NCBI GenBank assembly: GCA_021234155.1 | Contig: JAJEKV010000072.1 | Location: 6,367,676-6,431,675, forward strand | Length of the DNA stretch: 64,000 nt | Direction of reading: 5' to 3' | DNA from: Isoetes taiwanensis | Lineage: Eukaryota > Streptophyta > Lycopodiopsida > Isoetales > Isoetaceae | In this document: one piece after another, positions 1-64,000 of the stretch | How the letters are laid out: each line of letters begins with the position of its first letter | Numbering within the stretch: position 1 is the first letter of the stretch | The notes under the pieces: model-generated | Databases searched by the model: none | Seen by the model: the letters and a program-made list of their open reading frames with translations, nothing else | What the model was told of the DNA's origin: nothing | Position numbers and translations under genes: made by a program

Positions 1-133
1 GGCGTAGGAGGAGGTGGGCGGCTTCCAAACACTGAGAAAAGGCACGGGAATATTTGGCCCGAGCATTTTTAATCATCTCTGCATTCAGCACCGCTGCCAT
101 CACCACCATGGTTAGTAACGCATAGCTCTTCAT
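1..133 (-). CDS. N-terminus of a predicted secreted protein, cut by window edge
   Basis: Reading the minus strand from an ATG at 133-131 gives 44 open codons that run off the left edge. The start MKSYALLTMVVMAAVLNAEM has a short basic N-terminus, a hydrophobic core and a small-residue site near LNA, as in a eukaryotic signal peptide. The next residues, about KNARAKYSRAFSQCLEAAH, are hydrophilic. I do not recognise the family. The start is chosen as the first ATG before the hydrophobic core. A chance ORF is possible because only 133 bases are visible. Confidence 0.4.
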   Translation of the reverse strand, partial: MKSYALLTMVVMAAVLNAEMIKNARAKYSRAFSQCLEAAHLLLR

Positions 134-484
134 TTTATGCCCTTTGATTTGGAATGAAGAATAGAATGACGGAAGCAAAGATTTAAGCAGGCTTCAATAA
201 GGCATGCATTGGCACTAGCATGTGTCCCGTGGAGTATTTTTCGAACATGGCGTGCCGCCTTTGGAAAGATATCTCCTGAACATGACAAGTAAGTCTCTTT
301 TACATATGGTCTCCATGATAGCCTAGTTCAATATGCTTATGTATTGTTGATAATATACAATATGCCATATCCCATTCCATTTAAAATTAAGACAAAGATT
401 ATGGCCTAATTCCCACTAAGTGCCGGCTTTAAAATTAACATAGACATTATGCCCTCTTGAGCAGTAGATAGGCACTTTAGCAAA

Positions 485-857
485 CCAAAGACAAAACGCT
501 GAGCAAGAAATTGCTTCATGCTTTTGTACACTTCCTTCTTCTCGATTCAAGGTTTTGTACTTTTGAATCAAATGCTTTGATAGCGAAAGTAAAACTTCCC
601 GCTAGGAAATGAAGAACCATTATAGGCACCAAAGAAACCCTTTTATCGTAAACAACTCAGATTTCGATAAACAACACAAACCAAGACAAAACGCTGAGCG
701 CAGCCCGTTTCATGCTTTTTGTACACTTCCTCTTTCTGATTCAAGGTTTTGTACTTTGGAATCAATGCTTTGGATAGCGAAAAGTAAAACTTCCTCGCTA
801 GGGAAATGAAGAACCATTATAGGCACCAAAGCCGAAACCCCGCTTATCGTAAACCTT
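485..857. repeat. Tandem direct repeat, two units of about 196 and 177 bp
   Basis: Unit 1 starts near 485 and unit 2 near 681, both with 'agacaaaacgctgagc', and both run through 'aagaaccattataggcacca' to a 'tatcgtaaac' end. The copies differ by many single-base changes and small indels, so the duplication is not recent. No protein is conserved between them. Confidence 0.75.
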
Positions 858-1500
858 GATTTTTGTTTTTTGTTTCGGGTCTGAACTTTTCTCATCGGCT
901 ACTTTGCTTGAGGGATTGATGCTTTGAAGAGCTTTTGCCACCATTTGGCCATGTTTGGTGATTGTTGAATGAAGTTAGGGTAATAAGGATGATGCGGCTT
1001 TTAAATTGAAGATGGCTTAAAGGCCAAGTAAATATGAAAGCGTAACTTGGTTTGACCATGCAATAGTGTGTAGGAAGACCCGCAATAGCATTGCAAATCA
1101 TGTTAGATCTACAAATCATGTTAGATCAGATCGTGAGACTACAAATCATGTTAGATTCAATCGTATTTCAAAATATATGCTAATATTTTAATCAATTACA
1201 AATCAGATTCTCGGTCCGTCCATTCATTCAACAGATAAAGATGATTATATTTTCACTTCCAAGATGAATACTATGCCAAGTTATCGTCATCAGCCCGCAA
1301 CCTTGAGTATTTCACTTTTAATGCCATATTTTCCAAATATCTATCCTCAAATGTCTAGGTTTCCAAACTAAAATGGAAAGAAAATGAATTTCTCGCTTTA
1401 TCATTTGAGAAGTCATGTCATGCTGATATATAGGGCGTTGATGAAGACTTTATGTATGTTAACAAATTGATCACCAAAGATTTATAGAAATCTGGTATTG

Positions 1501-2830
1501 TAAACATGACAATAGCACTTTCAAACCAAGCGCCCCAAGAGGGCATTTCTCCATTGTGCCCGGCCAACGCAGATTCGCATGGGCCTCAGAAAAAGATATT
1601 ACATAAAAGTTTTTCTCGAAATCAAAACATGTACCAGCTTCCAACTAGGCATAAATAAAGCATAGTAAGGGCAATGTAAGACAAATAACGATAACATAGA
1701 ACTTAATTTGCCATTTCAAGTGCAAGCTCACCAACCTCTCTCCAAGCAATGAATATTTCACTTGTCACAACCACACTATGTGGTTCAACGACTGAAACAC
1801 GAGATTGTATTATCACAATGAGTAAAAATGACAAATGATAGCTGAATGCCTAGAATTTTACTCATCAAGAACAACTTGTAATCGACCTTTGTTCCGCTTC
1901 AAAGAACCTCATCTTGATGATCCAAACTACCTACATTTTGAGCATGCTTTTTAGAAAGTCACTTTTTGGTCTGATTGGGCTAGCCTAAACATCATGAAAT
2001 GCCAAGATTTTCTATCTTTCGCCATGATGATATGCCACATTAAGTCGCCAACAACAACAATGTAAAGCTTCTCCCGATTCATCACAAACTTCAAGTATTA
2101 TGCAAGGATGTTCACCCATTTTTATGTAACCTATCTTGTATGCATTGTGGAGGGGTTTTTCTTGACCCATTTACCATTTATGTACATGTATGTTCAATAG
2201 GGGGTCTTTTCTTAGAGTTTTTGGCACTAGGCTATCCTAGGTAGATTTTTTTCGAAAGGGGTCAAATTTAGCTTCTTAAAAATTCGTATACGGGTTACAT
2301 ATGAGTGCATCCCCTTGCAACTTCTTTCCTTTCTTCAGGTTACATATGAGTGCATCCCATTGCAACTTCTTCCTTTTCTTCAACCTTGTTGTTTTCAATA
2401 ATGCATTCTAATTCTAAGTATATATCAACTGAATGAGATACAAAGAGTCACATGCAGAACACACAACACAAGGAATGGGCAATTTAAACTTGACAATAGC
2501 ACTTTCAAACCAATATCTCCCAGTATGGCATTTCTCCATTGTGCCCATCAAAGTGCAGACTCGCATGGACCCGCGGTAATAAAGATATTAGTTAAAACGC
2601 TTTTTCGAAATCAAAAATATATACCAGCCTTTCAACCAGGCGTAAAGGGAGCATAGTAAGGGTACGAAGACAATTGACATAGAAAGTAATTTGCCCATTC
2701 AAGTGCAAGCTTTGCCTCAACTTCTCTCTCCAAACAATGAATGTTTCATTTGTCACAACCTCACCATGTGGTTCAACTTCTGAAGGCAATAGATCATATT
2801 ATCACTATGAGTCAAAATGACAAATGACAT
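1501..2830. repeat. Direct repeat pair of about 340 bp (1501-1840 and 2486-2830)
   Basis: Both copies begin near 'tgacaatagcactttcaaac' and run in the same order through 'catttctccattgtgccc' and 'catagtaaggg' to 'atgacaaatga'. Spacing is about 985 bp. By eye they are about 80 percent identical with small indels. No coding potential is shared, so this is probably an old segmental duplication or two copies of an unrecognised repeat. Confidence 0.7.
2293..2382. repeat. Two-copy 45-bp tandem repeat
   Basis: The sequence 'ggttacatatgagtgcatcc' followed by about 25 pyrimidine-rich bases occurs at about 2293 and again at 2338, head to tail. Confidence 0.75.
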
Positions 2831-2929
2831 AATCGACCCCCAAGTTTTGGTCCATCGTTGAAAACTCTAGTTTTTTTCTAGGTCCACATGTACTTTATTC
2901 AGAGGTCACAAAAAAGTCTACATGCGGAT

Positions 2930-3210
2930 CCGTGGTGGTGTGGTTTTATTGATTTGGTGGTGTTTTTAAGTGGATTGTGGAACGCTCATCGCTGTTTTTT
3001 AAGGAACCGGGTTTTGTGTTTTAGGAGGTGTGATTCTTTAAGGATATATGCTTTTTTCTTAAAATAACTATGGTTTTTGTTTTTTGAGGTGGAGTTGTTT
3101 TTAAGAAGGTGTAGTTTTGTAGGGTGTGGTTTATAAGTGTAGTTTTTAAGGAGGTGTCGTTTCGTGAAGTATGCTTTAAAGTGATATGATTTCTTAAGGT
3201 TTTATAGATA
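2930..3210. repeat. GT/purine-rich degenerate minisatellite
   Basis: Loosely repeated units of the type 'aaggtgtggttttt' with G, T and A biased to one strand. The opposite strand translates to Lys/Thr/Asn-rich low-complexity sequence, which I take as an artefact of the composition. Confidence 0.5.
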
Positions 3211-4982
3211 ATTTTGTAAGCACCACCATACAATCATTGCCCTACTCTCATCCATATGACTCACCATGAAATATCCATGTTGTCATTACATCCCTTGTGT
3301 CAAAATGTTCTCATCCATATGAAGATCCCAAATTGAATTGAGTTGAATTGAACATTAACATCCATGCGGACTAACAAGTCTACCAGACCCAATTACCTCC
3401 ATGGTGGGGAAGTCGGCCATCCATCGCCAGATGTTGACCTGAAACCTGGCACTTGGATCAACCTTAGTGGATTTTACTTGGTTAAAACCTTCAGGTTGCT
3501 TAAGGCAACCAATCTTTTGTGCAAAATTTGCAAATGGCATCAATTACATTAGATCCCTAAAGCAAAATGAGGTAGTTACACTTAGATCTGAATATCCCGA
3601 AATAAGGTAAATCTTTTTAATTTGGAGGACCAATCGAGAAAAGTTGTATTTAGATGTGGGAAAAAAATTCGCTCAACTTGGATATGGGATGATTCAGAAA
3701 ATCGGGTTCAAAGTTGGAAGAAAATTTGGCCAGTGCATTTCCCTGAGACAAAACAAGGTCTGCACACTCAAATCATGATATCTCATGTTTTACTAGCATT
3801 TTTGGATTATCTTTGAAATATCTATCGAGAAAAAGTTGTAGGAACATGTGGGAAAAAATTTTGGCTTGATTTAGACTTGATGATGGAGAAAATGAGTTCA
3901 AAGTGGATCAAAGATTCTCGCTGAACTATCATAGAAAACCATATTATCATATTTTATTCTATGCTTGAAATGTTGATGCATCATCGGATAATAATGCATT
4001 AACCCCCTCAATCTCTTCCTCGTCCTCCTCTTTTACATCCATTGCTTTCAAGCATCTTTCTCTATGGTCCAAAACAAAGAAGCATATATGCCCCAATCAC
4101 ACCCCTGTGGTAGTCAAAAATTCAAAGAAGTGTATAAGCTTTCATACCATGTTTAGCACGCTAATGTGGCATATGATGAATAAAGGAAGTAGCACATGTG
4201 CCTCATCCTCTACAAAACCAAGCCTCACATGTTTGAAGCCCTCCGTGACAAAAAAACCGACGAGGTCTTCAAGGTGTTTTCTCATTTGTATGCTCATAAA
4301 ACATGTATTTCTATTCTCTTCTATTAGACTTGTCCTTATCCTTCGCCATCCTTGTTCCATGCCGAAGCACCAAAAATCTCTTCAGCCAATCCTCATAAAG
4401 TCATGGTATCAAGTGCTCTATTGCCGAAAGCAATTTTGAGTGATTGTAAAAAAAAATCAAGTATCATTTCAGCCACTTCACCTCCTCCGCCATAGAAACC
4501 CTCCATGCAAGCAAAGACCTTGTTTTGTCAAACTAAGGACAAATTGCTCATAACTATTCCTTTTTGCAACTATTGACTATACAATTTTGAGTTGATTGTG
4601 AAAACATGATTCAATTATGTAGCCACTTTACATACCGCCAATTTCTACGAAATGCTCATCTTCCTTCTCCACTTCACTCCCTCAAATACATCGATGTATT
4701 ATAAGTGTGTCCATTTCATGGTTGTCACATGGAATCGGTTTATACGCAAGAACGCCGGGCACCCATTACTAGTGACCATTAAAACATAATATTCTATGGT
4801 ATTACTTGGACCTTTGGTTGTTTGAGCTATGAGCTTCATAAACATAAGTGTGCTTCAACACTTTTAATTGTTAAAGATCTAGTGAAGTTGTTTTGACATT
4901 TGAATGGTGAAAGAAGATTGATTCAATAATTCTTCTTGAAGTGGTTGAATTGTATTAACAAGTGTTTAAATTTCTCACGGCC

Positions 4983-5017
4983 ATGGAGGGCAACCCTTCG
5001 TGCGCAGCACCTTGTTT
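4983..5017. repeat. 35-bp sequence shared with 50056-50090
   Basis: 'atggagggcaaccct' followed by 'gtgcgcagcaccttgttt' occurs here and about 45 kb away with one mismatch. It sits just upstream of the large tandem duplication. It may be the end of a dispersed repeat family. Confidence 0.6.
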
Positions 5018-5020
5018 CCC

Positions 5021-6875
5021 TTAGTGTCTTTTTGAGGAAAAAAAAACATTGGTCTCTCTCTCTATGCCGTCATAGGCACAACACTTTTTAAAAATTGTCT
5101 TTGCTTATGCCACCATGGGCACATCTCTTTTTTTCATTTTCCCTTTTTTTCTTTGGAACGAAAATTGTTTTTGCCTATGTAAGTATAGGCACAAATATAA
5201 TGTCTGTTTCTAGAAGCATCTACACTCTCCTACATTTTATTTTATCATGTCTTTTGGTTGTATCATTAAATACGGAAGGTTTTAGCTAGACTCGTCATTG
5301 TTGCCTTGGCTTTATTTGCACCTGAGCCACCACTGCATAACTTGCAGACCATATACCCCCTCAAAAAGAAAGAAAAAGCGGAACGACGATTTCTAGATAA
5401 CTTGTTTGTCGCTTTGTACATCATGTTATGCTTTTGTAGTTTAGATCTTTTTGTCTAATCAAGGTGCTATGCGCCAAGATAGGTTTATGTTATTTTTATC
5501 GCACGAATGACATGTTTGACAACCTTGTTTGCGCTTTTTATAATGATGTGTATAAATTAATGTCATCATGTCTTACAAAAACCTTCATATGAACTTTTTC
5601 AAAGTGTGGTTCTTATATCATTTATGTACTCTATTTCTTTTTATCTAGTTTTCTAAAAGAAGCTAAATTTGTTAAAATTATTTTAGTAAAATGACCCTTC
5701 AAATGGAAATTTTATTTTAAAATATGTTAATTTTCTTCTTTTGACCCCTCCAAAATAGCACCACACTCCTACGAAATAGGGCCTTTTTTAAAGTTTGAGG
5801 CCAAAACTAGCATATTTTAGGGAATCTTAGGGAATATTCTTTTATTAGTGCAACTACAGGTCATTAGTGCATTTGCTAGGTCACCTTGTTTATAGCCTAG
5901 ATCAAAGCCTACCGCCATATCACACGAACATCCAGGAAGAAACTGGATCAAACCCTAGTGACTTTTTGAGGGAAAAAAACATTGGTCTCTCTCTCTATGC
6001 CGTCATAGGCACAACACTTTTTAAAAATTGTCTTTGCTTATGCCACCATGGGCACGTCTCTTTTTTTCATTTTCCTGTTTTTCTTTTGGAACGAAAATTG
6101 GTTTTTGCCTATGTAAGTATAGGCACAAATATAATGTCTGTTTCCAGAAGCATCTACACTCTCCTACATTTTATTTTATCATGTCTTTTGGTTGTATCAT
6201 TAAAAATTTTATTTAATGTTATAGCAAGTACGGAAGGTTTTAGCTAGACTCGTCATTGTTGCCTTGGCTTTATTTCCACCTGAGCCGCCACTGCATAACT
6301 TGCAGACCATATACCCCCTCAAAAATAAAGAAAAAGCGGAACGGCGATTTCTAGATGACTTGTTTGCTGCACTTGTACATCATGTTGAGTTTTGTAGTTT
6401 AGATCTTTTTTGTCTAATCAAGATGCTATGCGCGCATAGGCTTATGTTACTTTTATCGTACGAATGACATGTTTGACAATGTATAAATTAATGTCATCAT
6501 GTCTTACAAAAAACCTTCATAATGGTTCTTATATCATTTATGTACTCTATTTCTTTTTATCTAGTTTTCTAAAAGAAGCTAAATTTGTTAAAATTATTTT
6601 AGTAAAATGACCCTTCAAATGGAAATTTTATTTTAAAATATGTTAATTTTCTTCTTTTGACCCCTCCAAAATAGCACCACACTCCTACGAAATAGGGCCT
6701 TTTTTAAAGTTTGAGGCCAAAACTAGCATATTTTTAGGGAATCTTAGGGAATATTCTTTTATTAGTGCAACTACAGGTCATTAGTGCATTTGCTAGGTCA
6801 CCTTGTTTATAGCCTAGATCAAAGCCTACCGCCATATCACACGAACATCCAGGAAGAAACTGGATCAAACCCTAC
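5021..6875. repeat. Large tandem duplication, unit about 0.93 kb
   Basis: Copy 1 (about 5021-5957) and copy 2 (about 5958-6875) lie head to tail; 'cattggtctctctctctatg' occurs at 5047 and 5980, a period of 933 bp. Both contain 'aggcacaacactttttaaaa' and the 'tagggaatctta' motif, and both end in 'ctggatcaaaccct'. Divergence is low, with a few substitutions and indels, for example a segment near 5520-5590 shortened in copy 2. The open frames inside are not protein-like. The inner part resembles the right terminal region of the 15776-23749 transposon around 'gggaatcttnnnggaatatt', so a related element may underlie it. Confidence 0.8.
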
Positions 6876-6906
6876 TGCCATCGCTCGCAGGTAATTTCAA
6901 TAAAAT

Positions 6907-7060
6907 TTTTTTACGTTTTATAAAAATCGTTTATAAGTTTTACGGGGGTAAATACCTCGGCGCTACCAGGCTCTCTGCCGCTCGCCCTCGCCTCGCCTAG
7001 CTGCTGAAGTATTTATCCCCGTAAAAACCTATAAACAATTTTTATATAATACGTAGAAAA
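6907..7060. repeat. Foldback (inverted repeat) with a GC-rich loop
   Basis: The left arm (about 6907-6955, ending 'acgggggtaaatac') and right arm (about 7009-7060, starting 'gtatttatccccgtaaaa') are reverse complements over about 48 bp with few mismatches. They flank a 53-bp loop that is strikingly GC-rich compared with the arms. It is compatible with a small foldback MITE or a long hairpin transcript. No target-site duplication was established. Confidence 0.7.
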
Positions 7061-7205
7061 CAATTTAATTGACCATTCACGGAGGAGGTTATCCACATGG
7101 ATTAAAACCCTAATAGGGCAAATTTGCTTCTGCATGTATACCGCCCAAGTTCAGGAATGCTTTCTTGAAATCTTGTTTTCACGTTCTTTATCCCATTTAT
7201 TTTAG

Positions 7206-7367
7206 ACGCAATATGAGAGAAAGCGGGATTGAAGCTTGCTCATGATGCTACAGGGTTTACAAAGATTTTTTCCAGTGCTTGGCAGTCAGGCGATGGAGTA
7301 ACAGCCTCCAGTATTTCGCATCATGGGTCTGCTTCTGCTATGTTAACCGTTGCTAAGCAGCCTTCAG
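7206..7367 (+). CDS. Possible isolated exon of an unrecognised gene
   Basis: A pyrimidine-rich 'tttattttag' acceptor precedes, and 'cagccttcag|gtatgc' resembles a donor. Between them one frame is open from 7217 and reads EKAGLKLAHDATGFTKIFSS and onward with balanced composition, unlike the surrounding AT-rich noise. I do not recognise the peptide, and the frame is closed by TGA just upstream at 7214-7216, so the true 5' splice junction is unsettled. No partner exons were found. Confidence 0.3.
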
Positions 7368-9643
7368 GTATGCCAATTTTGACATGATTTTGCCATCATA
7401 GCTTTTGATGATAAGAAACTTCATCTTGTTTGCTACGTTATATTCCTTACCTTTGTGCACAGCGCCGGTTTATCGCTCGAGCCTTGTAAGGTTGCTGGTT
7501 TTGAAACTTTTATTGTAAAGTTGTTTATAGTTCGTCACGGGAAGAAAGCTAGGTAATCGTTTGAGTCCATAGAGTATCTTAATGATCACATTTTGCTTGT
7601 GTGAATGATATGCATGTAATCTTATGTCTTGTTTAATTTCTTGCTGCACTCATTTCTAATTTATGCTTCATGCTAGAGTGGCTTAGCCTGATGCATGTAT
7701 TTTACATTCCACTTCATTGATTTTATCGTTGTATACTGTTGATAGGTTGCTGAGACTTCTAGCATGCAATTTTAGAATTAAGTGTTGTTGGATTACATAT
7801 TGTATTAGGTTGCTGAGGGGAGCAGCACTCTTATAGCGTGGAATTTTCAGAATTGGATAAGAAGATCCTTGGCATTGTCTACATACATCATTGCAAATGC
7901 AGAGGTAAAATGAATTATTTACTATTTCACTAGCCAGCAAGGCTAGAATTTGCATAAAATTTGCATAGAGTTGATAGTTGCACTCGAAATAAATAAAAGG
8001 ACAGGTTTTCTATTATACTAGTCTGCCTTTCTCTGTATTTTCTTGTATGCAATGTAATAATTTCTGAACCTGGGCAAAAGTTAAGCTCATCATTTTTTGT
8101 AGCTATTTGCTTTGCTTATATACCTTCTATGTCTCTGCCATTGCCAATGCGTAGAGTCACGTTCTTGAATCGTAGTAAACTTAAACCAAAGCTAGCAATA
8201 ATCATTTCCTCGCATTTGCTGCTTGCCCTAAAGCCTTGTTATCGTCCTTTTTCCCTGAGCATTCACAAGAATTCTGAGTTTATGCCGGTGTGGCTACTGC
8301 CATGATGTCTGCAGACCTGCCATTCTATTACTATATCTTTATAGATAAAGAAATAAAAACAGTTGTAGTTGGAATAAAAAGAAATGAAAGGAAACTAGAA
8401 TTTATGTCTTTATTTGAAAAATATTTAAGTGTTGACAAGGAATTGAGCACTGAATTTGCATTGTCAGCATGTATGTGTGCTCGCATGCTTTCATGGAAGC
8501 AAGCGGAATCTTTTTTTTTTTACTATGTTTTGGAGCTTCTGTCATCTTTTTACAGTAAACCATAGAGGATCTTGTTCATATTGGGTAGATTGTTATCATT
8601 TTGATTCTACTGTATTTGCTTTTAATTGAAGATCTTTTATGCCGGTATATCTAAATGATGTCTTGACAATCAATAGTTTGTGATATTTTGTATAGGGACG
8701 AGATTCTAGAGTTTAATTTTGTATAAGGACGAGATTGCAGAGTTCAATGATGATATATAGTTTGTATAGGGATGGGTCAATTGGAATTATCAGGGTTCAA
8801 ATCCCTGAGCACTCTTTATATGCACTAATATGCATCTATATAGTTTATTAGATATTCGATATCAATTCTCATTGCTTTACAACCAGATGTTTTAGTGAAA
8901 TAAACTCCTTTTGAGATTAACAATAAAATGTCAATATGATATGGAATCAACAATTATTAATTTGTTGTATAAACTTATACCAATTTATGCTTTAAAATAA
9001 CAATGGAAAATTAACGATTTTTTGCAAAAACTAACCCCACTCACGTAATAGAAAACATTAAGAATTGGATGGAGAAACTTATAACAATTATTATCTTAAA
9101 AGAAGACAACAGTTTTCAAGTTGACCATACCTTATTACATTTATTCAGTTATGCCCTCGGACACACACTTGACATGTATATATACATTGATGTATATTTG
9201 TATAATTTGACAAAGATTCTTATTATCGCCACCGGTTTTCCCTCGAAAATCCTTGGTCGGGTTTTTTAACCCTGACAATAAGTTTCTTTAGGCCTCTTAT
9301 GGGTCCCATAGGCGATTGGCCTCAATTGGGCGATAAAAAAAAAATCATTCTCATTCTCATTCTCATTTATGAAACTAATATTAATTGCATTGTCAAAAAC
9401 AACCATCTTGCCTTGTTAGGCAAACCATTAAGCCTTATTCTGAGGCTATCTAGGTAATGTTACTTGTGATTGTCCCAAGAACAAATGTGTGTGTCCTCAT
9501 TACTGCATCCCACGAGCTCATCCTCATCATCATAATCACTAACTTGGCTGTCTATATATATGACAGCATCAACACCAACACCTGGACAAAAGCTTGTCTG
9601 CTCATGTTCAAGCACATCCTCCACAACTGCATCATGCTCATGT
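7368..9643. other. Gene-free AT-rich stretch
   Basis: I see no convincing gene here. It contains a tRNA-like T-arm at 8791 and a short (CATTCT)n run near 9350. The open frames near 8290 and 9069 have ordinary chance composition. Confidence 0.5.
8791..8807 (+). repeat. tRNA-like T-arm / B-box remnant
   Basis: 'cagggttcaaatccctg' forms a 5-bp stem with a 7-base loop matching the tRNA T-arm, and contains the RNA polymerase III B-box GGTTCAAATCC. 'gggtcaattgg' about 15 bases upstream resembles an A-box. The arms are too close together and no acceptor stem is present, so this is not a tRNA gene; a SINE remnant is likelier. Confidence 0.35.
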
Positions 9644-11285
9644 TTATAAGGCACATCTCCACAATTGCTTCATAAACATGAGCAGGCTCAACTGCTTAGC
9701 AACAACTAAAAATGGTGTGTGCACAACTGGAATTATTTCAGATCTAGCTAATTTGTCCCTTAGCTTTCTAAGCCTCTCTTTAACCTTTTCTCGTGCATCC
9801 TTAATATTGGCATCCATCTGTCTTGTTTTCCCAAACAATTGAACATCAGTAAACTTGCATTTCCCATTCTGATCAAAGTACTTTGATCTGAACCTAGCAC
9901 TATGCTGCTCATATCTAATGTCACTCCTCTTTTGCAATTCCCTTTCCAATCTTGCATCTGCCCTTCTCTTCATGTCTTGCTGCCTTTTTCTCCAATTGTA
10001 TTTTCTTCCTATTCTCTACATGATTCTTTCTTGCCTTAGCTGCTTCCTTTTGTTTCTCATTAGCATCAATTCGAGCTGCAATCATTTCATCACTAGTCAC
10101 CATTAACCTGCATGCTAGCACCTCGGGAAGCTTGGATCTCCTAGCAACAATTGGTTGATGGCTGGCTTGCTTTGGGGCTGCTGCTGCTGCTGTAGAGACT
10201 GAAGTGGATGGTTGCATGTTCCCAACAGTGGCAAGTGGTTGGAGAATAGGTGTAATATGGGGTGGCATACATATGATTAGCATTGGTGCAGGAAGGGGGT
10301 GGCAGGCCAGCAGCTAGAATTTCTATTGCTACACCTTCATTTAAGAAGCCCGCAACAATATTAGATGTGGTCAATGCTTCACACAAGGATGTGGACACAA
10401 TAGTAGCCATGTCTTCTTTGCTAGGCTCCCCAAACTGTTGACCCCTCATGTAATGGCTCCTATTTCTTTTGAATCTAGTTTTGAAGGGAGAGAAACATGA
10501 CATGTCTAGAGGCTGTAATCTGTGAGAAGTGTGTGTAAGTAGCCTTAGAATATGTAAGCCTATGGTTTTGGCATGTTGAATGGCAGACAAGCTCACATGG
10601 GATCCATGGCATGGGATCCATGGCCATCACAAATTAGATGTGGATTATCAGAAGATATGCCACCATGGACATTGTTTTGAAAGTGTGCAAGCCAGCCATC
10701 AAACAATTCATTTGTAATCCATGCCTTTTTCTGGAAGGCCATGGCAGCTCTAGGTTCACATCCCAACATTAGATTTCTATCCCTCATCCTTTCACCTTTA
10801 AACACGTACAAATTAGGTAGCACATAACCTGCAGCAGATACACATGTGAGAACAATCAGCCACTCTCTATTCTTTGGTATAGTTTGAGTAGCATTTCTTG
10901 CTCCCCTCCTTGCCAAAATTCTCATACATGATCTGCTGCCAGCTTGTATTCTTGTCTCATCACAGTTCCAAATCTTTGGAGCAGTGAACTTAAATTCTGC
11001 TAGCAGCTTCTCTAAGGCACAGTAAAATGCCTCTAGATTATCTGAGTTCATGGCTTTAACCCGCTGAATTTCTACACATTAGGCAGACCTAAGGCTTAGC
11101 TCTGGATGCCTATTTTTGAAGCCTTTCCACCATCCCTTACCGGGCAAGCCATCTTTAAAACCAGTGTTCCTTTTGATGGCCATCTCACTTACCCTCTCCC
11201 TCAGCAGCTCCAATGTGACACCTCTCCCTTCATCAGACAGGAGCTTGCTATTCATGTCAAAGTGTGTTGAGCAACATGGCAACAT
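9644..11285 (-). pseudogene. Tigger/pogo-type (Tc1/mariner superfamily) transposase, decayed
   Basis: The N-terminal part (11285-11079) reads GFKDGLPGKGWWKGFKNRHP, matching the CENP-B/Tc5-like helix-turn-helix. It continues in frame, after one TAA, into a DDE_1 catalytic domain with WNCDETRIQ (first Asp), LICDGHGSH (second Asp) and HTSHRLQPLD (third Asp). The C-terminal third is Lys/Glu/Arg-rich and probably coiled coil. Disabling changes are the TAA near 11084, a 14-bp tandem duplication at 10596-10623 that shifts the frame just after the second Asp, and further frameshifts near 10290 and 9970. Terminal repeats were not found. Such transposases move by cut and paste into TA sites; this copy is dead. 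Confidence 0.88.
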
Positions 11286-12115
11286 GACTAAATGCCAGAT
11301 TTTTCATATGTTTGAACATAAAGTATAATGGTTGGATAAGACTTAACAGCTGACACAATAGCGGCACTAGACATATCAGCAAAAACACTTTGGCATCGTG
11401 CAATTTAGGAAACACCCCTATTCAGGTGTTATTTTCTGCCTCTGTGTATTACTTATCTCTAACCATGGTAATGTAGAGCACTTTGACTAACTATTCATTT
11501 CATCATGCAGTCAAGATAAAAACCAAGTAAATGAATGGCTAGTACAGAAAAAGATTCTTAAAAATGGATAAATAATCAAGGGTCGAAATTAGGGGGTTTC
11601 CTCCCCAGAACCTTCGAGTAAAATTGGAAAAATGACTTGATAAAGTAGATGCAGGCAAATTTTCGCTCGAAATTTTGGAAAAATAATGTAAAATTTGGCA
11701 AATTAGAGATATTTTTCTCAAAAATTGGTAAATATGAATAAAGGGTGGCATTTTTGTTGGTTAGCGCAAAATCTAAATTCGAGGCCTGTAGATGATAGGA
11801 TCAAGTGAGCACCAAGTTGTTGGCAATTGACAAAGATATTTGCATTACATCCTTATGGGCACTGGTATAATAGATTTGCAAATATAATACAAAACATATT
11901 ATTCTTATACTTAAGTTTGAGAATCACATGTATAAAGCTCGTAGTCTAGTAACCATTAGACTACTTGCACCACCTATACAGAAACAATAATATGTGGTTC
12001 AATAGTCTCTATGCGATAGCTCTATTTAGGTAGTGAAAATGGAGGTTTCCCAACCGCAAAGAAGGGCCTCGTCACGTCATATATCTTCAAGCTCCAAGAG
12101 AGATTGGAGAAAGTA
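11285..12115. repeat. Duplicated flank of the multicopper oxidase gene, copy 1
   Basis: This stretch aligns by eye with 13125-13640, sharing for example 'gtagagcactttga', 'aaaaagattcttaaaaa' and 'attacatccttatggg'. Its last 200 bp (about 11905-12115) also match the 3' end and downstream flank of the intact oxidase at 51728-51945. Copy 1 is interrupted by a MITE at 11577-11788. A shorter related piece follows near 12278-12330. Confidence 0.65.
11577..11788. mobile_element. hAT-type MITE, 212 bp
   Basis: The left end CAAGGGTCGAAATTAG and the reverse complement of the right end, CAGGCCTCGAATTTAG, form a terminal inverted repeat. Flanking 8-mers TAAATAAT (11569-11576) and TAGATGAT (11789-11796) match at 6 of 8 positions, as expected for an aged hAT target duplication. 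The paralogous locus near 13320 lacks the insertion and reads straight through 'ggataaataat|aggatca', which supplies an empty site. A sister copy lies at 54140-54356. No coding capacity; mobilisation would need a transposase from elsewhere. Confidence 0.75.
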
Positions 12116-13124
12116 GCATAGGAGTTAGATAGCATGCATAAAAAATCCTTACTGCTCGCAAAGATATATTGGATGTTATAGTAAATCAGATAAAGCATTT
12201 TTTGTTCAGAACCAAAATTCTAGAATTTCTTTGAGAATGAGTAGAATTGAGTTAACTTATTAGTTTCCATAGTTGAATGTCAAATTTACTATATGTTTGA
12301 GGGTAAGATATAATAGTTGGGTAACTAAGTAACTGAGTTCAAAATTGCACTAGAGTATTGCACTAGAGTACAAAATTGGTAGTGGGGTACACCTTTTCGC
12401 ATATAAGTAAATAAGCACTATGAGAAGACCCGAACCATCATGACTGTCAAAACAAATCAATGGCTAAAATTCCTTGATATCAGCCCGATGTTTCATAACA
12501 CTAGCGGAGGTCCATTTATGGCATATTTTGATCACAATCATGAAAAATTAGATCAGGGTTGCCATAGAATAGAATAGAATAGAATAGAGTTTTTATCGTC
12601 CACGGAGACCAATTGGCCTATAGAGTAGAAGCCAATATCTTATAAAATGCTTCACGGAATTGATTGTCGTCAGGTCCATTGGATTCTTAGTAGGAAAACC
12701 TTCTAGAACATTAGGTCTCAAGTAAATCCATTCAATATTTTCACTGGAAGAAGAAAAACAATTTTTGATTATTTGAACGAAAAAGCTAATATCTTACAAG
12801 TTATACTATGATGTCGTTTGTTCCATTAGTCGTGATGCAAAAATGTCTTTGGAGGTCAAGTTTCAGATCATTTTGTAGAGGACTGGTAGTGAAAAAGCTA
12901 AAGAAAGTTTCTGGTATCTATAAGGGAAAAGCATATATCTCACAAACGGCTTCATAAAATATAATGTTGTCTATTCCATTAGATTGCGATGCAAAAATGA
13001 ATTAGAAGAGCAAATTTGAGACTGTTTTGTGAATAACTATGTGAATCATCCAAAAAATTCCTTCATCATGTGCTTGTCTAAATAAGCACCGAATACTATT
13101 CGTCATTTTTCAGCACCTTTAAGC
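12116..13124. other. Gene-free stretch with internal repeats
   Basis: No gene is visible. An (AATAG)n microsatellite lies near 12563-12590. A diverged direct repeat of about 110 bp occurs at about 12780 and 12925, sharing 'atgcaaaaatg' and 'ttgtctattccattag'-like text. Confidence 0.45.
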
Positions 13125-13561
13125 AATGTCTGGAGGTGATTTCTGCTACCCACCAGTAGCAATTTTATACCCAACTAGATAGATCAGCGAAACACTTGGA
13201 CATAATGCAATTCCGTGTCCCTAAGCATGGTATTGTAGAGCACTTTGAATAGCAATTCATTTCTTCATGTGGTCAAGAAGTAAAAGAATGGCCCGTACAT
13301 AAAAAGATTCTTAAAAAGGGATAAATAATAGGATCATTCATGCAACTTATTAAGGCAAATGAGCTGGCAATTGACAGAGATATTACATTATATCCTTATG
13401 GGTGGTATGCAAAACGTATTACTCTTAAGTTTGAGAATGTATAAAGTCCGTATTTTAGTAACCATTAGACTACTTGCAGCAGCTAAATGGAAATAACAAT
13501 AATAATAATAATATGCGGTTCAGTAATCGCTATGGGATAGCTCTATTTAGCTAGTAAAAAT
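13125..13561. repeat. Duplicated flank of the multicopper oxidase gene, copy 2
   Basis: The paralogue of 11345-12115 without the MITE. From about 13395 it is collinear with the downstream flank of the intact oxidase (from 51728), including an (AAT)n run near 13495-13512. A 30-bp piece, from 'aataggatcattcatgcaac' to 'ttattaag', also recurs at about 25285-25314. Confidence 0.7.
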
Positions 13562-14239
13562 GCAGGTTTCCCCAACCATGAAGAAGGGCCTCATCATGTC
13601 ATTATCTTCATGCTCCAAGATGTGGCAATGCCAAACATAACCTGGACCAACAGTTGGGTCAAAAGGGTATTGGGAGCCATTCTAGGTAATAAAACTGATG
13701 AAAACTCTGGTAACATTTCGAGGCATTGCCCTCACTGTATCTTTCCAGCCAATCTCATCTACTCCGGGCGCAACCGGCGGCCCTGTGAAGCAGCTGCTTG
13801 GCTCGCCATAAGGAGCTTGGATTAAACAGGAGTTATTCTGGTAGGTTGTCACATTGAATGGCTGAAAATTGAGCACCTGGAATTGCACCAAATGAATATG
13901 CATAGGATGAGCGTCTGCTGTCAGATTGATCATGCTCCATATTTCTGTAGTATTTTTTGAGTGGAAAATGTATCAGCATGATCATGGAAACCTTTATTGT
14001 CAATTGAAAGTCCTAATGATTGTCCCTGAGCTGTGCTGTTTTCATTTAATGTAAAATAACGTGTTAGAATGGGCTGGCCTGAGATATTTCCACATGATGG
14101 AATGGATTTGAGATCAATATCTCTCCTAGATATATTAGATGCAACAACATGGAATTTCATCACCATTTCTGTTCCTCCAGATGGAACGTCACCGCTAGGA
14201 AATGGAGCAGGGGCAAAATTCATCAACAAGATGTCGGTG
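13562..14239 (-). pseudogene. Truncated copy of the LPR1/CotA-like multicopper oxidase
   Basis: This is near-identical to the C-terminal part of the intact gene at 51867-52560, including HPMHIHLVQF and the type 1 copper end [13 protein letters not shown]. It is disabled by a one-base change of run length near 13935-13950 that shifts frame between STQ and the following INLTADAH segment, and by CAG to TAG near 13684. Homology stops abruptly at about 14239, where 'tatcaacaatatgtcggttc' begins. Signal peptide, first intron and half of the copper ligands are missing. Both copies have the same orientation, 38 kb apart. High similarity suggests recent duplication. Confidence 0.88.
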
Positions 14240-15771
14240 TATCAACAATATGTCGGTTCATCAACAATATGCATCAGCTCAAAACCAGGAATACCTTAAA
14301 AAAGGAGGAATTACTATATTCTCAACAATGTCCAACAACTTGTTCCAGCCTTGTGTCCTAACGTCATTTAAGGATCCACCATGTAAAAAACACTTTCTTC
14401 ATGGTTTGTTGTCTAAAAATGGTGGTCATAGTGTAAGTGTGTCCTAACATTGTAATTGTTCCCAGACAATAAAAAAAATGGCACTTAAATTGTGCCATGG
14501 ATAGATGAATGTCATTGGCATTGTAATAGAAATTCTAGCCCACATATGCTTCGAAAAATGTACAATTATGGGCGACAACATTGTTGGGGAAGGCCACAAT
14601 AACATGGAATATGATTTAGACCTTGAGAGGCACCATAAAACCACGTTATTCCATGTTCTTATCTATCGCTTTCTTAACAATGTTGTCATGATCTGCAACA
14701 TAGTTCTCATGACAAATAAGAACTACTACTAAAGTCAGAAAAATGATTCCTGAGTGTTTTGATATGTACCAACTCATATTATCACTGTGACTTGATTTTC
14801 CAAAAGCTTTAGAATAAATGGGATGTCCAAGAAAAAAAGAACATAAACAGATTTGCATAAATGTGATGGATATGAACCATGAAGTCACCTCTAGTTCTAT
14901 TCAAATGAAGTAAAAAAGCTACTTAGTTGCCTGACATCAATAGTTATAGCATCTTGCATAGTTGTATCATGTATAGAAGCAGCAGAAAAGAGCAAATAGA
15001 AATTAGTATTGAAAGCTTATCGAGACATGCTTTTAGGAATCAATTTGAGACTAAGTAACCACAATGAAATGAGGACTTACAAACATAAAAGGAAAACCCA
15101 TTACCTGCAGAATGGCTAAGCAACAGTTTCTGGATCACAAATGCACCATTTAAAGCAAAGATCACAGTTTCTGAGAGAGACTCACCTCATTACTAATCTT
15201 GAATTCTAACAAAATAATGTCAATTGGATGTCAACATTGCAACAGATCAAAGGCAGCTATAACGTTGACAATTGTGGCCAAAGACCTTTAAGCTATATAC
15301 CACTTCAATAAAATGCCAGAAGCTGCCAGTATGTCTTTCTAAGTTGAATATATGAATATCTGGTGCTATTGAATACAAATGTAATTTGATATTCTTACCT
15401 CATCGCACATTTGGTTATCATGGTATCTGCTGAAAGAATATGTAGGAAAATATGTAGATCACATGCCTTGGATCTTTTTCTCTTAAAGGAACTCATGAAA
15501 ATTTGAGCTTTGAATACTCTCCACCATTCTAGATTTCATAAAATAACCTGCAAAGCCATCTTCAGTGATGGAACACCACCAGCCAGCCTGTTAAGGAAAA
15601 GAGAATTTGTATAGAAAACAATACAAAAAACATATAATACATGACTTATTGAGGTGCATAAGGAATATAAAGTAAGATTGAGAAGGATCCTAAAGTGAGC
15701 AAAATTAAACACATTGCAAAAAATGAAAACCCAAGAAATAAAACTTTGGCACATACTGCACAATGATGTAA
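14240..15771. other. Gene-free stretch between oxidase pseudogene and transposon
   Basis: No protein-like ORF or RNA gene is seen. Open frames near 14505 and 15536 have no recognisable features. The segment ends at the TTAA bordering the large transposon. Confidence 0.45.
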
Positions 15772-15775
15772 TTAA

Positions 15776-15798
15776 CAAGGTTGCATTTGAAACGGGAG
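15776..15798 (+). repeat. Left terminal inverted repeat of the transposon
   Basis: It starts CAAGGTTGCATTTGAAACGG. Immediately inside, 15786-15799 and 15808-15821 (ACTCCCGTTTCAAA) form a 14-bp perfect inverted repeat, so the left end itself folds into a hairpin. TTAA precedes at 15772-15775. Confidence 0.82.
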
Positions 15799-15956
15799 TG
15801 TTGCACAACTCCCGTTTCAAAGATTCCCTCAAAAAAACATGGCATCCTCTCAGAAATGAACTTTTTGGCCGAGTCAAAGGATTTTACGAGGTTAATTTTT
15901 TTTTCTTGCTTTTTAACCTCTCAGCAAGTGTACATTTCATTTGATGAAATATCATG

Positions 15957-16255
15957 GCCAAAAACTGCAAAATTTACAGCTGACTATGCAATACATGAAA
16001 TGAAGACAACAAAAACATCTTAGTTTAAATGAATTAATAATAGTACATTAATTAGAAATTTTAAATACATCAGTTTTGAAGGCAAAATTATTTGAACACT
16101 AGAATAGTCTGTCAGCTGTTAGTGGAAAAGGGCCAAATTTACAGTTGATTGTGTAGTGTAGACAAGCAAGACTAAGAAAATAAGAAAATTGATGGGAATC
16201 AATAATATTAATAATGAATAAATATTTCAGTATCAGTTTTAGAAGATGCCAATCT
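15957..16255. repeat. Diverged direct repeat inside the left end of the transposon
   Basis: About 15957-16093 and 16125-16255 share 'caaatttacag' / 'aaaatttacag', 'gaataataat'-type AT runs and 'cagttttgaag' / 'cagttttagaag' in the same order. Similarity is low. The stretch lies downstream of the methyltransferase gene end and has no coding features. Confidence 0.4.
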
Positions 16256-16277
16256 GAAAAATATTTCTCACAAGGAG

Positions 16278-16951
16278 TCAAAGATCAACTTCGTAGTCCT
16301 CCTCATGGTGTGTGCTTGTAGTTGCAACGTCTTCCTTAACAGGCTTCTCTTGCTGAGGTGATTTAACTTTTTCCTTGGTAGTGTTGTCTTCTGTTTCCAC
16401 TACTAGAGCCACTTCCTTCAGCTCTGCAAAAGTGACCTCATCCTCTGTGGAGCTAGTAAATGGAGGCTGTATTTCGGACGATGTCATTTTGGCAAAATCA
16501 GATGAGGATTTGGCACCTAGCTCTTGATTCTCGTCTGGTAAGCTAGGTAGTGCAGCCAATCTCATCTTAATAAAATTCACGGCCTCCTTGTCTATATCCG
16601 TTTTTTTGCTACGGTTTCGCCTTTTTAAGTGCTTTGCGGGCAATGGTTGATTACGGGCCGAAAGCATCAAGTATTCAAGTCTCCTTGGCGTGAAAACATG
16701 TCAATAAGCATGGTTGATTTCTTTTCAGTCGGCTCCAGTAGGCATTAGAGGGGCTTCCCCATAAGATAGTGATTGACAATTCTACCTGCGCTTGTTGCTT
16801 GGGTCTTGTGATATATGGTTATGATGTATTTCAATACAAGCCATATGTGTTGGAAACTCTAACACATTAGAAAAATCCCAAAAGCATCAATGGACATGTT
16901 GAAGTGCTCCATTGTTCTGAAGTTATTAGAAAAATGCCGTCGAAGCTCAGT
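16278..16951 (-). pseudogene. Disrupted C-terminal end of the ParB-methyltransferase gene
   Basis: Downstream of the TAA at 16954-16952 the minus strand still encodes recognisable methyltransferase pieces in shifting frames. There is an EPTEKKSTMLIDMFSRQGDL segment like the (N)EKP helix before the AdoMet site, then LDAFGP-stop-STIARKALKKAKP, corresponding to motif I (usually LDPFxGSGTT), then KKTDIDKEAVNFIKMRL, corresponding to the end of the Rossmann-like fold. The last 130 codons (16670-16278) are open, acidic and Ser/Thr-rich and end in EEDYEVDL. At least three stops and one or two frameshifts separate these pieces, so the protein as encoded would lack its cofactor site unless undetected splicing removes them. 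Confidence 0.65.
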
Positions 16952-19944
16952 TTAAAAAGCTGATGGTGAGGCCACATGAAGATATTCCACTTTGCTTAAC
17001 AATCTAGGGCCTCCAGCATGGTAATTTATATTGGTTTTGTACCTTTGGGAGAGAAGTGTAGTTAGCAATCTAGCAATTGATAAATACGTTTACTATTCCA
17101 GAATAGCAAAGGAAAGCAGAAGTATTCCAGAATAAGTTCTCACCAGACCAAATTCTCGCCCCCGCTTGGAGGGGATCCAAAATGATTCTTGAAGCTTCGC
17201 TTCCACCATTCCGCCTTGCATGCTAGAATGGAACACCACCGACCTCCGCTTAGCGCCGTTGTAATTTGTTTTAGACCATCAATAAAAGCATTGAACTCGG
17301 AGTTCCTAAATGGTAGGTCGTCATAACGGATGTCCTTGATCTTAAACCCGTACGGTATATCAGCAATGATCAGGGTAAAATTCTGGGGCTTAATGCTTCC
17401 CACCAACTTAGTGCAGTCACCTTGAACAACAGAAAACAAATTGTCCTGATCGAACAATGTAAACTTTTCAAACTCGGACGGTTCAACCGACAACCGCCTT
17501 CTGTCAGCCAAGGTGCTTTCCTCACGAGCAAGCTTTAGAAGGTGCATGAAACCTTCAGGAAGGTCTTTGTTTTTCTTTTTGTTCTGCTTTTGCAAATGAA
17601 GTTAAGTTGTGTACAAATAGTTGAAACAAACGAAGGTCCAAATGGTGAAGTATTATACCCATCCTTCAAAATTAGGAGCGTATTGTACAATGCGCTCGTC
17701 TGAAGTTGCCATAGGGTACAGCTCCTTACACCTTTCCCAGATTTCCACATTTAACTGCTCCATCAAGCATGTTTGGCATGCAATGACGTTCTTTTGGCTA
17801 ACAAACAGAAAATATTAAGTACATTACTTATTCCGGAATACAAAACAGATAAGGAATCCGAAAGTATGAAGCACGAGACATGAAGGCTTACTTGTGCAGT
17901 TCCTTTGACATCTCTTCTAAGGTAAACTCCTTGTCCACTACTTTCTGGAGTAACCTTTCTAGGATGGTTGTGTCCGTGAATCCCTGCAGCTCCCTCCGTT
18001 TGCGGATGGTCATTTCTTTTTTTGGCACATCTGTGCCCTTTTTCTTCTCTGTTACTTTACCTTTGCTCTTTAATTCCCCTCTTTCAAAAGCTGTAAATAT
18101 TTCGTTTTGCAGGTCCCATATCTACAGCACAACAACATATTGTAAGTTACACTGGAGAAAATCTTTTAATAATGAGCTACTATAAACATGAAGCAAAGGC
18201 CAAAGTGTATTCCGGAATACACTTCGGCCAGACACCAAAGGCCAAAGTGTATTCCGGAATACACTTCGGCCAGACACTGAATGCCAAAGTGTATTCCGGA
18301 ATACACTTTTGGCCTGACATTAAAGTGCGAGGACTATTCCAGAATACAGAAGCGCTTACTCTGCCATCCCTGAAAGCAAGTTGGAACCAATTATCGTGGC
18401 TGATGAGAGAGTGGCTCTTGCTGGCTTCATCGTACTTTAGACAGCACTCTATTGCGCACGCCTCCTTAAGCTTCAAAGATGGCCCTGGCTTCTTAAGATC
18501 TTCTCCATATTTTTCTTTGAATATCAAGTACTCTCTGTGCATGAATCTGATTGTATCGACAAAACTCATTTTGAGTTTGTACTCGTTATCTGCATTGTGT
18601 GTGTTGGCCACTATTTTTGCCTCTTCGTCAGTCGGGCCACAATACACCGCACAGAGGACGGAGAAGTATCTTGGATTTTGCTTTTCTTTAAAGAGTTGCC
18701 TGCGAGCTTTGAAGCTATGGTTTCCACCCAGCACATAATGTGTGTAGTGATCTGCACACTCTCTGTCATAATTTGCCAGGTCCATGCACTGGCTTCTGTC
18801 GACAAGCACAACTATTGGAGCAGCAAGTGCATTTGGGTTACTCCTTATCCTGTCTTTCAAGTTTCTGACGTGATCTGCATAAATTTTTCTCACCTGGAGT
18901 GGTCTCTCTCCTGTGACAGGAAAATAAATCACTCCTTGAACATATTTATTTTTATTTATTTCTTCCATCCGTTCTGCCGTCTTGTCTATCTTTTTTTCTT
19001 TAATTGCAACCCCTGGGGCCTTGCCCTTCCCCTTTGTTTTTTTTCCTATTTCCTGGGGTGCATCTTCAATAGCAAGTACCGCTGTCTTTCTTTTCTTGGG
19101 CTCCTTGGCAGCCACAGTTTGTCTTTGCTTCTTTGGTGGTGGTGGTGGGGTTGCTTCAAGTTCGGACTCAGCAGAATTTGCATCGTCCTCCTTACTCCCA
19201 GTTTGGCTGCTGCTTTCACCCCCACCTTCTTCTTCTGCTTCAGAAGCACTGTAGTCCAGTGCTTCACTTCTGCTGCTTGATACCGTCTTAAGGATTGTTG
19301 ACAATGCCAGCTTATTTATATAGTGGGCAATGTAACTGTAAAGCCGTGTAGGCTGCACGTTGGCTAGCTTAAAGTAGGCTACATCAAGAACAATGTAGCC
19401 TTGTGACGTCTTAAATGAAAGCCTTGGCTGTTGCTTGGCCTGCTCAGCAACTGACTCCACGTGCTGTATGGATCCCATGCACACACACTCAGACTCGTCG
19501 TGCCGTTTCTGCCCTGGGCTGTGACAGACATACAGGAAAGTGACATTGCTGTACTTTCCTGCGAAACCTCTCGTGACGTACCACTGGGTCTAAAAGTTCT
19601 CGTATATTTGTGGCTCAGTGGTCTCTTGTTCCGTTTCAGGCGCGGGTTTCGTGCTCTTGAGCTTGATGGTCCTTCTGGGTTTTGGAACACCATGTTCCTG
19701 CCTGCAACATCACAGTAACTAACTGTTTTAGTTAAAGCAAAGTGAACTAGAAAATGTATTCCGGAATAACATTGTCTAAATTCTACTGCTAAAGCGCTTA
19801 AAAATGCACTAAATTTAATGTTTTTGTAGCAAAACTTTTTTGAACTGAAGGCCAAAGTGTATTCCGGAATACACTTTGGCCTCTACCTAAACAACAATTC
19901 TAAAATATGCCCGTACATTGTACTTTTACCGCTCACCTCTCCAT
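16952..19944 (-). CDS. ParB-like / DNA methyltransferase fusion protein, six-exon model
   Basis: Exon model on the minus strand: 19944-19937, 19701-18360, 18121-17892, 17797-17659, 17583-17144, 17042-16952. All introns are GT-AG and all phases agree. The start ATGGAGAG|GTGAGC gives MERQEHG. Residues about 155-250 are acidic then Pro/Lys-rich and probably disordered. Residues about 265-345 resemble a ParB/sulfiredoxin fold: GERPLQVRKIYADHV, a PIVVLVD strand and VLGGNHSFKARR. Residues about 620-735 form the N-terminal half of a beta-class N6/N4 DNA methyltransferase: VVQGDCTKLV, motif IV IIADIPYG near 646-652, then ENLVWYKTN across the last splice. ParB plus this methyltransferase type is a known bacterial and phage fusion. 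Faults are an in-frame TAG at 19592-19590 and TAA at 16954-16952. A role in modifying or binding DNA is inferred. Confidence 0.72.
17093..17134. repeat. Two TATTCCAGAATA palindromes in intron 5
   Basis: TATTCCAGAATA cores lie at 17094-17105 and 17123-17134, each one base from the perfect TATTCCGGAATA. They sit inside the 101-bp intron 17143-17043 of the ParB-methyltransferase gene. Confidence 0.75.
17829..17840. repeat. TATTCCGGAATA palindrome in intron 3
   Basis: A perfect 12-bp palindrome inside the 94-bp intron 17891-17798 of the ParB-methyltransferase gene. It lacks the longer GTG...CAC arms of the strongest copies. Confidence 0.8.
18198..18346. repeat. Phased array of four palindromes in intron 2 (42-bp spacing)
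   Basis: Three copies of the 18-bp palindrome GTGTATTCCGGAATACAC start at 18205, 18247 and 18289, exactly 42 bp apart, each within a longer inverted repeat with GCCAAA / GGC arms. A fourth, degenerate core (TATTCCAGAATA, 18335-18346) follows 43 bp after the third core. The array lies wholly inside the 238-bp intron 18359-18122. On the coding strand it is also open in frame, which makes a repetitive KCIPEYTLAF tail if the intron is not removed. Confidence 0.9.
19757..19768. repeat. TATTCCGGAATA palindrome in intron 1
   Basis: A perfect 12-bp core in the 235-bp first intron (19936-19702) of the ParB-methyltransferase gene, 89 bp from the 32-bp palindrome in the same intron. Confidence 0.8.
19850..19881. 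repeat. Perfect 32-bp palindrome in intron 1
   Basis: The half-site GGCCAAAGTGTATTCC is followed directly by its exact reverse complement. It is the most complete copy of the family and lies about 60 bp downstream of the start codon of the ParB-methyltransferase gene, inside the first intron. It could be a dimer binding site or extrude a cruciform. Confidence 0.92.
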
Positions 19945-20223
19945 GCTGCGTGCTAAAGTATTGTAGAAGGTTTCGAAGGCGCTAGATTGGAGCGGCTGGA
20001 GCTTCGAAACTGGAATACACGACTAAGTGCCAAAAAATCTCTTTTTAAAGGTCTGCTTCAGACACATGTCCATTTCTATGTATACCGGAATATGTTTGAT
20101 TCAAAATGTGTGCTAACATGTATTCCAGAATAGCAGACTTCTCCTTGGCTTGACACTTCGTATTCTCGAATAGCAAACTTGCACAAGTTGCTTCCGTATC
20201 TCTCCTAGTTGAAGTTATTGAAG
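19945..20223. promoter_or_regulatory. Shared divergent promoter region of the transposon genes
   Basis: This stretch of about 280 bp separates the ATG of the ParB-methyltransferase gene (19944, minus) from the first ATG of the plus-strand ORF (20224). It contains three degenerate palindromes: TATACCGGAATA at 20081-20092, TATTCCAGAATA at 20121-20132 and TATTCTCGAATA at 20161-20172. No clear TATA box stands out. The position suggests the palindromes could serve as operators for both genes; that is inference. Confidence 0.55.
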
Positions 20224-20592
20224 ATGGTTAATCGCATCCAGAACAGACTTCCACCACCTTTTGTTGCACCGAGTTCCTCTACTTCAGAGGAAATGCCCGA
20301 TGAGCATGTGTTTTTGCCTGGTGCCCACGCTTCCTCATCTCCTGCCTCTACAGCATCCTTGTTACTCCTTGATGATTCTCCAAGTCCATCACATAGTAGA
20401 TTGCCACCACCTTTCCAACCCTCCCCGAGCCCTTTCAAGAGTAGGTTGCCTCCTCCCTTCGTTCCATCTCCACATGTACACAGTAGGCTATCACCTCCTT
20501 TTGTACCATCACCAGAAGCTGCATATGCTGCAGCACAACAGATGTTTCTAAAAAGACTGCCCCCAGTATTTGTAGCTTCTCCTCTAACATGA
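20224..20592 (+). CDS. Proline-rich ORF, likely 5' exon of the transposase gene
   Basis: From ATG 20224 the frame reads MVNRIQNRLPPPFVAPSS and holds repeated SRLPPPFVPSP-like units (about five, degenerate), ending at TGA 20590-20592. After the stop the same frame still looks coding for about 90 codons (a SPPPPINVVTHGFAEF segment) with one more TAA. It may be an N-terminal disordered exon of the downstream gene, with the stop avoided by splicing or caused by decay. Alternatively it is a separate small gene. Proline-rich repeats give no function. Confidence 0.4.
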   Translation: MVNRIQNRLPPPFVAPSSSTSEEMPDEHVFLPGAHASSSPASTASLLLLDDSPSPSHSRLPPPFQPSPSPFKSRLPPPFVPSPHVHSRLSPPFVPSPEAAYAAAQQMFLKRLPPVFVASPLT

Positions 20593-20891
20593 ACAAGTAC
20601 AAGGTCTGCAACACACCCACAAGAATGTGAAATTCTCCATCACTTTTCTCACCATGACTTGTGCACAAATGAAGACGATGTTGTAGGGTCCCCACCTCCT
20701 CCCATAAATGTTGTGACACATGGGTTTGCAGAATTTCAAACAGCAATAAGATAAATGTTTGACAAGACACCTAGTCAACACAATCAAGCAACAACATCCT
20801 ACGGCCCATCACCTACATTTAACACTGTCCCTCCGAATTTTTCGGGTACTGTGTCACGTGGTTTATTTTCCTAGAGGAGGTCATTCCTAGA

Positions 20892-23396
20892 GTGGAACTC
20901 TCATCAGAGGATAAAGACCCTGACAAGGAACAACGAGATTACATGTTCTCTAACCAATCTTCAAAGAAATTCAAAGTAGATTTCAGCTTGAGAGCATGTT
21001 CTTCCGTAAGAAGAAGAAATCTGATGGACGAGCAGAAAATAAGAAAAATTCTCAGAACTACATGCTGTTCATTGGGATGCATTAGCAAATTCAACGTGGC
21101 TAAACTTCGTGCAATTAGAGACCATTACAGTTCTATGACAATTTCAGAACAGAATGCCTACTTGGCTTATCATGTAAGACCAGACAGGCACAACTTCTTG
21201 CACTATATCAATCGGCAAGAAGTGTGTCAAAAATGCTTCATGGTCGTGCACCGCCTGGGTTCCTCCAGAATGTCTCGAATACATAAACGATTAGACAAAA
21301 GCCCTAGCATTGATGACCACTATGGGCCTGGAAAAATTGTAACAATGCATGCCCTAGCTGTTGTGGCATGGATGGAGAAATACTTCAGAGAAACGTGTGA
21401 AAAATTGCCAAACAGCAATATGTATCACTTGACAGATAACATCACAAAAAAAGATGTTTTCAAAGAATACAAAGAGACATGCAGTCAGTCTCAGCATATC
21501 TCTTATTCACATTTCACTAGATTGTGGAAAACTGAATTTGGTCTTGTAAAAATTCCTCGAAGACACAGAATGTCTGTGTGCTCAACGTGTGCAGAACTAA
21601 AGAGTCAGAAAGAAACTGCAAGGACAGAGCTCGAAAAAAGTAAGTTCAAGTTCTTCATTCTCGTACTTGCATCATGTAATTGTTTTGACCTGCTTCCTTC
21701 AACAGACATTGTGCAACAAAAGCTTGCTAAACACCGTGACCAACAAGCAGCTGAGAGAAGGAAGCTTGCTAAGCATAGGAAAAAAGCTCTTGAGCGTCCA
21801 TTTGAGTACATGTCCGTTGTGATTGATGGAATGGATCAGAAAAAGACGACTCTACCTCATTTCTTGAACATTCCAAAAGATGTGCCAGAAGAATGCTTTG
21901 TCAAGGTCCACCTCGTAGGGGCCATGGACTTCAATGGGAGTCTAAAGTGCAAAGTCTTTTTAACATATCCTAATTTGCATGGTGATCCAAATCTCACAAT
22001 TACAATTCTTAACAAGGTTCTTTGTGAGCAACAACAGTTACCACCAGTGCTCTACCTGCAACTTGACAACACTACCAGGGAGAACAAGAATCAAACACTC
22101 TTTGCTTACTGTGCCATGCTAGTGGAGCTGGAGATTTTCAGAAAAATAAAGCTTGGATTCTTACTAGTAGGGCATACACACGATCAAATAGATCAGATGT
22201 TCAGCAGGTTTTCAGTGCGTCTCAGAAGAAAAAAAGCTTTTTGTCTTCCCACTTTGGTTCGTATCATTGAAGACTCTTACACTCCCATGCCAGTAGTTGA
22301 GCTTCTAAAGGAGACTGCCGACTTCAGGGAATTTGTTTTCTCTCAATGTGCAAACAGAGAACAAGCTGTGAACAAGCTAAATGACATTACGTTTCAACAT
22401 CACATCAAATTCTACTTGAAGAATGGAGAGAGCCTTTTGCAGGGAAAGAAGTACACTACAACTAAAGGGTGGAGTCCGGTAGAGGGATTACGCTTCCTTA
22501 AATCTGTTCCAGACACTAGTTCCATGGAACGTGCTGAGCAGCTTCCTCTAAAAAATCCAAAAGTGTCAAAGCAGCAAAAAAGTACCCCAGTCACTTCCTT
22601 GAAATCCATTGAAAATAGAATTTCCACGGGTTTTAAGTACTTCACTGAAGAAGATCAAATGTGGTGGAGAGGCTTCTTTCTAGAACAAAAGACTATGATT
22701 CAGAACCTAGCTCTGAGGCAGTTGCAAGAACCTTTTAAGTGGTCTAATGCTTTCCACCAACCGCAGGACCAGGCAGGTCAAAGCATTGCTGCAGTAGCAG
22801 TTGCAGTACATGAAGATGAGGACCGGGTCATGTACCTCGGACCAAGATGCAGGAATGAACCTACAGGTAATGTCACAGAAATTACCAAAGGTATGTTGAT
22901 TGCTCTTCCGACTGAGGAGGATGACAAGAGGAGACATTTTTGGATAGCCAAAGTACTTGACACAATCAAAGAGGAAGGCCTGGTAACAAAACTCAAGATT
23001 TATTGGCTTGCTACACGTTCAGAAAATGCTTTTGAAGGTAGGTATGAGCTAGAAATGAGAAGTCAAGGAAAGGGCAAAAAGGCCAAGAAAGTTGGATGCA
23101 GGGATGAGCTAGACTTACGACAAGTGAGTATTTTGTGCTATGATTTCAAATTGAAATCAGACAATCGTTTACGCCAGAAAACAATCAACTTGCTTAAGAA
23201 GGCTTGTAACTATGAAGAAGAAGATGAAGAAGAGGTTGGGAATGCTTCACCGTCTGTTGATAGTGATGAGGAAGATAACTCAAGCACTTCCTCAAGTGAC
23301 AGTGAAAGAAGTGAAACTGACGAAGATGGCATAAACGAGCATGAAGATGTCTTAGATCCCTCTCTTATCACTCCTCACACTTTTGCACATAACTGA
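20892..23396 (+). CDS. DUF7869-type protein, probable transposase
   Basis: An open frame of more than 830 codons. An in-frame 66-bp intron (21640-21705, GTAAGT...CAACAG) is likely, giving about 810 residues. The N-terminal part has Cys pairs (TCCSLGC, VCQKC, VCSTCAEL) suggesting zinc binding. The central part has DGMDQ, then QLDNTTRENKN, then VGHTHDQIDQMFSR. I recall this order from proteins annotated DUF7869 in plants, oomycetes and animals, and it resembles an RNase H/DDE layout. Near the C-terminus, MLIALPTEEDDKRRHFWIAKVL resembles the usual tail domain, followed by an acidic Ser-rich end. No ATG lies in frame between the TAA at 20820 and 20943, so the 5' end must be spliced (acceptors at 20874 or 20890) or start at ATG 20943. 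It is the longest intact ORF in the window. Confidence 0.82.
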   Translation: MELSSEDKDPDKEQRDYMFSNQSSKKFKVDFSLRACSSVRRRNLMDEQKIRKILRTTCCSLGCISKFNVAKLRAIRDHYSSMTISEQNAYLAYHVRPDRHNFLHYINRQEVCQKCFMVVHRLGSSRMSRIHKRLDKSPSIDDHYGPGKIVTMHALAVVAWMEKYFRETCEKLPNSNMYHLTDNITKKDVFKEYKETCSQSQHISYSHFTRLWKTEFGLVKIPRRHRMSVCSTCAELKSQKETARTELEKSKFKFFILVLASCNCFDLLPSTDIVQQKLAKHRDQQAAERRKLAKHRKKALERPFEYMSVVIDGMDQKKTTLPHFLNIPKDVPEECFVKVHLVGAMDFNGSLKCKVFLTYPNLHGDPNLTITILNKVLCEQQQLPPVLYLQLDNTTRENKNQTLFAYCAMLVELEIFRKIKLGFLLVGHTHDQIDQMFSRFSVRLRRKKAFCLPTLVRIIEDSYTPMPVVELLKETADFREFVFSQCANREQAVNKLNDITFQHHIKFYLKNGESLLQGKKYTTTKGWSPVEGLRFLKSVPDTSSMERAEQLPLKNPKVSKQQKSTPVTSLKSIENRISTGFKYFTEEDQMWWRGFFLEQKTMIQNLALRQLQEPFKWSNAFHQPQDQAGQSIAAVAVAVHEDEDRVMYLGPRCRNEPTGNVTEITKGMLIALPTEEDDKRRHFWIAKVLDTIKEEGLVTKLKIYWLATRSENAFEGRYELEMRSQGKGKKAKKVGCRDELDLRQVSILCYDFKLKSDNRLRQKTINLLKKACNYEEEDEEEVGNASPSVDSDEEDNSSTSSSDSERSETDEDGINEHEDVLDPSLITPHTFAHN

Positions 23397-23726
23397 GTCT
23401 TAGGAAAAAAGAAGTAAATTTTGAATGTGAATATGAAGATTTTATCTTCAATTTTGAAAATACTACTATTTCAGCTGTAAACTTCACTTCAATTTTTGGT
23501 TAAAATTTGTGTTCTCTTAAATTAGAGGTTTGCTCCAAAAAGACAATTTAGGTAAATTATAATTGCTAAAAAAAGTGTCACTTTGACATAGTCAATTCTC
23601 TGTTTGGAGAAAAAACTTGGTGATTTTAGGGGGGTCAAAATACATTTTTATGCCCTTTTTTTTTAACACCTCATTTTAGCCATTTTTTGCAGAAAAATAG
23701 GGAATCTTCAAGGAATATTCCTTTTG

Positions 23727-23749
23727 CTCCCGTTTCAAATGCAATCTTG
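23727..23749 (-). repeat. Right terminal inverted repeat of the transposon
   Basis: Read inward from 23749 on the minus strand it starts CAAGATTGCATTTGAAACGG, differing from the left repeat at one base. TTAA follows outside at 23750-23753. Just inside, AAGGAATATTCCTT forms a palindrome in the position where the left end carries its own different hairpin. Confidence 0.82.
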
Positions 23750-23753
23750 TTAA

Positions 23754-26264
23754 TTGAACAAATTGATGCCTATTATGCCTATTAATAACGTAGACAATAT
23801 TATCATAGTTCGCACCATGGAAAATGGCATTTCGACTGCAGTAGAGAATCTAGCAAGCAAGAGTTTTTTGATACTCATCTTCTTATTGAAGCCCATAAAT
23901 CCTGGACTGCATTGAATGGGGAAAAAAATGACATGTTGCAGATAGCAGATTAAAAACATGCATGAGTAGCAGAATTGAATGTCAAAAGAGGACCTGAAAA
24001 GCAGAAATACTCATAAATTTTAAAGATAAAATCTGTGGAACAGAACTAGAAATGTGACACTTTCTAGATATAAGCTCAGATCCAAAACTGAGTTTGATCC
24101 TAAAATAGGCGAAACATCACCAAGAAGCAGAATGTAAGCTCCGTAAAAAATACCAAAACATACTGGTCAAATAAGGCCCTAATCACAAATAAGTCATGAC
24201 TTGACAACAAATTACCTTTCTAGAGAAGATTCCAAGTTGTCACACCACATGTCTATGGATAAGCCTCTGCCTTGAATGCCTAAAGAAAATGACAATGATA
24301 CTATGAATTCATGGTGTCACAAACTGGCATCATAGATTAGCACTATTAGAATGATTTACCATGCGACCAAGAACCCAACCTTCAGTTTGAAGAATTGTTT
24401 GGGTGCTTGCCCTATGTAACCATCCACAAATCAAGAATGATAATGCTGATTTGAAGCTAAAATTGCTGATGGATGGCTTCTGTATACAAATAACCTCTCT
24501 GTCTTTTCATTTGCCTGGTTGCAGTGAAAATTGCTAAGCCCTGCACATAATGCACACATAAACCTGTGAAGAAACTCGGATAAACACCTGCAAAAGACTG
24601 AAACTATAAATCACCTACAAATCTAGAAAACTCCCAACTTTATTCTTTCTTTCTTGTCTGTGTCGATTACGAACAAAGCTCATGCATTTTGCTGATTTGC
24701 ATGTTGCAGGCCCTTGCATGCCATTTGAAGGTAACATTCAACATTCTCAACATTATCAACATTCAACATTCTATTCCTTCCAAGTGATTTAGCGCTAACG
24801 CAACTATTGCAGCTGTATACTCTGATCTTTCACAGCCAGCCAACATCTAAAGATGATTCAATCTCGATTTTATGGTCAATACCTTGTCATAGCATTTTAC
24901 AAATGATAGTCCAAGTGATTTACCCCTTTTTCTCTTATTCTTCAGCCTATAATCTTAGTCCTCTAGGCGACTTGAGCATAGGTTTAAGGAAAACTGGCAT
25001 CAACATGAATGTTAGTAGAATGGCCATCCTAGATTTGGCCATGGCCGTTCCAAAACTCCACTGCAAAATCTAAACGTCACATTTAGAGGAGGGAATCGAT
25101 CCTGATGAGTAGCTGAACTCAAATGGAATAATAATTAAAGGAAAATAATGTCCCCAAAATTACCCGTGCCAGAATTACAAATTTTCTGATCCCAAAATTT
25201 TGCATTTTTGCTGGATTTTAATGTCTTCAAGCAGCCGAAAAAAAGAGGACACCCACCCCTAAAAACATTAAGTAGATAAACAATAATAGGATCATTCATG
25301 CAACTTATTAAGAAGGGGTTAAACCCCCTTGCAAGTCAGGGCTCAAATTTGACGGCTTTCACGCCTGTTTTTGGCATTTTTGCCTGTCAAAACAAGCAAA
25401 AATAAAATTTGTATTGCAAATGAAAGGTAGCCAATGACCAAATGCCTGTCATGCAGAAGGTCCACCAAAATACATATTTGTCATTTGAAAAGCTAGAAAT
25501 TTAAATTCTCCTGTCATTTTTTTTTATTTTCTTATCTTTTTATAAATAAAATGATATAATATATAGGCCCATATACAAAAATGTATGATCCATCCAAACA
25601 ACCTTTAATAAATTAGACACCATCCAACCATTGAAAAAGGGGAATACTAGCTTGCATCAGCCAGGGAATTGCCAAGGAATCGGCCAGGGGCCATTCTTGG
25701 GCTTATACTTGGGCTTATGCTTGGCAAACAACACTGCTATTCTTGTGCTTACACTTGGGCTCTTTGATTGTTCTGCATCAAGACTTTTGAAACCACCACT
25801 TCTACAAATCTATCTCATCTATTCATTCATGGAGCAAGATAAAGACAACGTAAGTAAGTTCAAATTAGATCATTTGCTCTACATTATTGTGATTTCTTGC
25901 TTTTTCGTGCTCCTTGCATTTTCGTAGTTTTCTATTTTTTATTATTGCGGTGGCTTCTTTAAGCTAAAAAAAGAAGGAAAGCCAATCAATGTAGATCTGT
26001 GCTTTCTTTTTGCAAATTCTCTAATAGCATAGTTGCAAGCTCAGACTCTCAAACGCAGCAGCAGCCCGACATAGTTCTTGAGGAGACCATAGAAATTATA
26101 GAAGGTTCTTGTAACGTACAGAAGAACATACATATTGTTGATGTACATTTAAAACGGTTATATTATTACGAGTTTATAATAGACTTTATAATTGTTTTTT
26201 TTTTTTTTTACATAAAAAATAGTTTCTGTCATTTGGGATTTTTGGCTTGCATTTGAAAGGTTAA
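23754..26264. other. Gene-free stretch right of the transposon
   Basis: No gene is recognised. A 30-bp piece of the duplicated oxidase flank recurs near 25285-25314. 'gcctgtcatgcagaagg' near 25445 recurs near 26707. Open frames at 24807 and 25631 are hydrophobic or unremarkable and lack family features. Confidence 0.45.
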
Positions 26265-26691
26265 GGGCCAGATTCCACTATCGGCAACGGCATTTGGAAG
26301 CAAAATCTTAACTGCAGCTTCCTTCTGTGACCTAAGATAGGCGATGATTCCACTCACGGCAACGGCAATTCGTTCAAAAATTTAAAAAAAAATCAAACTT
26401 GGCAAAAATCTACGGCATCTGCTCTCTACTTGGCAGAAATCCAGCCCACGGCAATTATCATAATCTCAAAGTGACGGCGGTGCTCCCCTGATAGTTAACC
26501 GAGTGTTTTGCAATTAGATGTGAGAGTTTTCAGTTTTGAGGGCAGCCTTTTGCTAACTGCTAATTGCCGTAGTGGAATCATCATCCAAGCTTCAAATTTG
26601 AGATGCCATCAAAGGATTGGTGTTCAGTTAATCAAAGGATTGGTGTTCAGTTAATTGACACGCCCATAACTGTGCCAGTGGAATCTCAGCC
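26265..26691. mobile_element. Tourist-like (PIF/Harbinger) MITE, 427 bp, with nested inverted repeats
   Basis: The left end GGGCCAGATTCCACT and the reverse complement of the right end, GGCTGAGATTCCACT, form the outer inverted repeat. Both sides are flanked by TAA (26262-26264 and 26692-26694), fitting the 3-bp TWA target of PIF/Harbinger. An inner pair (about 26343-26370 and 26562-26586) repeats TGATTCCACT...GGCAATT in inverted orientation. A 23-bp tandem duplication near 26611-26655 lies in the right half. No ORF. Confidence 0.72.
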
Positions 26692-26759
26692 TAAAATTGA
26701 AAGACTTCCTGTCATGCAGAAGGCGTAAATTTTTTGTGCTTGTCACAAGAAAATTAGGA

Positions 26760-26923
26760 ATAGCCTTCAAATTTGTGCACTGGATGATGACCCACCTGCC
26801 CCAACGGTCAGCCATGGTAATAGTCACCTGCACATGCATCTTCCACGCAATGGCAGTCCCACCCTTAGAAGCCCCAGAGATGGCAACCGCAGCAGCGTAT
26901 TGCAGCCCAAAAATATCCAACAG
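26760..26923 (-). mobile_element. Distal part of the inverted 5' segment of the GC-rich L1 (endonuclease fragment)
   Basis: The minus strand reads LDIFGLQYAAAVAISGASKG, GTAIAWKMHVQVTI and DRWGRWVIIQCT, the middle of an L1 endonuclease (GG-x-A-x-x-W then D-x-x-GRW). It is GC-richer than the AT-rich L1 beside it. It picks up where the endonuclease start at 31842-31690 stops, so I read it as one segment split by insertion of the AT-rich L1. Its inner end also meets, by protein logic, the start of the forward segment at 32265 (GIVNVYAHNSARQ). Confidence 0.6.
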
Positions 26924-27327
26924 TTTTTTTTTTTTTTTTTTTTTTTTTTTTGAAAGTAAGAGTTGGTTTTATCATTAATTATGAAATCTCAAAATACATA
27001 GCAAAGGTATGCTTTTAGAAAAAGCATATCAAAAATATATAGTCAAATCCAGCAAGTGATAATAGAAAGTAAAATAGATTCTGCACACTGAGTAAGAAGG
27101 TCGATCAGCAATCAGCAGCCACCCTTAAAAGGATGAATTGGTAGAAGATAAGAAGTAAGAAGCTTTTCTGGAACTGAACCGATTTCCCGAAGCAGAACAA
27201 GCTTGCTAAGGGTTCCGGAAAAATGATGAACCTGCCAAAAAGTAATCCACCAAAAGAGTAAACCAGATCTAAATTAGATAAAAGCCAGAATATGCTTCTT
27301 AGAGAGATGGCCAAATGGAAAGGGAAT

Positions 27328-27792
27328 TCAACAATGATCAGAGAAGTATGAGTTGAAATAGGCATTAAAGGCATCGGTGGAGCCAAAGAAGTATTGATCA
27401 AGGGGCCAATTATTGTAATAACAGAGTCTGAACATGTCCTTGTCCTCCAGGAGAATCAGCAATGATCCATATAGATCAGCCAGTAGCTTATGACTGTAGT
27501 ATAGTGTTCTGTATCTTGATAGTTGAGCCTCTGTGAGAATGAGATTATTGGCTGAAAGAAATTTCCACAAGCAATGGATCTGGACAACCTCCCTGCAAAA
27601 TATACTTGCCCACAGATCTTCACTCTCCTTCTTGTACCTCATATGTCCTCTTTTCATCAGAAATGACTCCATTGAGGTGGCTATGTCATTTTTCATGACT
27701 TGATCCTGAGATGTCTGGCTAAATGGTGAGTTGCTGGTATCAAATTTCTTACTTCCTTCTCCTCGTAGAAAATTAAGATACTCTAGGATCAT
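27328..27792 (-). CDS. Small downstream ORF of the AT-rich L1
   Basis: 154 codons from ATG 27792 overlapping the end of ORF2 by 20 bases in another frame. The protein is charged with aromatic residues (KRGHMRYKKESEDLWASIF) and ends NSYFSDHC. I recognise no domain. It could be a true third ORF, a frameshifted continuation of ORF2, or chance. Its length in AT-rich DNA argues mildly against chance. Confidence 0.4.
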   Translation of the reverse strand: MILEYLNFLRGEGSKKFDTSNSPFSQTSQDQVMKNDIATSMESFLMKRGHMRYKKESEDLWASIFCREVVQIHCLWKFLSANNLILTEAQLSRYRTLYYSHKLLADLYGSLLILLEDKDMFRLCYYNNWPLDQYFFGSTDAFNAYFNSYFSDHC

Positions 27793-30700
27793 CAGAGAGA
27801 AATAAGTTAGAATCTACAACATTTAAATTTGAAGCAAACAAATCATAATGACCCCTATACAAACCATAGTCCTCCCATTTCCTGTCAAAATTAGCTCCAA
27901 ATTTCTTTTTATGTGCTGTAGCAATGGTCTCAAAATCAAACTGAAAGTGCAATTTAATCCAGAATATGGACACATTTTTTTTACCATATAACATCCGATT
28001 CCTTGCTTTCCAAATGTTCCAAAGGGCAATATTAATAATTGAATTGACAAATTTATCATCATTATTCATAAGGGACATAAGATCCCCATTAATTAGAATC
28101 CCAAATTTGTCAGAGAACCAAGACCAGAAACCATTCAGGGTGCTACAAAAGAAAATATGGCACATGTCCTCAGGCCTGTTACAAGCTAATGGGCAATTAG
28201 TAGAAATATTGGGGTTTCTTCTAGACATGGAGACCAGATTATTCAAACTACCATTAGCAATGAGCCAGATGAAGTATGAGATTTTTGGAGGACAATAAGA
28301 ATGCCAGACATTATGAAATATTCTCTTGAGTTGATCATAGCTAATGGACCATTTCACCATAGCTTTACATCCATCAATATTGGAGGTCATAGCATTGTAA
28401 ACATTTTTCACTTTATAATCTCCTTTTTCATTTATCCTCCAGTCACTTTTTCCGGAGTTGACAGATAAGTTTGAGAGAAAGGGTTTAATGATAGCATAAA
28501 TTTTCTTATCAGATGAAGTGCCCCTGATAATACCTTTCAGTCTAGTCCAAGACATGATTCTTCCATTTACAAACATATCTCTGATATAAACTACACCAGC
28601 CTCATGCCATTTCTTATGAATCCTTGGGTGCTTGATAGCAAGTACAGGAGAATTAGGCTCAGCCATAATGGGATTCCAAAAGATTGGCACATCAGCATGA
28701 AGCTCATCTCTTTTAATAAAATGGAAATTAGGAGAGATAGCATTCCAAGCTTTGATGAGATTTTGCATAAGAGGGGAGATGCTGGGGCCTGGTTTCAGTT
28801 GACTGAATGCAGAATGGGGAAGCAGATGCTGAACTGAGGGGTGACCACAGGGGTGACTTTGAGAAATCCAATATCTGATAAAGATATAAGCAGGAGATTG
28901 ATTCCCATGAATTGCTTTCCAAATAAGCTTGCCAGCAAGAGATTGAGCTTGAATAAAAAGATTCTTGCAACCTAAACCTCCAGATACTTTAGACTTGCAT
29001 ATGGAATTCCAATTAACCAAGTGACTTCCCTTCCAGATGAAATTTCTAATTATCTTCTCGAGCTCCAAATAAACATACTTTGGAGCTACAAGAACTGTGG
29101 AAAAGTAGACATGAGAACTGGCAAGAACAGCATTGGCAATGATAGTTCTACCTGCAAGAGAGAGATAATTCCCATAGTTGTTCAACTTCTTTTTGATTCT
29201 CAAAATAATAGGGTCCCAAAGACCTTTGATGCTGTGGTTCATAGCTATAGGTAATCCCAATAATTTAGTTGCCTGATTAATAGGAAGGACGTTAATACCA
29301 GCTAGAACTGGAATACTGAGATCACCAATGATCATACTCTTATTCAAGTTCAAATGGATACCAGAGGCAGCAGAAAATTGTCCCACAATCTTAAGAAAGA
29401 GATTGATATTTTGAAGATCAGCATCAAGGAAGGAGAAAGTATCATCAGCATATTGAAGAATGGATATACTATCATCAGAATTTGGAAGATTTAAACCTTT
29501 CAACTGAGCAGTATTCTGATAATGCAGAATGACCCTGGTTAAGAGTTCAGCAACCACAAGGAAAAGGTTAGGGGCCAGGGGACATCCTTGTCTAACTCCA
29601 CATGAAAGAGGAAAGAAGCCAGAAAGAACACCATTAATGAGAACAGCAGAATTGGACCTAGAGTTTAAGCCATGAATTAGATTCATGAGTTTGGGATGGA
29701 ACCCAAGTTTAGACATGGCAAAATCTAAGAAATCCCACCTTACTGAATCAAAAGCCCTTTTAAAATCCAGCTTGAGAAGAATGCAGTTTTGATTTGAGAT
29801 CTTGTTCCAATGCAAACCTTCCATAGCAGCCACATAATTATCTAAGATATACCTATTTGGAAGAAAAGCTGATTGATTATGGCTAATGTTCCTTTGAAGG
29901 AAGCTTTTGATTCTCAGGGCAATGATCTTAGCACAAATCTTGTATGTGGTATTTGTGAGAGAGATGGGCCTCCAGTCCTGAAACTTAGAAGGATGATCTA
30001 CCTTAGGAATCAGAGAGATAAATCCACTAGAGATAGAAGGATGTAGATGATTATCATTCCAGAAGGCATGGACAAGGGAAGTAACATCAGTTTTGAGTAT
30101 ATCCCAGAACTTGATGTAGAATTCTGCTGGTAGGCCATCTGGTCCAGGAGATTTGCCTTTGCTGAAGGAATTGAGAATTTCATAAATCTCATTTTGAGAT
30201 GGAATAGCAGTAATAGCTTCATCCATTATTTCACTAGGATTTGGAAGAATGGAATCCACAGTGGAGATAAACTCATTGGCTTCAGTAGCCATGTTGGGGG
30301 GAATTGGCTTGTCACTAAAGATATTCATATAACTGCTCTTGAAGAAATTTGCAATCTCAGAATGTGAACTATAAATATTACCATGATCATCAACAGTCTC
30401 AGCAATGGAGTTTCTAAGAACCCTACTTTTTGCAACTCTGAAGAAGAATTTTGAAGAGCCAGAGTCCATATCATTAGTATACTTAATTTTACATCTAATA
30501 GCTGAACCCTTAGCTTCCATTTCCTCAATATTCTTAATTCTTCTCTCTAAGATATCCTCCCCTACATGAAGATTATAGTTAGAGGGATCATTCTGTAGAA
30601 GAGACCTTATATTCTTCATATACACTAGGAGCTGATTTTTTTCTCTACTTCTCTCCTCTTTGATGATTTTAGACTAATTTTTAATCCACCCTTTGATTTG

Positions 30701-31600
30701 TTTAATCTTGGAGTAGAAACATTTCATAGAAGGCATTTGACCAGCAACCACATTTGAATTACTGGAGATAGTCTCATAAAAGGATCTGAATTGATAGCAG
30801 AAATTCTCATTCTCCAGCAGGGAAGAATTGAATTTGTAAGGTGTGCTCCCTTCTCTTTTAATGCTGATGACATGAGAGGTATGAAGGAACTGAGGCTGAT
30901 GATCAGAAATGGAAGTTCCTTCATCACTTGTAACATAGCTATTGTCCCAGAATGCTGCAGATGGATTGGAGACATAAAATCTGTCCAGAGTACAGAAAAC
31001 TCTTGCTTTATCTTTTTGTTTGTTCGACCAAGTATAGGTAGCAGTAGAGGAGGGGATATAGATCAGATTATTATCAGCAATAAGAGTATCCCAATTTTCC
31101 CTTTCAGTTCTGGACATATTGATTTTATTACCCAGTTTAAGATCTCAAGATGGAGTATTATTAAAATCACCAGCAATGATCCAGTTTTCAAGAGATTGAG
31201 AATCCAACCAGGAGTTCAGTTCAGCCCAAATTGGTTCTCTATCTTTGGGTGAAGTAGGAGCATAGACATTGATAATACCAAATCTGGAATTGGAGACCGA
31301 GCAGATCATGGCTTGCCAGGCTCTTGAGGGATTGTTATAAAAGGAAGAGTGATTGATATCTTTTTTCCAGATAATGGCCATTCCACCACTTGCTCCAGAA
31401 GAGCTGATCCAAATAGAGGTAGAATTAGGATCAATCCACTCCCCTAAGTTAGTACATTCAAAGGAGGGAAGCTTAAGTTCCTGAAGGATAATGATGTCTG
31501 CATTATATTGCCTGATTTGAGCAATGGCTCTTCTCCTTTTTAGAGGCCCTTTAATTCCTCTGAGATTCCAAGAAAGAATCTTCCTATCAATGAGAGAAGA
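27773..31600 (-). pseudogene. L1 ORF2: endonuclease, reverse transcriptase, zinc knuckle
   Basis: The frame begins around IDRKILSWNLRGIKG (apurinic-type endonuclease start) and continues with IIILQELK, SGGMAIIWKK, NVYAPTSP, IAGDFNN and SISDHQPQ. The reverse transcriptase has FISLIPKV, DWRPISLTNTTYKI, KLDFKRAFDSVRWDF, GVRQGCPLAP and the catalytic YADDT. The C-terminal zf-RVT has CPLACNRPEDMCHIFFC. The whole stretch of about 1,275 codons is one frame broken only by TGA at 31147-31145 and TAG at 30676-30674. That suggests a fairly young copy. It would drive target-primed reverse transcription if intact. Confidence 0.9.
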
Positions 31601-31680
31601 GGGAGACAGAAGGAAAGAAGGATCTATAGCCTGATCTTTCTGGATTTTCTTTTACTTCTAGTGTTTTGAGCTAGAGTTTT

Positions 31681-32264
31681 ATTAAAACCAGATAAAACCC
31701 GAGAGTCCCCCCTGTGACACTTATGTTCCTGAAGGCACAAGATATCTGGATCCAACTTGCGAACAACCAACGCCACTCTCGTTCTCTTCACGGATGACGA
31801 GCGCACCCCACAAACATTCCAGCTCACAATCTTCTTGTCCATAACTACTACTGAGAAGAAGGATTTTTACGATGCTTCTTCTTCCCGCCTTGCTTGCGGG
31901 AAGGTGTCCCCGACCGAGTCGATGGAACAAGAGTGAGCGGGTTATCTGTGAGTGCAACCTCAGCATCCAAATCCACTTTTGTCCCCACGCAGCATTCGGT
32001 GCCACTTTATCAAGTTCCATCCCCTCTGAGGAGGCTTGGGTGGATACCGCATCGGGAAGTCCGGACGGCCGCATTCAACCGCCTCCACCGCCCCAGCCCG
32101 CTCAGGGGATTGCCGCTGCTTCCGCTCGCTCCTCAAGCCGCCAGATGTGAAGCAACTCGGGCCACCGCTCGGCGGAGATACCGATCCCCGCCCATCGGCG
32201 CGCTGCCGGGCCGCCTCATTATCCGAGATAATGAGGCGGCACTCGTGAGGGTCCGCACGAGTGG
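31681..32264 (-). mobile_element. Inverted 5' segment of the GC-rich L1 (ORF1 tail and endonuclease start)
   Basis: The minus strand carries the end of an ORF1 (PSTRSGTPSRKQGGKKKHRK, then two stops), directly followed by ATG 31842 and MDKKIVSWNVCGVRSS...DILCLQEHKCH, the start of an L1 endonuclease. It is GC-rich, unlike the AT-rich L1 to its left, and matches the composition of the plus-strand element to its right. The upstream part, toward 32264, is open in several frames but not clearly assignable. Confidence 0.7.
32210..32263. repeat. Two adjacent hairpins at the L1 inversion junction
   Basis: GCCGCCTCATTATC (32210-32223) pairs with GATAATGAGGCGGC (32227-32240) across a 3-base loop. CACTCGTG (32240-32247) pairs with CACGAGTG (32256-32263) across 8 bases. 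They abut the point where coding orientation changes. Confidence 0.75.
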
Positions 32265-35200
32265 GGGATTGTGAATGTCTACGCCCACAACAGCGCGCGG
32301 CAGATAGGGGCATTGTGGGCGTCGTTAAGACATAAGGTCGCATCCTTGGGGGCGGATGTGGCTTGGCTGTTGTTGAGCGACTTCAACATGGTCGAGTCCA
32401 TTCATGATAGGTGTGGCAAAGGAGCGGAAGTTGTGCAGGATTTTGAGCGGCAGTAGTGGGTGATGTTGCTGGACTCCTTGCATCTGACAGAGGCGGCGTG
32501 CGACTCTTCATTTACGTGGTGTAATCAGTGGACGGGGGCCGGTCGGGCGTACGCTCGACACGACAGATGCTATGCTAATACCCTAGCAGCGGACCAGGTG
32601 CCCTAGCTCAGGCAGACGAACATTTTGTCTACCACGGTCTCAGACCATTTTCCTCAGTTAATCTCCCAGGGAGCGACTGTAGCCAGACCGAGCCATACTG
32701 TGTTCAAGTTAAATACCGCCTACCTGAAGGATGCTGATTTCTCTTGGGGATGCCAACAGATTTGGTTTCGCACCTTTCAGGATAATTTCGGGATGGCAGG
32801 AATGGTGCAGGCCTTAGCTAAGGTCAAGGCATTCGCCAAGTCATGGGGAAGTCAGAGAGCACGGCAAGAGAGGGAGGTGTTAGAGGCGGCGTATCGCGAA
32901 TTGGAAGCCCTTAGATCTCGGTCGTCTGATGGGGTGCGGGAGAATGAGATTTTGCGCTACATTGCAGTAGATGAATCCAGGAGGACTGCTCAGGCAAGGG
33001 TGAAAGCAGGGATCACCTGGTTGCGGGAAGGAGACACTAATTCTCGAATGTTCTTCAGGGCTCCGCGACAGAAGAAGTATGTGGCCTCTATGTCGTCACT
33101 GGCATTGGTCGTATTCTGAATTCGCCGGTGGACATCAAGCTGGCAACTTTTCATCACTTCTCTCAGTTTTTTCAGGAAAAGAGATACCCCTACACAGACG
33201 TGATGGAGGAGATCGTTCTCAGTAAAGTGTCATGCAAGGTGTCGGCAGAGAGGAGGCAGATGTTGCAGTGCCCGCTCACAAAGCAGGAGCTTGAGGAGGC
33301 TTGTCGTGCCTTGGCCCCCCACAAGTGCCCTGATCTGGATGGCATTCTGGTCGAGTTCTTCCAAGTATATTGGGATTGGATGGGGACTCGGTGTTGCAGA
33401 CCTATCAAGATCTGCTTCAGGCAGAAGCGTTGGACTATAGGCTCAACACGGGCTGCATCTCGTTGATACCGAAGGTGAAGGAGCCAGCTATCATTTCTGA
33501 TTGGCACCCCATCACCCTTCTGTCGGCAGTATACAAAATTATCGCGAAGGCACTTTCGCTTAGACTGCAAGTAGTCTTAAAAGAGACTATTAGTCCCATG
33601 CAGTCTGGCTTCATTCTAGGCAGGCAGATTCTGAGCAATGTAGCGGCGGCATTCGAGGGCATTCACTGGGCACGCAGAACAGGTCAGCAGATTGTGTACT
33701 TGAAGCTGGATTTCGCAAAGGCCTATGATAGTGTTCGGTGGACGTTCTTGAAAAGGATGTTGTTGGCCTTTAGATGTGGGGAGGCCTTTACGGCAGTGGC
33801 TATGAAGCTCTTAATGTCCGCCAGAGCCACCCACCTGTGTCACGGCGAGTCATCTCTGATATTTAGGGTGGGGCGTGGAGTTCGCCAGGGATGCCCTTTG
33901 GCGCCCTTCCTCTTCACCATTGTAGCGGAGGCTCTCTCGCAGTTGTTGACTTCCGCAGTGGAGGCGGGTGTGGTGGAGGGGTTGAGGATGGCAGACGGGT
34001 CGCAGCAGATTGGGAGTCAGTACGCTGATGATTCATTCCTCTTCCTGCAGGCTGATGAGGGGAATCTGTTAAACACGAAGGAGCTGCTGGATACATTCTC
34101 CCTTGCTTCTGGCTGCCTCATGAATTGGACGAAGTGCTCGGCATTGTGGCTGGCAGCTGATCCCATGCCTGTGGTCGTGTCCCAATTCTCTTGGCGAATG
34201 CAGCCGCAGGGCACGTGCTCTAGGCTTTTGGGTATCCCATTCGGCATCGACATCTCAGCGTCAGCTGTGTGGGAGGATATTCTGGTGGTACTCCGTCGGC
34301 ATCTTAATTGGTGGAAGGGGGGGAAGCTGTCCATGGCTGGCAGGGTCACAGTGGCGAAGTCCGTCCTATGTTCGACTCATATTTATATGGCCTCTATCAT
34401 CCTGGCGCCAGAAACTAAGGTGCAGGAAATCTCCTCTATGGTTCGTAACTTCGTATGGGGAGGCAATGAGGAAGCGGTCGTGAAGGTGGCCTGGTGGAAG
34501 TGCGTGCGCCCCAAGGCTGGGGGTGGACTCGGCTTCTTCGACCTCTCGCTGCATGGCAAGGTCCTCTTGTCTAAGTTTGTCTTTGCCATTCTTGAGAATG
34601 CGCTCGACTCCCCGGGCATGGTCTTGCTTCAACAGTCGCTGTCTCACTCAATAGTTTTCCACAAGCCGTCCGTGTCCGCGCGGCTCTCTTGGGCGTTGTT
34701 CGTGGATATCAGGCCGTATGCTCATGCCTCTCCGTTTCTGAAGGGGCTTCTGCGAGCCTGGGAGCAGGTACGGCCGCTGTTTGTAATTGACGCCACCAGG
34801 TGCATTCAGTTGGAGGCATCGCCTTGGTGGATCCCGCTCGAACCACGCGCACCTTTGGTTCTAGCAGCCTCCATCGATCCCTGAGTTCAGCGCAGATGCG
34901 CGCAATCTGGGGTATTGACGGTGGCGGACTGGTATATGGATGGGCAGCTGGCACCCTGGTAGCTTTTTCGCCACAGATTTTGGCTTCAAGAACGGGATTG
35001 TGTTATCTGGGCGCGGGTGGCTAATGCTCTGCCGCTGCACCCTCCGCAGGCATCAGGACGTGTGTGGAAGTGTCACCCGAAAGTAGATCCCTCAAATTTC
35101 GTGAAATCCTGTTATGGGCTTTTGGCAATTCAAGATGAGCTGCCTCCTTCGGACGGGTGGAGTCTTTAGGTGGCCGGGGATGATTGGGCCTACATCTGGA

Positions 35201-35819
35201 GATGGGTGTGGAACCCAATCTCGCCCCCCAAGATTCGGGTATTGCTGTGGCAGATTGTGCACCGTTCTTTGAGGGTGAACACGTGGGTTCACAGGATCAA
35301 CCCGCGGATCAGCGACTTGTGTTCTATGTGTGGTGCCTGTGTGGAGACCCTGGAACACTGCATGTTTCTTTGCTCAGATATCCGGCCGGCATGGCAGTGG
35401 GTCCAGCGCCTCTTTCATACCTCGCTCCGTAGTCAAGAGGTTCTTTTGGGGTTGTACCCTAACAGGTGGTCCCAGCTTCAGAGTCTGGCCTTTCATCTGT
35501 GTAAAGCCTGGTTGTTGTGGCTCATTTGGAAGCGACGACGCATGAAGGTGTTCAGGCTTTGGTCCCGCAGTTGAGGTACAAACTATATCTTTCTTATCTG
35601 GCGTCCCCTCGGAAAGAGCAGTTCAAAGCAGCGGTCTGGGAAGGAACCCTCCACATTGTAGACACTTGGGTAGATTTGTGGCATGAGTCGTAGATAGGTA
35701 CATATGTTAGGCGGGTGCTCGCTCTGGTGTGGGCAGGAGTACCCTAATATTGCTCATCTTGTATTTATTCTGGATTAATATTAGTTAATTTGATCTTTCC
35801 AAAAAAAAAAAAAAAAAAA
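32265..35819 (+). mobile_element. Forward part of the GC-rich L1 LINE with poly(A) tail, decayed ORF2
   Basis: It begins inside the endonuclease (GIVNVYAHNSARQ, WLLLSDFNMVES, SDHFPQL) and continues with reverse transcriptase: CISLIPKVKEPAIISDWHP, KLDFAKAYDSVRWTF, GVRQGCPLAPFLF and QYADDSFLF. After 34884 a zf-RVT piece reads CSMCGACVETLEHCMFLC, then an end near 35693, then a 19-A tail (35801-35819). There are several stops and frameshifts (for example near 32456, 32604, 33118 and 34884). GC content is far above the flanks. It belongs to a different L1 subfamily from the AT-rich neighbour. Confidence 0.88.
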
Positions 35820-38800
35820 CTAGCAAAAGGGCAGGGTTGGGGCAAAGGTTAGGAAAAAATTGAAGGGAGAAATGACGCCATAATCAATTAAGAAATGTTT
35901 TTTTTTTTTTTTTTTTTTTTTGTTTTTGAGACGACAATGCTAAGATTGATAAAGCTTGATGTTGTTCCTCTAGCTTCATGATGAATAAATGTTGGTTAAA
36001 CCTTACCCAATTAATGGTGAAGTATAAAATCTGTATAAAATCTGTATGATAAGATAATAATTGCCAACAATAAATGAAGCCTCACAACTATTGTCTTGAC
36101 TATATGCAATCTAAGATGGATTTGTTGGTTAACCCTTTTCCATAGAACCAGAACAAAGAAATGGCACCTTGGTTGCTTCACCTTCTTGAACTACTTCCTT
36201 GAACTTTTTTTCATGTGTGTTTTGAAGAGAATTCTTGCTTTGCCTACTTCAGATGTCCCACCCCTTTGACATATCCATACAGATCCATTTGCCCAAATGC
36301 CTTGGACCTACTGCCTAACTCTTTCACATGTTACTGTAAAACGCTAAAGGCAGAAACTGGTACATTATGTGGCTATATTCTTGTCTAAGAAAAATCTTTG
36401 TGCATGTTCTTAGTCCTAGCGTTTTTTCTCTTACACTTGAAGCCTCTCATTGGTCAAACTTTTGTTGTAATGGGCCTTATGGAGATGAGTATGGCATCAA
36501 TAGCATAAGGACTGCTCAAGTTACAGATTCCACACTATGCAGATAAGACCATCATAGAATAAGCTGGAACAAGTTCCAGATGGCAATTTTGGCCAGCTGA
36601 TTAGGCATCAATGGTTAAGGTACATTTATATATGGGATATCGACGTTCTTGAACTGAAGAGAATCAGGTCCAGCCAAGTATAACAGCTACATGGAGTACC
36701 AAATAATCCAAGATAAGGTGTTGTTAAAGAGATTTCTGGTTTCCTCCAAAATAAACGAATAGACAGATTAGCTTGAGTCCAGTAAACATACACCTAAATC
36801 ATCAAATTACCGAAACAGAATATGACTATTTAACTGTCTAAAACAATAACAACATATTCTTGTCTGATACCTTATTACCTTTATTGAATGAGATGGCCCT
36901 ATGGCAGTGACAGAAAAATACCCCAACCGATGGATTGATATTGATGTCTTTAAAAAAAGTGCCAATGTCATTAGTGCGCATATCAATGTGTTCCTTTTAT
37001 GACCTATAGCCCATTGCAAATATGAAGGGGGGTCTCTAAGAGCTTTGAGATCTTGAAGTATGCTTCAGAACACACAACCTGAGACAATTGAGTGAAATGT
37101 TCAAGTGAATCAACAAATATACAAAAACATACATATCTGAATTGCAGATTGTCAGAAATTATTAATTAAATAAAACCTAATATCCAAATGCACATACTGC
37201 CCACAAAGCTGCAAATAATACTTCTACAAATTTACTTGTTCATGCTTATGGCTAGCTCTTTCAGCCTGTCTTAAGCAGAGCCTGCCTTAGCAGACAAGTA
37301 ATTCTAACGAGTGAAAAACAAAAAGTAGCAAAATTAGAGTCAGCAGTAGAAGTCTTGCAACAATGGTGCATAAGCTTCATGAACAAGTATTCTGCAGCTT
37401 AGAAGAGGAAATTGAAGCAATTAACAATGAAAAACAGAATTATAGAATGGTAATCTCGGACTGCCTGGAGCAGCAGTCGCCACTTCAAGGCCATTTTTAT
37501 CAACTATACATACTTCTCATTTCATTGATTGCTTTTTCTGCCTCCTGCAAATATTAAAGATGAAAGTAAAGTTAAAGCAAATCTACCACACGATGATATG
37601 GATTAAAAGTCAAAGAAGTCATGCTTCTCATCATAAGGCCAGCAACCATAACAAGTGTGAAGAAGACACTTGCATTTCACTGACAAACTCTAGTAATATT
37701 CGCATATATTAGAAACAAACACATATTCCTGCATTACTATTTTGGTAAAGAGTTCATACTTTTGACTGTTGTTAGACATTTTATCCTCCTATTCTAGATA
37801 ATTTAATCTGCATTGGCATACAAGGCATGCGACAAAGAAGGATAAAGTCCATGACACAAGCTTGAATTGCTATTTTATTTTGGGCGCATTTTCATCAGCC
37901 AGATATGCTATTATCTAAACCTTCAATGCCAGAAACAAGGATCTTATGAACTACAACAACTAAAGGATCTATTAAAACTTGGAAAACCATAGAGAAACAA
38001 CTCTAAAGCATGTTACCTATTTATTCCTAAAAAGAAACAAATTTAAATCCTCTAAAACGTCCAGAACGTTGATCCCACATCACTCTAGCATCTCTATGTC
38101 ACATCACAGTAAGAGAAGGTTAACACCAGGCTCCAGTAATCCATGAACAAATACTAAAGAACGCAAAACTGGGTCACTTAGGAACAGCTCAGATACAAGG
38201 AAAAAGCAGCAAAAAGTGTGGCATCTCTGACCACTGGGCTCAGATCGCCAACGAAAATGTTGAAATGTCCTGAATAAATGACAGAAAGAAAGTAAGACAA
38301 TTGGATGGAAGGAAAATTTTCTCTGCAAAGTTTATATGACGGTTGACCAAATCTGCGATGCAATAGAAACCTCATTTAGTCTCCGCATTTGGAGTTGAGA
38401 AAATAAAGTATCTATGGATAACTTACATTTGCCTTCCATTCAAAGATATAAGTGTAGCGGCAGCAAATCGTTAATCAAAATAATCTACGAACCCATACGA
38501 TGACTGCAAAACCAAAGTCCATAACATTTGATTTGAATATGAAAAATGCAACTACATGAAACCAGGTGCTCATTGGGTGAGCAAATACCTTCTCCTTTTT
38601 AATGAGTTTACAGCTCTCTAAGGGTCCAATGCTGGCGTAATTTGTAACTAAAATCAGCCCCAAACTCAAGCTGTTATTTGTATCAGTGATTCTGGTATAC
38701 CAGCCTTCAAACGATTGGAACTCTCGCTGAAGCAAGCATTGGACTCAGTTTGCATCCCTAAATCGGCATAAAAATGCTGCATCCTATTATTGGCTAAAAG

Positions 38801-39079
38801 AACAGAACTATCCGGCCATAGCAACAAGGAAACCATAGTTAGGCAAGAACTGGTACATTTTTGAACTGTAACATGAAGAAATCGGTGCAATCAAGCAAGG
38901 GCGACCAAGAAACACTGCAACCGTACTTGTTCCTTTGCTGTTCTTTTTGCCACTCGCCCTCCCCACATCTAGCAGCTAGGTGACGAAATACCAACATCCA
39001 GAGGTGCGCGGACTGGCATAGGAGACCGCTGGAGGGGCGCAATTATATCAGGGTTGTAATGGCAGACCCTGAAACATAC
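35820..39079. other. Gene-free AT-rich stretch with a poly(T) tract
   Basis: A 24-T run at 35898-35921 followed by 'gagacgacaatgctaag' may be the poly(A) end of a short, 5'-truncated minus-strand retroelement, but no coding remnant confirms it. The rest has no recognisable gene; open frames near 38104-39042 minus have no family features. Confidence 0.45.
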
Positions 39080-39165
39080 CTTGGCTGTCGGTGCTCAGCC
39101 CCAGCATTTGACGCTCGTTGCTCGGCTATGGCGTCTTCCCTCTCATATTGAATCAAGTAAATCAT
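39080..39165 (-). CDS. Possible first coding exon of a small membrane protein gene
   Basis: From ATG 39165 (minus) the frame reads MIYLIQYEREDAIAEQRASN and on to HRQPR, ending at a good donor CCAAG|GTATGT (39079). The frame is open further upstream (CLLDFLLGLV), which would extend a hydrophobic helix if translation starts earlier, though no earlier ATG is in frame before a stop. No downstream exons were found. Unrecognised; could be chance. Confidence 0.25.
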
Positions 39166-39526
39166 GACAAGGCCTAGAAGAAAGTCGAGCAAGCAGAAGC
39201 AGAGGAGGGAATCGGGATGGTCGGAGAAGAGGAGAAGTGATTTTCAAGGACTTTCTAATTTTCATGGCCGTTCGATGCGAAATTAAGAAATCTAATGGTT
39301 GAAATTAAAAATAGCTGACGTGGCACGACACGTGGCATAGCTAGGAATGCAGGAAATCGGGCGGGGGGGTTAGGCAACCCTGCTAAAAATTTGTGCACTG
39401 GAGGCCATTATGGCAAAAAATAATGGGGCGAGCCTAGGGGCGAGGAGATTTATTTGCAGATTTATTTGCAACCCCTTTAACCCGCTCACACTATCTCCCC
39501 CCGATTGGGGTTATTAAATAAATTAA

Positions 39527-39620
39527 TGGAAACCCTTCCGGGGTTTTATGTGGAAACCCTTCTGGATTTCCATTGAACCCCGGAAGGGTTTCCATATTAG
39601 AACCCCGGAAGGGTTTCCAC
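39527..39620. repeat. Cluster of GGAAACCCTTCCGGGG repeats in both orientations
   Basis: Two direct copies (GGAAACCCTTCCGGGGTTTT at 39528 and a variant near 39552) are followed by two inverted copies (AACCCCGGAAGGGTTTCCA near 39577 and 39601), so the cluster can fold on itself. The same motif family forms a larger cluster at 50222-50640. Confidence 0.75.
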
Positions 39621-41821
39621 TAAAAATAGAATTTTTTGGGGGAAGATATCCGCCATTCATTAATGATAGAATTAAATTCTCAACACCGCTATTTTTGAGG
39701 AAGCTTTTTCAGAAAAGATTTTTTTTTTTCTTCCTACGGCTACCTCTCCGGTGATGTTTTTCTGAAAGTGGCGATTCAGGATGAAGCGTTTCATTGGCGA
39801 TTTAGGATTCCAGGAAGTGTTTCAATTTCAGTTGGGATTTAGGATTCACGGAAGTGTTTCTGTGGCGATTAAGAAGTCCAAAAGTTTAGAAGACGGTTTC
39901 TGGTTTCTGGAGTTCGGCTTCAAAAGGTAAATAATTTTCTTGTCGGATTTGCCACCATAATCAAGCTGAAAGAACATAGCTTTAAATAAGATCTGGAGAT
40001 GCACTCAAGAAGCGAGGAACATACTGCGACTAATATGCTCTAAAGCAATAAGCCTGGAACTGCATGATAGTATTTTTGACTGACGCAAAAGTAGACAAGA
40101 TAGAGAAAATTTAGAGTTTATAATCTTTGGCCCTTCGATCTTGGAAAGAGTTGAAGGCTTTGGTGCAACGCTTGGAACTGCATGACAGAATTGGTGCTGC
40201 TGTGCAAAATCGGCAGAGGCGAGATTGGAGGCAAAGGCAAATTCGACAGAGACAAATCCTCCAGAGGGACGAATATTCAGAAATAAGAAAGGGATTTCGG
40301 ATTAGCAAGGGAGTCCAGGAGCTGGTCCGGTCCTAAGGACTATTCGAGAAATCTTGCAAATTCTTTTTAGACTATCTGTGAAGAGGCTTTTTCTGATAAA
40401 ATTTCTCAAGTTCTTGATGTGGAATTATCATGTGATAATTTTCAGTTACCTAGCCCATTTTCATCTGGAAAACTATAGATCTTTTGCTCTCATGAGAGAA
40501 TTGTCATATCTTGTCTAGTTTGATTTGGTGTTTGGGCAAAGATCTGGTGTCGTTTGGCATCTTTTTGTTGTCTGAAGTTGTGACGTGGTTCTTTTGCCGG
40601 TCCGATCTGTTGGCAAGATCTGGCCGTGACATTGGCATAAATTTGCGTTACGGGTTTTATTTGGTCCAGAAATGCTTATTTATGTTGGAGGGTTTTAAAT
40701 GATCCGGCAAACAAAAGTTTCTGAGATTCATGGCCCATGATTGCTAATGGGTGCAATTGAAAGGAGATCCTATTGCAGAAATTGGTCGGGATTGGCCAAG
40801 ATTGAGGAAGATCTGGTCATTGGATCTATTGATCGGCAAATTTATTAGCTCTGCTGCACGATCTTGCATTATGGCTGGACCAGAAAGTGGTGAAAATTTG
40901 GGGAATGGAAAAGATTAATGCATGACGAAGCTTGGAAACGGCAAGAAAGTGCAAGAATTAAAAGGGAATATGATCACAGAGCCAAGGGCTCTAAACCGTG
41001 ATGCAGCCTTGGTGGCTTTTTTACAGATGGTTACAGGCCAGACTTTGCAGCATCACGGTTCTTAAAGTTTGAAATTGGCAGAGGCATAGGCGGGTTTTAA
41101 ATCTTACGAGGGCCTGTTTTCGAGCTGCAGCTTGGAACACAAAACTTCCAGGTTAGACAAATTTCTCCATCTCGTCCATCATAGCTATTTTTGGATGCAA
41201 TTAGGAGATAAGTAAGTGCATCTAATTCCTTCAAGATTAGCTTAATTCCAACGAATAAATTTTGAATCCTTTTCATCTTGAATGCTTGAAGGTGGAGCGC
41301 ATTTATCAATTGGGCAGATCATCAATCCTCGACGAAGTTTTTATTTCCATTAAAAAAATATTAGAAACACTTGGGTTTTGGAGCGATCAAACCCAAAACT
41401 TTACATGTAACAAGTTTATATATTAATGCAAAAGCACTCCAAGTGCAATTTTATTGCATCTCTATTTCTTCGCTCATGTAAATAGCCATGGCAATAAGAA
41501 AAGCTTCATGGTGTTCTCTAGCGAAATAAAAAAGGGCTGAATATATTAAGCTTAGAAGCAACCAAAAAGGGCATGGAAACGAGCCTTCTATATCCACTTA
41601 AATAGATGCTACCTTGAACGATCTTAGCGCACAGTCACAAACTAAATGTGAACTAGCCAATTCATTTACAATTATGATTTGTCTGATTGGAAGTTCTTGT
41701 ATGTTGTCATTGTGCTTAAAATTTGCTAGGGTTTGAGGGTTTTCTTTGTAATAACAGTCTTTCTCATATATTTCAAATAAATTACCTACTTATGGTTTTT
41801 TTGTAATCTATTCATACAGAT
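39621..41821. other. Gene-free stretch, possibly an unrecognised repeat body
   Basis: It follows the GGAAACCC cluster, and a comparable non-coding body follows the 50.2-50.6 kb cluster. An Arg/Gln-rich ORF at 40127-40336 plus (LRSWKELKALVQRLELHDRI) is the only protein-like piece; I do not recognise it. 'gatttaggattccaggaagtg' and 'gatttaggattcacggaagtg' repeat near 39800. Confidence 0.4.
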
Positions 41822-44530
41822 ATGGCAGGATTAGAGGCGGGCGGGGATGCGTTGGGCGCCACCGCGGTTCCTGACCGATTAGGACATTCGCTACTTTGTG
41901 GGTTAGTCCCTAGTATAAGCCTAGGTTTTTAGTATAAGCTTAGGTTAGTTTTGGATTCGTAGTATAAGTTTAGGTTAGTCCCTTAGTATGAGCTTATCCG
42001 TTGTTCTCTTACTTCCATTAGTACATAGAGGAAACGTAATATGCATTTTGTACGTAGAAAAAACTTAATTTGTTTTTGTCTATTGCTTTAGAGTTGTGTG
42101 AACTTAGAATTTAGAATTCTTTAGGGACGAGCTCCATGGGTATTGGAGAATACGTCGAGTATTGATCACCATCCCTGGGACTCCTACAAGGTCCCAGGAT
42201 AGATGGTTTTGTGAGCACGAGGGTTGCACACATATGCTTCCGGGAGACCAGGGTGGCTGGGGTCTAGGTATGGATGCGGCGAAGAAGCACCACGAGAGGC
42301 AGCATGGGGAGGTACCATGGGTGGCTCGGCCACGTGGTGCGCGGAAGTGCGTCCAGGGACGAGGGGGGGACCAGGCGGCACCGAGAGAGAGAGGGAGAGG
42401 AGCCGTCTTAGGTGGTGGGGACAGATGTGCGAGGCGGAGTATCTAGTATCAGCGGGAGACACGCTTTCAGCCTAGAGTCCCTGAGGCGGGTAGTGGCAGA
42501 GTGGGAGGGCATTGAGAGGACATTCTGGCAGGGACGAGTTCCTCCTCTTCCCCCCCACGTACTTCCACTTCCTCCCACTTCTTTTCAAAGACCCCGTCAC
42601 TGCCCGATACACTACCTATGTACCTCGGACATCACTTTCCTTGGGCGACATTGGTGGGTGATTGTTGTGAGTGCATACGGACATGGCGGCGTGGGCTTCT
42701 TTCCATGAGCCATCACCTTCGACGAGCTCCACTTCAGTGGACCATGCACCAGGTTCTTCAACTTCGTACTAGTGCCCACCAGGCTCGACACCATTGAGCC
42801 ATTTATAGGTCTGGGACGAAGCTTTCATGAGGCCATGAGCGGGATAGTTGCGAGACCCGATTGAGCTCCCGCCGCCCCTTCATGAGAGATGTACGGGATG
42901 GACATGAGGCGGCGGCGGCAGAGGTAGAAGGCGGCGAGAGGGAGAGGTAGAGGCAGGCCACCAGGTAGAGGCAGAGGTAGAGGTAGAGGTAGGCCACCGG
43001 GCAGAGGCAGAGGCAGGGGAAGAGGTAGGCCTGGTCAGGATATAGAGGCAGAGGTCAGAGGTGTCCAGGAGACAGTGGCAGTGGACCCCATTAGTGTGGA
43101 GGGTCACATGGAGAGACATGGGCTTGTCACGCCTTATGCCCCATCGGCACGGGATTGGGCAGAGATCAGTCATGAGGCATGGACATTTGATAGGACCGCA
43201 GGCGGTCATGGCATTATGTACCAGAACGTGCGCGGGACTTTCTATCTAGCACAGGTCTTTGTCCCTTTGAGAGGATGGGCTTCGGAGCGGGGGCGAGAAG
43301 CTCGGGCCCCATCTGGTTGAGGCTAGACACTGGCTTTAGGCCTCGACCTTGGTTCTGGAGGATTGCGAGGGAGATTGCCACAGCATACGAGTGGCAGGCA
43401 CATGGTTTTTTGTACCATGTTGTGCAGAGAGGCCAGCAGGAGGGGACATGTGTTCAGATCTTTCGAGCCTTTGTCCACAGGGTTCTATTGAGCTGACGAG
43501 TGAGTTCCTAGATGCAGCATACGGTGGTTGGTTGGGAGACCCGCACATGAGGTTCTACATCATGTAAGTGCAGCGTCATGTCTTTGTGTGGTATGCAATG
43601 CTTGATTTTTCTCTGACACATGCTTTGCATACATGCAGGATTATTAGACACTTGTTGTCTGACGAGGATCATGGGCGTGTGTTGTTTGTGGACCCCACGT
43701 TCTACACGCGGGCATACCCCTTTCGTGGTGGATCCGGCACCCACGACGGGGGTGTGCCATCCTTGGATCCTTTATTCCGTGATACATATGGTCCAGCAGT
43801 GCATTGGAGCAGACTACGAGCAGTGTTTTGGCCCGTCGTGCATGGGTGAGTGTTAGTGGAATGTTATGCCTTATTCTATGCATGTTTATATGTTTAGGGT
43901 AACATCTCTTTGTATCATGATAGTTCCCATTGGTGGTTTATGCGTCCCGCTCAAGACCTTGGCGATTACTCCACCCTTGGGGACATCGAGGATGTGCAAA
44001 CATCCTGGTTGTGTTTTGATTCTCAGGGCGTGGAGAAATGTGGTGAGCGTTGTACCATTGTCCAGCTGAACAGGATTGCTTGTAGAATGAGTGGAATGGA
44101 TGTTTGCTAATGCTAGATCCATATCTGAAGGATGTTTAGGATTTACCTCTGATTAGAGGTGCATCGAGGAGGTGCGGGATGGGCTTACACCTCTCGTTAT
44201 CGGGACATGGGCGTGCCTAGCCGGTTGATGCAAATTCTGGCGTCCACATGGCTTTGACCATGCGCTTGTTGGCAAATAGTTTCTTCGTTAAGGATTACAT
44301 TGATGGAGCCTCGTCTAGTGCTGCTCAGGTACATCACAATAAACCCTTTAATTTTTCTTCTTTTTGCACATGACTTGGAAAGTATCCATACTAACCACTT
44401 CACATGATTTTCTTTTATAGGTTGGATGGAATTGGTTTAACCCTTCCTCGCAGATCCGAGGAGAGCGACAAGTCCTCTCCTCTGCTATTGCGTTATTGTA
44501 TGCATTGTGGCTTTCTCATAACAAGGCCAA
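41822..44530 (+). pseudogene. GC-rich decayed gene: C2H2-like zinc finger plus AT-hook (RGRP) repeats
   Basis: Exon 1 (41822-41901) starts MAGLEAGGDALGATAVP and splices in phase to an exon at about 42124 reading GDELHGYWRIRRVL, then WFCEHEGCTHMLPGDQGG and KKHHERQHG, a Cys2His2-like finger. Later pieces include RVVAEWEGIERTFWQGR, HWWVIVVSAYGHGG, an in-frame TGA, then AITFDELHFSGPCTRFF. A GRGRGRPPGRGR tract (about 42935-43035) has three RGRP AT-hook cores. Further on, YGGWLGDPHMRFYIM splices (intron 43565-43638) to IIRHLLSDEDHGRVLFVD. Frames shift repeatedly, so it is broken. GC content contrasts sharply with the flanks. The family is unknown to me; a domesticated or mobile-element-derived DNA-binding protein is one possibility. 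Confidence 0.5.
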
Positions 44531-44571
44531 GGGTCCAGTTGGATGCTGCCTAGTGGCGTGACATTAAAATA

Positions 44572-44600
<29 letters not shown>
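44572..44600. repeat. (CTAT)n microsatellite
   Basis: About seven tandem CTAT units. It lies about 40 bp upstream of the dispersed motif at 44636, and the related motif at 49205 is also preceded by a pentamer microsatellite. Confidence 0.9.
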
Positions 44601-44604
<4 letters not shown>

Positions 44605-44635
44605 ATGTTACATTTATCATTTACTTAAGTTTGTT

Positions 44636-44740
44636 TCTTTTTGGGTTGCCCCTAAGAGGGCAAACCCTTGTTTATGTGGGTTTGTGGCATATTATAGGTA
44701 TATGCCAGTATATGCTTGGAATATGCCTATGACTGCTTTT
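44636..44740. repeat. Dispersed motif, copy 1 (mate at 49205)
   Basis: 'ttgcccctaagagggcaaac' then 'ccttg...tgtgggttt..ggcatat' is shared with 49205-49310. The start contains a near-palindrome around GCCCCTAAGGGGC. Possibly two copies of a short interspersed repeat. Confidence 0.5.
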
Positions 44741-46040
44741 ATGTTGGCAACTTGCCATTTGACACCAATGGAATGTTATGCATGATCTTGCTTACTATCT
44801 ACCAAATACACACTGATCTAGAAAGAGGCAGGAGTAATCCTTTATACAGCTGACCTTTTCTTTTAGCATTTGAACAGTTTCAGGATTTTGGAAGAAGTTT
44901 TTTGCTAATTGTTGTGTATACATAGTGTAGGAAATATTTATGTAATTAGAATTAGCATACTTATAATATCATGATGGAATGTAAATCTGTTCATTTGCAT
45001 CTAGTCTGCCAAAGTGGGCAATGTTTATTAAGCAACCAATGCAACTTTTTGCCACCAGCCTAGCTTTGCGTATACTCTGATTGGTATGATACATCCATCC
45101 TGTGTATAGAATAGTCATTGCTCATGGCTTTGAGCCAATTTGGGTCTGCAGCCACCTCCTGCATGAAGTAAAACCAATGCGACGGTTTACCTCAGCCATG
45201 TCATATGACACAAAAAATGAGAATGGTATAGTAATTCTGATAATTGCTTTGAGAGGACAGTGCACTCTTTGACGTAAATCTTTAGCTGCATCTGAGTGCG
45301 ATACTCTCCATCTTCTACAAATTGTGTGCTCTTGGATTTGAAAGGCAGAATTAGACAGCTTCCAAACTTTTTTATTATAACCTCAATTAAGATGCGCTTA
45401 ATGGCCCTGTGATGACTTATTTCGTAGTAAAGTCGAGCTCTTACACACTATTACTCCCAAATGGGCAAGAAGATATTGTGCAACCATATCCAAACCCCTA
45501 GTAAGGTAATTACTCCGTCTTTAGATAGACTACGTTGCAATTACTGATTTTTCCTTTTCCATTTCATGTTTTCTAAAACATGCGAAGTATGTGGTGAAGT
45601 ATGTGGTTGATGTTTCTGTGACATTTGTAGGGAACTCTTAAGCCTTGGGTTGCCCGTGTTCTACAAACTGTATGCTCTTGGATGGAGTTTTTAATTTCTG
45701 ACAGCGATACATGTTCTTGCAGGACAATGACATGCATTAGATGCAATTCCAACTGACTAGCATCCTGAAAGCCATAATACACGTTTTGATTATGGTATTT
45801 GCTCGAAACTGACAAATAAGATTAGTGGAGGTAAGAGATTTTAGAAGGGTTGTCTTCACTATAGAGCACATGATGTTGTTTTAGTCTTAAATTCATTTCC
45901 ATTATACATTCAGATGGAAATTAGTCTTGAAACGCACATGTTGAATAAATCTGAATGTTTATATGTTAAAAGCTTTTGCTGTAAGTTTTGCAGCTATTGT
46001 CTTTTGTGTGCAATGGTAAAGCATAAACTTGGTAGGGGTT

Positions 46041-46230
46041 GCCAACATATTTGCGCTAAAAGTAATGGGCCAATATGCTAGCTTCAAAGCGCATAATTTC
46101 TTTGTGTGTTTTATTCATGGAATCTGATGGCCAACATATTTGCGCTAAAAATAATGGGCCAATATGCTAGCTTCAATCTTTTACTATTTTTGCGCATGAT
46201 TTCTTTGTGTATTTTATCCATGGAATCTGA
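46041..46230. repeat. Tandem duplication, unit about 89-100 bp
   Basis: 'gccaacatatttgcgctaaa' followed by 'taatgggccaatatgctagc' occurs at 46041 and 46130. Both units end near 'catggaatctgatgg'. Few differences, so it is fairly recent. Confidence 0.8.
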
Positions 46231-49204
46231 TGGTCTTTTGCACAGTTTGCAGGAGCACACTGTTTTTCGGATGATGAAACAATGGTCCTTTCTTGGCCAT
46301 TCAGAAACTTCTGAGTATGATGGATCTTTGGTGCTGCATTTTCAAGCTTTTTGAAGCTATTCTAGTTATAAGGTAGGAAACAGTGTAAAAGAGATGTGTG
46401 ATCTTTTATGAATTGACAGTTGAAGACATTGTTTGATGGAATACTAGTGCAAGGGTATGAGCAGGATAATCAAGTCTTACGTTCTGTTTGATGATACCCA
46501 AGACTTAGGCATAGTAAGTTACGTTCCTGAGTATCTTGAAGCATCTGGTTGTACAGTTGATTTGACATGCCAAGACCAAGTCAAAATGAATGCAGCATAT
46601 TTCACGAACATCGATTACACAACTGATTTATTTATTGCTTGGTTACATCCATTGTTATAATTTGTTATCTCGATATTTATTCCTATGTCACTCTAGTCGA
46701 TATATATGTACTGCTTGGGATATTATAGGTGGTCGTGTTTATTATTTGAATGACAGTTGAACGTCTTGTGACATTTTCCTTGTTGAACATGCCATATTCT
46801 TATATGGGTGGGAGCAGATTGTGAAGTCATGATATGGATTCAATGGCCATATTCTAAGATCACTTTATAATAGATGAAAAGTAACCTGTCCTTTGCTCAA
46901 AGCTAGTGTTGGATGAATGCATGCTGCACAACCCACGAATGGAGTTTAATATAGCAAAGAGATCGTAGCATTAGGGCAATGTCCATTTTTCAGTCATTCA
47001 TTTTGCACATTGCAGACCCAATGCAAAGCCGGTGCAGACCCAATGCAATGGCATGGTTTCACTTTAAAAGGTGAGTAACAAATTACCTCAGGAACATGGT
47101 TGACAATGGATAAATGTTTAAGCATTTTCAAATTTACTCTTTGACATGATAACTTTTATGTGTTTAGAGTCAATGATACAATCTCTATCAGTTAAATTCA
47201 AAATTCTATCAGAGTCAACCCTTCTAAATTCAGACAATCAATCGGACTTACAATTCTATGTTTGGACTTATGATTTGACAAACAAACTTGACGTTCTATA
47301 TCTTGGATATATCACAATTTCCTTATATCTTAAATACATTACAATTGAGGTTTAAAATTTGCCACAATATAGTAAGCATCCAAAACGCATTGTTACTTGC
47401 AAAAACATATTCTTGCCTCCCACCAAATGCTAATATAAATAGACAAGTTTATATAGATCTGAAGTGTGGATACATATGGTATTTTATCAGCTATCTCTTG
47501 TTTTTTTTGTTTCTAGCAATGCAACTAAATCTAAATAGAACTCTATGGGAATAGCCACTAAATGCACTTATGGTGTCTATTGTGGGAATCACTGAATTTG
47601 ATTGATCTAAAAAACTCCATGGGAAGATGGTTGCTAAAGGAAGCACAAAATTTGGCTTGTTTATGGCTTATATGTTTTGCTAGAGAAGTTTTTTTTGTAG
47701 GTCGACCACACAGATTTCTGCAAAACATAAGTGAGGTTGCATAAAGTGGGTTTTACCAAATATTTCATAATTAAAGACTGAAATTCTAGACATGGCTATA
47801 CATACCATGCATAGGAAGGCCCACAATTTGAGTTACGAAGGGTTCAAAGGCCCACCCGGCTTTATATTTAGCTGGACCTGCAGATTTAAGCTAAATAATT
47901 GAAGGAATTATACACGAACGACGAAGCTGCAAAATAGAATCTTCAATCGAAGAACTCAAATACATCTGTCACAGCTAGTACATTCTTGCTATGCATATGC
48001 ACATAAGATATGCTCATTATACTCTTTTATTTTACAGGTCAGCTCTTATATCCGAACATAACATCGTGTTCAATCCTATTGCTATTGAGGTCATCTATTA
48101 GGAGAAGCTAAAGACAATGGAGTCATGGTAGCAAACAGATTTGTAGGGTTGCATGTGTGACCGCATTCAGGTACATCACCCTCTGATTATCCAACGGAAA
48201 ATTGTAAACCAGATATATTGTAGGCCTTTCTATGGCCCTTCCTGACCAACCAATATTTGTTGTGCCCTTCTATAGGTGGCATGCATTTGCCAACTTTATC
48301 TTCAAGTTGATCAATTTCATCTTTCACAGCCAAGTTTACTGCACGTGATGTTGGGGCACTTTACTCCAAACAAAATCACCATCTAGGGTTTAAAACGCAA
48401 ACCTTCTCATTTGACTGGGGGGACTTCATCTGCTAGACCAAGGACATTATCAGCACTTAAAAGAGTGAAATCTTAAAAAACTGAAAGGCCAAGTTCAAAA
48501 TTGCTATGAGCTTAACGCCAAAGTCTCGTCAATGTAATGTCAAATCAAACTCACCCTATAACATAGATGTCAATTGCTTCCCTCACATTTAGCCATTCAT
48601 TCAAATCAAGGTCTATACTGGGGACTTTAGCTCCAATGTTCTTTCAACTTAGATTTACAACAGCTTAGGAATTATCTCAACATAAATTCTAAGAAAGTAA
48701 CTGCCAAGAGTTATAAGTCCATATATTGTAAACAGAAAGTCTCTGATTGACCTTGCTCTAGTGTGCGCTTAAGTGGTTTAGACTGCGATTTATGATGGCC
48801 AATTCAAAATTAGAGCATGTTGCCTTAATTACAAAAACAATGAATGCCATAAACTGAAGCCTTCGAAGCATTGTAATACTGCCCCGCATCTTCTAAGCCA
48901 TCATAGATACATGCCGCCAGAAGAAAGACTCTTGCATTTCTTTGACTTTATTTATGTCAAGATCCTTCACCTTCTTTCTTTATTTACATATATATCTAGA
49001 TCAGACAAATTATTTTGAACGACATTGAATCCCTTTCTATGCCCCATTGGTAATCCATACATAGCTCTGTATGAAAGTCCATCCAAATTTTGTTATTAAT
49101 ATCTTTATTCGGATAATTGAAAATATACCATCATATGCTAAAAGCACCATTCTATTCTATTCTATTCTAAACCTATTCATGTGCTCAATGATTTCTTACG
49201 AAAA

Positions 49205-49310
49205 TTTTTGGCTTGCCCCTAAGGGGCCAAACCCTTGCTCATGTGGGTTTTCAGCATATCCTAAGCATATGCTGGATATTCTGATATGCTGTGGTCCTTG
49301 GTACTGTGGT
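49205..49310. repeat. Dispersed motif, copy 2 (mate at 44636)
   Basis: This copy reads 'cttgcccctaaggggccaaa' with a perfect GCCCCTAAGGGGC palindrome, then 'cccttg...tgtgggttt..agcatat'. It is preceded by (ATTCT)n near 49150-49170. Confidence 0.5.
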
Positions 49311-50055
49311 TGTCAAACTGTTCCCTATTCCACATGTTACAGTGGTGAGAATTCTCTGTCGTATTTTAGACCTATAGTAGCAGTTTATTTTTGTATGTCC
49401 TTTTCTCTTCTAGAGTGATCACAACCGATTTAGATTTTGGAAGTGTACATTCTAGTATAGTACTTGAAGAATATTCTATTATTCACAACATGAATGCCTA
49501 AGCTAAGCAAAATGCATTGGACCTCTATCATTACCAGCATAAAGTACTGACAGCTGCTTAAATGTGTGCCAATATTGGCTACTGTTCTTATTCTTAGCTT
49601 AAACGTTTTGGAACGTCCAATCTTATCATTCCTCACCATATCTCATTTTAAAAAGTTTGGCATTCTCTAGTCTCATTATGTACATGGTTCTTGAAATAAA
49701 CAAGATTCTTTGGAAGTATAATGTGTTTAACAAGTGTTGCCTTATGCAGGTTGCACCGATTTCTCAGGGGCTCCCTTCCTTGACTTAATTCCCAAAAAGA
49801 CCTTCGTATTTTTAAAATTCCCAAAATGCCCTTAAAATTTAAATATTTTCCCAAATAGCCCCGTATATTTTATAGTTCTGAAATTCGTGTGTTCTTTATT
49901 TCACAGGTTGCTAAACTCTTTAGCTGCATTTTGGAAGATAAAGGTAGTTCGTTGGCTACAGAGGATTTCGTTTCTAAATGTTCGGGGTTATGGTTTTGAA
50001 TTGATTGACAAAATATGACTTTGAACTATGATTTAAGCCACTTCACCCTCCGATC

Positions 50056-50090
50056 ATGGAGGGCAACCCTCCGTGCGCAGCACCTTGTTT
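50056..50090. repeat. 35-bp sequence shared with 4983-5017
   Basis: It matches with one mismatch (CCCTCCG versus CCCTTCG). The flanks diverge at once, so this is a short dispersed word or the end of an unrecognised element. Confidence 0.6.
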
Positions 50091-50221
50091 TCTTTTGGTC
50101 TCTTGCATGTACGACGGAAGAATATTTAACAAAGACAAAGGTTATGCAATAGAGATTATGTAGAGCATAGTGCCAATAGAGTGCAACTTCACACGTACGC
50201 ACTATCGAGTTTCTAACTGCA

Positions 50222-50640
50222 TGTGGAAACCTAACCTATTTTCCTCCTCATGTGGAAACCTAACTTGTTTTCCTCATCCTGTGGAAACCCTTCCTCCTGT
50301 GGAAACCCTTCCCAATTTCCATCATGCAAGGAAATCGGGAAGGGTTTCCATTTAAAATTTGAATTTTGATCAAATTTTGAGTGACGTGCGCTCGATGGAC
50401 GTGTGCCTTAATGTCGGGCGTCCGTGTGGAAAGGCGTGAGCCATTTTGTGGAAACCCTTCCGGGTTTTAGGGAAACCCTTCCGGGTTTTCAATTTCTGGA
50501 AAACCGGAAGTGAGTTTTATTGAAAACCGGAAGGGTTTCCACTAAAACCCGGAAGGGTTTCCATGGAAAGCCTGAAAACCCGGAAGGGTTTCCATGGAAA
50601 GCCGGAAGGCATTAAAACCCGAAAGGGTTTCCGTGGGTTT
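50222..50640. repeat. Large cluster of GGAAACCCTTCC / GGAAGGGTTTCC repeats
   Basis: At least ten copies of GTGGAAACC(CTTCC) in direct and inverted orientation. The second half is dominated by AACCCGGAAGGGTTTCC alternating with its complement, so long snap-back structures are possible. Same family as 39527-39620. Confidence 0.8.
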
Positions 50641-51866
50641 TTCCATCGCCTTTAACCGGCAGTTTAAGGAGATTTTGCACTACTTTGGACTAAAAGAATT
50701 TGTGTGCTGCGCAAAGGGGTACGGATTAGATTCGCTGCGGAGATTAACTTACTCTGTGGAGAGGGCACGACTGGAAAAATTGGCGCCTGAGAAGATCTGA
50801 TGTCGGTGGATGGAGATTCATGGAGGAACATGCGTTTGGTAGTGTTTTCTTATGTGTTTGCATGCTTGACTGCATGATTCTTGACTGCATTCATGATGCG
50901 TGCTGCATTTTGCATGATTTTACATTTAGTGATCTTTGCTTGCTTCTGGCTCTGCTTTTCTGATGCATTATGCCTTTCTCTGAGTCTTTCTAAGCATGAT
51001 TCTCATTGTTAAATCGCTGCTTTTTTACAGGAAAAGAATGCTACTAAACAGGGGATCTTCCCACGAAGGAGCTGGAGTAAAAAATAGGGGCCAGCATGCC
51101 ATTCCGATAAAGAGGGGAAAAGGAGGCATGCTCCATTCTGACTAAAGAAAAGCTTTTGCTCTATTGCACCATAGCCAGCTCTTTTATTTGCAATAAAAAT
51201 TTTGTGAAAAGCTTTCTTGAATAGGCCTTTAGCCCGTTTGATCTCCTTATTTGAATTCTCCTACCGAAATGTGCAATAGCAATCGTGCCATATCAGCTTT
51301 TTCTCTAAGCTGATATATTTGGGCAAAATCGTGATTGATTGGAGCTGAACTTGGTTTTTCCGTTGTTGAGATGAATCGATTTATGTGGATGTTGGGCAGC
51401 ATTTGCTGTTGCGTTCTAGAAGCAGAGTTTCTGCAATAAAGTTTTTTTCCTATGTTTCTGCTGCATTTTGGATCATCAATGATCTTTTTGGTGTTGTTGT
51501 ACAGGAAGTAGCAACTCTACGCAGGAACTGCAGTCTCATCCGGGTAACAGCAGCACAGGGAATTGAAATTGTAATTTGTTTGTATATCTGAATACCCTGT
51601 AGCCTAATGACCAGCCTGTTTATATAAACAGGCTGCAGAACAGGATTTTTATATGAAGGAAGGGCAAAGAGTTTTATATATGAAGGCTGCAGAACAGGCT
51701 TTTTATATGATGGTCAAAGAGTTTTATATGGTATGCAAAACCTATCACTCTTAAGTTTGAGAATCACATGTACTCTAGTAACCATTATTAGACTACTTGC
51801 AGCACCTATATGGAAACAACAATAATAATAATATGTGGTTCAGTAGTCGCTATGGGATAGCTCTAT

Positions 51867-53677
51867 TTAGCTAGTAAAAATGGAGGTTTCCCCAACCACA
51901 AAGAAGGGCCTCATCATGTCATTATCTTCATGCTCCAAGATGTGGCAATGCCAAACATAACCTGGACCAACAGTTGGGTCAAAAGGGTATTGGGAGCCAT
52001 TCTGGGTAGTAAAACTGATGAAAATTCTGGTAACATTTCCAGGCATTGCCCTCACTGTATCTTTCCAGCCAATCTCATCTACTCCGGGCGCAACCGGCGG
52101 CCCTGTGAAGCAGCTGCTTGGCTCGCCATAAGGAGCTTGGATTGAACAGGAGTTATTCTGGTAGCTTGTCACATTGAACGGCTGAAAATTGAGCACCTGG
52201 AATTGCACCAAATGAATATGCATAGGATGAGCGTCTGCTGTCGGATTGATCATGCTCCATATTTCTGTAGTATTTTGGGTGGGAAATGTGTCAGCAGGAT
52301 CATGGAAACCTTTATTGTCAATTGAAAGTCCTATTGATTGTCCCTGAGCTGTGGTGTTTTCATTTAATGTGAAATAACGTGTTAGAATGGGCTGGCCTGA
52401 GACATTTCCACATGATGGAATGGATTTGAGATCAATATCTCTTCTAGATATATTAGATGCAACAACATGGAATTTCATCACCATTTCTGTTCCTCCAGAT
52501 GGAACATCACCGCCAGGAAATGGAGCAGGGGCAGAATTCATTAACAATATGTCTGTGCCAGGAGGAACCAAAGAAAAATCTACCAAAACATCAACTCTGT
52601 AGGCAGGAGCAAGCTCGAGGGAGGAAGCATTTACAGGAGAAGAAAGGTACCCACCATCTGAACCAATTTTGGTGAAAAAAAGATCTGAAGAGTTGAAGAA
52701 AAGGGTGTAGAAGCGAGAATTGGAAGCATCGAGAATTCTAAAACGATAAGTTGTATTCTGAACGTTAAGATAAGGCCAGGCCATGCCATTGACGAGAATT
52801 GTATCGCCAAAAAACTCAGGGCACCAGTTGGGATGGACGTCAGGAACGAGGCCAACGTTGGGGTAGTTAAAGGAACCATTGGGGTAGAACTGGCGATCAG
52901 AGATGATTAAAGGAATTTGAAACTGGGCAGAGGGGAGGCCAAGTTGGGTTTCAAGGTGGGGTGACGTTAGGATATAAGCGCCTGCAAGGCCAGCATGAAC
53001 GTTTAGTCTGGTGATGCCAACAGCATGGTCATGGTACCACAACATGGTTGGACATTGAGAGTTGGGATAGTAATATAGTGGAGTGGACCAGGCCGGGCCG
53101 CGGTCGCCGAATTGCGTGAACCATGCATCAGGATTGCCATCTGATGTGCTTGGAACCTCTCCTCCATGCAGGTGCGTCACAGTAGGAATTCCACCATTTG
53201 GGGGATCTGCCCAATCAAGTGTTCTGTCCACTATGAACATGTGTTCCTCATCACTGATATTATTCTCCCAGCTAACCCATACTGGTTCAAACCTTTTAGC
53301 CACCAGCGTTGGCCCTGGAAATGTCGCAGTCTCCCAACTTGGACCATATGCATATAGTGGCGTTTCTGGCAGATCCCTGTGTAGCTTCTGCATCATCAAC
53401 ACACACAACATATATTAACTTAACATAAGTGTTACGTTTCTTCACAGATTTACCAAAGCAAAACTACACTTTTGGTTTTTCTTGCCTGTGTGATCTTATA
53501 CATGCCCATCCTAAAGGTTTCGTTGTATGAGAGAGTGATTGTCTGCATCACAGGCAGTGGATCCACGAATTTCTCGAGAAATGGAGAGGGTGTCATGTTT
53601 TGGCAGACAGATTGAGCATTTGCCAGCGTAACTGCTAGAATCAGAAAGTAATTTGCAGTCCATATGAAGAGTGCCAT
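51867..53677 (-). CDS. LPR1/CotA-like multicopper oxidase, secreted, intact
   Basis: Two exons (53677-53486 and 53387-51867) encode 570 residues. The 98-bp intron starts GCAAGA and ends CAG, a GC-AG intron, and splices KITQ to KLHRDLPETP in phase. The N-terminus has a signal peptide (FLILAVTLANA). All copper sites are present: HLHGG (His136, His138), WYHDH (183, 185), HPMHIH (451, 454, 456) and [13 protein letters not shown] (544-556) with Cys545 as type 1 ligand and Met555 axial. Many N-x-S/T sites suggest glycosylation. It resembles bacterial CotA/bilirubin oxidase and plant LPR1 ferroxidase more than laccase; oxidation of Fe(II) or phenolics in the wall is inferred. Paralogous 3' fragments lie at 11.9 and 13.6 kb. 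Confidence 0.93.
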
Positions 53678-53709
53678 ATTTTTTTTGGATCAGTGCTGAA
53701 TGCAGAAAC

Positions 53710-53716
53710 TTATATA
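53710..53716 (-). promoter_or_regulatory. TATA box of the multicopper oxidase gene
   Basis: The minus strand reads GTATATAAG, 33-39 bases before the ATG at 53677. This predicts a transcription start only a few bases upstream of the start codon, or use of another start site further up. No other core promoter element is obvious. Confidence 0.5.
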
Positions 53717-54139
53717 CGAATAGACTGTTACTTTGTTGGACGACACAGACGTGAGGCTTACGTAATTAAGAGACTAGGGATCGAAGGTTTTTTCTAACTC
53801 CATTCGTATTCATCTGCGTATCAGGTTCGATGTTCCAGGTGTAGGCTGGTGGACCATTGTGTTGACTAAATGCTTGCCTTGGTTGTGCCGTGTAAGTTGT
53901 TCGATCATCGTGTTGAACCTTGGTTGTTTTGGCTTCTTGCTTATGTCTTTTTCATAACCATCGAATGGATAAAAACTCCTTATCTAGATAACCTCCATCT
54001 AGTATTGAATAACCAGCAATGGCATTATTAAGACACATGAGCAAGTGAAAGGAACACATGAACAAAACTCAATAGCTGGCTACTTAATAAACAAACAGAT
54101 AGAAACAAATAAACAAAACAAACCCACTCAATAGCTGGC

Positions 54140-54356
54140 CATGGTTCCAAAATAGGGGGGTTTCACACCCAAAAAATTCTGCCATCCTTATACATTTCCA
54201 GTTGGAGTAAACTTAATTTCTACAGTTTTTCGGCTATTTTTGCAAAACAATCCGGAAAATAGGCTTAAAAAATAGGCGAAACGAGTTTTTTATCCATCAA
54301 CATCAAACTCAGGGCGGCATTTTTCCCGTTGGATGGGCCACTAAATTCGAGCCATG
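54140..54356. mobile_element. hAT-type MITE, 217 bp, sister of 11577-11788
   Basis: The left end CATGGTTCCAAAATAG and the reverse complement of the right end, CATGGCTCGAATTTAG, match at 12 of 16. Flanking 8-mers TAGCTGGC (54132-54139) and TAGTTTGC (54357-54364) match at 6 of 8. It shares with the first copy 'tagggggtttc' near the left end, 'ggcggcattttt' and 'ctaaattcgag' near the right end. Confidence 0.72.
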
Positions 54357-55322
54357 TAGTTTGCTGTTTAATAAACAAACAATGCTTTAATAACAAGTTA
54401 TCTCACTCAAAAACGTATCAAAGCTTGTCCATTCTCTTTCGCTTAAAAAAGAGTGAAACATATCAAAACTAGACTAATGGTGTCTTTGCATCCCAAATCA
54501 CACACATCCACTCAATGGAAATATGATTTATTACAACTACATTATTACAAACAAATTAGCATGCATGCCCACGCATACACAACCTTTACATTACGTGGAG
54601 TGCGTTGAATCTTGAATATGAAATTGCATTTTCTTTTTCTGTGTTATGCCATTGGCCTTTTCAAAAAGAGAAACAACGTTCCATTTGTAAGTAAGGCCAT
54701 CTAAGTCCAAGTAAATGTTCTATCGACAACCACAATTCATTGCAAAGCGGAAAACATAGAAGAAACTATGTTTTACACTTTTCATGAGAAAATTTACATT
54801 TACATAAGAGGTTCAATTAATATAGGGGCCGACATTAGATATAGCATTAGGTATGACATAAAGCACAATTTTATTAAACATGGACAAAACCTTTATTTGT
54901 GGACCTTTTCCAAAGCGGCCACGTATGCGTATGCAAGTCGTTTTTATTCATCGGTTACAATAGCCCTTACATGGGCATAAAGCCTCCTCAATACACTTCC
55001 ATATTTGATTTGAAGATTGCCGAAATAAGAAAATGTTACAATGAAGTCATTTAGGTGTTAAGACTAGTCCATAAAGAAGGACGTTATATACAAAAGTTTG
55101 TGTTGCTTAAGGATAGAACGTTCTTTGTTGAATGTCGTAGCTATGTAAAGGGCCGGGGTTTCACACAGCTTAGGCCGTATATAACATGTGAGTAGACAGT
55201 ATTAGGGGTTATTTCGATTCTAAGGTAAGGTTGTGGGAATTTTTGAGGCTGAAATCGTTTTCCGGTTATCCAAAAATTAAAATGTTTTCCGTTAGTATGA
55301 TTTTGAGAGGGGTTTCACTACT

Positions 55323-55532
55323 TTAATCTGTTTGCATGTTACCGAACAAGCGTGCTACATCCTTTCTGGATAAATGGATGTTGGAGATGCCGGGTTTCAT
55401 TTGAATGGAGATGGCAGAGAAGTCTCCTGCCATGGCCACCGGCTGCATTCGCCGAATGTCCTGAGATGATTCTATGGAACACTGAGCGCACCGTTTTGGT
55501 GTTTGCGCGGCACTGGTGGATTGCATGGACAA
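55323..55532 (-). CDS. Short unrecognised ORF
   Basis: 69 codons on the minus strand, reading RCAQCSIESSQDIRRMQPVA and AISIQMKPGISNIHLSRKDV, ending MQTD. The composition is more protein-like and GC-richer than the surroundings. No domain is recognised, and no splice partners or homologous copy were found in the window. It could be a gene fragment. Confidence 0.25.
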   Translation of the reverse strand: MSMQSTSAAQTPKRCAQCSIESSQDIRRMQPVAMAGDFSAISIQMKPGISNIHLSRKDVARLFGNMQTD

Positions 55533-56298
55533 TATCTATAATTTGAGGATGGATGCTTCGCTGCATCTCAGAGGCTATGCTTGAAATAGATGGATTATAT
55601 CCTTATTGTAAGGTATTGCTCTTGGATTCTCATGTCTTCTACTTCTGTTTCTTCAGGTTAGAACAAGTTTGGGGCATTTGAATGCCTTCGATCTGGTGAG
55701 TATGGATTTGAGTACTTTTGCCTCTTTATGGAAGAAACCGGTTGGTACAGCGATATCATTTTGAGCCCCTTTCTCTCTACAGTCCTTTAGATCGGCTATC
55801 CCTCATTTTTTCCATATATGGTTGAGAAATTATATCGTTGGAGTTCTTCTTTTTCTGGTATCTGCTGGGCTCTGGTGCCTCTACATATATGATGGAAGAG
55901 TCACATCTATTCCCTATTGGTAAGAATTGAATAATTGTTGTTATCAAAACCATGCCTTTAATGCTTTGCTATTCCTTGGACTGAATCTCAAGGTCCTATG
56001 TAGATGTTCGCACTATTTATTGGTTGAGATGGCCTATTTTGGAATATGGTTGCTTATGTCCAGTTGCACTGTTATGGGTGCTTTAGAGTGAAAAACATAG
56101 GTATCGAGCAAGTTGAAGGAATAGAATAGAATAGAAAAACTACTGATTTGATCATTTGGGACCATCGTACCATATATTATGCACATTATTTATGGAGCTT
56201 ATGATGCTGATAGAGGTATTTCAAGTTTTATGTATGGTTTTACTTTGTTCTAATCTTAGTGATATACGCTCTAGGATGTAAATGCATTACAACTTCCA

Positions 56299-57430
56299 CA
56301 CAAGGTTTGTAAAATATCTATTCTTTTTCCTTCTACTATTATATTTTAGATCATTTTAGGGAATGGAATTGTCAAGTTTTTATCTCCTTTGTAGGTTCAA
56401 TACAACTTCTATACAAGGTTTGTAGAATCTCTATTCTTTTTCCTTCTATTTTTATATTTCAGATCATTTTATCATAGTAGCTTTAGGGAATGGAATTGTC
56501 AAGTTCTTATCTCCTTTGTAGGTTCATTCACTTGCAGACATGCTATTTCCAGAGGGGTCCAGTATAATGTCGAATGGATTTCATCTGCATTTATTGGTTG
56601 CTGACATGCTATTTTCTACTACCTTTTTGTTTAAGACCAGTCCCATGTAATGTCGGAAGGGATGTGATCTGCATTTATTGGAGATGCCTACTAGGATAAC
56701 CTTACAGCAAATCATATCTCGCTTTTTCTTTAATGCTTTAGTGATAGCATAAGTATTGATAGAAAAGTCCAAATGAGCTCTCGTTTAATGCAATAGAGAG
56801 ATCTCGTTGAGATCTTTGCACATATTTTAACCACTTATGATTGTCAAAATTAAAATAAAAAATGGGTTTTTCCATCTTTTACTATCCTACGGGGCTAAAA
56901 GATATGCAAACCACCCAAGGTTGGAGACTTTTCTATCAACACTTATGCTAGAAAATGTGATCCAATGAGTTAGTTATAACTGTTTTGCTGACTGGATTAC
57001 CAGTTCTGTTTTCTGATTGGTAGTTCACATAGCTTAGTCAGCAGTCCTTAGAAGGCCCTTTTATGATCTCAAAAAATCCCTAATGTCAATACAACTTCCA
57101 TACAAGTTTTGTAAAATATCTATTATTTTTCCTTCTATTTTTATATTTCAGATCATTTTATCATAGTAGCTTTAGGGAATGGAATTTTCAAGTTCTTATC
57201 TCCTTTGTAGGTTCATTCACTTGCAGACATGCTATTTCCAGAGGGGTCCAGTATAATGTCGAATGGATTTCATCTGCATTTATTGGTTGCTGACATGCTA
57301 TTTTCTACTACCTTTTTGTTTCAGACAAGTCCCATGTAATGTCGGAAGGGATTTGATCTGCATTTATTGGAGATGCCTACTAGGATAAGCTTACATCAAA
57401 TCATATCTCGCTTTTTCTTTAATGCTTTAA
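56299..57430. repeat. Direct repeats of 110-340 bp, three copies
   Basis: A unit with 'aaaatatctatt(c/a)tttttccttc' and 'cttatctcctttgtaggttc' occurs at about 56299, 56400 and 57086. The last two also share the following 230 bp ('gaggggtccagtataatgtc' to 'ctcgctttttctttaatgct'), a period of about 687 bp. Substitutions are few. No ORF is conserved. Confidence 0.8.
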
Positions 57431-58204
57431 GTGCTTCAAAGCAAGTGAATCAAAGTAATTTTTACTGTTTTATATGCTTAGTTTTCCGCACGAACATGTT
57501 TTGTTTTTGCTGTGTATCTAAGTCTGAGTTGTGTTAGTGCTGCCAATGTCTCGAGATGTTACCCCATCTTTGCAAGTGCATTCATTTTTTATTGGTACAT
57601 CTGGTCTAAAGCTGAGTTGTTTTTTCAGATGCCGCAAATGCTTAACATGTCACACCGAGCTGGTACTGTCTGAAGATTTTATCCTATCTTTGCAACTCCA
57701 TTGTTTTGTATAGGTACGTATTACATTGTTGACATTTAGCTTAGTAGCTTACCAATTGTGAAGTTAAACTTATCAATTTACCAAACATTCTTGATTGCAT
57801 CTGTTTTTCATGTTAGTGAATGCTCATCAGAGAAGCTTAAGTCTCTCAGGCAACATGCATAGATTTTCTAGCTTTATGCTTCTAGCTTTTGCAACACACA
57901 GGGGCCAACCATTCTGCCTGACAAGAAGCATTGTGATATTAGTCTCACCAGATGAGTGTCATCTCTTACATACATTTTTGCATTCTTTCATGCGCTGTAT
58001 TGAGAAAAACCTACTAATTTTCGATGGCCAAAAGTGGCAATTCTGTATTTGCTATGATGAACACAGTTTCATCTAGCTGTTCATCCTGCCGCACTTATTA
58101 AGATGTAGCTGCCTATTCTGGGACATTGCTTACTGTGGCACCAAATTAATTATATTTGAGAAGCTTCTATATGTGTAATTACAAGATGTCCTATTCATTT
58201 GCAG

Positions 58205-58263
58205 GTCTGTGGTCTATTATGACGCATCGAATAATTATATCATCTGCAAAGAAGCCAATCAAG
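58205..58263 (+). CDS. Exon-like segment, unrecognised
   Basis: TTTGCAG acceptor and CAAG|GTAAGG donor enclose 59 bases open in two frames (SVVYYDASNNYIICKEANQ or GLWSIMTHRIIISSAKKPIK). The splice signals are good, but the protein is not recognised. Confidence 0.25.
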
Positions 58264-58466
58264 GTAAGGCCGATCTATTGCCTACTACGTATTATTTGTT
58301 CAAATATGTTTAGCATGTTGACTACAATGAAATTGCAACCTAGAAGCAAACGTCATTGTTGAGAGTTAAGTTAGAGTAGTGGAAAAAAGCACACCCAGGG
58401 CGTAGTTTTTGTTTGCAGAATTAGAGTTGTGACTGGCTCATTTTCCAGGGAGATTTTATTTTGCAG

Positions 58467-58529
58467 GTCAATATATGCATGAGAACTATACACTTTGTAT
58501 GGATTGTAGGCAAGCAATTTGAAACAAAG
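58467..58529 (+). CDS. Exon-like segment A of a duplicated pair
   Basis: 63 bases between TTTTGCAG and GTATTTTG, open in the frame VNICMRTIHFVWIVGKQFET. A second copy lies 171 bp downstream with the same boundaries. Length is a multiple of three. Confidence 0.3.
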
Positions 58530-58637
58530 GTATTTTGATTGCAAAATCTATTTGAGGTTTTCTGCACTGCTCTCATTGAAGTCCAAGCACCATAGATAAT
58601 GGACTGAGAACAACATTTCTATTGATCTATTTTGCAG

Positions 58638-58700
58638 GTCAATCTATGCATGAGAATTATACACTTTGTACGGGCTGTAGGCAAGCAATTTGAAACAAAG
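58638..58700 (+). CDS. Exon-like segment B of a duplicated pair
   Basis: 63 bases with the same splice-like borders as segment A, reading VNLCMRIIHFVRAVGKQFET. Differences from A are substitutions only and keep the frame. Either a duplicated small exon or a non-coding tandem repeat that happens to be open. Confidence 0.3.
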
Positions 58701-59280
58701 GTATTTTGATTGCGAAATCTATTTGAGGCTCTCAACGTTCTAAGTTGTTGTGGAAAAAAATGCACATCTTACAGCATATTTGTTATTGAATACCATGTTC
58801 ACATCGTCCAAGCACCATCAGTTTCAATCTAGAATTTAGAAGGAAGAAATTCAAGATAATTTATCAATAAAAAACACGCCTGTATAAGAAGCAAGCATTT
58901 TGCATAGTGTTTATCCAGATGGATTCCTTTGAATTGTCATTTGCATCACTATTTGTTTGGAATGTCGTTGAAACAAGAATGCCTTTCACTTTAGATTAAA
59001 CAAAACTAGCAATTAAGCATGAAATGCCCCTTTCGTTATCCAAGGCGCTTATACCATGTACTAAATTCAAAGCTACTTCATTTCTTTAGTGTGGGCGATT
59101 TAAATTTGAGGTGATTTTATATAGCTGAATCATTCTTCTATGAGTTGTGGCTTCCGTTGTGGTCACATCATTCCCCTTTCAGCATTTTTATGTTATCAGT
59201 TCTGTTCTGATCACATTATGTCCATTTCAATATTCCTATGCTAGCATTCAAAAAACTAGACTGCCGCATTAGCAATTTCA

Positions 59281-59567
59281 AGTAGGATTGTCAATAACAG
59301 ATTCTTATGATGTATAGTAATAATCATTCCAAAGATCCTATTATTTTTCCATACCATAGCACAATCTCAAGTAGGATTGTTAGTTCAATAACAGATTCTT
59401 ATGATGTATAGTAATAATTATTCCAAAGATCCTATTATTTTTCCATACCATAGCACAAGCTCTAGGATCACCAATACACAAGTGCAATCAATCAATATCT
59501 TGCATACCATAGCACAAGCTCTAGGATCACCAATACACAAGTGCAATCAATCAATATCTTGCATATC
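59281..59567. repeat. Nested tandem duplications
   Basis: 'gattcttatgatgtatagta' through 'ttttccataccatagcacaa' occurs at about 59299 and 59393. Next, a 60-bp unit with 'ctctaggatcaccaatacac' is repeated head to tail at about 59446 and 59506. The second duplication is nearly perfect, so recent. Confidence 0.85.
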
Positions 59568-60284
59568 AATTCACTCGAGTTTTGCAAAATCTTCTAGGTT
59601 GCTTGCATGGTCAACTTTACAATTTTTATAATGATATCGAGATGGGATTTTCTTTTATTATACTAGCATAACCAATTGTGCATACTTTTTTTCCTCCCAA
59701 AACATTGTCAGTACCAACCACTGCAAGAGACAACTAAGAGCACTTGAATCTTAGGAACTAAGAAATAATCTTCACGTTAAAGCCAATGAATCATTCATGC
59801 AACTTCAACAACTATAAAGGATGGATACAATTTTAGATGCCACTAGATACACTTATAACTATACCTTTGCTCTAACATACAATCTAGATGATGTTGATCT
59901 TATTTATATATGACCTTGACAAATCTCATACATTGTCGGGGTAATATCCTAAAGAATGCCTAGCAATTTTTCATGCCTAACGCAGATTATCCCAATGTTG
60001 TAAATTGCATTGCTCTTTAAATTGCCGCTAAAGCCCAGCCCAACTATCATTGTGCTCATCATTTCCCTTCATATATAGCAATTAGCATCGTCCATGAAAC
60101 AATACGAATATTACCCCCATGCTTATAGACACTAGCTTTTAAACTGACAAAGACACTAGCTCCAACAAGGTTGCTATCCAACACAATTTCATTCAAATCA
60201 TTGCCATGTTGTGACTCCTTTCCTTCTATGTAAAAATGCCACTACACAATATCCCAACATAAGATATTATTGCTAAACCCAACA

Positions 60285-60515
60285 CTTATTGCAAATCATT
60301 TACAAATACGAAAGCGCTTCCTATGCTTCCATACTACCAAGCTCCAAACTCATAATTTGATAGATGTCTTTCTAATCAATGTTCTGGCACACTCTTCAAG
60401 CAAAATAAAAAGAGTTTTGCAGTCTTTTCTAACAACAAAATCCCTTCTCTTATTGCAAATCACTTACAAACATGAAAGTGCTTCCTATGCTTTCATATTA
60501 CCAAGTTTCAAATCG
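60285..60515. repeat. Direct repeat pair, about 65 bp, period about 167 bp
   Basis: 'ttattgcaaatca(t/c)ttacaaa' through 'gcttcctatgctt(c/t)cata' occurs near 60285 and 60452 with several substitutions. Confidence 0.7.
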
Positions 60516-60608
60516 CTAAATTTGTATATGCCTTAAAGCCCAACAATCTCGGACATATGTTATCTACTTTCCATTATAGTTAGTTGTTGGCGCTAGTTTC
60601 CCCGCTAG

Positions 60609-61321
60609 ATGTCCCCGCTAGTTGTCCCCATGACCAGGTCAGGCAAGAAGTCGTCTCCAGAGAAGGCCGAATATGAAGGGGATTCGGCATCGTTGCTATA
60701 CATGCTATCAGAGATGAAATCAGCAATTAAGGAGTTGCGTGAGATGCTCGGAGAAGTAGTTTGTCAAAACAAATTCTTGACACAACAGAATTTGGAATTG
60801 AAGGAGGCATTATCCATGGAATCTGAAACTAGGGTTCCTAATATGGCTCAGATCACAAATGCAGTTGCAGTACAGCTAGTGAAGCATGACGAAATGGTGA
60901 CACAAGAAACCAGGGAACAAGAAATCAGAGCACAAAATCTCAAAATCTCAGGATTGGCAGAGGAGGAGAATGAAGATGTAAATCTAACAGTTGACCACTT
61001 CTTCAAGGAAACTATGAGGCTTCATGAACCTCAAGTAATTCACTACAGAAGACTCGGTAAACCAGGTAACTATACTCGGCCAATTTTGATAAAATTCAAG
61101 AGAGTTGATGCAGCAATAGAGTACTTATGAATAAGCCAGTTCTTAAAGGGCAGAAGATTTGGCTGAATGCTGATCTCACTCCAGCCCAATTAGAAGCCCG
61201 TAAAAAAGAATGGGCAAAAGTGAAAGTAGGAAGGGAGGAAGGTTTCGTAGCATATCTGGACAGAATCGGCAAAGTGCGTGGTCACTTGAAAAGAGAAATG
61301 ACTAGGAAATCCGGACTCTAA
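60609..61321 (+). pseudogene. LINE ORF1 (RNA-binding protein) with one frameshift
   Basis: The first part (60609-61130) has a coiled-coil-like region (MLSEMKSAIKELREMLGEVV) and an RRM-like stretch (RAQNLKISGLAEEENEDVNL, then HYRRLGKPGNYTRPILIKF). A frameshift at about 61127-61130 moves to a second frame (VLKGQKIWLNADLTPAQLEA) that finishes at a TAA at 61319-61321. Coiled coil, RRM and a C-terminal DLTP segment resemble L1-like ORF1 (Transposase_22 type). Such proteins trimerise and coat the element RNA. Confidence 0.7.
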
Positions 61322-63959
61322 GGGTATTGGCTTGGAATATACATGGTTTGTCCCAGGCCAAGGTGCATGCGTATGAGCATATCTGGAAGATGGCAGATGT
61401 TTTATTGCTCTCAGAGACATGAGAACATCAAATGCGGGGCTTACCACAAATTGAGAAGTTCATTGTATTAGGATCAGTCTGGAATACCAAGGAATTTGGA
61501 GTGGGGAGTGGACATGGCGGGCTGGCAGTCTATATCCGAAGTGACCTGGTATGCATTGCCAAGGTCATCAAAACGCATATGCATAATCAATATATATGGA
61601 TCGAGCTGATTCTTGGTAGAAAAAAAATCTATTTAGCCAGCAGTTACTTTGCTCCATTGAATATGAAGTTGTATCAGAGCAGGGACATGGATAAGGATAA
61701 CCCTTTTCATAGTTTGATCATGGATGCCATGGAATTCAGCAGATTAGGAGAAGTCTTGTTGATTGGAGATTTCAACGCCAGAACAAACGGCCTCCAGGCA
61801 ATTTCGTATGAGAACCCAGGAGATAGCTTATTGAAGGAATGCACTGAGCATGATTACATTAGATCCTCCCTTGATAAGGTGAAGAACAGCATGGGAGACT
61901 ACTTGGTGGAGTCTATTACCGTGAGTGGTTTAAGAATTTTGAATGGAATTCCTCAATTTGCAAAGACAGATGGATTTACCTGTTTCACTCCCACAGGTAC
62001 CAGCACTGTAGATTACCTATTGGCTAGCAAGCAACACTCTGTGAAAGAATTTATGATCTTAGAGAAGGAGGTGGAATCGGACCATGCAGGCTTATGGTTT
62101 AAGCTAAGTGGACAAGTGCGCAGGCAGCCCATTGTGGGAGCTTTTAAACCTAGAATCAAGCTGGATTTTAGGCATAAAGATCAATATCAGAAGCATTTGA
62201 CTGGAGCACAAACTCTCAGAACTTAACCAACATAATGTTGGAAGCAGCTAAACTGGGATTTGGCGTCACTAGAAAAAGATCAGGCGGACGCATGCACAAC
62301 AGCTGGTGGGACGATGATTGCAAGAAGGCAAGGGCAGAGCTGCCAAAAAAATGCAGGTTAAAGCCAAAATGGTACAAGAGACTTATTAAGGAGAAGAAGA
62401 GCCGCTTTCATGCAAAAAGACAGTCTGATCTTAGCAACATGCTCTACGCAAATCCCAAAATTTTCTGGAAGAACCTGCAAGGCAAATCGGCTGCACCAAA
62501 TTTAGGGGTAGAAGATCTTCTCTCTCTGGTAAAGAAGATATATTTCATTGCAGATGCTGGTGAGATGCCCGTTCTAAGCATTACTGAAGATATTTTTGAT
62601 GTAGATGAAGTGGAGTCCCAGCTGCAACGCATGAAAAATGGGAAAGCCTCTGACCTAATGGGTCTATCGACCGAACTAATGAAATGAGCAGATGGGAAAC
62701 TAACCCATAAGCTAACAGAGCTTATAAACATGGCTGTCCGGCATGGATTACCAAAATCCTGGAGAGAATGCAGGATCGTCCCCATATATAAATCAGGTTG
62801 TAGAAAAGAGGTGCGAAATTATCGCACCATAATGATAGGCAGCATGTATTCTAAGCTCCTGGGAGGTTTGCTGGAACAGAAAATTAGTGATTGGGCAGAA
62901 CGTCATGATAAGAGAGCTTACTGCCAGGCAGGGTTCAGAAAACAACATAACACCCTAGACTATCTCCTTACTCTGAGAGTCTTGTTTGAGCAAGCCAAGA
63001 AGCCAAGACAAGCACTTTATCTGGCTTACATTGATTTCTCCAAAGCATTTGACACCGTGCCTATAGAAAAAATGTGGATACGAATGGAACAGCTTGATGT
63101 CCCACAGGCTTGGAGGGGTGCAGTAGCACGCTTATATGAAGAGGTACTAGCCAAGCTGTCTTCTGATATACCACATGAGATTCGGAGCACGATGGGTGTT
63201 CGGCAAGGATGCCCACTATCGCCGACTCTGTTCGGACTTTATATAGATGAGTTGGAGGAGTGGCTACGGAACAGGGGACGAGCTGGAACCAAGTTAGGAA
63301 GTTTTGTGGTGCAATTGTTACTGTATGCTGACGATGTAGTGCTAATAGCAGATTCCCAAGAAGGTCTACAAGAACATTTGCACAATCTGAGCTCCTTCTG
63401 CAGTTCCCACAGAATGAAAGTAAATCTTTCAAAGACAAAAATTATGGTGATTGGCACAGTAAAGCAACTGATCTTCACATATCAAGGCGAGAGACTAGAA
63501 GAAGTGGACTGTTACAAATACCTAGGTCTGGAGATTTGCTCAAACTACAAATGGAAGGAGTGCGTGCGGAAACGTATTATAGGAGGTAAGACAGCTTTAT
63601 ATTCTATGTTGTCAAAATGTCACAGTGCATCTTTGTCCAGTTGGGGGCTCAAAAAAATGTTGTTTAAAACCTTAGTTCAGACAGTCGTGCCGTGTGGTGC
63701 TCCCATTTGGGGGCCCTCTCTACACGCTAAAACATGGAATCAGGTGGAACAAGTATTGAAGATATTTATTCAGGAGGTATTGGGAGTGCGCAAACAGATT
63801 CCATATGCGATTCTTTTGGCAGAAACGGGCCTTCTTCCTTTAGAAGCTGAGGCTTTATGCTTGACTATGTTTTGTAAACAGATTAAGGCTGATGGATGTA
63901 AGCAGATTACCAAAAATGGCAATGGATCTGCCATCGGGATGGCTCAAAGAAGTACATGA
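61321..63959 (+). pseudogene. LINE ORF2: endonuclease and reverse transcriptase, decayed
   Basis: Endonuclease: RVLAWNIHGLSQ, VLLLSET, a TGA at about 61420, GHGGLAVYIRSD, YFAPLNM, VLLIGDFNART and ESDHAGLWFKL. After a stop near 62226 a linker reads WWDDDCKKARAE; another TGA lies near 62685. Reverse transcriptase: IVPIYKSGCRKEVRNYR, QAGFRKQHNTLDYLL, YIDFSKAFDTVP, GVRQGCPLSPTLF and LLLYADDVVLIAD (catalytic), then KTKIMVIG and CYKYLGLEI. The frame closes with TGA at 63957-63959, but homologous sequence probably goes on. Clade not determined. Confidence 0.82.
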
Positions 63960-64000
63960 CTGGGCTGCCCGGTGGGGGATAATGGCAGAACACTGGCCGG

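Follow-up and report, generated by a model that had tools for sequence, protein, structure and literature searches.

A gene that joins a ParB-like domain to a DNA methyltransferase was described in 2025 in Sola1-1_Ec32, a transposon of Ectocarpus; in the passages on this element the gene lies on the strand opposite to the transposase, its protein has 1,104 amino acids, and the predicted product of the methyltransferase is N4mC or N6mA (PMC12477816, Genome Biology 2025). According to the same passages, similar ParB-methyltransferase proteins are found in transposons of green and red algae (Iyer et al. 2011; Petroll et al. 2025, as cited in PMC12477816). An earlier note on the DNA analysed here had known of no description of this combination of genes; the Ectocarpus element supplies one, so the pairing itself is already known. 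What our literature search found no report of is the presence of palindrome arrays in such transposons, and for the four palindromes treated below it returned nothing related, as judged by title. An experimental answer to why eukaryotic transposons keep ParB-methyltransferase genes was also not found in the literature.

The window, that is, the whole stretch of 64,000 nucleotides that was analysed, contains one member of a large cut-and-paste transposon family with terminal inverted repeats (TIRs), in a plant genome. This copy spans 15774-23751 (7,978 bp), and the two divergent genes that the earlier note had seen between the TIRs are present in it. Scanning the window for Rfam families and tRNAs gave no match. 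That the host is a plant is indicated by 27 RbcS matches; for one fragment the best matches in the PDB are RbcS chains of chloroplasts, the top ones being of types known from Arabidopsis. The features of the copy are as follows.

15770-15773, no strand: left target-site duplication (TSD), AATT, from the end comparison and the joined flanks
15774-15798, plus strand: left TIR, 25 bp; a second, inverted copy of GAAACGGGAG follows at about 15809-15818
16278-17042, minus strand: ParB-methyltransferase exon 6, with the C-terminus and the region of motif I; frame broken here, open in copy L005
17094-17134, no strand: palindrome sites in intron 5 at 17094 and 17123, TATTCCAGAATA, one mismatch
17144-17586, minus strand: ParB-methyltransferase exon 5, GDC...ADIPYG, motif IV region
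17659-17797, minus strand: ParB-methyltransferase exon 4
17829-17840, no strand: exact palindrome site in intron 3
17892-18121, minus strand: ParB-methyltransferase exon 3
18208-18346, no strand: array of four palindrome sites in intron 2 (18208, 18250 and 18292 exact, 18335 with one mismatch), spaced 42-43 bp, the first three within longer near-perfect palindromes
18360-19697, minus strand: ParB-methyltransferase exon 2, ParB-like domain with YVLGGNHSFKARRQL; in-frame TAG at about 19590, ten residues fewer than in L005
19757-19871, no strand: palindrome sites at 19757 and 19860, both exact, in intron 1
19937-20073, minus strand: ParB-methyltransferase exon 1, with a stop in this copy, from comparison with L005
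20081-20132, no strand: palindrome sites at 20081 and 20121, each with one mismatch, in the DNA that separates the divergent genes
20224-20890, plus strand: transposase exon 1, proline-rich, two stops; 3' boundary provisional
20892-21639, plus strand: transposase exon 2, start approximate
21640-21705: transposase intron between exons 2 and 3, placed by GT...AG
21706-23396, plus strand: transposase exon 3, with DUF7869 at 21888-22457 (VIDGMD, LDNTTREN, GHTHDQID)
23727-23751, minus strand: right TIR, 25 bp
23752-23755, no strand: right TSD, AATT

The TIR, AACAAGRTTGCATTTGAAACGGGAG, matches between the two ends at 24 of its 25 positions, and inverted-repeat comparison of the window gave 29-nt arms at the same two ends with 97% identity. 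Inverted repeats had been reported before at both ends (22 of 23 positions), and these stand; the exact borders did not and were corrected to those given above. The TTAA that had been read as the target site is composed of the TT of the AATT duplication and the AA with which the TIR starts. At up to 3 mismatches, 201 + 186 occurrences of the terminal pattern were counted in the genome, versus 0 for the reversed control. Perfect TSDs of 4 bp, variable in sequence, were found in 25 of 26 distinct insertions: 12 of 13 end pairs in the window's family (one segmental duplicate was left out of this count), 6 of 6 in a divergent subfamily and 7 of 7 among non-autonomous elements. Among copies they read AATT, GAAT, CCTT, GAAA and others, with TTAA in one only (L023). 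Since the TSDs vary and are not a fixed TTAA, piggyBac and Kolobok were ruled out. The KDZ transposons of fungi, which carry the DNA-modifying enzymes TET/JBP, make TSDs of 8 bp, not 4 bp, and membership in that group was rejected as well. Sola transposons, on the other hand, reportedly make 4-bp TSDs; TSDs of this length are what was observed here, also by the full-length flank matches of copy L003, and the TIRs are present by the genome-wide counts against the control. The family is most like Sola1, a likeness to the published description rather than the outcome of a sequence comparison.

Other copies, and sites without the element, were both found by means of the terminal repeats and flanks. 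Seven further copies (L001-L007) were retrieved in full length with the end repeats as the only criterion, and all seven match both genes, which bears out the proposal of a TIR transposon that carries a DUF7869 transposase together with a ParB-like/N6-N4 methyltransferase. Six whole divergent elements were picked for the adjacency of both genes and, because of this choice, add nothing to the evidence for co-occurrence. When the window flanks were joined, they matched a paralogous element-free site (C1060:6070358-6070472) with 87% identity, in a gapped match of 115 bp versus 124; at a second paralog, in C908, the matches of the two halves are separated by about 1.1 kb. The joined flanks of L003 matched at 40 scored places, each over 124 of 124 bases with 98-99% identity.

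The assignment of the first gene to the DUF7869 type was confirmed by its profile match (E 4.6e-51). The acidic motifs VIDG(M/I)D, LDNTTREN and GHTHDQID are conserved in this region (GHMHDQID in L032), and the transposase probably has a DDD catalytic centre, judging from these motifs. Its structure model is poor (pLDDT 38.7), and a literature search on DUF7869 found no paper. In an open copy the second gene encodes a protein of 999 amino acids, which matches the N6_N4_Mtase profile (E 1.2e-16) and CcrM (E 4.5e-8). Methyltransferases of the beta class have motif IV, of the (D/N/S)-P-P-Y-like form, followed by motif I, F-x-G-x-G. The same order is read here: D[IL]PYG is present in 15 of 16 exon-5 sequences (L004 has N in place of D), and FSGSGTT in all 6 aligned exon-6 sequences (FLGSGTT in L004, which stands outside that alignment). 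The enzyme is thus predicted to be a beta-class N6/N4 DNA methyltransferase.

The fusion with ParB that had been proposed for this protein was upheld by Pfam in its methyltransferase half and not in the other, no ParB match being found. Among NCBIfam models, the ParB model TIGR03764 matched most often, in 14 of 15 members, with a best E of 2.5e-4, far below its cut-off. Foldseek with the model of the ParB exon (pLDDT 44.5, poor) placed the ParB-like PadC in the top two positions (E 0.078 and 0.093), with nothing at E <= 0.001, and the sequence profile of this exon gave one match in the PDB, at chance level. In viral contigs searched for relatives of the ParB exon, 22 pattern matches were obtained and 0 were confirmed; in the best 20 of 717 records of phage proteins, only the methyltransferase part was matched (23-25% identity, 37-41% of the query). 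The ParB assignment is accordingly weak by sequence.

Both genes evolve under purifying selection. Among distant stop-free copies, the median dN/dS is 0.10 for the ParB exon, 0.15 and 0.09 for the methyltransferase exons, and 0.09 and 0.09 for the transposase exons. The window copy itself has stops in both genes (exons 1, 2 and 6 of the methyltransferase gene, which also has a frame break in exon 6, and exon 1 of the transposase, whose exons 2-3 are open), so that its supposed autonomy is not borne out. In 15 full-length elements the two genes have 61 stops in 13,352 codons versus 60 in 11,869, and 17 versus 34 frame breaks. With stops per codon about equal, the idea that the methyltransferase gene is kept intact while the transposase decays, at first suggested by the genome-wide matches, finds no clear support.

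The clustered palindrome TATTCCGGAATA was found in 15 of 15 elements examined, with 7-18 sites per element stretch (at most 1 mismatch, 15 stretches) and none in the 56 kb of the window outside the element; genome-wide it has 4,830 copies versus 65 for the control. ParB dimers usually target clusters of palindromic sites. We take the palindromes to be cis-acting, parS-like sites which would be read by a protein encoded by the element, probably the ParB-methyltransferase. In the window copy they cluster in the introns of this gene and between the two divergent genes, a placement that would also suit cis-regulatory sites by which a host transcription factor drives the element's genes. Such a role is very improbable, because the arrays are kept by elements without genes and because, in one genome, a different centre per lineage (see below) is unexpected of a host factor. 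The palindrome was retained in 7 of 7 gene-less, non-autonomous elements examined, four of which had been chosen by TIRs alone; these seven cases are not independent, since the element ends are related.

The position of the sites bears on a second alternative, namely that they bind the DUF7869 transposase or act as a transposition enhancer, as subterminal repeats do in other plant DNA transposons, with the ParB-methyltransferase as an unrelated accessory. In the gene-less elements sites lie at a distance of about 370-1,330 bp from one end or both, as enhancers would, and in L023 one site is located some 420 bp inside the right end, closer than in the window copy; in addition, the motif diverges together with both genes. 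In the window copy, by contrast, the sites are 1.3-4.4 kb inside the left end with none near the ends, and the ends have a repeated motif of their own, GAAACGGGAG with its inverted second copy, distinct from the internal palindromes. Palindromic clusters being the usual target of ParB dimers, we regard transposase binding as rather unlikely and retain the ParB-methyltransferase as the favoured reader.

Neighbouring palindromes are 41-42 bp apart in 76 of 110 pairs up to 75 bp apart. Helical phasing at 10.5 bp, calculated from distinct spacings, gave R values of 0.37, 0.87 and 0.35 in the three groups tested, weak in two of them; the regular spacing may be inherited, because arrays grow by local duplication. 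These regular units suggest tandem duplication, and the arrays vary in size and position between subfamilies, both of which would fit selfish or neutral mini-satellites without function. What argues against this is conservation: identity between subfamilies is mostly 86-100% for the palindromes (short matches, and somewhat flattered as best local matches among many repeats), versus 68-78% for the larger exons of the methyltransferase gene, the whole array stretches being at 74-87%. Moreover, the change in the commonest decayed sites is confined to the central CpG, and the frame TAT-n6-ATA stays constant while the centre switches. A functionless satellite is, in our opinion, highly unlikely.

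The switch of the centre was observed at other DUF7869 loci, 8 of 9 of which, among those sampled, have a recurrent palindrome of their own in the same frame, with centres AAATTT, GCGCGC and GAATTC. Genome counts for these three palindromes were 12,556 versus 17, 1,659 versus 9 and 64 versus 11 in controls. Identity between ParB domains is 84-89% where the motif is shared (4 sequences) and 47-63% where it differs (6 sequences). Changes of the motif track both genes equally, because the two genes are linked.

Taken together, we favour on balance, and with reserve, the reading that in this TIR family with DUF7869 and ParB-methyltransferase genes the ParB part reads the palindromes of its own lineage and so marks the elements. 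The lineage palindrome is a 12- to 14-bp (G)TAT-n6-ATA(C) with six lineage-specific central bases; the ParB part would bind arrays of its own lineage in trans, like ParB on parS, and once bound could load the methyltransferase onto the array DNA, with methylation at or near the arrays. Marking of this kind may work against silencing by the host, license the transposase or set the time of transposition, to the benefit of the elements. We propose more tentatively, as a possibility that we do not quite expect to hold, that the helically spaced TAT-n6-ATA arrays and their own ParB form a self-recognition code, by which bacterial-type N6mA or N4mC is placed on lineage copies including the gene-less ones. 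If so, it would amount to a parS-like epigenetic marking of self and non-self in the nuclear genome of a plant, where several orthogonal specificities would coexist. The earlier note had supposed that the element's own enzyme may mark or protect its DNA, and the arrays give such a role a concrete candidate substrate that can be tested. The site is defined and occurs in thousands of copies, four different centres are seen within one genome, and the gene-less elements can serve as natural controls. This makes it possible to test whether N6mA/N4mC is written by the transposon itself, and on which DNA. If true, a plant would have a self-marking system encoded by its transposons, from which orthogonal DNA-binding domains with a readable code could be drawn.

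Compared with the known systems, the present element shares with Sola1-1_Ec32, as far as the passages on that element go, a ParB-like and methyltransferase gene opposite to the transposase (1,104 amino acids there, 999 here). It differs in length (21.5 kb there, 8.0 kb here) and in host, a brown alga there and here a plant whose RbcS resembles that of land plants; palindrome arrays are present here, whereas those passages name none, the two elements being compared by description. Similar ParB-methyltransferase proteins of green and red algal transposons are cited in PMC12477816. With KDZ it has in common that a DNA transposon carries a DNA-modifying enzyme, but the enzyme is another one (TET/JBP there) and the TSD here is 4 bp. 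Finally, the N6_N4 methyltransferase domain and, putatively, the ParB-like domain are shared with the ParB and beta-class methyltransferases of phages and bacteria (CcrM; phrog_67); in contrast to these enzymes, the gene of the element is spliced, eukaryotic and located inside a TIR transposon.

Comparison of copies showed that the inverted repeats recognized in the earlier note are real, but that the borders it assigned were shifted. The TIR is 25 bp long (AACAAGRTTGCATTTGAAACGGGAG), and the TTAA said to lie outside both ends is not the target-site duplication. The flanking 4-bp duplication varies among copies: it is AATT in the window copy and GAAT, CCTT, GAAA, CATT, ACAT, ATTT, TATT, AGTT, TATG, ATGC or CCAC in others. 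The 1.66 Gb of genome scanned contained 201 + 186 occurrences of the terminal pattern at ≤3 mismatches, and 0 of the reversed pattern used as a control. The host is evidently a plant, since this genome gave 27 RbcS matches and the closest matches of one RbcS fragment are chloroplast RbcS chains. When end pairs of the window's family were chosen by eye among the first 100 terminal-pattern matches listed, omitting the segmental duplicate L008/L009 and the single end L020, the duplication was perfect in 12 of 13; the remaining pair, L018/L019, agrees in 3 of 4 bases. At the left end (15774-15830) the TIR is followed by an inverted copy of GAAACGGGAG, which makes the end hairpin-like and is a possible transposase site. 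A comparable inverted copy was seen within one TIR of a divergent subfamily.

Sites without the element were also found. C1060:6070358-6070472 matches the joined window flanks (87% over 1-124, gapped), and the joined flanks of copy L003 were matched over 124/124 bases at 98-99% in at least 40 places among those scored. In a paralog of the window insertion site (C908:16010840-16012050), about 1.1 kb separates the two flank halves where they would otherwise join; this may represent a shorter insertion at that position. Two copies at C1034:8036141 and 8063551 (L004 and L008/L009), about 27 kb apart, have identical near flanks, which probably reflects a segmental duplication carrying the element along.

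The DUF7869 domain proposed for the plus-strand gene was confirmed by a profile match (E 4.6e-51); exon 1 of this gene contains stops in the window copy. The minus-strand gene, also broken in the window copy, was modelled on copy L005, in which six exons separated by GT...AG introns form an open frame of 999 codons with no change needed. Its protein contains N6_N4_Mtase as predicted (E 1.2e-16) and also matches CcrM (4.5e-8) and phrog_67 (3.7e-26). The ParB assignment is less secure: Pfam ParB did not match the protein, and exon 2 is weakly ParB-like, with likeness to the NCBIfam ParB model TIGR03764 (14/15 members, best E 2.5e-4, below the model cut-off) and to PadC, the top Foldseek match (E 0.078, from a poor structure model).

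Genome searches gave at least 124 matches to the ParB-methyltransferase (65 of 6,034 candidates scored) and at least 62 to the transposase (54 of 12,357 scored), and at several loci both genes are adjacent and divergent. Seven further copies of the window's family were fetched whole by their TIRs alone, and both genes were matched in 7/7 of them, with L004 internally rearranged and L007 heavily decayed; co-occurrence between such TIRs is thus upheld. Six more loci, fetched because the two genes were neighbours there, belong to the divergent subfamily with cognate TIRs, as does a seventh, L029, picked by its methyltransferase gene and cut at the transposase end; its 4-bp duplications are perfect in 6/6 elements with both ends fetched. 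In one copy both genes are open across all aligned codons, in an alignment that leaves out the first exons.

Median dN/dS between distant stop-free copies (dS > 0.3) was 0.10 in the ParB exon (12 pairs); the two methyltransferase exons gave 0.15 (12 pairs) and 0.09 (6 pairs), and the two transposase exons 0.09 (14 pairs) and 0.09 (7 pairs). Sequences are shared among pairs, and the ParB-exon pairs were mostly saturated (20/105 usable). Near copies gave higher values (0.15-0.33). In full-length copies the two genes decay about equally fast, so we do not argue that the methyltransferase is preferentially retained.

The palindrome TATTCCGGAATA, at ≤1 mismatch, occurs 7-18 times per element stretch in 15/15 stretches, and 0 times in the 56 kb of the window outside the element, where the following features lie:

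27773-30673, minus strand: LINE frame of plant type encoding reverse transcriptase and zf-RVT domains
32607-34884, plus strand: LINE fragment with reverse transcriptase, 52-57% GC against a background of mostly 35-40%
51870-53414, minus strand: multicopper oxidase frame, 515 codons
60609-63959, plus strand: non-LTR element, of a type different from the zf-RVT one, carrying frames for endonuclease and reverse transcriptase

The multicopper oxidase was the sole host-type gene noticed among the long frames.

Exact genome sites of TATTCCGGAATA numbered 4,830, against 65 for the reversed control, which is also palindromic. In the window copy, where placement relative to exons was read, there are 11 sites, 6 of them exact; they fall within introns 1, 2, 3 and 5 of the methyltransferase gene or in the intergenic space. 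Neighbours are 41-42 bp apart, about four helical turns, in 76 of the 110 spacings of ≤75 bp in the 15 stretches; non-autonomous elements and the AAATTT lineage additionally have spacings of about 19-22 and 30-33 bp. Phasing at 10.5 bp, near which the optimum is broad, gave R of 0.78, 0.89 and 0.56 in three groups, but no more than 0.37, 0.87 and 0.35 when distinct spacings are counted. Identity between subfamilies is 74-87% over array stretches and mostly 86-100% over the palindromes themselves, compared with 68-78% in the larger methyltransferase-gene exons and about 78% in the transposase gene. In the most frequent variants the central CpG alone is altered (CCGG to CCAG or CTGG).

Arrays also occur in elements without genes. 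From 50 genome sites listed in contig order, 15 regions were defined and 15/15 fetched: nine have ParB-methyltransferase exons, two have the transposase alone within the stretch taken, and four have neither gene and carry ends of this element type. In three of these four the gene-less element is complete, having both TIRs and being flanked by perfect duplications; the other has one end and one palindrome site. Four further short TIR pairs, selected by TIRs alone among the matches listed, were gene-less elements with perfect duplications and 4-6 palindrome sites each, and 0 sites of the reversed motif. The seven gene-less cases are not independent, since these elements are mutually related. Sequences retained by gene-less elements are expected to act in cis.

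Three DUF7869 loci of other lineages (L062, L063, L064) also have the ParB exon, with transposases 49-55% and ParB domains (two compared) 47-53% identical. None contains TATTCCGGAATA; they have palindromes of their own, TATGAATTCATA in L062 and TATAAATTTATA in L063 and L064. Among six more DUF7869 loci, sampled as 1.3 kb upstream of the domain, TATAAATTTATA was found in three and TATGCGCGCATA in two, and L067 had no exact recurrent palindrome in that stretch. The TATGCGCGCATA of L066 (C1075) and L068 (C1045) is CpG-rich; this GCGCGC lineage was sampled as such upstream stretches, which contain no ParB exon. Genome counts against reversed controls were 12,556 vs 17 for GTATAAATTTATAC, 1,659 vs 9 for exact TATGCGCGCATA and 64 vs 11 for GTATGAATTCATAC. 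Across lineages the TAT-n6-ATA frame is constant and the centre varies, and ParB domains are 84-89% identical with the same centre and 47-63% with different centres (six sequences). Judged from these sequences, palindrome and protein co-vary, as expected for a binding protein and its site; because the two genes are linked, co-variation does not tell which protein reads the palindrome. The clustered palindromes are probably cis-acting sites for the element's own DNA-binding protein.

The earlier note knew of no description of this gene combination; the transposase/ParB-methyltransferase pairing, and the idea, are in fact already published. No report of the palindromes was found in the literature covered, whether by the four sequences or among the results listed for the pairing, which leaves out two cited works. 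Likeness to the published description, rather than sequence comparison, makes membership in Sola1 likely. We regard the window element, with its clustered, lineage-coded palindromes, as a Sola1-like ParB-methyltransferase transposon of a plant.

Follow-up and report, generated by a model that had tools for sequence, protein, structure and literature searches.

The window, i.e., the whole 64,000-base (64 kb) stretch of Isoetes taiwanensis DNA that was analysed, contains a DNA transposon, to which a set of short palindromes belongs. Two genes of this element, one for a DUF7869 protein and one for a ParB-like/N6-N4-methyltransferase, face each other in a divergent arrangement. The features are as follows (window coordinates):

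15774..23751, no strand: whole DNA transposon, with terminal inverted repeats (TIRs) and a 4-bp target site duplication (TSD), AATT, at 15770-15773 and 23752-23755
15774..15798, plus strand: left terminal inverted repeat
16278..17042, minus strand: ParB-methyltransferase gene, 3' portion; judged by eye, the window copy is broken in the motif I region; the last open stretch is 16278-16700
17094..17105, no strand: palindrome TATTCCAGAATA, intron 5
17123..17134, no strand: palindrome TATTCCAGAATA, intron 5
17144..17583, minus strand: ParB-methyltransferase exon 5 (motif IV DIPYG)
17659..17797, minus strand: ParB-methyltransferase exon 4
17829..17840, no strand: palindrome TATTCCGGAATA, intron 3
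17892..18121, minus strand: ParB-methyltransferase exon 3
18208..18219, no strand: palindrome, intron 2 array, within an almost perfect 32-bp palindrome
18250..18261, no strand: palindrome, intron 2 array, 42 bp beyond the 18208 site
18292..18303, no strand: palindrome, intron 2 array, 42 bp beyond the 18250 site
18335..18346, no strand: palindrome, at the intron 2 donor end; copies L017, L024, L025 and L026 have counterparts
18360..19701, minus strand: ParB-methyltransferase exon 2, with the ParB-like domain; the window copy has a single in-frame stop here
19757..19768, no strand: palindrome, intron 1, a place common to 6/9 aligned and 12/14 sampled copies
19860..19871, no strand: palindrome, intron 1, within a perfect 34-bp palindrome
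19937..19944, minus strand: ParB-methyltransferase exon 1 (coding part)
20081..20092, no strand: palindrome with one base changed, divergent promoter region
20121..20132, no strand: palindrome, divergent promoter region
20161..20172, no strand: palindrome TATTCTCGAATA, about 60 bp upstream of the DUF7869 ATG
20224..23396, plus strand: DUF7869 gene, presumed transposase (PF25273 match, open stretches, relatives)
23727..23751, minus strand: right terminal inverted repeat

Matching 4-bp flanks were also found in copies L016 (TTTA), L019 (ATAC) and L028 (CCAC), and none of the four TSDs is TTAA. TSDs of 4 bp occur in the Sola, Ginger, Kolobok and piggyBac superfamilies; those of Mutator are 9 bp long. 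A plasmid search with the window DNA gave no match, and viral contigs gave no confirmed one. The DUF7869 gene consists of an amino-terminal open stretch (20224-20592) and, in a different frame, the main one (20823-23396), likely with an intron between them. Its PF25273 (DUF7869) domain was recognised with an E value of 4.8e-51 (173.5 bits, curated cut-off 26), and 124 relatives were found, with conserved residues D335, D415, H453 and D457. No literature on DUF7869 was found by name. Single-sequence structure models of the DUF7869 core (pLDDT 35) and of the ParB exon (pLDDT 41) were too low in confidence and were set aside.

The model of the second gene, built from sequence alone with splice sites and relatives' genes, contains five introns (19936-19702, 18359-18122, 17891-17798, 17658-17584 and 17143-17043), all GT-AG. 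Introns 1, 3, 4 and 5 have counterparts in relatives' genes (by eye), and the relatives' coding sequence is continuous across the position of intron 2, which supports the latter as an intron in the window copy. The window copy's own methyltransferase gene is damaged: motif IV is present, but the exons gave no PF01555 match. Motif I is present in copies L025 and L028. The motif order is IV (DIPYG), then I (FSG[ST]G). The spliced protein of a relative (L002) matched PF01555 with 50.9 bits (cut-off 26.7, E 2.5e-13), Azospirillum plasmid methyltransferases (E 5e-11), and NF050803 CcrM (E 5.4e-13) with a score, 48.6, so far below the cut-off of 830 that it is not CcrM itself. The methyltransferase half of the name given in the original prediction is clear in this relative. 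The ParB half is weak: the best it received was a TIGR03764 match with an E value of 0.0021 and 17.8 bits, against a cut-off of 143.75, and neither the window exons nor the relative's protein had a Pfam match for a ParB domain or a ParB match above any curated cut-off. Solved structures gave weak matches at most, none of them useful. No homologues of the ParB exon were found at E 0.001 among proteins of up to about 820 and 710 residues, limits beyond which full-length relatives could be missed, and the window ParB-methyltransferase did not match genome contigs. Many copies of the element carry open ParB exons. A literature search returned no ParB-methyltransferase transposon among the titles and abstract openings of the matches listed.

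All 12 palindrome cores reported in the original prediction are present, and are better described by the word TATTC-NN-GAATA, which 11 of them match exactly; the twelfth (20081) reads TATACCGGAATA. The window has no further exact word in its 64,000 bases, and five one-mismatch look-alikes lie outside the element. The predicted confinement of the sites to introns 1, 2, 3 and 5 (two, four, one and two sites) and the divergent region (three), with none in an exon, holds under the GT-AG gene model; intron 4 (75 bp) has no site. A Markov model predicts 0.11 exact words per window. With up to one mismatch there are 17 matches versus 3.5 ± 1.8 in shuffles, none of 100 shuffles reaching 17. When 5-base inverted half-sites in the window are counted at spacings 0-6, TATTC at spacing 2 is the commonest (11), and the runner-up, ATTCC at spacing 0 (6), is a sub-word of the same sites. 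Eight of the 12 sites are palindromic over about the core only, the other four being extended. The TC spacer of the 20161 site recurs at the corresponding place in L015, L018 and L023. We do not claim helical phasing: the steps within intron 2 correspond to 4.0-4.1 turns, but those in the promoter and intron 5 to 3.8 and 2.8.

In the 1.66-Gb genome, TATTC-NN-GAATA occurs 15,160 times versus 1,937 for the reversed control, and the exact 12-mer 4,830 times against 65; the version with a 3-bp spacer is not in excess (2,351 against 2,377). The frequency is not uniform, and the prediction survives this test. The expectation that other copies keep the palindromes was likewise borne out in all 14 copies sampled, in a part of the genome, by the ParB exon alone and not by the palindrome. 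Within 1 kb, each has between 3 and 11 sites; in total these comprise 95 exact words, 10 one-mismatch words and none with a 3-bp spacer. In 12 of the copies the first site lies 164-169 bp from the fetched end. Spacings of 41 or 42 bp account for 27 of 81, partly caused by tandem duplication. The first 50 exact sites listed fall in 14 regions, picked for exact CG-spacer sites, and every one of these regions contains pieces of the element; three background stretches of 10 kb contain no site. In L015-L028 (14 regions), 129 of 134 sites are outside coding matches, the other five represent read-through of intron 2 or 5, and none is inside a recognised exon. Short derivatives also keep sites: L016 (4.3 kb) has nine and L019 (3.8 kb) has 12. 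This jumping-gene family is large in its host genome, and the words sit in the element's own non-coding parts.

The core evolves under constraint. Its mismatch between copies is 0.023, 0.043 and 0.063 in three identity bins versus 0.130, 0.195 and 0.257 for other non-coding DNA, so that the ten bases of the core diverge some 4-6 times more slowly, as estimated from overlapping, non-independent pairs of copies. Among copies, 145 words are exact, 42 have one mismatch (about 13 by chance) and 92 have two (about 108 by chance). Relative to the window copy, 28 of 34 aligned pieces differ at synonymous sites by 0.57-0.94, and six pieces (L018, L021, L026) are unsaturated; since most pairs are saturated and some pieces cross frames, we used no dN/dS ratio. 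CpG gave mixed support for local protection by the sites: it is higher in the site zone than in the rest of the element (0.151 vs 0.090, p 0.001), and in the non-coding part of this zone than in the element's other non-coding DNA (0.135 vs 0.042, p 0.005), but not in excess over DNA outside the element (0.118, p 0.58). The idea that the palindromes are silencing sites has as its sole support a CG-to-CA/TG drift in the 2-bp spacer, where the centre CpGs decay about as fast as other CpGs.

Relatives in a Trichormus-labelled MAG, probably DNA of an Azolla fern, have the same two genes and another word, CGATRC-NNN-GYATCG, found there at 43 sites versus none for the reversed control. A DUF7869 alignment against genome contigs gave nine loci. 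Six contigs with ParB exon 2 (L002, L005, L006, L007, L032, L033) carry 36 of the 43 sites, and the other seven are at the cut ends of three DUF7869 contigs (L003, L004, L008). No ParB match was found in these three or in L010; the ParB gene of the three, if present, is beyond the contig end. In the five loci in which exon 1 was found, every exact site lies within the methyltransferase gene's intron 1, the limits of which were set by hand. L009, whose 5' region seems lost, has no exact or one-mismatch site. The related lineage has an array at the matching place with another word, so that changeable address tags may be how these jumping genes tell their own DNA. A putative shared frame, G-N-AT...ACTT, read outward from the dyad, shows up in the half-site consensus of the two words; its outer ACTT occurs only in the four extended sites of the window.

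Location, exact spacing, core constraint, retention in two short copies and the other word in a relative form the observed basis for our preferred reading. We consider it reasonably likely that the palindromes are operator sites kept by selection for a dimeric protein of the element, most likely the ParB-methyltransferase, and serve self-recognition together with regulation or escape from silencing. The 10-bp bipartite word looks more like the binding site of a dimer than a methyltransferase target. Such a protein would read TATTC on both sides of the fixed 2-bp gap, and the ParB-like methyltransferase, whose introns and promoter house the sites, would be its most likely identity. The arrays, which in the sampled copies comprise 3-11 sites per 1-kb stretch, frequently at intervals of 41-42 bp, would load it onto the non-coding DNA of the element, shortened copies included. 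Once loaded, it could regulate the divergent genes and mark the element, either through methylated bases or through exclusion of host silencing. A more specific version seems to us possible, though doubtful: the transposon may have adopted a bacterial ParB-linked adenine/N4-cytosine methyltransferase, which would load on lineage-specific, parS-like arrays within the introns and promoter of its own gene, writing on the element a non-5mC mark that keeps it active. Enzyme and arrays would then co-evolve, so that each lineage would tag itself alone.

The evidence does not discriminate between the ParB-methyltransferase and the DUF7869 protein as putative binder. Sites bound by this presumed transposase or by a transposition complex, acting in synapsis or repression of transposition, would suit the window copy's three sites upstream of the DUF7869 ATG, the three MAG contigs with an array beside DUF7869 and no visible ParB exon 2 (they are cut there), and L016 and L019, which have both ends and each keep sites at about 0.4-1.3 kb from one of them and 0.5-0.8 kb from the other. 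Nevertheless, we regard such a role as unlikely: the full-length window copy has no sites near its ends (17.09-20.17 kb within 15.77-23.75 kb), its TIRs lack TATTC-NN-GAATA and have only an overlapping GGAATATTCC at the right end, and the MAG loci with exon 1 have exact sites in the methyltransferase intron alone. Host transcription factors driving the element, e.g., a heat-shock factor (site TTCnnGAA, contained in 11 of the 12 cores) or a GARP factor (site GAATA), are an improbable explanation, as the outer TA varies no more than the other core bases, relatives carry a different word, and all 50 first-listed exact sites are in regions with the element. Equally improbable are intron hairpins acting at the RNA level on splicing or small-RNA production: the RNA of intron 2 folds far better than shuffles (z -9.7), but the eight core-only sites would lack both the length and the loop needed for a stable hairpin, the divergent promoter has sites as well, and exact spacer length counts. 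Least probable of all is a neutral short repeat spread by tandem duplication within the element, which would explain the identical 42-bp units 18194-18235 and 18236-18277 and the frequent 41- or 42-bp spacings, but not a core slowed beyond the twofold that, by our reasoning, conditioning on an intact copy could produce, nor the chance-level mean flank likeness of eight of the 12 sites (0.33 vs 0.31; the pair 20121/20161 reaches 0.55).

If the palindromes are operators for a protein of the element itself, they would represent convergent evolution of transposon self-tagging, provide natural protein/word pairs for studying changes of DNA-binding specificity, and make it possible to test directly whether element-directed 6mA or 4mC exists in plants. 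Because the sites number in the thousands and open ParB exons occur in many copies, this is testable within one genome.

In bacterial ParB/parS systems, clustered palindromic sites lie near the ParB gene. The element resembles them in its clustered palindromes near a gene for a ParB-like protein, and differs in that the site is not parS, the ParB region, weakly matched, is linked to a methyltransferase, and a plant is the host. As in CcrM-type beta-class methyltransferases, motif IV precedes motif I, and the relative matches PF01555 and NF050803; unlike in CcrM, the methyltransferase is joined to a ParB-like region. The CcrM target, GANTC, is absent from both palindrome words. VANDAL elements have a Mutator-type transposase and a VANC protein; in the element studied here, only DUF7869 and the ParB-like methyltransferase were found, along with a 4-bp TSD. 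With cytosine methyltransferases captured by eukaryotic retrotransposons (PMC5890265), too, a transposable element has its own DNA methyltransferase, whereas here the enzyme class is different, the element is a DNA transposon, and it contains a motif array. According to PMC5735166 and PMC10398659, Arabidopsis VANC21 binds short motifs that lie upstream and in introns within its own element, its motif YAGTATTAY is non-palindromic and arrayed in one orientation, and VANDAL motifs differ between related elements. The likeness covers dense short-motif arrays in the element's own non-coding DNA, including introns, and upstream of the transposase gene (in the sampled regions), arrays growing by tandem repeats, and a word differing by lineage (TATTC-NN-GAATA vs CGATRC-NNN-GYATCG). 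The word here is, unlike that of VANC21, a palindrome with a fixed gap, the partner is a ParB-like N6/N4 methyltransferase, the presumed transposase is DUF7869, and anti-silencing would be a putative function. Self-recognising anti-silencing via short non-coding motif arrays is known from Arabidopsis VANDAL, and here a similar anatomy is seen with different proteins in a different land-plant transposon, the likely reader being a bacterial-type N6/N4 methyltransferase.

All 12 palindromes that the original prediction had placed between 17094 and 20172 were recovered, and their common word is TATTC-NN-GAATA, which 11 of them carry exactly and the one at 20081 with a single differing base. No other exact copy of the word occurred within the 64 kb, where a Markov model predicts 0.11. 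Allowing one mismatch added five words outside the element, near the shuffle value of 3.5. At the window sites, the outer bases were as constant as the inner ones, and the flanks of the eight sites without a long palindrome were no more alike than random pairs (mean likeness 0.33 vs. 0.31; highest value 0.55, in a single pair). The palindromes reside in a DNA transposon, listed here with the other features of the window:

10593–11078, DDE_1 transposase fragment (E 2e-8)
13930–14241, truncated copy similar to the multicopper oxidase below, near the transposon (by eye)
15774–23751, DNA transposon harbouring the palindromes (both ends seen)
27773–30673, LINE-type reverse transcriptase frame (RVT_1 and zf-RVT)
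33334–34884, LINE-type reverse transcriptase frame (by eye only)
51867–53414, multicopper oxidase reading frame (Pfam Cu-oxidase domains)
62688–63959, LINE-type reverse transcriptase frame (RVT_1)

The transposon ends match at 97% across 29 nt, the duplicated AATT counted in, and 4-bp flanks matched in 4/4 copies with both ends seen (AATT in the window; TTTA, ATAC and CCAC in L016, L019 and L028, regions of the same assembly around palindrome sites). At its right end (~23712–23721), GGAATATTCC contains the palindrome half-words overlapping and in the opposite order. The right gene (+) codes for a DUF7869 protein (E 4.8e-51) with 124 hits, among them named relatives in Ceratopteris, Adiantum, Riccia, Chara, lancelets, a coral and Cymbomonas; its conserved residues D335, D415, H453 and D457 suggest a DDE-type transposase. 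Its amino-terminal and main stretches are in different frames, likely separated by an intron, and we claim no damage. The divergent left gene (−) contains a ParB-like exon, with only a weak match (TIGR03764, E 0.0021), and methyltransferase exons with DIPYG present; in the window copy it is damaged by one stop in exon 2, and its motif I region is without read-through (by eye).

The zf-RVT LINE of the window and the named DUF7869 relatives suggest a land-plant host, possibly a fern or other seed-free lineage. In the 1.66-Gb assembly (1110 contigs), exact TATTCCGGAATA occurred 4,830 times vs. 65 for the reversed control, and TATTC-NN-GAATA 15,160 times vs. 1,937, while a 3-bp spacer gave no excess (2,351 vs. 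2,377). Thus, the motif is not uniformly frequent, but in genome-wide excess with the 2-bp spacer and not with the 3-bp one. All regions around the first 50 exact sites among the matches listed contained element pieces (14/14, by tblastn or element ends), and three background stretches of 10 kb each contained no sites. Neither were the palindromes lost from the other copies sampled: each of 14 copies chosen by ParB-exon match, taken down the list from 104 matches listed, carried them within 1 kb beyond the exon (3–11 each, 95 in total). These zones also contained 10 one-mismatch words and lacked the spacer-3 form. The position of the first site was largely shared, lying 164–169 bp from the fetched end in 12/14 copies (168 in the window copy), and 27/81 site-to-site spacings were steps of 41 or 42 bp. 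Two shortened copies in which both ends and a matching 4-bp duplication are present (L016, 2361–6644; L019, 4159–7936) kept 9 and 12 palindromes, respectively, but little recognised coding sequence (about 100 bases).

Recognised exons in L015–L028 held 0/134 sites; 5/134 overlapped coding matches, solely where the alignment reads through introns (intron 2 in L017, L024, L025 and L026; intron 5 in L015). The 42-bp palindrome array lies in intron 2 (18122–18359), where the reading frame of exon 2 continues without a stop to 18180; the donor-side palindrome of this intron has the same place in L017 and L024–L026. For copy pairs with identity of ≥85%, 75–85% and <75%, respectively, difference rates were 0.023, 0.043 and 0.063 in the ten core bases, 0.130, 0.195 and 0.257 in other non-coding DNA, 0.111, 0.179 and 0.243 up to 10 bp from a core, and 0.173, 0.259 and 0.330 in the 2-bp spacer. 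By our reasoning, the choice of intact sites could halve the core rate, but not lower it four- to six-fold. Without that choice, regions selected for at least one exact CG-spacer site contained 145 exact words, 42 with one mismatch (13 expected by chance) and 92 with two (108 expected by chance). Synonymous differences from the window copy were 0.57–0.94 in 28/34 aligned pieces, and lower in six (L018, L021, L026). The spacer was mostly CG (57/145) or CA/TG (72/145), a composition that suggests methylation and deamination of cytosine at the palindrome centre. The centre CpG changed roughly as fast as other CpGs, and CpG retention around the sites gave mixed support for escape from silencing.

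A DUF7869 alignment scan of the genome contig collection gave nine loci (L002–L010), 8/9 from a MAG labelled uncultured Trichormus sp. (run ERR2144891, CAKZGI01). In this MAG, part of a species-representative genome collection, L002–L009 and two further contigs (L032, L033) appear to be plant transposon DNA, probably contamination from an Azolla fern host, as the Azolla cyanobiont belongs to the Trichormus label (PMC5901025 is the metagenome study of A. filiculoides); the run number was absent from the papers searched. The ninth locus, coding for a DUF7869 relative (L010, 3380–4240; 35% identity, E 2e-13) on a Candidatus Paceibacterota MAG contig, is perhaps another eukaryotic contaminant. The ParB-methyltransferase gene faces DUF7869 in L002, L005, L006, L007 and L009; the spliced L002 protein matched N6_N4_Mtase (E 2.5e-13), and its methyltransferase part scored E 5.4e-13 against the CcrM model, under the model cut-off. 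These relatives also have introns matching window introns 3, 4 and 5 (by eye). Coding sequence reads straight through the place of intron 2, so the window intron 2, with its four palindromes, is a difference between lineages.

TATTC-NN-GAATA was absent from all of L002–L010. The place matching the palindrome array was occupied in 7/8 MAG loci by CGATRC-NNN-GYATCG (exact counts: 4 in L002, 2 in L003, 3 in L004, 15 in L005, 2 in L006, 10 in L007 and 2 in L008), with none in L009, whose 5' region seems lost, or in L010. Where exon 1 was visible (L002, L005, L006, L007, L008), all exact sites were in intron 1 by hand-set limits, the L008 contig beginning inside this intron of the methyltransferase gene. 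The entire 5.9-Mb MAG had 43 such sites vs. 0 of the reversed pattern: 36/43 were on six contigs that carry ParB exon 2, including L032 and L033, and 7/43 where the DUF7869-bearing contigs L003, L004 and L008 are cut off. Any ParB gene of these three would lie past the end of the contig. The 3-bp spacer was variable (14 kinds across 38 sites).

A dimeric DNA-binding protein that read the half-words in the element's own non-coding DNA would leave such a pattern: an inverted word with a fixed gap and a tolerant centre that forms clusters outside coding sequence and persists in L016 and L019. The main rival for the role of reader is the DUF7869 protein, which we consider improbable. On balance we favour the ParB-methyltransferase, because the array is inside its gene at every locus where the gene was readable, because the word changes between lineages with gene order unchanged, and because of a likeness to VANC21; its putative binding to the array may serve self-regulation or escape from silencing.

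Our literature search found, among the results listed, no description of such a ParB-methyltransferase/DUF7869 element. VANC21 binds a short motif located in its own element, in introns as well as in upstream regions, and such targets differ among related elements (PMC10398659, PMC5735166). By domain assignment, the proteins found here appear to belong to other families, so we do not claim VANDAL membership. Nevertheless, with a short-motif array in its own introns and upstream DNA, and a word that differs between related lineages, the element resembles the VANDAL system of self-recognition in how it would work.
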